A stretch of 39,858 nt of DNA from NCBI GenBank assembly GCA_018268715.1, contig JAFDVZ010000018.1, forward strand, positions 1-39,858, in the 5' to 3' direction. Source of the stretch: Acidobacteriota bacterium (GTDB lineage Bacteria; Acidobacteriota; Terriglobia; Bryobacterales; Bryobacteraceae). A program made the translations under genes and the position numbers. Shown here piece after piece: positions 1-39,858 of the stretch. How positions within the stretch are numbered: the stretch's first letter is position 1; each line of letters starts with the position of its first letter. The notes beneath the pieces were generated by a model, which was not told where the DNA came from, did no database searches, and saw only the letters and a list, made by a program, of their open reading frames with translations.

Positions 1-386
1 GAAACAATTCTATACCATAATGTTCTCTTTGTGACCTAGTAGTACTAGACACCCGTCGAGCAACTCCTGGATTCCGCCGTCACTCGGCAGTTGTTCGAAC
101 GGCTCAATGGTCATCGGTGTGGTGGAAGGCAGAGCGCTCACACTGTTCTCTTCGTGCCTATATGTTGCGTCAAGCCGACCGCCGCGAACTCCCGCGGCGC
201 TCCCGCCCCGCCGCAACGTGGTACAAAGGTTGAAAGAGGTAGGCGTCAACCGCCCAGCCCAGGAGCCCGTCCCTCGGAGATTCCGGGTAAGCGGTCATCC
301 TGCCAGTCCGCCGGTCCCATCCCCCGCGCTGCCAGCATCAGCGTCGATCGGCTTCGAATCCAAAGGAACAGGAACGCACATTACGC
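1..386. other. Left edge, no convincing gene
   Basis: Reading frames here lack a good start, a ribosome site and recognisable protein content, and the two long plus-strand frames run on into or alongside the gene at 387. The first 110 bases are visibly more AT-rich than the rest. The segment probably carries the promoter and leader of the gene at 387. An A/G-rich stretch (AAAGGAACAGGA, 362-373) is the only ribosome-site-like sequence, about 14 bases before the ATG. Confidence 0.5.
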
Positions 387-1712
387 ATGTTTGGACGCGG
401 TAATTGGGCCATTCTCGGGCTCGCGAAAGAGTCGCTCGAACCCTTCAAAGCCAGTCTGGAGGACCGGACGCTCATGCTCGCCACATCCCAGATGGCGGCG
501 TCCGCCGTCGCGCGGCAATTCGTTTCCGACGCGCTCGGAGTGAACCCCTACAGCGCCCCGCGCCTTGACGACGAGCACCCCATTGGCGACGAATGCCGCG
601 AAGAACTGGCCACTTACGCCATCACCGAACAGGAATCGCGCGGCGAGCACATCCTGACGCCCGAAATCCTCGAATGCGAAGGCTACACCTACACGGCGCA
701 ACGTTTCCAACTGCACGCCTCCATGCCGTGGTACGGGCTGTGGGCTGTCTCCACGGAGTGGAAGAATGTCACCGACCTTGCCTCTATCAAGGAACACCGC
801 TCCTATATCTCGCTCGAACGCCCCTATAAGTTCCTTCAGACGCCCGACAAGAAAACGGTGGATCAGGAAACGCTCGGCGCCACCCGTGCCGTCCGCAAAC
901 AGGTCCCCGTCCTGCTCGATTTCAACGAAGGCCGCGTCTACATCGAAAACACCAACAAGAAGCTGATCTACCGGATCGTCGTCCGACTTCAGGAGTTAGG
1001 CGCGGCGATTTTTCCCGTCGCCTGGACCTATCACCAGTCCAACTGGCCCTCCGCCATTCTCAATAAACTGTACGAACGAACCCAATACGGCGACGATTTC
1101 GTCAAACGCGCCGATGAAGTCACTCGGTTCCAGGCGAACGAGATAGAAAAACTCGACGACCGTGAAGTGGAATCCATCGTAACCCATTATTTCTCGATGA
1201 CCCAGTTGCCCAGCGAGTTATGGGTCGGCGTCTCCACTCCCGCGCAAGTCCGTCTGCAACCCACCAGTCCGTCTTTCGGCGCCAAGGCCCCGGCCAGCGC
1301 CACCACGCTGCTCCACATGACGAATGAAGCGTCCATCCTCTCCGGCGCCATCACCTTCCAGGACCGCATCGCCGTCTCGAACAAGGACGGCGGCGTGCGC
1401 ACCTTCCGCAAGGACCTGTTCTCGATGACGCTCGACGACCGCATCAACCTGAGCGAAATCGGAGCGGCGATGCTGCGCGGCTTCAACCTGCCCACGCTGA
1501 AAAAGGACATCCAGCGGGAGATCCGGGAGACCAAACAGGTCCCCTCGCTCGAACAATTCTGGGGTAACTGGCTCCACCAGCTCAGCAACGCCGTCCGCAC
1601 CATCGAGGGCTCGTTCCGCGAGATCCTCGACATCGACGGCGCCGAACCCGCCGGCATCCTGCCGATGCAGGCGGCCGCCCCGCCGGAAACCAAGGAACTC
1701 GTCACGGCCTGA
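387..1712 (+). CDS. Conserved-looking hypothetical protein, 441 aa
   Basis: I do not recognise this protein. It is a soluble, mixed-charge protein with no signal peptide or membrane segment. The middle part (about residues 170-215) alternates hydrophobic strands and turns, such as VPVLLDFNEGRVYIEN and LIYRIVVRLQELGA, which vaguely recalls the DNA-binding protein RdgC, but no defining RdgC motif was found, so I do not use that name. The C-terminal 80 residues look helical and end in an acidic, proline/alanine-rich tail. Codon use is high in G/C at third positions, as in neighbouring genes, which supports it being real. The ATG at 387 is chosen because it is the first in frame and has a purine-rich stretch upstream. 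It stands alone: the next gene is convergent and 50 bases away. Confidence 0.7.
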   Translation: MFGRGNWAILGLAKESLEPFKASLEDRTLMLATSQMAASAVARQFVSDALGVNPYSAPRLDDEHPIGDECREELATYAITEQESRGEHILTPEILECEGYTYTAQRFQLHASMPWYGLWAVSTEWKNVTDLASIKEHRSYISLERPYKFLQTPDKKTVDQETLGATRAVRKQVPVLLDFNEGRVYIENTNKKLIYRIVVRLQELGAAIFPVAWTYHQSNWPSAILNKLYERTQYGDDFVKRADEVTRFQANEIEKLDDREVESIVTHYFSMTQLPSELWVGVSTPAQVRLQPTSPSFGAKAPASATTLLHMTNEASILSGAITFQDRIAVSNKDGGVRTFRKDLFSMTLDDRINLSEIGAAMLRGFNLPTLKKDIQREIRETKQVPSLEQFWGNWLHQLSNAVRTIEGSFREILDIDGAEPAGILPMQAAAPPETKELVTA

Positions 1713-1762
1713 GCTGGAGCAAGGCCCCGCCGCGCCGTCGAGCGGGCGGAGAGGCCCCGGAC

Positions 1763-2221
1763 TCAGCGGTGCAACGCGGGCCAGTTCCGCAACCCGTCCT
1801 CGATCCACTTGGCGCGGTCCTGTTCCCACTTTGTCTGAACGGACCGGTTGTAATTCAAATAGAGTTTGCCGTCGACGATGCGCCAGGCCTCCGGATCGGC
1901 GTCGGCCGTGTAATTATGTCCAACGGCCCAGGCGCAATATCCGCCGAACTGCGGTGCGTATTTGCCGGGCTCCGAGGCGAAAGCGTCACGATCTTCCTGC
2001 GAGGCGAAGCGCCAGGTGGCGTCCATCCACTGAAATTCGTACCGTTCATCGCCGCGAACCGCCCTTGACTGCGTAAAGTAGGCCACCACGTCATAACCGC
2101 GTACAGCCACGCCCCCCTTGGCGTTCACCGCCGGGACGGGTTCGCCCCCGGAAAGCAGGTGCGGTGCAAGGAGCGCCGCCAGAAGGACGGACGCTCGGAA
2201 TGTGTTTCTCATGACATTCAT
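1763..2221 (-). CDS. Secreted YHS-domain protein
   Basis: About 152 residues. The first 25 form a signal peptide (MNVMRNTF followed by a leucine/alanine-rich core), so the protein is exported. The rest matches the YHS family pattern: NAKGGVAVRGYDVVAYF, a central FQWMDATWRFAS stretch, then DPGKY-like (EPGKYAPQFGGYCAWAV) and a closing KLYLNYN motif. YHS proteins of this size are linked to metal (copper or heme) handling in other bacteria, but the substrate here is unknown. An upstream in-frame ATG would add 51 residues overlapping the divergent gene's leader, so the start at 2221 is preferred; a second ATG three codons later (2212) is also possible. It is divergent from the DUF1080 gene, with about 75 bases between starts. 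Confidence 0.85.
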   Translation of the reverse strand: MNVMRNTFRASVLLAALLAPHLLSGGEPVPAVNAKGGVAVRGYDVVAYFTQSRAVRGDERYEFQWMDATWRFASQEDRDAFASEPGKYAPQFGGYCAWAVGHNYTADADPEAWRIVDGKLYLNYNRSVQTKWEQDRAKWIEDGLRNWPALHR

Positions 2222-2296
2222 ATCCACTCTGACCCCGCGGCTATTCCGTCTCCCCGCGGCCATCCTCGGGTGGAGATAATGAGGATCGGAGATTCG

Positions 2297-3103
2297 ATGA
2301 GCCGCCTTTCCTTCCAACGCACGTTCCGTTTTTCGATGTACGCCCTGATCCTGTCGTCCAGCGTCTTCGCCCAACAGCCCGGCCGGCCAGCCGGCGCCCG
2401 GCCCCAGGACACCGAAGTCTGGGCGCCCGAGCCGAAAGTCGTGACCCCGGGCGCTGTTGATTCAGCCGCGCCCTCCGACGCCATCGTCCTGTTTAACGGG
2501 GCCAACCTCGACGAATGGGTGAACACCTCCGACAAGGGGCCGGCGAAGTGGATCGCCGCCAACGGCGTGATGACCGTCAGCAAGGCGCCCGGATCGGGCA
2601 ACATTGAAACCAAACGGAAATTCCGCAACTACCAGTTGCACATCGAATGGAAGATCCCTGCCGGCGTCACCGGCTCCGACCAGTTGCGCGGCAACAGTGG
2701 AATCTTTCTCGCGTCCACTGGACGCGGGGACTCGGGCTACGAGCTGCAAATCCTAGACTCCTATCACAACCGGACCTACTCCAACGGGCAGGCGGGCAGT
2801 ATTTACAAACAGAGCATCCCCCTCTCGAACCCGGCCCGCAAGCCTGGGGAATGGCAAAGCTACGACGTCATCTGGATTGCGCCTGTGTTCGCCGCCGACG
2901 GCGCCGTTCAGACTCCGGCCTACGTGACGGTCTTCTTCAACGGCGTCCTGGTGCAGAACCACTTCGAACTGAAGGGCGAAACGCTGTACATCGGCAAGCC
3001 TTTCTACCGGAAATTCGACTCCGCGCCCATCAAGCTTCAGGCCCATCCCGACCCGAGTGAGCCGGTCAGTTTCCGCAACATCTGGGTCCGCGAACTGAAC
3101 TAG
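2297..3103 (+). CDS. DUF1080 protein (3-keto-disaccharide hydrolase family), secreted
   Basis: A 268-residue protein with an N-terminal signal peptide (FSMYALILSSSVFA then QQ). After a proline-rich spacer comes a DUF1080 domain: the opening DAIVLFNGANLDEWVN, then KWIAANGVMTV, the RGNSGIFL strand, YELQILDSY, the AGSIYKQ loop and the final PVSFRNIWVREL strand. The family is a concanavalin-like beta-sandwich; members act on 3-keto-glycosides or are annotated as such, and are numerous in Acidobacteria, Planctomycetes and Bacteroidetes. Substrate cannot be read from the sequence. The ATG at 2297 is preferred because GGAGA sits five bases upstream; an in-frame ATG at 2279 would add six residues. 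It is divergent from the YHS gene. Confidence 0.88.
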   Translation: MSRLSFQRTFRFSMYALILSSSVFAQQPGRPAGARPQDTEVWAPEPKVVTPGAVDSAAPSDAIVLFNGANLDEWVNTSDKGPAKWIAANGVMTVSKAPGSGNIETKRKFRNYQLHIEWKIPAGVTGSDQLRGNSGIFLASTGRGDSGYELQILDSYHNRTYSNGQAGSIYKQSIPLSNPARKPGEWQSYDVIWIAPVFAADGAVQTPAYVTVFFNGVLVQNHFELKGETLYIGKPFYRKFDSAPIKLQAHPDPSEPVSFRNIWVRELN

Positions 3104-3121
3104 GCGCCGCGGCGAAACGCC

Positions 3122-3160
3122 AAGCCCGCGCCGGTGTTGCCGTTCGAAGGCGTCGGGCTT
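3122..3160 (+). terminator. Hairpin between DUF1080 and zinc-ribbon genes
   Basis: AAGCCCGCGCC (3122-3132) can pair with GGCGTCGGGCTT (3149-3160), leaving a single-base bulge and a 16-base loop. It lies in the 80-base gap just after the DUF1080 stop. There is no T-run after the stem (AATGTATAG follows), so it may be a weak or factor-assisted terminator, or a stabilising 3' stem, rather than a classic intrinsic terminator. Confidence 0.35.
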
Positions 3161-3182
3161 AATGTATAGATTCGGAGGAAAC

Positions 3183-4076
3183 ATGCCATTCTGCACCAAT
3201 TGCGGAGCGCAGGTTGAAGGACGCTTCTGCCCCAGTTGCGGGAACTCCATGGGAGAGCCCGCCCAGCCCGCTGAGCAGCCGACAACTCCCCCGCCGCCGT
3301 CCGGACCGCCCCCCGGCCCGGTCGGACCCGCTGTCGGCCAACCCCCTCAGTCCGCGCCGCCTAAGAAGAAGAGCCCATGGCTCTGGGTGATGGTGGGATG
3401 TTTCGGCCTGATCCTGCTCGTGGTGCTCGGCATTCTTGGAACCGGACTGTTCATTGCCCACAAGGCCAAGCAGGCCGGCTTCGACACCGAATTAATGAAG
3501 CGGAATCCCGCCCTGGCCGCCGCGAAGATAGCGGTTGCGATGAATCCGGCCATTGAAATCGCCTCGTCCGACGAATCGGCCGGCACCGTCACGCTGCGCG
3601 AGAAGGAGACCGGCAAAACCGTCACATTGAACCTGGACGATCTGAAGAACGGCCGGATCGTATTCACCGACGAAAACGGCCAGAAGGCGACCATCCAGGG
3701 TGGCGAGGACGGTAGCTTCAAAGTGAAAAGCAAGGAAGGCACGTTTGAGGCGGGCGGCAAGTGGAGCCCGCCGGACTGGCTTCCCACCTACGCCGGCGCC
3801 ACCGTCGAGGGAGGATCGCACATCCAAAGCCCCGCGAGCGACGGCGGAACCGGCGCGCTCACCACCTCCGATTCGGTCGACGACGTCCTGAAGTTTTATG
3901 AGGATGCGCTGAAGGGCATGGGCATGAAGGTGTCCAAAACCGTATCCTCGGCTGATAACGCCCGGACGGGCACGGTGTCCGGCAAGGACGACGTCCATAA
4001 GAAGAATGTGGCCGTGGTGGCCACCAGCGAAGGCGGGTCGACGAAAATCGTCATCAACTATAGCGCCAGCAAGTAG
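3183..4076 (+). CDS. Zinc-ribbon, single-TM membrane protein
   Basis: A 297-residue protein. Residues 1-23 hold a four-cysteine zinc ribbon (CTNCG ... FCPSCG). A proline-rich linker of about 40 residues follows, then KKKSPW and one long membrane helix (about residues 63-90, VMVGCFGLILLVVLGILGTG). The remaining 200 residues are predicted to be outside the membrane: a repeat-like region of short beta strands (TVTLREKETGKTVTLNLDDL, GRIVFTDENGQKATI) and a C-terminal domain ending IVINYSASK. The role is unknown; zinc ribbon plus helix plus extracytoplasmic domain is common in Acidobacteria. The ATG at 3183 is chosen over an in-frame ATG at 3162 because GGAGGA lies directly upstream (3175-3180). 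Confidence 0.85.
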   Translation: MPFCTNCGAQVEGRFCPSCGNSMGEPAQPAEQPTTPPPPSGPPPGPVGPAVGQPPQSAPPKKKSPWLWVMVGCFGLILLVVLGILGTGLFIAHKAKQAGFDTELMKRNPALAAAKIAVAMNPAIEIASSDESAGTVTLREKETGKTVTLNLDDLKNGRIVFTDENGQKATIQGGEDGSFKVKSKEGTFEAGGKWSPPDWLPTYAGATVEGGSHIQSPASDGGTGALTTSDSVDDVLKFYEDALKGMGMKVSKTVSSADNARTGTVSGKDDVHKKNVAVVATSEGGSTKIVINYSASK

Positions 4077-4114
4077 CCAGCGGAAACGGGGCGGCTGACG
4101 CGATACTGGACAAT

Positions 4115-5047
4115 ATGTCCGCCGCCGCGCCGCCCCTCGCGCTCCGCCTGCGCGACCTTCGAAAGTCCTACAAGGACGTGACCGCCGTCGACGGCCTGAA
4201 CCTCGAGGTGCGATCCGGGGAGTGTTTCGGGCTCCTGGGCCCGAACGGCGCAGGCAAGACCACGACGATCGAGATCTGCGAAGGCCTCACGGCGCCCGAC
4301 TCGGGCGAAATCGAAATCCTCGGCCTCACCTGGCGCGCCGGCGCCGGCCTTCTCCGGCAGCGGCTCGGCATCCAGCTTCAGGAAACACAGCTGTCGGAAA
4401 AGCTCACCGTGCTCGAAACGCTTCAGTTGTTCCGCAGTTTCTACAGCCAGGGCCCCTCTCCCGCCGAAACCATCGCGCTGGTCCAACTCGAGGAGAAGCG
4501 AAACTCGCGCGTCGGTCAGTTGTCCGGTGGCCAGAAGCAGCGTCTGGCGCTTGCTTGCTCCCTGGTCGGAGATCCCGCGCTGCTGTTTCTCGACGAACCC
4601 ACCACCGGACTCGACCCGCAGGCCCGCCGCCAGTTGTGGGATCTCATCGAACGCTTTCAACGCTCGGGCCGCACCATTGTGCTGACCACGCACTACATGG
4701 ACGAGGCCGAGCGCCTCTGCGACCGTGTCGCCATCATGGATCACGGCAAGGTAATCGCTCTCGGAACGCCGCGCGAACTGGTGGCGTCTCTGGGCGCGGA
4801 GCATCTGGTGGAGTTTTCAGCCGCCGGCGTCGACGTCCCATCGCTCCAGGCCATCCCGGGCGTCCTGCGTGTTCGCGTCGACAAGGCGAGCGTGTCGCTT
4901 CAGGTCGCCGAACTGCACCAGGCTGTGCCGGCGCTGCTCGCCGAACTCGATCGCCAGCGCGCCCCGCTCACTGAACTGCGGACGCATTCGGCGACGCTCG
5001 AAGACGTATTCGTGACGCTGACGGGAAGGCATTTGCGCGATGAGTGA
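4115..5047 (+). CDS. ABC-2 type exporter, ATP-binding subunit
   Basis: 310 residues with all ABC ATPase motifs: Walker A GPNGAGKT (residues 42-49), signature LSGGQ (136-140), Walker B LLFLDE with the PTTGLD D-loop (156-167), and the switch histidine in TTHYMDE (H193). The C-terminal 90 residues form the extra domain seen in drug/antibiotic-type exporters of the CcmA/DrrA class, ending ATLEDVFVTLTGRHLRDE. It couples ATP hydrolysis to transport by the membrane subunit encoded next. Its stop overlaps the permease start by 8 bases, showing translational coupling. The substrate is not readable from sequence. Confidence 0.93.
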   Translation: MSAAAPPLALRLRDLRKSYKDVTAVDGLNLEVRSGECFGLLGPNGAGKTTTIEICEGLTAPDSGEIEILGLTWRAGAGLLRQRLGIQLQETQLSEKLTVLETLQLFRSFYSQGPSPAETIALVQLEEKRNSRVGQLSGGQKQRLALACSLVGDPALLFLDEPTTGLDPQARRQLWDLIERFQRSGRTIVLTTHYMDEAERLCDRVAIMDHGKVIALGTPRELVASLGAEHLVEFSAAGVDVPSLQAIPGVLRVRVDKASVSLQVAELHQAVPALLAELDRQRAPLTELRTHSATLEDVFVTLTGRHLRDE

Positions 5048-6083
5048 TTCGACCTTCGTCTCCAGGCACGCCCTGCTGGAACTGACCCTCGTACGGTTTC
5101 GCGAGTTCATCCGCGAGCCGGAGGCGATCTTCTGGGTCTTCGTATTCCCGCTGCTGCTGGCGGCGGGCCTTGGCGTGGCCTTCCGCAACCGGCCCGCGGA
5201 CGTGCTCGAAGTGGGCGCGGCCGGTCCCGTGGCCGTGCGTGCGCTCGCGGGAGAGCGCCGGCTCCACGTGAATCAGTTCACCGCCGAGTCGGGCGTGCGC
5301 GCCCTGCGCGAAGGGCGGATCGCGTTGCTGGTGGCCGATGCCGCGGACGGCTCCACGGTCTACCACTACGACGACACGAATCCCGAGGGGCGCTCGGCGA
5401 GGATGATCGCCGACGCGGCCATCCAGCATGCGGCAGGGCGCACCGATCCGGCCGCGGTCGCCGATCGCATCATGCGGGAGCCGGGCTCGCGCTACATCGA
5501 CTTCCTGGTGCCGGGCCTGCTCGGCATGAACCTGATGGGCAGCGCCATCTGGGGCATGGGTTTCGCCATCGTCGACGCCCGCCGGAAGAATCTGATCAAA
5601 CGCCTGGTGGCCACTCCCATGCCGCGCGCCTACTATCTACTGTCGTTCGCGCTGTCGAGGCTGGTGCTGCTGATCATCGAGATCGCCGTGCTCGTCGGAT
5701 TCGGCGCCGTGGCCTTCGGCGTTCCCATCCGCGGGACCCTCGTTCAACTGGCGCTGCTGTGCCTGCTGGGGTCGCTCTCATTCGGCGCGCTGGGCCTGCT
5801 GATCGCCGCCCGTCCGCGGACCATCGAGGCGGCCTCCGGTCTGATGAACCTGGTGATGATGCCGATGTGGATCGTATCCGGCGTGTTCTTTTCCTCGCAG
5901 CGCTTTCCGGAGATCTTGCAGCCGGTGATCAAGGCCCTGCCATTGACCGCGGTGATCGACGCGCTTCGGGCCAATATGCTGCAAGGGGCCACCTTCGCCC
6001 AACTGGCTCCGCAGATCGGCATTCTGACGGCCTGGATGGTGATTTGCTTCACGCTGGCGCTGAAGCTCTTCCGGTGGCGCTAG
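5040..6083 (+). CDS. ABC-2 type exporter, permease subunit
   Basis: 347 residues of the ABC-2 membrane family. One membrane helix near the N-terminus (FWVFVFPLLLAAGLGVAF, about residues 31-49) is followed by a 120-residue extracytoplasmic region, then about five helices from residue 155 on, including the conserved GLMNLVMMPMWIVSGVFF segment and a final helix near the C-terminus. This is the layout of DrrB/YhhJ-like exporters. It starts inside the ATPase gene (ATGAGTGA) and must form a dimer with two ATPase subunits. The gene ends 9 bases from the convergent TPR gene, with no terminator between them. Confidence 0.92.
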   Translation: MSDSTFVSRHALLELTLVRFREFIREPEAIFWVFVFPLLLAAGLGVAFRNRPADVLEVGAAGPVAVRALAGERRLHVNQFTAESGVRALREGRIALLVADAADGSTVYHYDDTNPEGRSARMIADAAIQHAAGRTDPAAVADRIMREPGSRYIDFLVPGLLGMNLMGSAIWGMGFAIVDARRKNLIKRLVATPMPRAYYLLSFALSRLVLLIIEIAVLVGFGAVAFGVPIRGTLVQLALLCLLGSLSFGALGLLIAARPRTIEAASGLMNLVMMPMWIVSGVFFSSQRFPEILQPVIKALPLTAVIDALRANMLQGATFAQLAPQIGILTAWMVICFTLALKLFRWR

Positions 6084-6092
6084 GCGTCGGCC

Positions 6093-7175
6093 CTAAAACT
6101 TGCGCAGCCGGTTGAGGTCCTTCTTCGCCAACTCGTAATCCGGTTGACTTTGCAGCGCCAGTTGCAGCTCATGCAGCGCCTCATTGCGCCGGCCGGAGCG
6201 TTGGTACATATCCGCCAGCAGTCGCCGCGCCTCGGCGATGGTCGGCTCACGACCCTCAGTGGGCTGGCTGAGGTAGTGGCGCAGGAACCTCTCGGCGCGA
6301 TCGAAGTCCTGGCCTTCCTCAATCAGGCGTCGCGCCGCGGCGTAATAGGGCGTCAAATCGTCCGGGTTCGCCTTCTCGGCCCGGCTGACGGTGGACTCCA
6401 GGTCTCCCCACCGCTTCAGTGCGACGTAGGACCGCGCCAGCACCACATAAGCGGCTCCGGCGTTCGGATCCACGGCGACCGCCTCTAGCGCCGCCCGTTC
6501 GGCCTGCCCCGGAGACGGGCAGGACGTTTCCCCACAATAGAACTGCGCAAGCGAGGCCCGCGCGCGATAGAACCCCGGATCGGCCTGCACGGCCTTCTTG
6601 AGCACCGTCTCCACCACCGGTCCGGCTTCGCCCTGCAACTGATAGAGCCGCGCCTGGCCCAGGTAGCCCCACGCCGGCGAGATCGCCGTCACCTGTTCGG
6701 CCAGCCGCCGAGCCTTCTGCTTGTCGCCGCCCGCAATCGAGGGCGCCTTGTAGCTGAACATCATCTCGAGCAGCATTGTGTCGACGTTCCGTGGATCGAT
6801 GGCCAGAGAGACGTCGACTTCTTTCTTCATCCGGCGCACGAACTGCAGCCCTTTGATGATGCTCGATCGGTCCGCCGACAAGGCGCAGGCTTCGGCCAGC
6901 AGTCCATGGTAGTTCGCGTTGCGGCCGTCAAGTTCGATGGCTCGCTCGGCTTCCCGGATCGCGCTGTCCAGGTCCCCGAAGGCCGTGTCGATCTTGCCCA
7001 GCCAGGCGTGCGCCTGCGCGTCGCTGGGATTCGCCTTTAGCTGCGCCTGGACCTCCGCCCGGGCGCGCTTCCAGTGTCCGGCCTCGATCAACGTATCCAC
7101 TGAGGCTGGGCCCGCGGCCGCCAGGGCGCTCACGCACACTGTGGCCGTCACGGCCAACGATTGAAGTAACCCCAC
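6093..7175 (-). CDS. Secreted TPR-repeat protein
   Basis: 360 residues with a signal peptide (LAVTATVCVSALAAAG) and about six to seven tetratricopeptide-like helical pairs, for example AHAWLGKIDTAFGDLDSAI, ANPDDLTPYYAAARRLIEEG and ADMYQRSGRRNEALHELQLA. TPR proteins act as protein-binding scaffolds, here on the outer side of the cytoplasmic membrane. Nothing indicates the partner. Translation starts at GTG 7175, with GGAG four bases upstream; no ATG fits this frame. A CxxxxC pair (CGETSC) in the middle could form a disulfide. It is transcribed towards the ABC exporter and away from the HEAT-repeat gene. Confidence 0.85.
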   Translation of the reverse strand: MGLLQSLAVTATVCVSALAAAGPASVDTLIEAGHWKRARAEVQAQLKANPSDAQAHAWLGKIDTAFGDLDSAIREAERAIELDGRNANYHGLLAEACALSADRSSIIKGLQFVRRMKKEVDVSLAIDPRNVDTMLLEMMFSYKAPSIAGGDKQKARRLAEQVTAISPAWGYLGQARLYQLQGEAGPVVETVLKKAVQADPGFYRARASLAQFYCGETSCPSPGQAERAALEAVAVDPNAGAAYVVLARSYVALKRWGDLESTVSRAEKANPDDLTPYYAAARRLIEEGQDFDRAERFLRHYLSQPTEGREPTIAEARRLLADMYQRSGRRNEALHELQLALQSQPDYELAKKDLNRLRKF

Positions 7176-7240
7176 TTAACTCCATTGTAACCCGCGGTCG
7201 AGCCGCCTCAAATTTCGCGCCGCATGATCCGATATGACCA

Positions 7241-8419
7241 GTGACGATGACGGACCTGGTGATTGGGTTTGAGGACGACTTCATCGGGCCGCCGGGCACG
7301 GCCGCCCGGATGATTCGCGAGCTCCGGGAAGGCTCGGACGCGCAATTTGCCGACGCAGTCCGGCGCCTTCACGAAATCCAGGATCCGTACGCTAGAAACC
7401 GGCTCCTTCGCCTGTTGATGACCGATGACCGGACGCTCATACGTCTGACGCATCCCGGCGTGTTGCCCCTCAACGACGCAGTAAATCTGGCCGCGCGGAT
7501 GGTCGCCCTCGATGCGAATCTCGATGTCCGCCTGATTCGCCTGTTGATGCCCCAATCGGAAAGTGGCATACGGGACCCCTGGCACGCCAGCCGTATTCTC
7601 GAAGTGGTGGCGGCGGTCTCCTCCTGCATCCGCATCCAGCCGCTGTTGCCCACCCTGCTGCGGCATCCGGAGGTGCGGGTCCGCTCGAAGGTGGCGCTGA
7701 TTCTCGGCCGGCTCAACCAGAACGTGCAATGGCTGGAGGATCGCCTGGCGGAGGCGGATCCCCGCGTGCGCGCCAACGCCGTTGAATCGATGTGGGGCGC
7801 GGGGTCGCGGCAGGCCCGGAACCTGTTCCGGCTGGCCGCCGAGGATGAACATCAGCGGGTGGTGGCGAACGCCGCGATCGGTTTGCACCGGGCGGGCGAC
7901 CTTGAAGCGACTCGCATCGTCCAGCGCATGGCGGCCGCCCACGACGCCCGTTTTCGCGCCTCCGGCCTGTGGGCCATGGGGGAAAGCCAGGATCCGCGTT
8001 TCCTGCCGATGCTTGCTGAAATCGTCGCTTGCCGGGAAAACGGCGCCATCCGGCAGAACGCCCTCCGCTCGACGGTGCGTATACGGTCAAGGCTGGCGCA
8101 GCTTCAGCAGCGCGACCGCCTGCGCATTCACGCCTGCTGGCAGCGTGACCGGCTGGAGGTGTGGGTGCGGTCGGCCGACGGAAAGCCGCTGGTGGACCTG
8201 CCTCCAACCGCCTTCGTCGTCTGCGATCAACACGGCGCGCTGGATGTTCGGTGCGTTCGCAGCGGTGAACCCGGAGAGATGCCGGAGCATTACGAACTGG
8301 CCCTGGCCGGACTGCCCCACGACGGCGTCCGGGTGGGCGTCTATTGGGACCAATGGATGGGCGAACAGCAGGCAGGGGAGTCTCCCGCAGAGCCCGAAGG
8401 CCGTAGACTGGAGAAGTGA
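7241..8419 (+). CDS. HEAT-repeat protein
   Basis: 392 residues. Residues 30-290 are made of HEAT-like helical repeats, for example LLRHPEVRVRSKVALILGRL, ADPRVRANAVESMWGAGS and HDARFRASGLWAMGESQDPRF. The last 100 residues are different: they contain beta strands (LRIHACWQRDRLEVWVRSADGKPL) and may be a small sandwich domain of unknown fold. No signal peptide, so it should be cytoplasmic. HEAT proteins are scaffolds or binding platforms; no catalytic motif is visible. The start is GTG 7241, with ATG 7247 as an alternative. Its stop overlaps the start of the metallopeptidase gene by four bases (GTGA), so the two are made together. Confidence 0.8.
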   Translation: MTMTDLVIGFEDDFIGPPGTAARMIRELREGSDAQFADAVRRLHEIQDPYARNRLLRLLMTDDRTLIRLTHPGVLPLNDAVNLAARMVALDANLDVRLIRLLMPQSESGIRDPWHASRILEVVAAVSSCIRIQPLLPTLLRHPEVRVRSKVALILGRLNQNVQWLEDRLAEADPRVRANAVESMWGAGSRQARNLFRLAAEDEHQRVVANAAIGLHRAGDLEATRIVQRMAAAHDARFRASGLWAMGESQDPRFLPMLAEIVACRENGAIRQNALRSTVRIRSRLAQLQQRDRLRIHACWQRDRLEVWVRSADGKPLVDLPPTAFVVCDQHGALDVRCVRSGEPGEMPEHYELALAGLPHDGVRVGVYWDQWMGEQQAGESPAEPEGRRLEK

Positions 8420-10803
8420 ATCGCCGCATCTTCGTGCTGTTCGGCGTGTTGATTGCCTGTCTGCGTGGACAGGATCCCGCTGGCGCGACCATGACGCGCG
8501 CCATCCGCGACGCGGTGGTCGACTCGAGCGCCTGCTACCGGGTGCGTGAGCTCAACTTCACCAAGGAAGACCTCAAGTTCTACCTCACCGACGGCTATCT
8601 GATCTTCGCCAAGCCGGTGCTGGGCCGCCGCCTTTTCGCCATCTTTTCCGGCGACGTTGAAGGCGGCGACGCCGAGGTGTTGCTGATGCCCCCGCATCGC
8701 GGCGAGCGGCGCTCGCTCGCCACGTTTGTCGACAGCCCGAACCTGGCCGAGCACTTCAAAACAGCGTTGTTTCTGTTTTCCGACGGAACCGGGGAGGAAC
8801 TGCTCCAGCAGGCCGAAGCGGCGGGACACAAGAACCTGGAACTCGGCGCGCTCATGAAGGATCGCTGGGGCTCGCTCGCCCGCAACATCTCGAACGGATT
8901 TGAAGTGCGCCTGGTGGGCGACCTGCTGAGCGACGATCGCGAATCGGGACTGTTCTTCGCCGCCATCGCCGGCAACACGCTCGGCAACTTCGACCTGGTC
9001 TGCGACCCGGCCTCCCGCGATCAGATCATGGCTGGCCAGTACGCCGACAAAAACGGCCGGCCCGCCTTCGACGTCTGGACCGCTTTCGAATCGCGCTCCG
9101 TGCGGAGCGGCCGCAAGCAGCCTCCCCGGTCGCGCTACACGCTCTCGAACTACCGCATCGACGCGACCCTCGACGCCAATCTCCACCTGGCCGCCGTCAC
9201 CCGCGCGACCTTGGAGGTTCGCAGCGCCACGCGCGCCATCACCTTCGGCGTATCGGACCGGATGCAGGTCACCCAGGTGGTCATCGATGGCCGCCCGGCC
9301 CACCTCTATGAGACTGAGTCCGTCCGAGAGTCGGCGATTCGCGGCGGATTCAACACCGCCTACCTGGTGCTGACCGACCAGCCTCTAACCCCCGGGGCGA
9401 CTCACGAAATCGAGATCCGGCACGATGGCGACGTCGTCGTGTCCGCCGGAAACAACGTGTACCTGGTCACGTCCCGAGGCAACTGGTATCCGCGCACCGG
9501 CATCGAATTCGCCAACTACGACCTGACCTTCCGCTATCCCAGGAACCTGACCCTGGTGGCGACCGGCGAGCCGGTGGAGGATCGCGTCGAAGGCGACGTC
9601 CGGATCTCGCGGCGCAAGACCGCCGGTCCGGTGCGCGTCGCGGGCTTCAACCTGGGCCAGTATGAGGAGGCGAAACTCACCCGCCCCGAACTGAATATCG
9701 AGGTGTTCGGCAACAAGCGCCTCGAGCCCCAATTGCAGCCGCCTACCCAGATCGTCGTCGTGCCCTCCACGCCGCGCATCCTCCGCGGCCCGGACCTGGT
9801 GAGCATCCCTCCGCCCGTCAACATCAAACCGACGGCTCGCCTCTCCGAACTCGCCGAAAACATCTCCGGGGCGTTCGACTTCATGCGGTCCATCTTCGGA
9901 CCCGCGCCGATCCGGACTCTGACGGTGTCTCCGATTCCCGGCGCGTTCGGACAGGGGTTCCCGGGACTCGTGTACCTTTCGACGCTCGCCTACCTGCGCG
10001 CCGACGAGCGCCCCAAGCCGTTGCGGACGCCGGAGCAGGCCGTGTTTTTCGACGAACTCATGCCCGCCCATGAGGTGGCCCATCAATGGGTGGGCAACTA
10101 CCTCGCCCCCGCCGGATACCAGGACGACTGGTTGATGGAGGCGCTCGCCAACTACGCCTCGCTCGAGTACCTCGAAAAGCGTCGCGGGGTGAAAATCATC
10201 GAGCCGGTTCTCGACAACTACCTCGCGAACCTCCTGCGCAAGCAGCCGGACGGGCGCACCATGGAGTCGTTCGGCCCCATCGTGCTCGGCATGCGCCTCC
10301 GGACCTCGCAGAGCGAGGAGGCGTGGCGCACCATCACCTACGAGAAAGGCGCCTGGATCCTGCACATGCTGCGCCGGCGCATGGGCGACGACCGGTTCCA
10401 CAAGTTCCTGGCCGAAATGTGTCGCCGCTACGCCACCGAATCGATCAGCACGGAGAACTTCCGCCGCCTGGCCGAAGAGATCATGGGCGCGAAGCCGGGC
10501 TCTGAGCCTCTGTCCGAATTCTTCGATAGCTGGGTGTACGGCACGGGTATCCCCACGTTGAAGGTGGCCTATACGGTCAAGGGCAAGGCCCCGGCGCTGA
10601 CCATCACGGGTACCGTCACCCAGTCCGGCGTCGACGAGGAGTTCGCCACGGAGGTTCCCGTGGAAATTCACTACGGCAAGGGTGCGCCGGCCACCATCTG
10701 GGTAAAGACGGGCTCCGACCCCGCGCCCTTCACCGTGAAGGCCCGCCAGGCGCCGCTGCGGGTGACGATTCCCGCCTGGAGCGTTCTGGCGTTGAGGAAG
10801 TAG
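8416..10803 (+). CDS. Secreted M1-family-like zinc metallopeptidase
   Basis: 795 residues beginning with a signal peptide (IFVLFGVLIACLRG). The gluzincin zinc site is intact: HEVAH at residues 552-556 and, after exactly 18 further residues, the third ligand glutamate (WLMEALANY, E575), as in M1 aminopeptidases. The region before it (PGAFGQGFPGLVYLSTLAYL) lies where M1 enzymes carry the GAMEN-type substrate loop, but the usual GAMEN residues are not present, so aminopeptidase specificity is uncertain. Residues 240-420 look like the M1 N-terminal beta saddle. The first 230 residues form an additional, unassigned domain. Start is GTG 8416, overlapping the HEAT gene stop. Likely periplasmic or outer-surface peptide degradation. 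Confidence 0.88.
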   Translation: MNRRIFVLFGVLIACLRGQDPAGATMTRAIRDAVVDSSACYRVRELNFTKEDLKFYLTDGYLIFAKPVLGRRLFAIFSGDVEGGDAEVLLMPPHRGERRSLATFVDSPNLAEHFKTALFLFSDGTGEELLQQAEAAGHKNLELGALMKDRWGSLARNISNGFEVRLVGDLLSDDRESGLFFAAIAGNTLGNFDLVCDPASRDQIMAGQYADKNGRPAFDVWTAFESRSVRSGRKQPPRSRYTLSNYRIDATLDANLHLAAVTRATLEVRSATRAITFGVSDRMQVTQVVIDGRPAHLYETESVRESAIRGGFNTAYLVLTDQPLTPGATHEIEIRHDGDVVVSAGNNVYLVTSRGNWYPRTGIEFANYDLTFRYPRNLTLVATGEPVEDRVEGDVRISRRKTAGPVRVAGFNLGQYEEAKLTRPELNIEVFGNKRLEPQLQPPTQIVVVPSTPRILRGPDLVSIPPPVNIKPTARLSELAENISGAFDFMRSIFGPAPIRTLTVSPIPGAFGQGFPGLVYLSTLAYLRADERPKPLRTPEQAVFFDELMPAHEVAHQWVGNYLAPAGYQDDWLMEALANYASLEYLEKRRGVKIIEPVLDNYLANLLRKQPDGRTMESFGPIVLGMRLRTSQSEEAWRTITYEKGAWILHMLRRRMGDDRFHKFLAEMCRRYATESISTENFRRLAEEIMGAKPGSEPLSEFFDSWVYGTGIPTLKVAYTVKGKAPALTITGTVTQSGVDEEFATEVPVEIHYGKGAPATIWVKTGSDPAPFTVKARQAPLRVTIPAWSVLALRK

Positions 10804-10838
10804 CGGCTTCCGGTGCGGTATGATCTGGGTGCACATCC

Positions 10839-11750
10839 ATGGAAGAGTCCACGCCCGTAGCCAAGGTCACCGCGCTTCTTGTCTCCTATAACTCAGCTCC
10901 CGCCGTGAAACGGTGCCTGACGGCGTTGGAGGCGTCGGCGAACCGGCCGGAACTGGAGATCATCGTGGTGGATTGCGGCTCCTCCGACGATGGCCCGACG
11001 CTCGACAACGAGTTCCCCGGCGTCACCCTGCTGCGGCTCGAGCGCAACTTCGGCGCCACCAAGGCGCTGAACATCGCCATGCGCACCGCGGCGGCCGATT
11101 ACATCTTCTTCCTGGAGCCCCAGGTGCTCGTCCGTCCGGAGACGGTCGCCGCTCTGGCGGCGCGCCTCGACGCGGACGAATCGGTGGCCGCGGTCGCGCC
11201 GCTGCTGATCGACGAGGCCGGCAAGGCGCTCACCGAAGTCCGGAAGTTGCCATCCCCCGAGGGTCTGGCCGCGCTCTGGCGGGATCCCGACGCCCTGCCC
11301 GTCACCACCGTCGACCGCGCCGCCGACATGGTCGCCGTAGGGTATCCCGGACGCCAGGCGCTGATGGTGCGCAAGCAGTTCATCCGCGCCTTCAACTGGC
11401 TCGACGACCGTTACGGCGAATTCGGCGGCGACCTGGAACTGGCCTTCCAGATCCGCCGTGCGAATAAGAAGTTGGTCGTATTGCCCGCCGTCCAGGCCGA
11501 CCTCGTCGCCGCCCCGCCCCTGGCCGTCGATTCCGCCGGCGCCGCCACCCTCCACGCCGACCGCGCCCACGGCGTCTCGGTGTTCCTGGCCAAACACTTC
11601 GGCTGGTTTGCCGGCTTCCGTTTCCGTTTGTCCGCCCTGCTTTATACACTGGGGCAGGTGGCGACCTTTCGAAGCCCCGGCTTCCAATTCCGCGTCCTCG
11701 GCGCGCTGGTCAACGACCAGAAAGTGGACGGCACGCAACGCTCGCTGTAA
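10839..11750 (+). CDS. Glycosyltransferase family 2
   Basis: 303 residues of the GT-A fold. The N-terminus has the family pattern VTALLVSYNSAPAVKRCL, then EIIVVDCGSSDDG and RLERNFGATKALNIAMR. The usual DDD/DxD metal site falls at FFLEPQVLVRP, where the acidic residues are reduced to LEP, so the metal-binding motif is atypical. Later comes the acceptor-site region EFGGDLELAFQIRRANKKL (ED-like motif replaced by GGDLEL). A hydrophobic C-terminal stretch could touch the membrane. Closest in style to rhamnosyl/dTDP-sugar transferases of the WcaA/RfbN kind, but the sugar is not predictable. The ATG at 10839 has no good ribosome site. Confidence 0.85.
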   Translation: MEESTPVAKVTALLVSYNSAPAVKRCLTALEASANRPELEIIVVDCGSSDDGPTLDNEFPGVTLLRLERNFGATKALNIAMRTAAADYIFFLEPQVLVRPETVAALAARLDADESVAAVAPLLIDEAGKALTEVRKLPSPEGLAALWRDPDALPVTTVDRAADMVAVGYPGRQALMVRKQFIRAFNWLDDRYGEFGGDLELAFQIRRANKKLVVLPAVQADLVAAPPLAVDSAGAATLHADRAHGVSVFLAKHFGWFAGFRFRLSALLYTLGQVATFRSPGFQFRVLGALVNDQKVDGTQRSL

Positions 11751-11758
11751 TTACCCCT

Positions 11759-11808
11759 CTGTTACAAGAGTAATCTGGTTGTAACAAAACCGTCATTACG
11801 GAATAACT
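11759..11808 (+). promoter_or_regulatory. Pho-box-like promoter upstream of the porin gene
   Basis: TTGTAAC-AAAA-CCGTCAT (11779-11796) is a pair of 7-bp direct repeats with a 4-bp spacer, the arrangement bound by PhoB-type regulators. A weaker pair, CTGTTAC-AAGA-GTAATCT (11759-11776), sits just upstream. A possible -10 (AATAAC, 11802-11807) lies six bases past the box, close to the distance expected where the Pho box replaces the -35. The same TTGTAAC half-site recurs before pstS. PhoB itself is not in this window. Confidence 0.55.
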
Positions 11809-11955
11809 CTGCCCTCGTTAGGATGGGACTGTTTAACTCCGATCGAAAGACTGGTTGCTGGAACTGTCCCGTAAACTATTGTTATATAAGTAGTTACGGC
11901 AGTTTCGATTCGAATCTCCAGATCCGATTTGAAACAGGAGCAACGACAACACATC

Positions 11956-13644
11956 ATGTCGATCATTGCGCCCAAACGGGCGATTCGCACCATTGTCTGC
12001 GCGATGGCAATCGCAACCCTCACTGTGGCGGCGGAAGCCGCGGATTCGGCTGATTCCGGATCCCTTGCCGCGGAAATCCAACAGCTCAAGGCACTCCTCG
12101 TCGAACAACAGCGTCAGATCAACGAACTACGAAAAGCGCTGATAGAACGAAACGCAACCCCGGCGCCGGCTGCTGAAACCGCCGGCTCCCCTTACAAAAA
12201 GCTGGGTGAAGTCGGCAGCACGACGCCGATGATCCCTCCGGCGCCCGCCCCCGCTCCGCTTTCCTCGCCGGTCATCGCACCCCAGCAGGCTGAGGCCGCG
12301 AAACCCGCGCCCACGCCCCTGCAACTCAAAATCGGCGAAACCTATCTGACCCCGGTCGGATTCATGGACTTCACCGGAGTGTTCCGCGACACCGCCCCGG
12401 GCTCCGGCATCGGCACCAACTTCGGCAGCTTCCCCTACCGCACGCAGGCCGCCGTGAACGGCAACCTCAGCGAATTCAAAATGAGCCCCCAGAACTCCCG
12501 CATCGGCCTGCGGTTTGACAGCAAGTTCAAGGGAATCAACGTTCTCGGCTATTGGGAATCGGACTTCCTGGGCGGCGTCGGCAACCCTCCCGTGGGTAAC
12601 GCGGCCGTCAGCACCAACAGCTACCCGCTCCGCCTGCGCCTGTACTGGGTGGACCTCAAGAAGGATAAATGGGAAATCCTCGGCGGCCAGACCTGGAGCC
12701 TGCTCGCGCCCGGTCGCAACGGCATCTCACCGCTGCCCGGCGACGTGTTCTACAGCCAGGTGATCGACGTCAACTACACCGTGGGCGTGCCCTGCTGCCG
12801 CTTTCCTGAGTTCCGTGTGGTCTACCGCCCGACCAAGAACGTGGCGGCGGCCTTCGCCCTCGACAACCCCGAACAGTACGTCGGTGGTTCTGGCGGCGGC
12901 GGCACAATCACGCTGCCCTCCGGCCTGTCCTCGTCCTATGGCAGCCAGTTGAGCAACGGCACGCTGACCCTCGGCACGCCGAACGCCGCTCCGGACATGA
13001 TCGCCAAACTCGCCGTCGACGGCAAGATGAAGAACGGCAACGCCGCGCACTTCGAGGTCGCGGGCCTGCTCCGCACCTTCAAGACCTACCTCCCTGCCAC
13101 GGGCCAGCATTTCACTGCGGCGGGCGGTGGATTCGCCGTCAACCTGAACGTGGAAGTCCTGAAGGGCCTCCGCCTGCTGACCAACAATTATTACAGCCAG
13201 GGCGGCGGCCGCTACCTGTTCGGCCAGGCGCCGGACGTCGTCGTCCAGAGCGACGGCAGCCTTTCGACGGTGAAGTCGATGGGCACGGTCTCCGGCTTTG
13301 AGTACACCCGCAAGAACACTCTCCTGTACGCCTACTACGGCGGCGTCTACATCGACCGCAATGTGGTCCAGGACACCACTGGTTCCAAGCCAGCCCTCGC
13401 CGGTTACGGTTACAGCGGCGCCCCGAACAGCCAGAACAAGTCGGTCCAGCAAGCCACCTTCGGCTTCAACCAGACGATGTGGAAGGACCCCCGATACGGC
13501 GCCATCAACTTCATGGGGCAGTATGCCTACTTCAGCCGGAATCCGTGGTCTCTCGCCACCGGCGTTCCGACCCACGCCTACATGAACGAAATCTGGCTGA
13601 ACCTGCGCTACACGCTCCCCGGTTCGGCCCCGGCTCTCAAGTAG
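11956..13644 (+). CDS. Outer-membrane porin, probably phosphate-regulated
   Basis: 562 residues with a signal peptide ending near AAEA/AD. A short coiled coil follows (about residues 36-65, IQQLKALLVEQQRQINELRKA), then an alanine/proline-rich spacer, then a long barrel domain of alternating hydrophobic strands with aromatic turns (GFMDFTGVFRDT, SRIGLRFDSKF, YPLRLRLYWVDLKKD) ending in LNLRYTLPGSAPALK. The coiled coil plus barrel resembles DcaP-like trimeric porins. The Pho-box-like promoter and the pst operon directly downstream suggest uptake of phosphate or organophosphates across the outer membrane; this is inference. ATG 11956 is preferred; a TTG nine codons upstream overlaps the AGGAG at 11936. 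The 5' leader is long, about 140 bases. Confidence 0.85.
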   Translation: MSIIAPKRAIRTIVCAMAIATLTVAAEAADSADSGSLAAEIQQLKALLVEQQRQINELRKALIERNATPAPAAETAGSPYKKLGEVGSTTPMIPPAPAPAPLSSPVIAPQQAEAAKPAPTPLQLKIGETYLTPVGFMDFTGVFRDTAPGSGIGTNFGSFPYRTQAAVNGNLSEFKMSPQNSRIGLRFDSKFKGINVLGYWESDFLGGVGNPPVGNAAVSTNSYPLRLRLYWVDLKKDKWEILGGQTWSLLAPGRNGISPLPGDVFYSQVIDVNYTVGVPCCRFPEFRVVYRPTKNVAAAFALDNPEQYVGGSGGGGTITLPSGLSSSYGSQLSNGTLTLGTPNAAPDMIAKLAVDGKMKNGNAAHFEVAGLLRTFKTYLPATGQHFTAAGGGFAVNLNVEVLKGLRLLTNNYYSQGGGRYLFGQAPDVVVQSDGSLSTVKSMGTVSGFEYTRKNTLLYAYYGGVYIDRNVVQDTTGSKPALAGYGYSGAPNSQNKSVQQATFGFNQTMWKDPRYGAINFMGQYAYFSRNPWSLATGVPTHAYMNEIWLNLRYTLPGSAPALK

Positions 13645-13657
13645 CTGCCCTTTTGAT

Positions 13658-13700
13658 CGGCGCTCCGCTTCGATCGACCAGAGCCGGAGCGCCGGATTTT
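13658..13700 (+). terminator. Intrinsic terminator after the porin gene
   Basis: A perfect 10-bp stem, CGGCGCTCCG (13658-13667) with CGGAGCGCCG (13685-13694), and a 17-base loop, followed by GATTTT. It begins 14 bases after the porin stop. It separates the porin transcript from the pst operon, which then needs its own promoter. Confidence 0.75.
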
Positions 13701-13718
13701 CATTAACGGTATTGTAAC
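13701..13718 (+). promoter_or_regulatory. Pho-box-like site upstream of pstS
   Basis: CATTAAC-GGTA-TTGTAAC: two 7-bp direct repeats with a 4-bp spacer, 48 bases before the pstS start. The second half-site is identical to that in front of the porin. Expected role: PhoB-dependent activation of pstSCAB-phoU at low phosphate. The -10 is not clear; TACAAG at 13738-13743 is a weak candidate, and lies inside a small CTGGG/CCCAG hairpin. Confidence 0.55.
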
Positions 13719-13765
13719 TTTCGAGTGCGAAACTGGGTACAAGCCCAGATCCAGACAAAGGGAAC

Positions 13766-14800
13766 ATGAGGACGAATAAATCCATTGCTTTCATGACGAT
13801 TGCGGCCGCCCTGGGCCTTTCCGCAGCGGCCTTCGCGCAAACGCAGATCACGGGCGCCGGAGCAACATTCCCGAACCCGATTTATCAAAAATGGTTCTCG
13901 GAATTCCGCAAGGCTCACGGCGACGTTCAGATCAATTACCAGGCCATCGGTTCCGGCGGCGGCATTAAGCAGGTCACCATGGGGACCGTGGACTTCGGCG
14001 CGAGCGACGCGATCATGACTGACCAGCAGATCACGGAGTTCAAGGCCGCCCGCAAGACGAACATTCTGGCGCTGCCCACGGTGGCTGGCGCCGCGGTCGC
14101 AACCTATAATATTCCGGGCGTGGCCAGCGGTCTGAATCTGACCGCCGAGGCTCTGTCGGGCATCTTCCTGGGCAAAATCACCAAGTGGAACGACCCGGCC
14201 ATCGCCGGCGCGAACAAGGGCGTGAAACTGCCCGCCGCCGACATCGTCGTGGTCCACCGCTCCGACGGATCCGGCACCACCTTCTGCTGGACGGACTACC
14301 TGGCCAAGGTCAGCCCCGAATGGAAGAGCAAAGTGGGCAGCGGCGCGTCGGTGAACTGGCCGCTCGGCCTCGGCGCGAAGGGCAACGACGGCGTGGCGGG
14401 TCAGGTAAAGCAGACGCCGAACTCGATCGGCTACGTGGAACTGATCTACGCGGAAAACCAGAAGATGCCGTTTGCGAACGTGAAGAACGCCGCGGGCGCG
14501 TTTGTGAAGCCGAACCTGGCCTCCATCACCGCCGCCGCCGCTGGCGTCGCCAAGACCATGCCGGACGACTTCCGCATCTCCATCACCAACGCCCCGGGCA
14601 AGGACGCCTACCCCATCTCCACCTTCACCTGGCTGCTGGTCCCCGAAAAGAGCGCCGACGCCAACAAGGGCAAGGTGATCAAGGCGTTCGTCGAGTGGGC
14701 GCTGGGTCCCGGCCAGGCGTTCGCCGAACCGATGACGTTCGCGCGCCTGCCCAAGGAAGTGCTCGCGAAGGAACTCAAAGCCCTGGCGAAAGTTCAGTAA
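13766..14800 (+). CDS. pstS: Phosphate-binding periplasmic protein PstS
   Basis: 344 residues with a signal peptide (IAAALGLSAAAFA, cut before QTQITG). The mature start ITGAGATFPNPIYQKWFSEF is the classic PstS opening. The phosphate-site segments are present: IGSGGGIKQVTMGTVDFGASDA and VVHRSDGSGTTFCWTDYL. It captures phosphate in the periplasm and delivers it to the PstCA channel. AAAGGGA (13757-13763) provides a ribosome site just before ATG 13766. First gene of a compact pstS-pstC-pstA-pstB-phoU operon, four bases before pstC. High expression under phosphate limitation is expected from the upstream Pho-box-like site. Confidence 0.96.
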   Translation: MRTNKSIAFMTIAAALGLSAAAFAQTQITGAGATFPNPIYQKWFSEFRKAHGDVQINYQAIGSGGGIKQVTMGTVDFGASDAIMTDQQITEFKAARKTNILALPTVAGAAVATYNIPGVASGLNLTAEALSGIFLGKITKWNDPAIAGANKGVKLPAADIVVVHRSDGSGTTFCWTDYLAKVSPEWKSKVGSGASVNWPLGLGAKGNDGVAGQVKQTPNSIGYVELIYAENQKMPFANVKNAAGAFVKPNLASITAAAAGVAKTMPDDFRISITNAPGKDAYPISTFTWLLVPEKSADANKGKVIKAFVEWALGPGQAFAEPMTFARLPKEVLAKELKALAKVQ

Positions 14801-14804
14801 CTGA

Positions 14805-15770
14805 ATGGCCTCACAGGCGCCAACTCTTCAGGACACCCGGGCCACCCGGGTGTCCGGCCTCCGCTCCTTCTTCAATATGGATGGAGTCGCTCAGGCTTTG
14901 GTGTGGGTGGCGGGATGGGCGATTGTCGCCATTACAGCCGTGCTGGTGTTCGAGCTGTGGATGAACTCCGCGGAAACGCGTCAGAAGTTCGGGTTCGACT
15001 TCCTCTTTTCCACCACCTGGGATCCCGTCAACGGCGATTTCGGAGCCTTGCCGTTCATCTTCGGCACGTTGGCCACCTCCGCCGTCGCCTTGATCATCGC
15101 CGTGCCGCTGGGCATCGGCGCCTCGATCTTTCTCGCCGAACTCGCGCCGCCCAGGATTTCCGACGCGCTGACATTCTGCATTGAGCTGCTGGCGGCGGTG
15201 CCTAGCGTCATCTTCGGCCTGATCGGCATCTTCGTGCTGGTGCCCGCGCTCCAGGTGATGGTCCCGTGGCTCAAGGCGGGGCTCGGATTCCTGCCCATCT
15301 TCTCGGGCGCGTTCTATGGGGTCAGCATCCTCTCGGCCGGCGTGGTGCTCGCCGTGATGATCGTTCCCTTCATTATTTCGATCTCTCGCGAAGTGCTGAT
15401 GGCAGTGCCGCGCGACCTGCGGGAGGCGGCCCTGGCGTTGGGCGCCACCCAGTGGGAATCCACCTGGCAGGTCGTGTTGCCGTTCGCCAAGGTCGGCGTC
15501 ATCGGCTCGGTTTTCCTCGCCCTGGCCCGCGCGTTGGGCGAAACCATGGCGGTCACCATGGTGGTGGGCAATACCCCGAAAATACAGGCCTCCCTGCTCG
15601 CGCCCGGATACTCCATCGCGGCGGTTATCGCCAATGAGTTTCCCGAGGCCGGCGGCATTCAGATGAGCGCGCTGATCGAACTCGGCCTCGTGCTGTTCAC
15701 TCTGACCATCATCATTAACGGCGCCGCGCGCCTTCTGATTCTGGCCACTGAGACGAAGGGGGCCAAGTAA
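14805..15770 (+). CDS. pstC: Phosphate ABC transporter permease PstC
   Basis: 321 residues with six membrane helices. A cytoplasmic N-terminal tail of about 28 residues precedes the first helix. The binding-protein-dependent transport signature for contact with PstB is present: REVLMAVPRDLREAALALGATQWESTWQVVLP, then GSVFLALARALGETMAVTMVVGN. Together with PstA it forms the membrane channel for phosphate. The gene begins four bases after pstS and its stop is directly followed by the pstA ATG, so it is co-translated with both. Confidence 0.95.
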   Translation: MASQAPTLQDTRATRVSGLRSFFNMDGVAQALVWVAGWAIVAITAVLVFELWMNSAETRQKFGFDFLFSTTWDPVNGDFGALPFIFGTLATSAVALIIAVPLGIGASIFLAELAPPRISDALTFCIELLAAVPSVIFGLIGIFVLVPALQVMVPWLKAGLGFLPIFSGAFYGVSILSAGVVLAVMIVPFIISISREVLMAVPRDLREAALALGATQWESTWQVVLPFAKVGVIGSVFLALARALGETMAVTMVVGNTPKIQASLLAPGYSIAAVIANEFPEAGGIQMSALIELGLVLFTLTIIINGAARLLILATETKGAK

Positions 15771-16622
15771 ATGACGGCGGCTCTTTCCTTCCGGCGCAAG
15801 GCCACCAACCTGACGATGCTGACCTTGAGCGCCGTCTGCACGGTGGTGGCCGTCGGCGTGCTGATCTTCATTCTGGGCTACCTGCTGTTCCGGGGCGGTT
15901 CGGACCTGAGCTGGGATTTCTTCACGAAACTGCCGGTCCCGGTGGGCGAAACCGGCGGAGGCATGGCCAACGCCATCGTCGGCAGCGCCAAGGTGCTGCT
16001 GTTCGCCACCTGCATCGGCGTGCCCATCGGATTCCTGGGCGGCGTCTATCTGGCCGAGTACTCGGGCGCACGGGCCGCCGCCGCCATCCGGTTCGTCACG
16101 GATCTGCTGAACGGCGTGCCGTCCATCATCATCGGCATCTTCGCCTACACCCTGATCGTGGTGCCGATGAAGAAGTTCTCGGCCCTGGCTGGAGGCGCGG
16201 CGCTCGGAATCATGATGATCCCCATCGCACTGCGCAGCACGGAAGAGTTCCTGCGGGCGGTGCCGAACAACATGCGCGAGGGGGCCATGGCCCTGGGCGC
16301 CACCAAGTGGAAGTCGGTGGCCACCGTCATCATTCCCGCGGCCATCCGCGGAATCATCTCCGGGATGATGTTGAACCTGGCTCGCGTCGCCGGTGAGACG
16401 GCTCCCCTCCTGTTCACGGCGTTGAATAACCAATATTGGAGTCCTGGTTTTGGCAATGCGATCGCGACGCTGCCGGTGATGATTTTTACTTACGCGATCG
16501 CCCCTTACGAGGAGTTGCATAAGCAAGCCTGGGCGGCGGGTTTTGTGCTGCTCTCTCTGGTCCTGGCGGTCAACATCACAGCGAGAACCATCATTGCATC
16601 CGGTACACACAAAGCGAGATAA
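15771..16622 (+). CDS. pstA: Phosphate ABC transporter permease PstA
   Basis: 283 residues, six membrane helices. Recognised by [10 protein letters not shown], the [14 protein letters not shown] helix typical of PstA, and the ATPase-contact loop [33 protein letters not shown], followed by [15 protein letters not shown]. It pairs with PstC in the inner membrane. No gap to pstC (stop and start codons abut). The pstB start follows four bases after its stop. Confidence 0.95.
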
Positions 16623-16626
16623 AGTA

Positions 16627-17433
16627 GTGGCGCCGACACATAAGCTGCAAGCAACGGAATCCGAGGCCCCTGTGGCCCCCTCGGCTTGTCCGAAACTCAA
16701 GTCGATCGACCTGAACTTCTACTACGGCACTTACAAGGCCTTGCACGGAATCTCCATCGAGATTCACGAGCGGAAGGTGACGGCGTTCATCGGGCCGTCA
16801 GGTTGCGGGAAGTCCACCTTTCTGCGGACCATGAACCGGATGAACGAAGCGCTGCGGAACACGCGCGTCGAGGGACAACTGTTGCTGGACGGCGAGGATA
16901 TCTTCCCCATGGAGGTGTCCGGCCTGCGCCGCCGCGTGGGAATGGTGTTCCAGCGGCCGAATCCGTTCCCCAAATCGATCTACGACAACGTGGCCTATGG
17001 GCCGCGGGTGAATGGTTCGGTGCGTCGTGGCGACATGGACGCCAAGGTCGAACAGAGCCTCCGCGGCGCGGCCTTGTGGGATGAAGTGAAGGACAAGCTG
17101 CACAAATCCGCGTTCGACCTGTCCGGCGGCCAGCAGCAACGCTTGTGCATCGCGCGCGCCCTGGCCGTGGATCCCGAGGTCCTTCTGCTCGACGAGCCCT
17201 GTTCCGCCCTCGACCCCATCGCGACTTCGAAGATTGAGGAACTGCTGTTCGAGCTGAAGAAGATCTGCACCATCGTCATCGTGACGCACAACATGCAGCA
17301 GGCGGCGCGCGTGGCCGATTACACTGGTTTCTTCCTGTTGGGGAAGCTGATTGAGTTCGCCGACACCAAGGTGATCTTTAAGAACCCCACCAAGAAGGAG
17401 ACCGAGGACTACATCACGGGACGCTTCGGCTGA
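16627..17433 (+). CDS. pstB: Phosphate ABC transporter ATPase PstB
   Basis: 268 residues. Walker A GPSGCGKS (residues 56-63), PstB-specific [11 protein letters not shown]-loop [23 protein letters not shown], signature LSGGQQQR, Walker [13 protein letters not shown] and switch histidine [13 protein letters not shown]. It energises the PstCA channel. The start is taken as GTG 16627, because any frame extension upstream runs into pstA and the next ATG is inside the ATPase core. This leaves a roughly 24-residue tail before the ATPase domain, which is longer than in E. coli PstB. Confidence 0.95.
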
Positions 17434-17455
17434 GAAATCGCCGGAAAGGACAGTC

Positions 17456-18118
17456 GTGCGCCATTTTGTGGAAGAACTGGAGCAGTTGAAGTCGAAACTG
17501 CTGGAAGAAAGCGCGCTGGTCGAGTCGGCGATCTATCGCAGCATCACCGCGGTGGTCCAGAAGGACGAGGCTCTGGCGCGCGACGTGCTCGCCAACGAAG
17601 TCCGCATCAACCAGATCGAGATCGAAATCGACGACGCCGCCGTCAGCCTGCTCGCCCTGCAGCAGCCAATGGCGGTCGATCTGCGATTCATCATCTCGAC
17701 CATCAAGATCAACAACGACCTGGAGCGCATGGGCGACCTGGCCGTGAACATCGCCGAGCGGGCTCTTTCGCTGTTGGGCGAGCCGGTGGTGAAGCCGATG
17801 GTGGACATCCCCCACATCGCCGCGCTGGTGCAGTCCATGGTGCGAAAGTGTCTGGATTCCTTCGTCAACCGCGACGCCGACCTGGCGCGCAGCGTGCTCT
17901 CCTCGGACAACGCCGTGGATGAGCTCCGCAACGCGAGTTTCCACGAGTTGATCAGCTTCATGGAGCGCAGCCCGGGCAACATCCGCCAGGCGGTGGATCT
18001 GCTCTCGGTGGTGCGCAACCTGGAGCGGATCGCCGATCACGCCACCAACATCGCCGAGGACGTGTTGTTCCTCACCAAGGGCATCGACGTCCGCCATCAC
18101 GCCGAACCGCGCGTGTAG
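17456..18118 (+). CDS. phoU: Phosphate regulatory protein PhoU
   Basis: 220 residues, the usual PhoU length, all helical, made of two similar halves each with the metal-binding E/D-rich motif: DLRFIISTIKINNDLERMGDLAVNIAE and RQAVDLLSVVRNLERIADHATNIAEDVLFL. PhoU damps the PhoR/PhoB response and PstB activity when phosphate is plentiful. GTG 17456 is preceded by GGAAAGGA (17443-17450). It ends the operon, three bases from the end of a convergent acyl-CoA dehydrogenase gene, with no terminator seen. Confidence 0.95.
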   Translation: MRHFVEELEQLKSKLLEESALVESAIYRSITAVVQKDEALARDVLANEVRINQIEIEIDDAAVSLLALQQPMAVDLRFIISTIKINNDLERMGDLAVNIAERALSLLGEPVVKPMVDIPHIAALVQSMVRKCLDSFVNRDADLARSVLSSDNAVDELRNASFHELISFMERSPGNIRQAVDLLSVVRNLERIADHATNIAEDVLFLTKGIDVRHHAEPRV

Positions 18119-18121
18119 CGC

Positions 18122-19738
18122 CTACCGAGTCTCCGGAAAGGCCCGGTCGACAATCGCCTGGGCGTCGGCTCCGGCCGGCAGCGCGCCAAACGTGGCCCCT
18201 CCATCCGGACCCAGGCGCGTGGCGCAGAACGTGGCCGCCGCGGGTGACCATCGCAGCATCAGCGAAGCCTGCAGCAGTTTCGCCATCGCCTCGGTCAGCG
18301 CCCGCGCCCGAGTCTCATCCGCATCCCCCAGCGCCGTCTCCAGCGCCCCCAGCCCGCGATCGTACGCGGCGTCCAACCCTCTCGTCTCCCTCAGTTCGCC
18401 CACCAGCGCCTCCACCGCCTCGGGCTCCTTGCGGACCGCTCGCAGCACGTCCAGGCAGATGACGTTCCCGGAACCCTCCCACACGGAGTTCACGGGAGCC
18501 TCGCGATACAGGCGCGGCAGGATTGATTCCTCCACATAGCCCGATCCGCCCAGGCACTCCAGCGCTTCCGCGATCATCGCCGGCGCCCGCTTGCAGATCC
18601 AGAACTTGGCCGCCGCAACCAGCAGTCGCGCCAAGGCGTTCTCGGAAGCGCGGCGGTCGAAGGCGCGGGCAATGCGGAGCGTCGCCAGTTGCGCGGCCTC
18701 GGTCTCCATGGCGAGATCGGCCAGCACCGCGCGCATCAACGGCTGATCGGCCAGCAGTCGCCCGAACGCCGCACGATGGCGCGCGTGGTGCACCGCCTCC
18801 ACCAGCGCCCGTCGCATCAACGCCGTGGATCCGATCGAGCAGTCCAGGCGCGTATGCTGCACCATTTCCATGATGGTGGCCACGCCGCGCCCCTCCTCGC
18901 CGATGCGCCGCGCCCACGCGCCACGGTATTCGACCTCCCCCGAGGCATTCGAACGGTTGCCGAGCTTGCGCTTCAACCGTTGCAGATGGAACGCGTTCAC
19001 CTCGCCATCGGGAGTCCACCGGGGCAGGAAGAAGCACGTGAGGCCCCTAGGAGCCTGGGCCAGGATCAGGAACGCGTCCGACATCGGAGCCGAGCAGAAG
19101 AACTTGTGTCCGGTGATGCGATACTCCAAGCCTCCCGCGGGTTCAGCCAGGGTTGTGTTCGCGCGCACATCGGAGCCGCCCTGTTTCTCCGTCATGCCCA
19201 TGCCGATGAGCGCGCCGGTCTTCTCCCGCACCGGCCGGAAGCGCGGATCGTACCGACGCGATACGACCGTCGACTCCCATTCAGCGGCCAGCGCGGGGTC
19301 AAGCCGCAGCACCGGTATGGCGGAGTACGTCATGGAAAGCGGGCACAGATGCCCGGCCTCGTTCTCGCCGGCGAGCATCATCAGCGCGGCGCGCGCGACA
19401 TGGCCGCCGGGGCGCGGATCGCTCCACGGCAGCGCATGGGCGCCCTGTGCGACGGAGAGCCGCATGAGGTGATGCCAGGCGGGGTGAAACTCGATCTCAT
19501 CGCGACGCCGCCCGAACCGGTCGTGAGTCTCGAGCACCGGCGGGTACTCATTGGCGAGAAAGCCGTCGCGCATCGTCTCCTCCTCGCCCAGCGCCGCCCC
19601 GAACGCGTGGAGATCCGGCAGCGCCCAGTCCGCGTCGCACCGCGCCACGCCTTCGCGCAGAACAGCGTCGGTGGTGAAGAGGTTATATCCAGCAAGCGGC
19701 GGCGGTTGGTTGAACACGCGATGAGTGGCGGCGGACAT
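18122..19738 (-). CDS. AidB-like acyl-CoA dehydrogenase
   Basis: 538 residues, close to the 541 of E. coli AidB. It opens with the typical ATHRVFNQPPPLAGYNLF and has RRDEIEFHPAWHHLMRL, AGHLCPLSMTYSAIPVL, and the FAD-binding segment GMGMTEKQGGSDVRANTT. The C-terminal helical domain carries the dehydrogenase pattern QPLMRAVLADLA and ALECLGGSGYVEE. E. coli AidB binds FAD and DNA and protects against alkylation; others act on isovaleryl-CoA. Which applies here is open. ATG 19738 is chosen by family match; the frame is open 69 codons further upstream, but that part does not look like protein. No ribosome site is evident. Confidence 0.9.
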   Translation of the reverse strand: MSAATHRVFNQPPPLAGYNLFTTDAVLREGVARCDADWALPDLHAFGAALGEEETMRDGFLANEYPPVLETHDRFGRRRDEIEFHPAWHHLMRLSVAQGAHALPWSDPRPGGHVARAALMMLAGENEAGHLCPLSMTYSAIPVLRLDPALAAEWESTVVSRRYDPRFRPVREKTGALIGMGMTEKQGGSDVRANTTLAEPAGGLEYRITGHKFFCSAPMSDAFLILAQAPRGLTCFFLPRWTPDGEVNAFHLQRLKRKLGNRSNASGEVEYRGAWARRIGEEGRGVATIMEMVQHTRLDCSIGSTALMRRALVEAVHHARHRAAFGRLLADQPLMRAVLADLAMETEAAQLATLRIARAFDRRASENALARLLVAAAKFWICKRAPAMIAEALECLGGSGYVEESILPRLYREAPVNSVWEGSGNVICLDVLRAVRKEPEAVEALVGELRETRGLDAAYDRGLGALETALGDADETRARALTEAMAKLLQASLMLRWSPAAATFCATRLGPDGGATFGALPAGADAQAIVDRAFPETR

Positions 19739-19960
19739 GGCAACCGTATCGTACACCCGATACGCCGCCATCGTGATTTGTTGCAGCCAGGTGTCGTTTC
19801 CGACGGCGTCGGAGAATGCCACATGGTCTCCGGATGTCGGCGCCGGTGTCCGGAACCGGCCCACGCCTGCAACTCCCCGAGCGCCGTCCCCCGCTGTGAT
19901 CTCCGTGAGAGACCAGCGCCAGGTGGATCGGTGAAGACAAATCACTCTGTGGTGTAGCGT

Positions 19961-20881
19961 ATGACTATGTCCAAAGGGTTTGCCTCCGTTGCGGCCGCCG
20001 TGATGATCACAGGTGGAGCAATCGGGATTCTGCTCAATCTGACCAGGACTCCAACCCAGAAACCTTCGGTTCCGTTGTCACCCGATCCAGCTCCGATGCG
20101 TAAGTACGAGGTCGTCGCCGAATACCCGCACGATCCGCGGGCGCTGACGCAAGGTCTGACCTACGCGAACGGTTCTTTCTATGAAAGCGTCGACGTTGAC
20201 GGGCAAGCCTCGATCAGGAAAGTGGAAATCAACACCGGTCGCGTGATCCGGCAGCACGCCCTCGACCGGCGCTTTCTCGGCGAAGGTCTGACGGAGTGGC
20301 GCGGTCAGCTCATACAGCTAACCCCAATGCGAACGAGGCAAAATGTCGTTCGCTCGTTAATTCTGGACAACCTGAAGGCCATGGGTGCTCCGTTTGTTCC
20401 CCGTGATAGCGGTGTTCGGTATGACATCGATTCGCTCCGGCCGGTGTCCACGTTCGGATACAACACGGAGGGATGGGGCCTGACGCATGACGGCCATCGG
20501 CTCATCAAGAGTGACGGCACATCGATTTTGCGCTTTCTCAATCCAGATACGCTGAAGTGGCAGGCGCAGATAGCCGTTGTCGAGGCCGGGGTGGGAATTC
20601 GGTGGCTGAACGAACTCGAGTACATCAACGGCGAGGTCTACGCCAACATCTGGCGGCAGGATCGGATAGCAATCATTCAGCTCAATTCGGGCCAGGTGGC
20701 GGGATGGATCGATCTCTCGCCACTGCGGTCGCGGATGATTCCTCCGCCCAAAGACGCTGAAGGACTCGGCGCATATGGAAAAGCAGTAGCCAACGGCATC
20801 GCGTACGACCCTGTCGGCCGACGCTTGTTTGTGACCGGCAAGAACTGGTCCCGCGTGTTTGAAATTCGTCTGCGGAGCTGA
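19961..20881 (+). CDS. Glutaminyl-peptide cyclotransferase (plant-type), membrane-anchored
   Basis: 306 residues. An N-terminal hydrophobic segment (about 8-27) followed by a proline-rich linker suggests a membrane anchor or signal. The beta-propeller QC family is recognised by YPHDPRALTQGLTYANG, FLGEGLTEW, TEGWGLTHDGHRLIKSDGT, WLNELEYINGEVYANIW and NGIAYDPVGRRLFVTGK. These enzymes turn N-terminal glutamine into pyroglutamate on exported proteins. Compared with the usual pattern, about 24 additional residues lie between QLIQLT and RPVSTF (about residues 123-150). ATG 19961 or 19967 could be the start. It is divergent from the acyl-CoA dehydrogenase. Codon use is less GC-biased than in the pst genes. 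Confidence 0.88.
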   Translation: MTMSKGFASVAAAVMITGGAIGILLNLTRTPTQKPSVPLSPDPAPMRKYEVVAEYPHDPRALTQGLTYANGSFYESVDVDGQASIRKVEINTGRVIRQHALDRRFLGEGLTEWRGQLIQLTPMRTRQNVVRSLILDNLKAMGAPFVPRDSGVRYDIDSLRPVSTFGYNTEGWGLTHDGHRLIKSDGTSILRFLNPDTLKWQAQIAVVEAGVGIRWLNELEYINGEVYANIWRQDRIAIIQLNSGQVAGWIDLSPLRSRMIPPPKDAEGLGAYGKAVANGIAYDPVGRRLFVTGKNWSRVFEIRLRS

Positions 20882-21046
20882 GCTTCGGCATATCTGGCGG
20901 ATTCGGGGACTGCCTTGTGCGCTAAGATCGTGCGGTAAGGTTGTGCATCAGCCGGCATGATTCGCGTAAGAGTCGGGCGGCTTGTGGCCAAACCTCCGGG
21001 TGGCGGGCGCTCCGGAAGTCGACAGGACAACCTCCGGCGAAGAGTG

Positions 21047-21077
21047 TTGACTTCCCGCCCACTTGGTGTGCTATAGT
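21047..21077 (+). promoter_or_regulatory. Sigma-70-like promoter before the SnoaL-like gene
   Basis: TTGACT (21047-21052) and TATAGT (21072-21077) with a 19-base spacer; the -10 is of the extended type (TGC before TATAGT). The expected transcript starts near 21084, about 60 bases before the GTG start. The long spacer makes the -35 doubtful; the extended -10 could carry the promoter alone. The rest of the 20882-21142 gap holds no gene that I can see. Confidence 0.5.
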
Positions 21078-21142
21078 CCTTTGACCGCCGATCGAGCGAC
21101 GATGGGCTTATTGACAAGGTCAGGTGAAAAGAGCAGGGAACC

Positions 21143-21538
21143 GTGCAGCACGAAACCGATTGCAACTCGCCGGAGTCCAGGAAGGCGGTCTTTCGCGCCC
21201 TGGTCGATCTCTATGCCGCGGGAGACGTCTCGGCGTTGGATCAAGTGATCCCGCCCGATTATGTCGGCCACACCTCGGCGGGTGACCGCGACCGGGAAGA
21301 GTTTCTTCAAAGCATTTTGTTTTTCCATAGGCTGTATGTCTATACCCGGGACTCGTTTCGCGTCGAGGATCAGTTGGTTGACGGCGAAAAAGTCGTTACC
21401 CGCATGACCGCTAATGTCCGACTGCGAGAAACGGGAGAGCCCATCACGTTACTGGGCATCAACATCGCTCGCATTGTGGACGGCAAAATCGTCGAAGAAT
21501 GGAATACCTGGGAGCAACTGAAGCTCCGGCAGGACTAG
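21143..21538 (+). CDS. SnoaL-like / ester cyclase-type protein (NTF2 fold)
   Basis: 131 residues. The pattern is that of the SnoaL-like polyketide cyclase family: FRALVDLYAAGDVSALDQVIPPDYVGHTS, REEFLQSILFFHRLY, then VDGEKVVTRMTANVR, and the closing NIARIVDGKIVEEWNTWE. Members form small alpha+beta barrels that may be cyclases, hydrolases or binding proteins; no substrate can be given. The start is GTG 21143 with AGCAGGGA upstream. It is 62 bases before a 7-TM gene on the same strand and may be co-transcribed with it. Confidence 0.85.
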   Translation: MQHETDCNSPESRKAVFRALVDLYAAGDVSALDQVIPPDYVGHTSAGDRDREEFLQSILFFHRLYVYTRDSFRVEDQLVDGEKVVTRMTANVRLRETGEPITLLGINIARIVDGKIVEEWNTWEQLKLRQD

Positions 21539-21600
21539 AACGGGCGGCGCCAGACACAATTGGCCCCATGGCTCGACGGCTTGGAGCGGAGAGGATTTGA

Positions 21601-22320
21601 ATGAAACCGGAACGCTTCTTTTACACCGGCGCCGGGGCCCTGTTCCTGGTTCTGACCTTCCTTGGCTTCCAGAAGTACATCTTCGAGGGCAGGCACGTTG
21701 ACGCAAGTCCGATCGACACGCGGATGGCGTCGACTGTGGCCGTCCACAGCGCATCGGTTTTCGCCTGGTACGTACTGTACTTTGTGCAGTCTCTGCTCAT
21801 TGCCGGGCGGAACCGGCGGCTCCACATGAAACTCGGCTGGAGCGTCCTCGTCGTTTCCTCAATGATTGCCGTGACAGGGCCGCTCGTGGCCATCCGCTCG
21901 ACACGCTCCTCCGCTTTTGGGGTCGCGGTCTTTGACTGGCCCGGCCCTCAGTTCTTGTTGATCATGCTTGCCGAGATACTGCTGTTCGTAGCCTTCGTGG
22001 CCATCGGAGTGCTTTATCGCCAGCGGCCCCGCGTCCACCGTCCCATGATGATGTTGGCCGGTCTGACGATGATCTCTGGCGCCACCGGCCGCATAGCATG
22101 GGTTAATTCGATCTTCGGATTCCACACCTGGACAGCCTTGTTCGGACCCGTCGTCGCCCTTGGAGCCCTGCTGCTGCTCGTACGCTCTCTCATGACCCGG
22201 CGCCTCGACCGCGAACTTGCCTACGGCTATGCCGGTCTGGCTTTGGTGACTGTCGTGGTGGCAAGGCTGGCGGGGACAGCTGGGTGGGTCCAATTGGCGG
22301 GAATGATCTTGAAGTTCTGA
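21601..22320 (+). CDS. Uncharacterised 7-TM membrane protein
   Basis: 239 residues with seven clear hydrophobic helices, the first starting at about residue 9 (GAGALFLVLTFLGF) and the last near the C-terminus. Histidines near helix ends (AVHSASVFAWY, RRLHMKLGW, RRPRVHRPMMM) recur in a way that would suit heme or metal contact, but I know of no exact family. A strong GGAGAGGA ribosome site lies just before ATG 21601. It follows the SnoaL-like gene. Confidence 0.75.
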   Translation: MKPERFFYTGAGALFLVLTFLGFQKYIFEGRHVDASPIDTRMASTVAVHSASVFAWYVLYFVQSLLIAGRNRRLHMKLGWSVLVVSSMIAVTGPLVAIRSTRSSAFGVAVFDWPGPQFLLIMLAEILLFVAFVAIGVLYRQRPRVHRPMMMLAGLTMISGATGRIAWVNSIFGFHTWTALFGPVVALGALLLLVRSLMTRRLDRELAYGYAGLALVTVVVARLAGTAGWVQLAGMILKF

Positions 22321-22828
22321 CGCTGGCAGTCGGTCAGCCTTTGCCGCCGAATAAGTCGAGTCAGCCGGCTCTTCGATGCGGCGCGATTCTCCACCTCACC
22401 CTGCCGAACCAGTGATGGCCGGCGCGAGCGTCAAAAGACGGGTGGACGGCGCCACACACAAGATAGACACCGCCATGAGCCCGGCCGGACTCGGGTCGTG
22501 CTTCGCTGTCACTATCGTCGCGGAAGGCGCTTGGCCACAAAGCCTCGCCGACTCGATGGCGGCGCATCTGCGCACCGTTACACTTCTCGGCGGCGCGTCG
22601 GAGCTTGACGCCCGCCTGCGCCACGAGCCGGAGCGATTGTCCCAGTTCAACAACAGAGCGTTCCGCCAAGCCGCGCACACCCGGCGCTGACGAGCGCCGC
22701 CAGTAGGCCGAACAGGCGCGGCGCGCGCCAACGTCGACTACCATGTGGTCGCCACCATCTCTACAGTGCGGCTTACCGCTTGGTTCGCCAAACCGTCGAG
22801 GTGATCGGATCGGCGTCTGCGGATGTTG
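22321..22828. other. Gene-free stretch between the 7-TM and arsR genes
   Basis: About 500 bases. Short open frames exist on both strands (for instance 22376-22690 forward, 22396-22731 reverse), but none has a ribosome site, a recognisable motif or the codon bias of neighbouring genes. It may be the remains of a decayed gene. Nothing else is visible until the arsR operator at 22829. Confidence 0.5.
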
Positions 22829-22854
22829 TATACTGAACCGTATGGTTCAGTATA
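22829..22854 (+). promoter_or_regulatory. Palindromic operator/promoter over the arsR start codon
   Basis: A perfect 11-bp inverted repeat, TATACTGAACC (22829-22839) and GGTTCAGTATA (22844-22854), with a 4-base centre GTAT that includes the first bases of the ATG (22842). The left arm starts with TATACT, a good -10 hexamer, placed so that transcription would begin at or next to the ATG. A regulator bound here would block both the promoter and the start of the gene, which fits autorepression by the ArsR-type protein. No clear -35 is seen. Confidence 0.7.
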
Positions 22855-23207
22855 ACCAGGCCCACTTCGATGCCTCGTTCGGCGCGCTCTCCGACGCCAC
22901 TCGGCGCGGCGTTCTGGAGCAGCTCGGGCGTGCGGACGCTTCGATCACAGCCCTCGCCGAGAGGTTCCACATGACCCTTACGGGCATGAAGAAACATGTA
23001 GGCGTCCTGGAGCAAGCGGGGCTCGTCAGCACGGAGAAGGTTGGGCGCGTGCGGACCTGCAAGCTCGGGCTGCGCGGACTGGAACAAGAGGCGGCGTGGA
23101 TCGAGAGGCATCGCCAGCTCTGGGCCGCGCGCTTCGACGAGTTGGATGTTGTTGTCGAGGAATTGAAACGGAAGGAGAAAACAAATGGACGCAAGAAGAG
23201 AAACTGA
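22842..23207 (+). CDS. ArsR-family transcriptional regulator
   Basis: 121 residues, winged helix-turn-helix. FGALSDATRRGVLEQLGRADASITALAERFHMTLTGMKKHVGVLEQAGLVSTEKVGRVRTCKL is the ArsR pattern of the subgroup paired with SRPBCC/AHSA1 genes. There is no CxC metal site, so it is unlikely to sense arsenic. ATG 22842 sits inside the palindrome described separately; upstream in-frame codons do not look like protein. Its last 23 bases overlap the AHSA1 gene, so the pair is translationally coupled. Confidence 0.92.
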   Translation: MVQYNQAHFDASFGALSDATRRGVLEQLGRADASITALAERFHMTLTGMKKHVGVLEQAGLVSTEKVGRVRTCKLGLRGLEQEAAWIERHRQLWAARFDELDVVVEELKRKEKTNGRKKRN

Positions 23208-23673
23208 GACCGTCTCCACGAAGAACCCCACGGTGGTGGAGCGGAAGTCCGAGTGCGAACTCGTCGTCACACGCACCGTCAACGGGCCTGCGCGCCTCGT
23301 GTTCGAGGCGTGGACCAAGGCGGAACTATTCAGAAGGTGGTGGGTGCCGAAATCGTACGGCCTGGACCTGCTTTCCTGCGAGATGGATGTTCGCGTCGGA
23401 GGGCAGTATCGTTTGGTGTTCCGCCACGAAGGTTCGACGATGGAGTTCTTCGGCACGTACCTCGAAGTGACGCCGGACTCGCGCCTCGTTTGGACCAACG
23501 ACGAAGGCGACGGCCAGACCATCACCACGGTAACCTTCGATGAAAGCGCGGGCAAGACGTTGTTGGTCGTGCATGATCGCTATCCCTCGAAAGAGGCGCT
23601 TGACTCCGGTTCGACGGCTGCGTTGCCCGAGGCGCTCGACCAACTCGACGAACTTCTCGCCACCCTGGGATGA
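23185..23673 (+). CDS. SRPBCC / AHSA1-domain protein
   Basis: 162 residues of the START-like fold: LVVTRTVNGPARLVFEAWTKAELFRRWWVPKSYG, then EMDVRVGGQYRLVF, MEFFGTYLEVTPDSRLVWT and a final helix EALDQLDELLATLG. These domains form a cavity for small hydrophobic ligands. Coupling to an ArsR-type regulator is a common arrangement in soil bacteria, with the ligand or inducer usually unknown. GAAGGAGA (23171-23178) is the ribosome site, inside arsR. Confidence 0.9.
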   Translation: MDARRETETVSTKNPTVVERKSECELVVTRTVNGPARLVFEAWTKAELFRRWWVPKSYGLDLLSCEMDVRVGGQYRLVFRHEGSTMEFFGTYLEVTPDSRLVWTNDEGDGQTITTVTFDESAGKTLLVVHDRYPSKEALDSGSTAALPEALDQLDELLATLG

Positions 23674-24022
23674 AGTCCTGACACCAGGTGACGGAGCCAA
23701 TCCGTCAAACAAAGAAGCGTCACGAAGCGCCGCTCTCGGACGCCTGGGTTTCGGGGGACGCTTCGCGATATGGTCGGCGGCGAGCCAAGGCTGCTAATCG
23801 GCCAGCCAGCCTCTCCATGGCTGGGCGGTGGTCGCGACCTATCGCGCAGCGTTCCGCGAGCCCGTGCTCCCGCTGATTTCGCGCCGTGCTGCATCCGTCC
23901 CCGGCGCCCGTCGTAAGGTCCCACCTCCACGCGACCTGTTAGCGTTCACATTTCTCACGGTGACTCGCGGGCGCCAGAGGTTAAGACAGGCCACTTCCGG
24001 ACATGCTATTCTCTCAGTTACC
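23674..24022. other. Gap before the sigma-factor gene, with a possible promoter
   Basis: About 350 bases. A frame open from 23828 could extend the sigma factor by 65 codons, but that part is proline/arginine-rich and unlike the family. TATTCT (24007-24012) with TGC in front is an extended -10; the best -35 candidates (GACAGG 23985, TAAGAC 23982) are weak. A 6-bp hairpin CCAGCC/GGCTGG lies near 23801-23825. Confidence 0.4.
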
Positions 24023-24580
24023 TTGACCGACGTTGACTTATCCCTTACTGGGCGGCTCAGGCATCTTGCTGGCGGGGACCGGGCGATCGCGGACGATGTG
24101 TTGCGTGAGATATTGCCCCGCCTCCGCCAGATAGCCGCCAGGCAACTGGGACGGGAGGGTAGCCTGCCGCCGCTCACGCCCACCGAACTAATTCATGAGT
24201 CATGGTTACGTCGCTTGCGGCGCAGTAACTGGCGGATCAACGATCGGGAGCACTTCTTCTGTATGGTGGCTTACGCTATGCGCCAGATCCTGATCGATTT
24301 CGCCCGCGAGCGTAGCGCCATGATGCGCAGCGCCGTGCCGGCCGACGGCCCGGACCCTCTCCGCCCAGCCATGCGGAACGTTCAGCAGATCGTTGAGATC
24401 GGAATCGCAATGGAGGAGTTGGAGCGGCGCGACCTGCTGGCGGCCAAGATCGTGGACCTGCATTACATTGCTGGCTTCACGCTGAATGAAACGGCGGACA
24501 CCCTCGGCCTGTCCATAAAACAAGTCCGCTATCGCTGGGACCTGACCCGGTTGTGGCTTCAAGGCCGGCTTTCGGCCTGA
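24023..24580 (+). CDS. ECF-type RNA polymerase sigma factor (ECF_sub)
   Basis: 185 residues from TTG 24023, the usual length for this group. Region 2 is LTPTELIHESWLRRL ... DREHFFCMVAYAMRQILIDFARER, typical of the ECF sigma subfamily found in Acidobacteria and Planctomycetes; region 4 is DLHYIAGFTLNETADTLGLSIKQVRYRWDLTRLWL. TTG is chosen by family length; no in-frame ATG lies upstream near it, and no ribosome site is visible. The predicted start of transcription (about 24019) is almost at the TTG, so the message may be leaderless. It ends tail-to-tail with a Ser/Thr kinase, overlapping it by 22 bases; sigma factors of this type often work with such kinases in place of an anti-sigma factor. 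Confidence 0.85.
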   Translation: MTDVDLSLTGRLRHLAGGDRAIADDVLREILPRLRQIAARQLGREGSLPPLTPTELIHESWLRRLRRSNWRINDREHFFCMVAYAMRQILIDFARERSAMMRSAVPADGPDPLRPAMRNVQQIVEIGIAMEELERRDLLAAKIVDLHYIAGFTLNETADTLGLSIKQVRYRWDLTRLWLQGRLSA

Positions 24581-25383
24581 GCGCCGGCCAATTCGTCAGC
24601 CAGGGCTTCGGCGAATGGGCCAATGCCTTTCGGTCGCCTTGTAGGATCGAACTCCAACGCCGACGCCAGCAACTCCGAAGCCTTCTGTCCAATCGGTACG
24701 CAGGCGGCAAAATGCTCGCGGACCCGCTCGGGAAGTTCGGTGGACGCCATCGGAAATAGATCCGAGACACTCTTGCCCGTGATCATTTCGATCACCACCT
24801 TCGCCAGACTGTAAATGTCTGACTCCGGCGCCGCATAACCCAACGCCTGCTCGGGCGCCAGATACTGTATGGTTCCGCCGGGGCGGGACAGTCCCAGGAC
24901 CGACTGATCCGGATTTTTGATGATAGCCACCGAGAAATCAATCACCACGACCTCCCGGCCCGGAGGCGCCGCTGAGCGGATCATCAGATTATCCGGCTTT
25001 ATGTCACCGTGACAGATATGGTGCGCATGAATCGCGGCGAGCGCCGCCCCAATCTGGCGAAGCCACGACGCACAGACATCCAGCCTGACTCCACCCTTGC
25101 GAAGCACCGCGCGAAGCGTCTCGCCCTCGACAAACTCCATCGCGATGAACTCCGACCCTTGGGGCGTGATCCCGTGCCCCACCGTGCGCACCACGTTGGG
25201 ATGCGCGATCAACTCTAACGCACGCATCTCTTGGTCGAAGGCGCCGCGAGACGGGTTTCCGAACTCCTCTCGAAATAGCTTCACCGCGCACCGGCTTCCG
25301 TCCGCCAGGTCGCGCGCGGCAAACACCGTCCCGAATCCGCCGCGGGCAATGGCCTGGCTGTAGCTTTCAGAATTATTTGGCAT
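24559..25383 (-). CDS. Ser/Thr kinase domain, 3' part of a gene split by a transposon
   Basis: Complete kinase catalytic domain: glycine loop ARGGFGTV, lysine in CAVKLF, helix-C glutamate in FDQEMRAL, catalytic loop HGDIKPDNLM, magnesium motif DFS in place of DFG, and GTIQYLAPEQ with ESDIYSLAKVVIEMITGK. HGD instead of HRD makes it a non-RD kinase. It is the C-terminal end of a 1,052-residue sensor kinase whose N-terminal part lies at 29727-32091. Host sequence ends at 25358; the first residues now come from the transposon end, which supplies in-frame ATGs at 25383 and 25407 (the frame stays open to 25452). Whether this piece is made is unknown. It overlaps the sigma-factor gene end. Confidence 0.8.
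   Translation of the reverse strand: MPNNSESYSQAIARGGFGTVFAARDLADGSRCAVKLFREEFGNPSRGAFDQEMRALELIAHPNVVRTVGHGITPQGSEFIAMEFVEGETLRAVLRKGGVRLDVCASWLRQIGAALAAIHAHHICHGDIKPDNLMIRSAAPPGREVVVIDFSVAIIKNPDQSVLGLSRPGGTIQYLAPEQALGYAAPESDIYSLAKVVIEMITGKSVSDLFPMASTELPERVREHFAACVPIGQKASELLASALEFDPTRRPKGIGPFAEALADELAGAQAESRP
25353..25358. repeat. Target-site duplication, left copy
   Basis: CCTGGC, identical to 29727-29732 at the other end of the transposon. The flanking seventh base differs (G here, C there). Confidence 0.85.
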
Positions 25384-25408
25384 AGAGCCGTCAACTTTAT
25401 TTGGCATA
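25359..25408 (+). repeat. Left transposon end: terminal and inner transposase-binding repeats
   Basis: The outer repeat (25359-25384) ends in TTATTTGGCATA; an inner copy of the core, TCAACTTTATTTGGCATA (25391-25408), lies 24 bases further in, against TCAGAATTATTTGGCATA in the outer. Two repeats per end is the layout reported for Tn552 transposase sites. Confidence 0.85.
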
Positions 25409-25418
25409 CTGGTCCGGT

Positions 25419-26885
25419 ATGGACGACATGTCCGGGCTCCCAGAAGAGGCACGCAAGCTGGCTATGGAGCGCTTCCGGTTGCTCCAGCCGCACCTCGAAC
25501 AGAATGAGTCTTTGATCTCGGTGGCGAAGGCCGCCGGGATTCCGTATCGAACGGCCCACCGTTTGGTTTCCGAGTATCGCCGACATGGACTCGCCGCCTT
25601 GGTGCGCAAGCAGCGGAAGGATCGAGGTCAGCGCCGTGCGGTCTCCGAATCGCTCAAGAAAGCCATCGAAGGCTTGGCCCTGCAGAAGCCGCCTCTGCCC
25701 ACCGCCGCGCTCTATCGCCAAGTCCTCAAGCTTTGCCAAGAACGCGGAGAAGATCCACCCAGCTACGGCACCGTCTTCAGCATCGTGCGGAAGTTGCCCG
25801 CCGATCTGGTGACGCTGGCGCACGAAGGAACCAAGGCATACAGCAACACATTCGAACTGGTTCATCGGCGTGAAGCGGATCGCCCAAACGCAATCTGGCA
25901 GGCCGACCACACGCCGCTCGACATATTGCTCCTCCGTCCCGATGGCCAGACCGCCAAACCGTGGCTCACAACTGTGATCGACGACTACAGCCGCGCGGTG
26001 GCGGGTTACTTCCTCTCGTTTGAAGACCCATCAGCGTTGCACACCTCTCTCGCGTTGCGGCAGGCGATTTGGCGCAAGGAAGAACCGCGCTGGATTGTGT
26101 GCGGCATACCCCACGTTCTCTATACCGACAATGGAAGCGACTTCACGTCCCAACATCTGGAACAGGTCGGTGCGGAGTTGAAGATCCGGCTGGTGTTTTC
26201 CATTCCCGGCAAGCCGCGCGGTCGTGGCCGCATCGAACGTTTCTTTTCAACCGTCAACGACATGTTCTTGTGCGAGTTGCCCGGCTATGCCCCGTCCGGC
26301 GGCAGAGTCCGGGGCAAGGCTTCATTGACGCTGGCCGAGCTTGACGCCAAGTTCAGAACCTTTCTTTTGGACATCTACCATCGCCGCGACAACGCAGAGA
26401 CCAAGACCCCGCCGATTGAACGCTGGGAAGCGAACGGGTTTCTACCTCGAATGCCGGATTCGCTGGAGAAACTCGACTTGCTGCTGATTCAGGTCGCCAA
26501 GACGCGCCAGGTGCGAGTGGACGGCATTCACTTCCAGAATCTCCGCTACATCTCCACGACGCTTGCTGCTTATATCGGCGAGACCGTAACCTTGCGAATC
26601 GATCCAAGGGACATGGCGGAAGTGCGCGTCTTCCACAAAGACAAGTTTTTGTGCCGCGCAGTCTGCGCCGAACTCGCCGGTGAGACCGTGCCACTCCGGG
26701 AAATCATCCGCGCCAGGAATCGGCGGCGACGGGAACTTCGTGGTGTTCTTCGAGACCGCCAGGCCGCCGTAAATACGTTGATCGACCTGAAGCGTGGAGA
26801 CGCGGAGTATGCTCCACCCTCAACCACAACAGAAGAACCAAGAAAACGGGCAACCACTGCCCTCAAGCGTTACCGAAACGAGTAA
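25419..26885 (+). CDS. DDE transposase of the Mu/TniA type
   Basis: 488 residues. An N-terminal helix-turn-helix (SLISVAKAAGIPYRTAHRLVSEYRRHGLAAL) is followed by the integrase core: D163 (WQADHTPLD), D237 (LYTDNGSDF) and E273 (GRGRIERFF), with 35 residues between the last two, so the DDE triad is intact. The C-terminal part (ISTTLAAYIGETVTLRIDPRDMAEVRVF) is the beta-barrel of Mu-type transposases. It binds the end repeats, cuts them and joins them to the target. The start is ATG 25419 or 25428; the frame opens at TTG 25401 inside the end repeat. Its last 77 bases overlap the ATPase gene. Confidence 0.9.
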   Translation: MDDMSGLPEEARKLAMERFRLLQPHLEQNESLISVAKAAGIPYRTAHRLVSEYRRHGLAALVRKQRKDRGQRRAVSESLKKAIEGLALQKPPLPTAALYRQVLKLCQERGEDPPSYGTVFSIVRKLPADLVTLAHEGTKAYSNTFELVHRREADRPNAIWQADHTPLDILLLRPDGQTAKPWLTTVIDDYSRAVAGYFLSFEDPSALHTSLALRQAIWRKEEPRWIVCGIPHVLYTDNGSDFTSQHLEQVGAELKIRLVFSIPGKPRGRGRIERFFSTVNDMFLCELPGYAPSGGRVRGKASLTLAELDAKFRTFLLDIYHRRDNAETKTPPIERWEANGFLPRMPDSLEKLDLLLIQVAKTRQVRVDGIHFQNLRYISTTLAAYIGETVTLRIDPRDMAEVRVFHKDKFLCRAVCAELAGETVPLREIIRARNRRRRELRGVLRDRQAAVNTLIDLKRGDAEYAPPSTTTEEPRKRATTALKRYRNE

Positions 26886-27798
26886 GCATCAACCGCCGAC
26901 AGTTGTCGAGACCCTCGAACACCGCCGCTTTACTGAGTTCTGCGACGCGTGCCGCCGATATCGGTACATAGGCCTCTGCTACGGACCGTCGGGAGTTGGC
27001 AAGACCCTTTCCGCCCGAACCTACAGCAGGTGGGACAAGGTCAAGCAATCGGACCGCTGGAGCTCTGGCCCTACGGAAGCGACGTTGCTGGATACCGTCC
27101 TCTACACGCCCGATGTGGTGAATGCGCCGGGGAACATCTCCTCCGGCATTCGGTTAGCCCGCGACACGCTGAGAGATTTGGCGAGACGCCCGGTGCGTCA
27201 TGAACGGGAGCAACTGCTGGAATCCATTCAGCGGCGAGACCAAGAACAAGAAGCTGACTATCTTACGAAGCATGATTGGTTGAGCGAGGAGCCATTCCCG
27301 AAGCTCCAGCCATCCTATGGCGAGGTGGCTCGGGAGTATGGTCTTAAGGATGCGAGGATCGCCGACCCGACAACGCTCATTCTCATCGACGAGGCAGACC
27401 GTCTCCGCATGGCGAGCCTTGAACAGGTGCGGGCGATCTTCGACGCCAGTGAGGTTGGCATCGTGCTAATCGGTATGCCCGGCCTTGAGAAGCGCCTGGC
27501 GCGGTACGCGCAGTTCTATTCCAGGATCGGGTTCGTCCACGAGTTCCGTCCGCTTGGAACCACAGAAATCCGGCGGTTGTTGGCGCAACGATGGACACCA
27601 GCCGGGGTGAACCTGCCCGAACAGCCCTGGGCTGAAGAAGCAATCGCAACGATCATTCGCGTAACCGGTGGGAACTTTCGCTTGCTGCATCGGCTCCTCA
27701 CGCAGATGGAGAGAATTCTGGAAATCAATTCGCTGCGAGGAGTCACTAAGGAAGCGGTCGATGCGGCGCGGGAAAGCCTGGTTATCGGCCAAGCCTGA
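26809..27798 (+). CDS. AAA+ ATPase, TniB/TnsC-like transposition protein
   Basis: 329 residues. Walker A GPSGVGKT (residues 59-66), Walker B LILIDEAD (190-197), then EVGIVLIGMPGLEKRLARYAQFYSRIGFVHEF, typical of ATPases that partner Mu-type transposases and pick the target site. ATG 26809 is preceded by GGAGA (26796-26800) inside the transposase gene. An insertion of about 70 charged residues (LLESIQRRDQEQEADY ... KLQPSYGEVAREYG) between the Walker motifs makes it longer than the 271-residue ATPase of Tn552. The gene is convergent with the esterase gene. Confidence 0.88.
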   Translation: MLHPQPQQKNQENGQPLPSSVTETSKHQPPTVVETLEHRRFTEFCDACRRYRYIGLCYGPSGVGKTLSARTYSRWDKVKQSDRWSSGPTEATLLDTVLYTPDVVNAPGNISSGIRLARDTLRDLARRPVRHEREQLLESIQRRDQEQEADYLTKHDWLSEEPFPKLQPSYGEVAREYGLKDARIADPTTLILIDEADRLRMASLEQVRAIFDASEVGIVLIGMPGLEKRLARYAQFYSRIGFVHEFRPLGTTEIRRLLAQRWTPAGVNLPEQPWAEEAIATIIRVTGGNFRLLHRLLTQMERILEINSLRGVTKEAVDAARESLVIGQA

Positions 27799-27834
27799 CC
27801 TCTACACTAAGCAGTCAGACGGAGTATTGCAGGG

Positions 27835-27848
27835 CTCGCCATGGCGAG
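27835..27848. repeat. Perfect 14-bp palindrome between convergent genes
   Basis: CTCGCCATGGCGAG lies in the 100-base gap between the ends of the ATPase and esterase genes. It has no T-run. It could be a weak bidirectional terminator stem or simply chance. Confidence 0.3.
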
Positions 27849-27898
27849 TAAGCCAACACCGCGATTGATCGTGATCCGCTCATGACCGGAAGCTTGGT

Positions 27899-28822
27899 CT
27901 ACTTAGAGATCGATCCAGGGATACGACTTTCGAGCCAGTGTTCAAAGAGCAATGTCCAGCTATCGACGGGTAAGCCTCTGGGGCGCAGGCCGAAACCGTG
28001 ACCACCCTTTTCAAATACGTGCAGTTCAACCGCGCGCCCGGCCTTGCCCCAAGCGGCTGCGGCTTCGAGGTTGCCAGAGACCGGCAGTACGCGGTCATCC
28101 GCAGCGCAGGCGATGAAAAGTGGCGGTGCATCGGCAGGAACCGCGCCCAGCGGCTTTGACCCGTAGATTGATCCTACAAAATCGGGCCGGCTAAGACGAT
28201 CCTGTGTCACGCCAGCTTCGACAGCAATGCCCGCGCCCGACGAGAAGCCCATGATACCGATTCGATCCGATTTGAGGTTCCAATCGGCATGTCGCTCACG
28301 GACGAGTTGCATGGCTCTGAACCCATCGGCGTGTGCGATGCGAGCATGCACAAGCATAGCTTGATAAGCTTTATCGAAATCGGTTCTGGCATCACGGAAC
28401 ACCTTGCTGAATATGGCCCTGAACTCAGCGTCGGTCTTCCCTGTATCCGCGAGGCGGAATTTGAGTAGGAATACGGTAATCCCCTTGCTGTTGAGCCACT
28501 CTGCGATCTCTATTCCTTCTTTCTGCCACGACAAAACGTGGAGCGCCCCTCCTGGACCAACGACGATTCCAGTGCCATTCGGTGTCCCTTTGGGAGGATA
28601 GACCGTAATTGTGGGATCGACTACGTTGCGGATCGTCTCACCACCTGACGTCGGATCATTGAAACGCACTTCCGTTCGAGTCCAGGTCTCTGAGCCTGGG
28701 GCAACGCCCGGCCAGAGGCGAATCTCTTGCCGGTCTGTTGCGGCGTTGAGGTTTAGAGTCCCATGAGTCAGGAGCGCAGCCGTTGAGGCTTGAAAGAACC
28801 CCCGGCGGGAATTCAAAGACAT
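27899..28822 (-). CDS. Tat-exported alpha/beta hydrolase (esterase-like), transposon passenger
   Basis: 307 residues. The N-terminus NSRRGFFQAS is a twin-arginine export signal. The alpha/beta hydrolase triad is in place: nucleophile S194 in GFSSG, D242/D243 in CAADDRVLP, H275 in KGGHGFG. The region GIVVGPGGALHVLS replaces the HGGG oxyanion motif. Nearest in style to the acetyl-xylan esterase / carbohydrate-esterase type hydrolases of soil bacteria; the substrate is unknown. It is the only passenger gene of the transposon and is transcribed against the transposition genes. Codon use is less GC-biased than in the host genes, which fits arrival with the element. Confidence 0.87.
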   Translation of the reverse strand: MSLNSRRGFFQASTAALLTHGTLNLNAATDRQEIRLWPGVAPGSETWTRTEVRFNDPTSGGETIRNVVDPTITVYPPKGTPNGTGIVVGPGGALHVLSWQKEGIEIAEWLNSKGITVFLLKFRLADTGKTDAEFRAIFSKVFRDARTDFDKAYQAMLVHARIAHADGFRAMQLVRERHADWNLKSDRIGIMGFSSGAGIAVEAGVTQDRLSRPDFVGSIYGSKPLGAVPADAPPLFIACAADDRVLPVSGNLEAAAAWGKAGRAVELHVFEKGGHGFGLRPRGLPVDSWTLLFEHWLESRIPGSISK

Positions 28823-28999
28823 GGAAGCCAGTATACTACAGTACCTGTTGAGTGCTCAGAATCCAGAGGCAAGTGAAGCCGATTCGTTGGCAATCCGAAT
28901 CTGGGCGGCACCGAAGTTGTTTTGGGTTGGCGGCAGATAGCTACTCTCTTGTCGCCAGGTGCAGAGTAACCACTACCCTCTTGACTGGTAAAACTGACT

Positions 29000-29114
29000 C
29001 GTTGCTCAAACGAACGTTTTTGCAACGACTTCCGCTGTGGCGCGTTTCTGGGATATCTGCATTGCAAAAAGGTATTGCTCAATGTAAAGTAATGGCAATA
29101 CATTATCGCAATGC
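29000..29114 (+). other. Putative res (resolution) site
   Basis: A 28-base near-palindrome (29000-29027; arms CGTTGC..AAACG and CGTTT..GCAACG, 24 of 28 positions symmetrical, centre AA) has the length of a resolvase crossover site. Then, after 31 bases, a larger inverted arrangement: GCATTGC-N6-GTATTGC (29059-29078) facing GCAATAC-N6-GCAATGC (29095-29114). The second block includes the resolvase ATG, so binding there could also repress the gene. The rest of 28823-29110 holds no gene. Confidence 0.6.
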
Positions 29115-29689
29115 TCATAGGCTACGCCCGAGTCTCAACCAACGATCAGGAAACCGCCACCCAGGTGACGGCGTTGAAGGCGGCGGGCTGTGAGCGGACT
29201 TATCGCGAGAAGGCTTCCGGCGGGAGGTGGGACCGGCCCGAACTCCATCGGCTCCTCGACCAAATCCGCAAAGGGGACGTGCTGGTTGTTTGGAAGCTCG
29301 ATCGGCTTTCGCGCTCGCTCCGCGATGTTCTGGCGATCATGGATCGGCTCAGCGAAGCTGGAGCCGGCTTCCGCAGCCTGACCGAAGCGATCGACACCAC
29401 AACGCCGGCAGGAAGAATGATGATGCAGATGGTCGGGGCGTTCGCTGAATTCGAAAGGATGATGCTACGGGAAAGAACCAAGGCGGGTTTGGATTCAGCC
29501 CGCCGGGATGGTCGGATCGGCGGGCGCCCTCCAAAACTCTCACCTCAACAGCAAGCGGAGATCATCCGAATGGTCTCGAAAGGTCGTAAAACAGCAGCGG
29601 ACGCGGCCAGGCTATTCAAGATTCATCCCTCCACGGTCTCACGGTTGCTGGCGCGGTCGCCGCGCTCCAAGGCCGGCTATGCCAAATAG
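29111..29689 (+). CDS. Serine recombinase (resolvase family)
   Basis: 192 residues. N-terminal catalytic domain: MLIGYARVSTNDQ with nucleophile S9, DVLVVWKLDRLSRSLRDVL, and FRSLTEAIDTTTPAGRMMMQMVGAFAEFERMMLRERTKAGL. The C-terminal helix-turn-helix (SKGRKTAADAARLFKIHPSTVSRLLAR) reads the site. It resolves cointegrates made during replicative transposition. Its stop codon TAG lies within the inner repeat of the right transposon end (29678-29695), so gene and end are interlocked. The ATG sits inside the putative res/operator palindrome. Confidence 0.93.
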   Translation: MLIGYARVSTNDQETATQVTALKAAGCERTYREKASGGRWDRPELHRLLDQIRKGDVLVVWKLDRLSRSLRDVLAIMDRLSEAGAGFRSLTEAIDTTTPAGRMMMQMVGAFAEFERMMLRERTKAGLDSARRDGRIGGRPPKLSPQQQAEIIRMVSKGRKTAADAARLFKIHPSTVSRLLARSPRSKAGYAK

Positions 29690-29726
29690 CGCTGAAAGAC
29701 TATGCCAAATAATTATGAAAGTGACA
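29678..29726 (-). repeat. Right transposon end: inner and terminal repeats
   Basis: On the reverse strand the tip begins TGTCACTTTCA (29726 inward) and reaches ATTATTTGGCATA at 29701. An inner copy, TCAGCGCTATTTGGCATA, lies at 29695-29678, 23 bases further in. It overlaps the last codons of the resolvase gene. Confidence 0.85.
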
Positions 29727-32091
29727 CCTGGCCCAGGACAAACCGGCCATCGAGCGTCGCACCCGGCAGTCTCTCCGATTCGGACCGGAGAATCTCCGCG
29801 CGCGCCTCCGTCAGATCGGGCAACGGCGGCAACTCTTTCCTCCGTCGCCGTCGCCGCGCGATCGCTGCGAGAATCCCGGCGAACCCGGCGATCGGCAGCG
29901 CGACCACCCCTGCGTTCTTCAGCATTGTCGCGACAGAACGCTGGATGCGGAACGGAAACCGCACAGGCTCGCTGTTCCATCCCCGCGCCACTTCGACCTC
30001 ATATCGGCCCGGGCTGAGTCCCGGCCATACCAGTTCTCCCTTCTCGCTGACCTTCCAGTCCCGATCCGTAGGATGAAGCCTATACCGCAGGGGCAGCCAG
30101 GCAAAGCCGGATACACGGATGGACAGGGAGCCTGGTTGCTCGAATTCCGGCGGAAACCCCGCGGGCTCGAGGAAACGTCGGTTGCCGTAACTCAGGGCAG
30201 TGATTCTGGGACGGTCGGATCCGCCGAACCAACTGGAATCGGGCCGCAATTGTGCGATCCCGTTTTCTGTGCCCACCCAGACGCTCCCGTCGTCATCCTC
30301 CAGCAAGGCGTAACGCCCGACCACCGCCGACGGTAGTCCTTCCGTCTCGGACATATGAACCCAATCGCCCGTATCGGTATGCACGCCATCCGACACCCAG
30401 ACTCCATCGTCGTGACTCGCCCTCCATACCCAACCGCGCCGGTCGACGCGAATCAGCGTGGTGTTCCATTGCCGGTCGCTTCTCGCGTTCTCGAAGTGAG
30501 TGGCGCTCCAGCCTTGCCCCGACCGTCGGAATCGCGAGAATCCACGGTCTCGATAGGCCACCCATAAATCTCCGTTGGCTCCCAGGGAGAGACTCAGCGG
30601 GCGGCCCAACAGTCCATTCTTTGCGGAAAGGACCATCTCGCATCGGTCCCCCACGACGCGGCACACGTTGTCCTCGATCGCGGCCCAACCGGCGCCGTTG
30701 CTGTCCAACGCGATGTCCTGTACGTTGAATTCGCTCGTCGGCCGCAGAATCGTAGTCCAATGGCCGCCGCTGTAGCGACAAAGCCCGACTTTTCCGCCGC
30801 ACAGCACGCTGCCGTCCGGCTCGGCGATCACCCGCCGCAAGGAAGTTTCCTGTATTCCCGAGGACGTTCCAAAACCGTGGAGCACCCGTCCGTCGGCCGA
30901 GAGCTCCACTAGGCCGCCGAGCCGAAATAGTCCCAAGGCCGTCCCTCTGCCGCCTGTAACGTAGCTGATCCCGGGCCGGCTCGTATTCTCATTAATTGCC
31001 GTCCAACTGCGATGGCTCTCCTTGTGAAGAAGAATGCCTTTGGCGGTCGCCGCGAGCCAGCTTGAGGGCCCCGCGCGCATGATCGATGTGACTTCCCCGT
31101 AGGCATCGGATAATTGCTCGACATCGGCAAGCGGACCCATCCCGAGGACAGCTAGCCCCTTTTCGGCTACTCCTAGCCAGATGCGGCCGCCGGCATCCTC
31201 GAACACGCAGTTTACCTGCTGCCCCTCGATCTGTCGGATCGCGACCTTGTGCAACTTCCCGTCTTCCATCAGCCATGGGAAGTCCCCGGGAATCCAGATT
31301 CGGCCCAGATGGTCTTCATACATTCCGGGGCGTGAATTCCCACGCGTGAAATTCCCCACATAGAAGTTCTCCCGTGGCTGATGCCCATCGAGCAGAGTCA
31401 CAACGCCCGAAAAGAACGCCCGCGAATAGACCCGGCCAGCAGAGTCTCGGAGTAAGTGCTGGACGTCATGAGTTCCCATTTCGTCAGGGATGCGGCCGTC
31501 AAGCACGGTTCGGTTCCCGGCGACATACTCTCGGAACTCGCCTTCGCGGATCGCTTTCTGCAGGTTGGCGTCATTGCGAACCCCGCACGGACGATCGCCG
31601 CAACGCTGCCACAGCCAGCCGTCGCGTGAGAGCCACGCCCAATGCCCGATCGGTTTCTGGGGATGCACTTGGACTCCCCGTTCACTCCAGGACACGCCTG
31701 CCAACTGAGGTGTGAAGTCTGGCGCGATTTCGAGCGTCAACACAAGATCGTTGGTGAGGCTGGTGATCCCGACTGTGTGTCGGCCGGAGATCTTCTTCAC
31801 CACTCCGTCCACATACGCAAACAACCCGTTCTTGGCGGCTGCCAGCACAGCGGGACCGACCATGGCGACGGTGGACGGCGTGTCGAAATCCCCCTCGATC
31901 TTCTGGAAGTTATACCCGTCGAACCGGAAGACACCCTCATCCGCGGCCAACCAGAGAAACCCGCGCCGATCCTGGGCAATGCTGATCGGAGAGATCCGCT
32001 GAGTCGGATCTGAGAAGAATCGCAGTGCGGGATCCGCGCCGGCCAGGCACGGGAGCAGCGCTAGCAGGCCGATGCGGATTTCTCGACGCAC
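29713..32091 (-). CDS. Beta-propeller sensor with one TM helix, 5' part of a split sensor-kinase gene
   Basis: 792 residues before a stop supplied by the transposon end. Starts with a signal peptide (IRIGLLALLPCLAGAD). Reg_prop-type propeller blades follow, for example ISIAQDRRGFLWLAADEGVFRFDGY, MYEDHLGRIWIPGD, VFEDAGGRIWLGVAEKGL and LLEDDDGSVWVGTENGI. Then a Y_Y_Y-like sandwich (LPLRYRLHPTDRDWKVSEKGELVWPGLSPGRYEVEV), one membrane helix (NAGVVALPIAGFAGILAAIA) and a basic anchor RRRRRRK. Host sequence continues to 29727 with the start of a kinase domain, GRFVLGQ, which is completed at 25352. GTG 32091 is preferred; a longer open frame to 32343 does not look like protein. Without its kinase the sensor is probably non-functional. 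Confidence 0.82.
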   Translation of the reverse strand: MRREIRIGLLALLPCLAGADPALRFFSDPTQRISPISIAQDRRGFLWLAADEGVFRFDGYNFQKIEGDFDTPSTVAMVGPAVLAAAKNGLFAYVDGVVKKISGRHTVGITSLTNDLVLTLEIAPDFTPQLAGVSWSERGVQVHPQKPIGHWAWLSRDGWLWQRCGDRPCGVRNDANLQKAIREGEFREYVAGNRTVLDGRIPDEMGTHDVQHLLRDSAGRVYSRAFFSGVVTLLDGHQPRENFYVGNFTRGNSRPGMYEDHLGRIWIPGDFPWLMEDGKLHKVAIRQIEGQQVNCVFEDAGGRIWLGVAEKGLAVLGMGPLADVEQLSDAYGEVTSIMRAGPSSWLAATAKGILLHKESHRSWTAINENTSRPGISYVTGGRGTALGLFRLGGLVELSADGRVLHGFGTSSGIQETSLRRVIAEPDGSVLCGGKVGLCRYSGGHWTTILRPTSEFNVQDIALDSNGAGWAAIEDNVCRVVGDRCEMVLSAKNGLLGRPLSLSLGANGDLWVAYRDRGFSRFRRSGQGWSATHFENARSDRQWNTTLIRVDRRGWVWRASHDDGVWVSDGVHTDTGDWVHMSETEGLPSAVVGRYALLEDDDGSVWVGTENGIAQLRPDSSWFGGSDRPRITALSYGNRRFLEPAGFPPEFEQPGSLSIRVSGFAWLPLRYRLHPTDRDWKVSEKGELVWPGLSPGRYEVEVARGWNSEPVRFPFRIQRSVATMLKNAGVVALPIAGFAGILAAIARRRRRRKELPPLPDLTEARAEILRSESERLPGATLDGRFVLGQVSLS
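29727..29732. repeat. Target-site duplication, right copy
   Basis: CCTGGC, the same as 25353-25358. Confidence 0.85.
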
Positions 32092-32758
32092 GCTCCAATA
32101 GTAACTTAAGCCGGACCAACTCAAGGATGAGGAGAGCGTCCTGTGTGCTCCCTGCGCCTCACTTCCGCCCCCTCCTGAGTAAGAAACCGTCCCCGATTCC
32201 ATACCCCGAAAATCGACGTTCACAGAAAATGAATAACTATATTTCCAGTCGTTGCAACAACATCCGAAAACCGACTCCCCTCGATTTCCTGAGTCGCCCG
32301 TTAAGCTGAGAGTAGAAGGTAAGAGCGAGGAATGCGACGCCATATGAGCTGCCGCCCAACCGCTGAGTCGGCGGAACGGGCGAATCGAGCGACTCAGTAG
32401 CCCGCTGCCACCTGTCGTCAGTGGCTAGTCGGAAAATTCGACGAAGCCATAGGCAAAGCGCAGTGGAGCGTCAAATCGAAGAAACAAAATGTGATATCAA
32501 TATCCCAATGGCTCGCCGGATGCCCGATTACAAAACGAACCCACTCGCGGCCGTGGAGCCACCACTGGCGCGTGTTACAAAAAAGGGGGTGGAAAAAGCA
32601 AACGGTGGCCGTTCTGTCAGACGGCCACCGATCAAGGGGGGTCTTTAGATTCCATGAGTCCCAAAATCGGAGTGGGGACTCGTCACTCAGTGATCTCAGA
32701 ATACCCGCCAAAGCCCTCGGCAACAATAATAGAAACAGATTACGGGTCCTGAATCGAC
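32092..32758. other. Hairpin-rich region between divergent sensor genes
   Basis: About 670 bases with no convincing gene (a 75-codon frame at 32421-32648 has no ribosome site or known motif). It must hold the promoters of the split sensor-kinase gene (leftward) and of the histidine kinase operon (rightward). Perfect inverted repeats: CTGAGTCG/CGACTCAG (32363-32370, 32390-32397), GCCAC/GTGGC (32407-32411, 32421-32425), a 10-bp stem at 32603-32630, and GAGTCCC/GGGACTC (32656-32662, 32675-32681). Confidence 0.5.
32603..32681 (+). ncRNA. Possible structured leader RNA of the histidine kinase operon
   Basis: A perfect 10-bp stem, CGGTGGCCGT (32603-32612) with ACGGCCACCG (32621-32630) around an 8-base loop, is followed at 32656-32681 by a second 7-bp stem. 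Neither has a proper T-run, although GTCTTT follows the first. Position, 80-150 bases before the kinase start, suits a cis-acting RNA or an attenuator. AAAAAGCAAAC in front of the first stem and GATCAAGG behind it faintly resemble c-di-GMP-I (GEMM) riboswitch flanks, but the consensus is not met. Confidence 0.3.
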
Positions 32759-34084
32759 GTGGAATCCAGAAGATCATTGAGCCTGCGCCTGCTCGCCGGC
32801 CTCGCGGTGACGCTGTCGGCGGTGGTGGTGTACTCCGGCTACACCATCGTGCAGATGCGCAGCCTGCGGCAGTTGCAGGACGACATCATCGACCGCAACC
32901 GTAAGGACTCCCTGCTGTTGCTGCGCATCCAGAACAATCTGAACGGGTTGGCCAACGCCATGCGCGACATGCTGGACGCCAGCGAGCCCTATCCGCTGAC
33001 CGCCTGGCGCAGCCAGTTCCTGCGCATCCGCGTCGACCTGGAGGACGCCGTCGACCGCGAGCGAAAGTTCGCTCCCGCCAGCCGCACCGCCGATCAGGCC
33101 CGCTACTTGGCCAGTTCCATGGCCCAGTATTGGGACGCGCTCGACCGCATCTTCGAACTGGCGGGCCGCGACGAGGCCGAAGCGCGCACGCGGATCAAGA
33201 TCTCCTTGCAGGCCCGCCAGGATGCGCTCACCACCGCCGTGGCCCGTTTGCTCGTCCAGAACAATGAGAGCGAGGAGCAGGCGGCCGCCGAGATCCAGCG
33301 CATCTACGCGCGCGTGGAGCGCAACGTCTACGTGTTCCTGGCGGCCATCCTGCTGGTGGTGGCGTTCACCAGCGCCTACCTGCTCCAATACAACCGGCGG
33401 GTGTTCGACGAGGTGACCGCCCTGTCGGACCGGCGCAGCGAGCTCGCCCAGCAGTTGATATCGATGCAGGAAAGCACCTTCGCCTCGATCTCGCGCGAAC
33501 TTCACGACGAGTTCGGACAGATCCTGACCGGCGTCGGCGCCATGCTCCAGCGTCTGCACCGCAAGGCCGACCCGGCCGACACGCGCCTGCGCGCCGACTT
33601 GCGGGAGGTCCACGAGATCGTCCAGGCCACGCTTGAGAAGGTCCGGACACTCTCGCAGGCCCTCCATCCGGTCATGCTCGACGAGGTGGGGCTCGAGAGC
33701 GCCATGGACCATTACCTGCCAGGTTTCGAGAAGCGGACCGGCATTGCGATTCAATATGAGAAGAGCGGTGAGAGCGTTCCGGTCGACCGCGAACTGGCGA
33801 TTCACCTGTATCGCGTGATGCAGGAGGCGCTCAACAACGTCGCGCGGCACTCGAAGTCCCGGCGCGCCGACGTGCGGCTCAGCTTTGAGCCGCGTTCGCT
33901 CACACTCGAAGTGGAAGACGAAGGAATCGGGTTTAAGGAAGGCAGCGGCAAGGGCATGGGGCTGATTTCGATGCGCGAGCGCGCGGAGATGATGAAGGGG
34001 AAGGTGGAGTTCTTGCGGGGCCGCTCGGGCGGTACCCTGGTGAGGTTGACCGTCCCGTTGCGAATGGAGGAGGCCCATGCCTGA
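32759..34084 (+). CDS. Membrane histidine kinase, NarL/DegS type (HisKA_3)
   Basis: 441 residues. Two membrane helices (about 9-29 and 190-209) enclose a helical periplasmic sensor of about 160 residues resembling four-helix-bundle (CHASE3/MCP-like) domains. The dimerisation helix carries the phospho-accepting H249 in SRELHDEFGQILTG. The ATPase part has N360 (QEALNNVARHS), DEGIGF (387-392) and GKGMGLISMRERAEMMKG. The start is GTG 32759. The gene overlaps the response regulator by 8 bases, so the two are made as a pair. The signal sensed is unknown. Confidence 0.93.
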   Translation: MESRRSLSLRLLAGLAVTLSAVVVYSGYTIVQMRSLRQLQDDIIDRNRKDSLLLLRIQNNLNGLANAMRDMLDASEPYPLTAWRSQFLRIRVDLEDAVDRERKFAPASRTADQARYLASSMAQYWDALDRIFELAGRDEAEARTRIKISLQARQDALTTAVARLLVQNNESEEQAAAEIQRIYARVERNVYVFLAAILLVVAFTSAYLLQYNRRVFDEVTALSDRRSELAQQLISMQESTFASISRELHDEFGQILTGVGAMLQRLHRKADPADTRLRADLREVHEIVQATLEKVRTLSQALHPVMLDEVGLESAMDHYLPGFEKRTGIAIQYEKSGESVPVDRELAIHLYRVMQEALNNVARHSKSRRADVRLSFEPRSLTLEVEDEGIGFKEGSGKGMGLISMRERAEMMKGKVEFLRGRSGGTLVRLTVPLRMEEAHA

Positions 34085-34709
34085 GTCCGTGAAGATCCGC
34101 GTCCTGCTGGTGGACGACCACGGACTGGTGCGCCGCGGGTTCCGCCGCATGCTCGAGGACGACGAGGGCATTGAGGTCGTCGGCGAGGCGAGCGACGGAC
34201 ACGAGGCCGTCGAAGCGGCGCTCGAACACAAGCCGGATGTCGTGGTGATGGACTTCGCCCTGCCCAGCATGAACGGCGCCGTGGCCACCCGCCACATGCT
34301 CAAGTCCTCGCCGGAGCTGCCCGTGCTGATCCTCAGCATGCACTCTGAGCCGACCTACGTGCAGACCTGTCTGGAAGCGGGCGCGCGCGGCTACCTGCTC
34401 AAGAATGCGATGGACCTGGAGTTGGTAGAGGCCGTCCGGAAGGCGGCGTCGGGAGAGATGGTGCTCGATCCGCGCCTCGCCGTTCAGGCAGGGCTGAAGA
34501 CCGCGGCGCCGTCGCTGACCACCCGTGAACTCGAGGTGCTCCAGTTGATCGTGCACGGCAAGTCGAACAAGGACATCGCCGTGGTGCTGGGCGTCAGCGC
34601 CAACACCGTGGCCGTCCACCGGGCCAAAATTATGTCCACCCTGGGCATGCATAATACGGCCGAACTGGTGGTGTACGCCATCCGCAATGGACTGGTGAGC
34701 ATCGCGTGA
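34077..34709 (+). CDS. LuxR/NarL-type response regulator
   Basis: 210 residues. Receiver domain with D13/D14 (VLLVDDHGLVRRGF), phospho-acceptor D59 (DVVVMDFALPSMNG), and the switch residues in LILSMHSE and GYLLKNA. The C-terminal helix-turn-helix is LTTRELEVLQLIVHGKSNKDIAVVLGVSANTVAVHRAKIMSTLG. It is the partner of the histidine kinase encoded just upstream. Its stop overlaps the GTG start of the CRTAC1-like gene by four bases, which puts the regulator, its kinase and a secreted protein under one control. Confidence 0.95.
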   Translation: MPESVKIRVLLVDDHGLVRRGFRRMLEDDEGIEVVGEASDGHEAVEAALEHKPDVVVMDFALPSMNGAVATRHMLKSSPELPVLILSMHSEPTYVQTCLEAGARGYLLKNAMDLELVEAVRKAASGEMVLDPRLAVQAGLKTAAPSLTTRELEVLQLIVHGKSNKDIAVVLGVSANTVAVHRAKIMSTLGMHNTAELVVYAIRNGLVSIA

Positions 34710-36355
34710 CCCGCAGGACCTTTCTGGCCTCTGGCGCATCGGCCCTGGCGGCCGCCCCGCGGGCCCCTGGGTTCCGTCTGGCCGATGTCACTGCCCGCGC
34801 CGGCATCGAGTTCCGGCATAACAGCGGCGCCTTCGGGCTGAAGTACCTGCCGGAAACCATGGGGCCCGGCTGCGCCTTCATCGACTATGACGGCGACGGC
34901 TGGCTCGACATCCTGATCTCGAACGGCATGGACTGGCCGGGTCACAAGAAGCAGCGCACCACGCCGCGCCTGTACCGCAATAACCGCGACGGGACCTTCA
35001 CCGACGTCACGCGCGAGGCCGGGCTCGCCATCGAAATCTACGGCATGGGCGTGGCGGTCGCCGACTATGACAACGACGGCTGGCCGGACATCCTGTTCAC
35101 GGGCGTCGGCCAGAACCGCCTATTCAAGAACACCGGCAAGGGCCATTTCATCGACGTCACGGAAAAGGCCGGATTGGGCGGGCGCAGCGCCTTCAGCACC
35201 TCGGCGTTCTGGTTCGACTACGACCGCGACGGCCTGCTGGACCTGTTCGTGTGCAACTACGTGCGATGGTCGCCAGAGCATGACGTGTTCTGCAGCGTCG
35301 ACGGGAAGCACAAGTCCTACTGCACGCCGGAGGCCTATCGCGGCTCCACCTGCTGGTTGTTCCGCAACCGCGGTAACGGGACCTTTGAGGACGTGACGGC
35401 CAAGAGCGGCGTCTTCGACGCGAGTTCGAAGTCGTTGGGCGTGGCCCTCATCGACTACGATCGCGACGGCTGGCCGGACATCGTGGTGGCCAACGACACC
35501 CAGCCGAACAAACTGTACCGGAACGCCCGTAACGGGACCTTCGAGGAGGTGGCCGTGCGAGCCGGCCTGGCCTTCAGCGAGGATGGCAAGGCCCGCGCCG
35601 GAATGGGGATCGACGTCGCCGACTTCCAGAATTCCGGCGTCCAGGGCATCGCCATCACGAACTTCGACAATGAGATGATGGCGCTCTATCAGGGCGGCGC
35701 GGCGGGCAGTTACGCCGACATCGCCATCAAGTCCGGCGTGGGCCAGTTGTCCCGCACCAGCCTGGGCTTCGGCTGCGTGTTTTTTGACGCCGACCTGGAC
35801 GGCCGTCTCGACCTGGTGGCCGCCAACGGCCACATCGACGCCACCGTGCGCAACATCCGCAGCAACGTTGGCTACGCCCAGCCGCCCCACATGTTTCTCA
35901 ATGAGGGCGGCGGCATGTTCCGCGACGTCGCGCGGGAGGTCGGCGCGGAGTTCTCGACTCCCAAGGTGGCCCGCGGCGTGGCCTGCGGCGACTTCGACCG
36001 CGACGGCGACGTCGACGTCCTGGTGACGACGAACCAGGGCCCGGCCTATCTATACCGCAACGATGTCTCGAACGGAAACCGGGCCATCCGGTTCAAACTG
36101 ACCGGCCTCAAGTCGAACCGCGACGCCATCGGATCGGTGGTGCGCGTGTTTACCCCGGACGGCGCGCAGTTGCGGATGGTGAAGACCGGTTCGAGCTATC
36201 TCTCGCAATCCGAGTTAGCCGTCACCTTCGGACTCGGCCGGCGGGAATCCGCCGACCGCGTCGTCATCGAATGGCCCAGCGGCCGCACGGATGAGTTCAA
36301 AGGGCTGCGCGCAGGCAGCTACGAATGCGTCGAAGGTCAGGCGCCGAAGTCGTGA
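34706..36355 (+). CDS. Secreted FG-GAP / ASPIC-UnbV (CRTAC1-like) protein
   Basis: 549 residues. N-terminus TRRTFLASGASALAAAP looks like a twin-arginine signal. Then about seven FG-GAP/VCBS blades, each with a calcium-type loop, such as DYDGDGWLD, DYDNDGWPD, DYDRDGLLD, DYDRDGWPD, DADLDGRLD and DFDRDGDVD; one blade (DFQNSGVQG) has lost the acidic residues. The C-terminal 90 residues are the ASPIC/UnbV domain (KSNRDAIGSVVRVFTPDGAQLRM ... FGLGRRESADRVVIEWPSGRTDEF). The start is GTG 34706. Such proteins are numerous in Acidobacteria; binding to surfaces or glycans is a guess. It is translationally coupled to the response regulator. Confidence 0.9.
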   Translation: MTRRTFLASGASALAAAPRAPGFRLADVTARAGIEFRHNSGAFGLKYLPETMGPGCAFIDYDGDGWLDILISNGMDWPGHKKQRTTPRLYRNNRDGTFTDVTREAGLAIEIYGMGVAVADYDNDGWPDILFTGVGQNRLFKNTGKGHFIDVTEKAGLGGRSAFSTSAFWFDYDRDGLLDLFVCNYVRWSPEHDVFCSVDGKHKSYCTPEAYRGSTCWLFRNRGNGTFEDVTAKSGVFDASSKSLGVALIDYDRDGWPDIVVANDTQPNKLYRNARNGTFEEVAVRAGLAFSEDGKARAGMGIDVADFQNSGVQGIAITNFDNEMMALYQGGAAGSYADIAIKSGVGQLSRTSLGFGCVFFDADLDGRLDLVAANGHIDATVRNIRSNVGYAQPPHMFLNEGGGMFRDVAREVGAEFSTPKVARGVACGDFDRDGDVDVLVTTNQGPAYLYRNDVSNGNRAIRFKLTGLKSNRDAIGSVVRVFTPDGAQLRMVKTGSSYLSQSELAVTFGLGRRESADRVVIEWPSGRTDEFKGLRAGSYECVEGQAPKS

Positions 36356-36358
36356 CGC

Positions 36359-37414
36359 CTATTGCTGACCGCCCGCCACGTAATAACCCGGCCGCGTGCG
36401 GATCTTCAGCCCCGGGCGTCCCTTCACCGTCACGTTGATGACGTGGAACCCCGCCTCGTCCACGTTGGTCGGCGTATAACTCAGCAGGTATTGCGAGTGT
36501 AACTCCTCGCCGATATCGGAAATCACCCGCTCGAGTCCCCGCTGTGTTCCGAAAGTGTACTCGCGGCCGCCGGTGTACTTCGTATAGACCTCCGACGGAT
36601 TATCGATGAACAGGCCCTTCACGCCCTTGAAGATTTCGACGAACACGGGGACGTAGTTGCCGTTGTTGGTCATCTGCAACTGCTCGGTCGGAGTCAGGAC
36701 GCCGCCGGTGGGGCTGTGATGCGCCTCGGCGGGAATCGAGGGCGGCCGCACATAGGGCGTGCTGCGCGTCGCGGCGGTGAGCAGGTGCGGAATGTCGACG
36801 GCGTAGATCAGCACGTTGGCGAATGTCGCCGCCTCCATCACCTCTCGCGGCCGGAAGGAGCCCGCGATGTCGCGCGTCTCGCTGATCAGGATGATGATCC
36901 GGCGCCGGTCCTTGGGCCGGTTGCGCAGCATGTTGATGGCCTGCATGGTGGCGTCGTTCAGCACGCTGGAACTGCTGCCGGCGGTGATCTTCTTGAGCGC
37001 GGCGTCGATCTTGGTCCCGTCGTTGGTGAACTCCTGCAGCGTCCGGATGCGGTGGTCGAAGCACATGATGGCCACCTCTCCGCTTTCGCCGGCCACCAGC
37101 GTGGTGAGGTCCGCGCCGATGCGCCGGATCTTCGGCAGCAGTCCGTCCATGTCCGCGTTGGCCTGGATCGCCACCACGATCGACAGCGGCTGAAACACCA
37201 CGTCCTGCTTGACGATCTGAGGCTTGTCGTTATCGGTAAGGGTGAACTCGTCCACGTGCAGGCCGTTCACAAACCGGTTGTCGCGATCGAGCACCGTGGT
37301 GGGCGCGATCACCACCCGCGTGGTGACGCCGAACTTGACGTCCTCCTGCGCGGTCAGCCGGACGGCGGCCGCCGCCAGCAGAAGCGCGATCACAATGATT
37401 GCGGAAGCTCTCAT
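36359..37414 (-). CDS. VWFA-related protein, acidobacterial type
   Basis: 351 residues with a signal peptide (AIIVIALLLAAAAVRLTAQ). The opening FGVTTRVVIAPTTVLDRDNRFVNGLHVDEFTLTDNDKPQ and the core LSIVVAIQANADMDG ... RRRIIILISETRD ... VLIYAVDI match the von Willebrand factor A-like family described for Acidobacteria. The metal-site DxSxS motif is replaced by QANAD, so classical metal binding is doubtful. It ends LLSYTPTN ... GLKIRTRPGYYVAGGQQ, the family's tail. It lies six bases after the molybdenum-cofactor gene mog/moaB and may be read from the same promoter, though TAGGGA gives it a ribosome site of its own. Confidence 0.9.
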   Translation of the reverse strand: MRASAIIVIALLLAAAAVRLTAQEDVKFGVTTRVVIAPTTVLDRDNRFVNGLHVDEFTLTDNDKPQIVKQDVVFQPLSIVVAIQANADMDGLLPKIRRIGADLTTLVAGESGEVAIMCFDHRIRTLQEFTNDGTKIDAALKKITAGSSSSVLNDATMQAINMLRNRPKDRRRIIILISETRDIAGSFRPREVMEAATFANVLIYAVDIPHLLTAATRSTPYVRPPSIPAEAHHSPTGGVLTPTEQLQMTNNGNYVPVFVEIFKGVKGLFIDNPSEVYTKYTGGREYTFGTQRGLERVISDIGEELHSQYLLSYTPTNVDEAGFHVINVTVKGRPGLKIRTRPGYYVAGGQQ

Positions 37415-37420
37415 AAATCC

Positions 37421-37945
37421 CTATTCTTGGACGTTTTCCTTGCTGGTTGAGTTTCGTTGCCCGGTTCCGTGCTCGGTGCGGCCCTCGAGCAGGTCCACAA
37501 TGTGCGGCGCGAGTGGAGCGATGGCGTCCACCGATTCGACGGCCCCTTTGGGCGATCCCGGCAGATTCACGATCAGCGCCCGTTTACGCGTCCCGGCGAC
37601 GGCGCGCGAAAGCGGCGCCAGATAGGTGTGCTTGCGGCCCTCGGCCCGCATCAGTTCGCCCAGGCCGGGAATTTCCCGTTCGATGGCGGCGCGCGTCGCC
37701 TCGGGCGTCACGTCCCTCGCGGCGACGCCGGTGCCGCCCGTGGTGAGGATCACGTTGGCGCGGTCCTGGTCGGCGGCGGACTTCAGCAACTCGGCGATCT
37801 GTTCGGAGTCGTCGGCCACCAGTTCGCGGCCCACCACCGTCCAGCCCAGTTCGACCGCTCGGGCGGCGACGGCGGGCCCGGAACGGTCCTGCCTGGTTCC
37901 GGCGACGGCCGAATCGCTGACGGTGATCACCAGTACGCGCATCAT
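37421..37945 (-). CDS. MogA/MoaB-family molybdenum cofactor protein
   Basis: 174 residues. MMRVLVITVSDSAVAGTRQDRSGPAV opens the family; the molybdopterin-binding motif is ILTTGGTGVAARDVTPEAT, followed by GELMRAEG and LIVNLPGSPKGAVESVDAIAP. It adenylates molybdopterin before molybdate insertion (MogA role) or is its MoaB homologue; sequence alone does not separate these. The start codon (ATGATG, 37945/37942) overlaps the moaC stop. The C-terminal 15 residues (TEHGTGQRNSTSKENVQE) are a polar tail. Confidence 0.9.
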   Translation of the reverse strand: MMRVLVITVSDSAVAGTRQDRSGPAVAARAVELGWTVVGRELVADDSEQIAELLKSAADQDRANVILTTGGTGVAARDVTPEATRAAIEREIPGLGELMRAEGRKHTYLAPLSRAVAGTRKRALIVNLPGSPKGAVESVDAIAPLAPHIVDLLEGRTEHGTGQRNSTSKENVQE

Positions 37946-38409
37946 GCCGGCCGCCGCCAGTCTCCGCTCTTGCCGCCGGTCTTCTCGATCAGGTAAACGT
38001 CCTGGATCTCGATGCCCTTGTCGAGCGCCTTCGTCATGTCGTAGACGGTGAGGGCGGCGACGGTCGCCGCTGTCAGCGCCTCCATCTCGACGCCGGTGCC
38101 CGCGGTGGTGGTGGCGCTGGCGACGATCCGCACGCCGCCCTGCTCGACCACCGCATCGACATCGGCGTGCGTGAGCGCAATGGGATGGCACATGGGGATC
38201 AGGTCGGAGGTGCGCTTGGCGGCCATGACGCCGGCCACGCGGGCCGTTTCGAGCGGATCGCCCTTGGGATTCGCGCGCAATCCCGCCACCACGGCCGCGG
38301 TCATGCGTACAAAGGCGTGCGCGCGCGCCGTGCGCCGCGTGGCGGTCTTGCCCGAGACGTCGACCATGGAGGCGCGCCCGGCGGCGTCGTAGTGCGAAAG
38401 CTCGCTCAT
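37942..38409 (-). CDS. moaC: Cyclic pyranopterin monophosphate synthase MoaC
   Basis: 155 residues. Motifs: ASMVDVSGKTATRRTARAHAFV, GVMAAKRTSDLIPMCHPIALTHADVD with the active-site CHP, EMEALTAATVAALTVYDMTKALDK with the catalytic D and K, and EKTGGKSGDW at the end. It makes cyclic pyranopterin from the product of MoaA. ATG 38409 is chosen over an upstream ATG at 38445 because it fits the family start and overlaps the moeA stop (ATGA). No moaA, moaD or moaE in this window. Confidence 0.95.
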   Translation of the reverse strand: MSELSHYDAAGRASMVDVSGKTATRRTARAHAFVRMTAAVVAGLRANPKGDPLETARVAGVMAAKRTSDLIPMCHPIALTHADVDAVVEQGGVRIVASATTTAGTGVEMEALTAATVAALTVYDMTKALDKGIEIQDVYLIEKTGGKSGDWRRPA

Positions 38410-39593
38410 TTCAACAACACTCCGATCTCGTCGCCCGCCTCCCAAGACTCCCGATCCGGTTCGCTCACCAGGTAGGCGTTGGCGCGAGCGAGCGTGACGA
38501 CATCCGATGAGCCGGAGGTCCGCAACGGCGTCAGCACTCCGCCAGGCCCTAGAGTGGCGGGCAGAAATCGTGTCAGCCCCGGCTTCTGGCGAAACGGGGC
38601 GGTGAGCCTGGCTCGCGCGATGGCGAGCGTCGGCTCCGTCATTCCGGCCAGCAATTCGACGGCGGCCCGAGCCAGCACTTCAAACGTCACCATGGTGGAG
38701 GTCGGGTTGCCGGGCAGGCCGAAAAAGAATGTGCCCCGCGCTCGCCCAAACACCAGCGGCTGACCCGGTTGGATGCGCACCCGATCGAAATGGAACTCCG
38801 CGCCCAAGTCCGCCAGTACGGTCTCCACGATGTCGTACTTGCCCGCCGACACTCCTCCGGAAAGAAGCAGCAGGTCAGCGGCCAATCCCCGCTCGATCAG
38901 CTCTCGAGTGTGATCGTAGCGGTCGCGCGCCACCGGTAAAAGGTGCGGGCGGCCTCCGGCGCGCGTCACCTGGGCGGCCAGCGACCAGGCGTTCGAATTC
39001 CGGATTTCGAAGTCGCGGGGCTGCTGGCCAGCCTCCACGATCTCGTCGCCTGTGGCGAGTATGGCCACAGAGGGCCGCCGATACACTCTCAAATCCGCGC
39101 GCCCGACGGTGGCGGCCATGGCGATGGAGGCGTAATCGAGGCGGCGCCCGCGCGGGACCACGACGTCGCCGCGCCGGGCCTCCGCCGCTCTGGGAGAGAT
39201 GTTCTGGCCGGCCGACGGCGCGGGGAAGGCGATCCGGTCGCCGTCGCGCTGGACATGCTCCACCATCACCACGGCGTCCGCGCCTGCCGGCGCCGGGGCG
39301 CCGGTCATGATCTCGACCGCTTCGCCGGGGCCGACGGCGCCTTCGAAAATCGTTCCCGCCCTTACCTCGCCGATGACGCGGACGCCCGTCACGGGTCCCG
39401 CCGACGCCACCGCGAAGCCGTCGCGCATGGAGCGATCGAGCGGCGGGTAGTCGCGGTCGGCGGCGACATCCTCGGCAAGCACGCGGTCGGCGGCGTCGGC
39501 GAGCGCTGCGATTTCGGTTGGCGGTTCACCGCTCGCCGCGCGAACTTCCCGCAGGACGCACGCACGCGCATCGGTGAAGGTGACGGTTGACAC
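38406..39593 (-). CDS. moeA: Molybdopterin molybdenumtransferase MoeA
   Basis: 395 residues, the normal length. Domain order as in MoeA: N-terminal DYPPLDRSMRDGFAVAS, the beta-rich domain (EIMTGAPAPAGADAVVMVEHV), the molybdopterin-binding domain with ILATGDEIV, NSNAWSLAAQV, LLLSGGVSAGKYDIV and FFGLPGNPTSTMVTFEVL, and the C-terminal barrel. It inserts molybdenum into adenylated molybdopterin. First gene of the reverse-strand operon moeA-moaC-mog/moaB; its stop overlaps moaC by four bases. Confidence 0.95.
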   Translation of the reverse strand: MSTVTFTDARACVLREVRAASGEPPTEIAALADAADRVLAEDVAADRDYPPLDRSMRDGFAVASAGPVTGVRVIGEVRAGTIFEGAVGPGEAVEIMTGAPAPAGADAVVMVEHVQRDGDRIAFPAPSAGQNISPRAAEARRGDVVVPRGRRLDYASIAMAATVGRADLRVYRRPSVAILATGDEIVEAGQQPRDFEIRNSNAWSLAAQVTRAGGRPHLLPVARDRYDHTRELIERGLAADLLLLSGGVSAGKYDIVETVLADLGAEFHFDRVRIQPGQPLVFGRARGTFFFGLPGNPTSTMVTFEVLARAAVELLAGMTEPTLAIARARLTAPFRQKPGLTRFLPATLGPGGVLTPLRTSGSSDVVTLARANAYLVSEPDRESWEAGDEIGVLLK

Positions 39594-39660
39594 TCACCAC
39601 ATTCTAGCCCGTCGGCCCAGTCCGCTAACGTCGCGTGGCTCGCCTAGGCGACAACCCAGA

Positions 39661-39795
39661 CGCAAACGGTGAACGGACAGTGAACCCGTGCCGTCCGCCG
39701 CCGGAGTAGCAGCGCCCTTGCTCGCCCACGGACAGGCCGGGTACAAATGGTGAACGGAAAGAGAATCTGTGCCGTCCGCTGCCGGAGCAGCGGCG
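39661..39795. repeat. Two copies of a 54-bp repeat, 81-bp period
   Basis: Copy 1 at 39661-39714 and copy 2 at 39742-39795 agree at about 44 of 54 positions; shared cores are GGTGAACGGA and GTGCCGTCCG. Copy 2 holds a perfect hairpin CCGCTGC-CGGA-GCAGCGG that copy 1 has lost. GCTCGCCCACG follows both copies, at 39722-39732 and again near 39834. It is intergenic, upstream of moeA. A reverse frame through both copies (39644-39844) shows amino-acid-changing differences between copies, so coding is not supported. Confidence 0.55.
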
Positions 39796-39858
39796 TTCGT
39801 TTCAAACCGCCGGGATCCCCCGCCGTCGGCGCTGGCTCGCCCACGCGATGAGGCTGCT

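What the first reader, a model, noticed from the sequence alone, without database searches (positions are those of the whole stretch)
24559..32091. A transposon cleanly splits a propeller-TM-Ser/Thr-kinase gene, and the original frame can be rebuilt
The sensor half (32091 to 29727) and the kinase half (25352 to 24559), joined after removing the element and one CCTGGC copy, give 3,159 bases, exactly 1,053 codons. The join reads ...GRFVLGQ-AIARGGFGTV..., a perfect kinase glycine loop. The ancestral protein therefore had signal peptide, Reg_prop propeller, Y_Y_Y-like domain, membrane helix and cytoplasmic kinase: a one-protein link from a two-component-type sensor to Ser/Thr phosphorylation. The rest of both halves is undamaged, so the insertion is young.
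Basis: partly seen in the sequence, partly recalled or inferred. Interest (0 to 1): 0.8.

Follow-up and report, generated by a model that had tools for sequence, protein, structure and literature searches.

The report
Transposon-split propeller receptor kinase gene
A mobile DNA element has cut in two the gene for a bacterial surface sensor that carries its own protein kinase; relatives keep the gene whole, usually beside a sigma-factor gene, so the break probably disconnects an outside signal from a gene-expression switch.

Summary
Confirmed. A 4,368-bp Tn552-like transposon (25359-29726) with TGT...ACA ends and a perfect 6-bp duplication (CCTGGC) interrupts one minus-strand gene; without it the frame is open for 1,052 residues and a stop. 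A juxtamembrane LP[DNE]L motif on the sensor side occurs in 8 of 8 members of the kinase half's clade and 0 of 27 others, tying the halves together. Not in the finding: an ECF sigma gene lies tail-to-tail with the kinase, and beside 35 of 36 relatives, 28 convergent. It reads TPTE where canonical sigmas have DAED, with Thr at the position phosphorylated in EcfP. Best reading: an HTCS-like outer sensor wired through a Ser/Thr kinase to a sigma factor, here disconnected. 'Young' is not shown. The sensor half is rejected from its kinase clade's sensors (AU p 0.001), suggesting an older sensor swap. The insertion is ordinary; the receptor-kinase-sigma family is the interesting part.

The parts
25359..29726 (.). 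Tn552-like transposon, 4,368 bp
   Evidence: TGT...ACA ends, perfect 6-bp target duplication, TniA/TniB/resolvase genes
25353..25358 (.). target site duplication CCTGGC, left copy
29727..29732 (.). target site duplication CCTGGC, right copy
25359..25408 (+). left end with two TTATTTGGCATA repeats; on the minus strand each holds an ATG (25381-25383, 25405-25407) in frame with the kinase half
29677..29726 (-). right end with two such repeats
29727..32091 (-). sensor half: leader helix, Reg_prop propellers, Y_Y_Y-like cap, predicted membrane helix (model residues 720-751), juxtamembrane segment and start of kinase strand b1; now ends after four more residues coded at the element end
29812..29823 (-). 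juxtamembrane LPDL motif shared with the kinase half's clade
   Evidence: 8 of 8 clade members, 0 of 27 other relatives; motif picked after seeing the alignment; coordinates worked out from the residue numbering
24559..25352 (-). kinase half: Hanks-type Ser/Thr kinase domain; the open frame runs on into the element to GTG 25452
23828..24580 (+). ECF sigma factor gene (PF07638), tail-to-tail with the kinase and overlapping its stop by 22 bp; start codon uncertain
24182..24184 (+). Thr codon of the sigma 2.2 motif TPTE, candidate phosphosite by analogy with EcfP
25401..26885 (+). TniA/TnsB-like DDE transposase (rve plus Mu_transpos_C); ATG at 25419 is a possible start
26794..27798 (+). TniB-like AAA ATPase
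27899..28822 (-). passenger gene: alpha/beta-hydrolase, acetyl-esterase-like (best NCBIfam match PaeX, below its cut-off); twin-arginine-type leader by eye
29111..29689 (+). serine resolvase

Best explanation
A Tn552-like transposon inserted once into a single gene for a receptor kinase: an outer propeller sensor of the hybrid-two-component (HTCS) type, one membrane helix, and a cytoplasmic Ser/Thr kinase at the C terminus. The intact receptor most likely binds an outside ligand through its propellers, switches on its kinase across the membrane, and phosphorylates the ECF sigma factor encoded tail-to-tail beside it, possibly on the Thr that stands in the sigma 2.2 motif in place of acidic residues, so that the sigma can bind RNA polymerase. 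In this strain the sensor is cut from the kinase: the sensor half would end at the element as a kinase-less membrane protein, and the kinase half has lost the gene's promoter, leader and sensor, so the sigma no longer receives the outside signal. Shown: insertion anatomy, frame, uninterrupted relatives, sigma neighbourhood, kinase residues, fold similarity of the sensor. Inferred: ligand binding, kinase activity, sigma as substrate, the phosphosite, loss of signalling.
For: Duplication, ends and frame. Element genes; one full copy plus one remnant in its genome. 36 related genes: 35 from 29 of the 236 other genomes searched in the same family and 1 from another family of the class; 27 of 36 are uninterrupted stop-to-stop ORFs of 1,023-1,129 codons; no gap at the insertion point in the 35 aligned (G275 left out). 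Pfam: Reg_prop in 30 and Pkinase in 30 of 31 members scanned, the window's sensor half being one. Kinase tree: 36 receptor kinases (window included, G275 left out) on one side of a branch against 22 other kinases that I picked (SH-aLRT 87); the window in a 9-row set (99) (quick tree). DFS for DFG in the window and all 8 clade members, 9 of 35 relatives in all. LP[DNE]L on the sensor side in the window and 8 of 8 clade members, 0 of 27 others. Sigma gene beside 35 of 36: 28 convergent (from overlapping to 572 bp apart), 4 upstream on the same strand, 2 divergent, 1 downstream; 1 none found. Control in the window's genome: 6 of 30 other kinase matches lie beside a PF07638 sigma, 1 of those 6 tail-to-tail. 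Thr at the third motif position in 27 of 36 sigmas, window included. Sensor model (pLDDT 83) against the BT4663 ectodomain: E 4e-31, about 790 columns, TM 0.59. Kinase-half model pLDDT 88, pTM 0.88.
Against: The sensor half does not group with the sensors of the kinase's clade (AU p 0.0012, quick tree, long branch) and departs from columns invariant among them in 88 of 150 cases, against 1 to 16 for the other six; I read this as a swap before the insertion, but decay of the sensor is not separately excluded. Short-segment profile scores at the junction are mixed (clade against rest: TM+JM 11.6/14.4, JM+b1 22.1/16.3, b1 11.7/17.9). The kinase reads HGD where 28 of 35 relatives have HRD. For the phosphosite: in EcfK, whose motif QATE is nearest to TPTE, a T51A variant was reported functional and linker sites were added (passages); 9 of 36 sigmas lack the Thr; it also occurs in 2 own-genome PF07638 sigmas with no kinase beside them, and one own-genome sigma beside a kinase has a canonical acidic motif. 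The window sigma misses the TIGR02999 cut-off (112.5 against 126.15). No functional data.
Confidence: 0.75

Rival explanations
1. The two halves come from two different receptor genes, brought together by recombination between two element copies, and were never one gene.
For: Discordant trees: the kinase half in a set with support 99, the sensor half rejected from that clade's sensors.
Against: Exact 6-bp duplication abutting both ends, preserved frame and no residue gained or lost at the join; LPDL on the sensor side matches the kinase's clade; third-position G+C is 0.72 in both halves, weak support since neighbouring genes are similar; only one full element copy was found in the genome.
Confidence: 0.06
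2. The element has created a working free kinase: an ATG in its end repeat starts a sensor-less, soluble kinase that acts on the sigma without signal.
For: The kinase frame runs into the element with in-frame ATGs at 25381-25383 and 25405-25407 and a GTG at 25452; the ORF from the first of these is predicted to fold as a kinase domain; catalytic K, E, D, N, D are present.
Against: The scan shows no sigma-70-like promoter reading outward in 25359-25500, though it covers no other promoter types; by eye there is no strong ribosome-binding site; part of strand b1 is replaced by element-coded residues.
Confidence: 0.1
3. The insertion is old and both halves are kept by selection as separate proteins (for example the sensor half as a decoy receptor).
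For: Both halves are free of stops and frameshifts.
Against: No relative with the halves kept apart was found among the 36. The window kinase departs from columns invariant in its clade (18 of 85), but its intact sigma does so at a like rate (12 of 53), so the kinase shows no sign of its own of changed selection.
Confidence: 0.08

Closest known systems
EcfP-PknT (Vibrio parahaemolyticus) and EcfK-PknS (Xanthomonas citri), ECF43 sigma-kinase pairs
   Same: ECF sigma gene next to a Ser/Thr kinase gene; sigma 2.2 motif without full DAED and with Thr at the third place (STTA, QATE; window TPTE) (PMC8999054 section 3.4 and passages, PMC13147305 passages)
   Different: The kinase has a propeller HTCS-type sensor N-terminal of it; genes mostly convergent; sigma of the PF07638 kind, ECF group not assigned here; in EcfK further phosphosites lie in the linker
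Bacteroides HTCS sensors such as BT4663 (PDB 4a2l, 4a2m) and BT3049 (3v9f)
   Same: Ectodomain fold matched along nearly the whole sensor half
   Different: Output is a Ser/Thr kinase, not a histidine kinase with receiver and DNA-binding domains (HTCS layout recalled)
Tn552 / Tn5053-Tn402 family transposons
   Same: TniA-like DDE transposase, TniB-like ATPase, serine resolvase, TGT...ACA ends with repeated end motifs; 48% identity over 99% of the query to transposases on listed staphylococcal and enterococcal plasmids
   Different: Carries an esterase-like passenger; no TniQ-sized ORF; placement rests on gene content and recalled Tn552 features

Membership tests
Tn552-like transposon | DDE transposase with rve and Mu_transpos_C domains | tested here: met
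Tn552-like transposon | AAA ATPase (TniB/TnsC kind) and serine resolvase | tested here: met
Tn552-like transposon | TGT...ACA ends and a short target duplication (6-7 bp for Tn552, 5 bp for Tn5053: recalled) | tested here: met
   6 bp, in the one copy with both ends
Tn5053/Tn402 (Tni) transposon | TniQ gene | tested here: not met
   no unassigned ORF of that size in the element; no TniQ model was searched for
Hanks-type Ser/Thr kinase | VAIK Lys, alpha-C Glu, HxD Asp, Asn, DFG Asp, APE Glu | tested here: met
Hanks-type Ser/Thr kinase | Arg of HRD (RD subtype, not required of all members) | tested here: not met
   HGD in the window; 28 of 35 relatives have R
Hanks-type Ser/Thr kinase | kinase activity | not testable with these tools
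   -
Kinase-regulated ECF sigma (ECF43-like) | DAED altered, with Thr at the third place | tested here: met
   TPTE; 27 of 36 sigmas with Thr
Kinase-regulated ECF sigma (ECF43-like) | neighbouring Ser/Thr kinase gene | tested here: met
   window and 35 of 36 relatives
Kinase-regulated ECF sigma (ECF43-like) | membership of phylogenetic group ECF43 | not tested
   no ECF group models at hand; TIGR02999 below cut-off
Kinase-regulated ECF sigma (ECF43-like) | phosphorylation of the sigma by the kinase | not testable with these tools
   -
Hybrid two-component system (HTCS) | propeller plus Y_Y_Y ectodomain | tested here: met
   by fold; Pfam Y_Y_Y itself not hit in the window
Hybrid two-component system (HTCS) | histidine kinase, receiver and HTH output | tested here: not met
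   output is Pkinase

The most novel reading that the evidence does not exclude
A family of modular receptor kinases, so far found almost only in one bacterial family, joins HTCS-type propeller sensors to a Ser/Thr kinase whose dedicated substrate is the neighbouring, mostly tail-to-tail ECF sigma factor, and sensor ectodomains have been swapped onto conserved kinase-sigma modules; the window gene was such a swap before the transposon split it.
Probability: 0.45. Interest if true: 0.7.

Novelty: new variant of a known kind. Interest (0 to 1): 0.5.

Why it matters
If right, it is a direct route from an HTCS-type outer sensor to transcription through Ser/Thr phosphorylation of a sigma factor, in a bacterial family rich in kinases (31 kinase matches in the window's genome). 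The conserved pairs give clean, testable kinase-substrate couples with a candidate phosphosite, and the natural insertion is a ready-made disruption of one of them.

Tried and rejected
That is a weak test, since the same phmmer search gave no sensor match in 6 of the 36 true relatives, which the profile search found. In a phylum sample of 396 genomes only the window's own passed E 1e-88; 2 candidates per genome were scored there and 3, so these counts are lower bounds. Of the 40 non-family genomes one, G098, had the gene. In the 10 kinase-only loci examined the ORF opens inside the locus with the HxD motif at most 314 residues in, so they are not of this type. Decay of the kinase after insertion was tested and not supported. 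Ten selected flanking proteins of five relatives showed no shared theme. In the same-genus genome G001 the histidine kinase-regulator-UnbV block is kept; no sigma or receptor match at 1e-8 in the 19.5 kb fetched around it. Paper searches aimed at a propeller-Ser/Thr-kinase-sigma link returned no paper; the others gave the ECF43 work and context. Papers: passages of PMC13147305, passages and section 3.4 of PMC8999054, passages of PMC3174227; the rest seen only as listings.
Full report
Observation. The window holds a 4,368-bp element at 25359-29726. It begins TGT and ends ACA, has two TTATTTGGCATA-like repeats 23-24 bp apart at each end, and is bounded by CCTGGC on both sides. The minus-strand flanks, joined with one CCTGGC, give 3,159 nt, 1,053 codons, with a single stop at the end.

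Element. It encodes a DDE transposase with rve and Mu_transpos_C domains, an AAA ATPase, a serine resolvase and an alpha/beta-hydrolase passenger resembling acetyl esterases. In the 12 plasmid records listed of 4,755 with a match, the transposase is 48-57% identical, in mycobacteria, cyanobacteria, staphylococci and enterococci; its best PDB match is TnsB. No unassigned ORF of TniQ size is left. This fits a Tn552-like transposon; that Tn552 makes 6-7 bp duplications is recalled. The window's genome holds one full copy and one remnant on contig C33. Related transposases were found in 4 of 100 other genomes at E 1e-40; the closest (79%, G049) has the same terminal motif, but its contig ends inside the element, so its duplication cannot be read. 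From general knowledge such elements move by a copying route resolved by the resolvase, so precise excision and mixed alleles are not expected.

The gene that was hit. The sensor half carries Reg_prop. Its AlphaFold model (pLDDT 83) matches the HTCS ectodomain BT4663 over about 790 columns (E 4e-31, TM 0.59, 16% identity) and BT3049, and has a long helix at residues 720-751, read as the membrane helix. Pfam's Y_Y_Y is not hit in the window and in 1 of 31 members, so 'Y_Y_Y-like' rests on fold. The kinase half covers positions 5-253 of the 263-position Pkinase profile and is predicted to fold as a kinase domain when started from an ATG in the transposon end (pLDDT 88). Catalytic K, E, D, N and D are present; HRD is HGD, and DFG is DFS, the latter shared with all 8 members of its clade.

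Relatives. A profile of the joined protein and four relatives found the family in 29 of the 236 other genomes searched in the same taxonomic family and in 1 of 40 non-family genomes (G098). The 36 genes comprise 27 uninterrupted stop-to-stop ORFs of 1,023-1,129 codons, 7 cut by contig ends and 2 with frame breaks (G158, G275). None has an element at this point, and there is no gap at the insertion point in the 35 relatives aligned (G275 left out). In a phylum-wide sample of 396 genomes only the window's own passed E 1e-88 (a lower bound).

Were the halves one gene? Most likely. Beyond duplication and frame, the juxtamembrane motif LP[DNE]L, which lies on the sensor side of the element, occurs in all 8 members of the clade to which the kinase half belongs and in 0 of 27 other relatives; I picked the motif after seeing the alignment. 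Third-position G+C is 0.72 in both halves, weak support because neighbouring genes are similar. The sensor itself, however, is not that clade's sensor: its best identity is 27%, holding it with the clade's sensors is rejected (AU p 0.0012; quick tree, long branch flagged), and it departs from columns invariant among them in 88 of 150 cases, against 1 to 16 for the other six. The clade's 7 full sensors group at 99. Short-segment profile scores at the junction are mixed. I read this as a sensor swap upstream of the juxtamembrane segment, before the insertion; fast change of the sensor is not excluded.

The partner. Beyond the kinase stop, tail-to-tail and overlapping it by 22 bp, lies an ECF sigma gene (PF07638). 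Of the 36 relatives 35 have one alongside: 28 convergent (from overlapping to 572 bp apart), 4 upstream on the same strand, 2 divergent, 1 downstream; for one none was found. In the window's own genome 6 of 30 other kinase matches lie beside a PF07638 sigma and one of these 6 pairs is tail-to-tail. Fisher P is 2e-11 for adjacency and 0.005 for orientation, not corrected for shared ancestry or for the different search methods of the two counts. Sigma-kinase pairing is a known habit; the constancy and orientation here stand out.

Mechanism. In EcfP the acidic DAED motif of sigma 2.2 is replaced by STTA, and the second Thr is phosphorylated by the neighbouring kinase PknT (PMC8999054 section 3.4). 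EcfK has QATE; there a T51A variant was reported functional and sites in the linker were added (PMC13147305 passages). The window sigma reads TPTE. Of 36 sigmas (window included) 27 have Thr at this place, 14 as T-A, 11 as T-E and 2 as T-V; the six with the canonical Asp at the fourth place lack the Thr, and three others read K-S. The Thr is also present in two own-genome PF07638 sigmas without a neighbouring kinase, and one own-genome sigma beside a kinase has an acidic motif, so it is a trait of the sigma kind and not proof. I infer the chain ligand, propeller, kinase, phospho-sigma, transcription. The insertion cuts it between sensor and kinase.

After the insertion. The sensor half ends after four further residues at the element. 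The kinase half has in-frame ATGs in the element's end repeats, but the scan found no outward sigma-70-like promoter there. A free, unregulated kinase is possible, not likely.

Age. Absence of stops argues only against more than about 3% unconstrained substitution, indels ignored. The window kinase departs from clade-invariant columns more often than its relatives (18 of 85; others 0 to 9), but so does its intact sigma (12 of 53; others 1 to 7), so for the kinase this looks like lineage divergence rather than decay. 'Young' is plausible, not shown.

Setting. Among the 33 genes tabulated, those from about 20 to 32 kb have third-position G+C of 0.59-0.77, the others 0.72-0.89. The same-genus genome G001 keeps the downstream histidine kinase-regulator-UnbV block (53-67% protein identity); no sigma or receptor match was found in the 19.5 kb fetched there, and none at E 1e-88 in its genome. 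The pair may be a variable, acquired locus.

Noticed in passing
G000 contig C33 44029-44729 (L034 about 8030-8730): Remnant of a related element: resolvase DNA 80% identical, split over two frames, followed by one element end; no transposase match in the 16 kb fetched.
   Followed up: partly
window 27899-28822: The transposon carries an acetyl-esterase-like gene with the lowest third-position G+C (0.59) of the 33 genes tabulated; the best match outside the window in 61 genomes is 55% identical (G007).
   Followed up: partly
window about 19961-32091: Stretch of lower third-position G+C (0.59-0.77 against 0.72-0.89 elsewhere), possibly an acquired region that includes the sigma-receptor pair.
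   Followed up: partly
L232 (G000 C40 533668-536887): A second own-genome PF07638 sigma lies tail-to-tail, 16 bp from a kinase gene with the kinase domain near its N terminus.
   Followed up: no
L189/L209 (G158) and L199/L210 (G275): Two relatives of the receptor kinase carry frame breaks, either assembly errors or further broken copies.
   Followed up: no
kinase clade of the window (G124, G122, G139, G110, G241, G098, G133, G215): All 8 have DFS in place of DFG, as does the window.
   Followed up: partly
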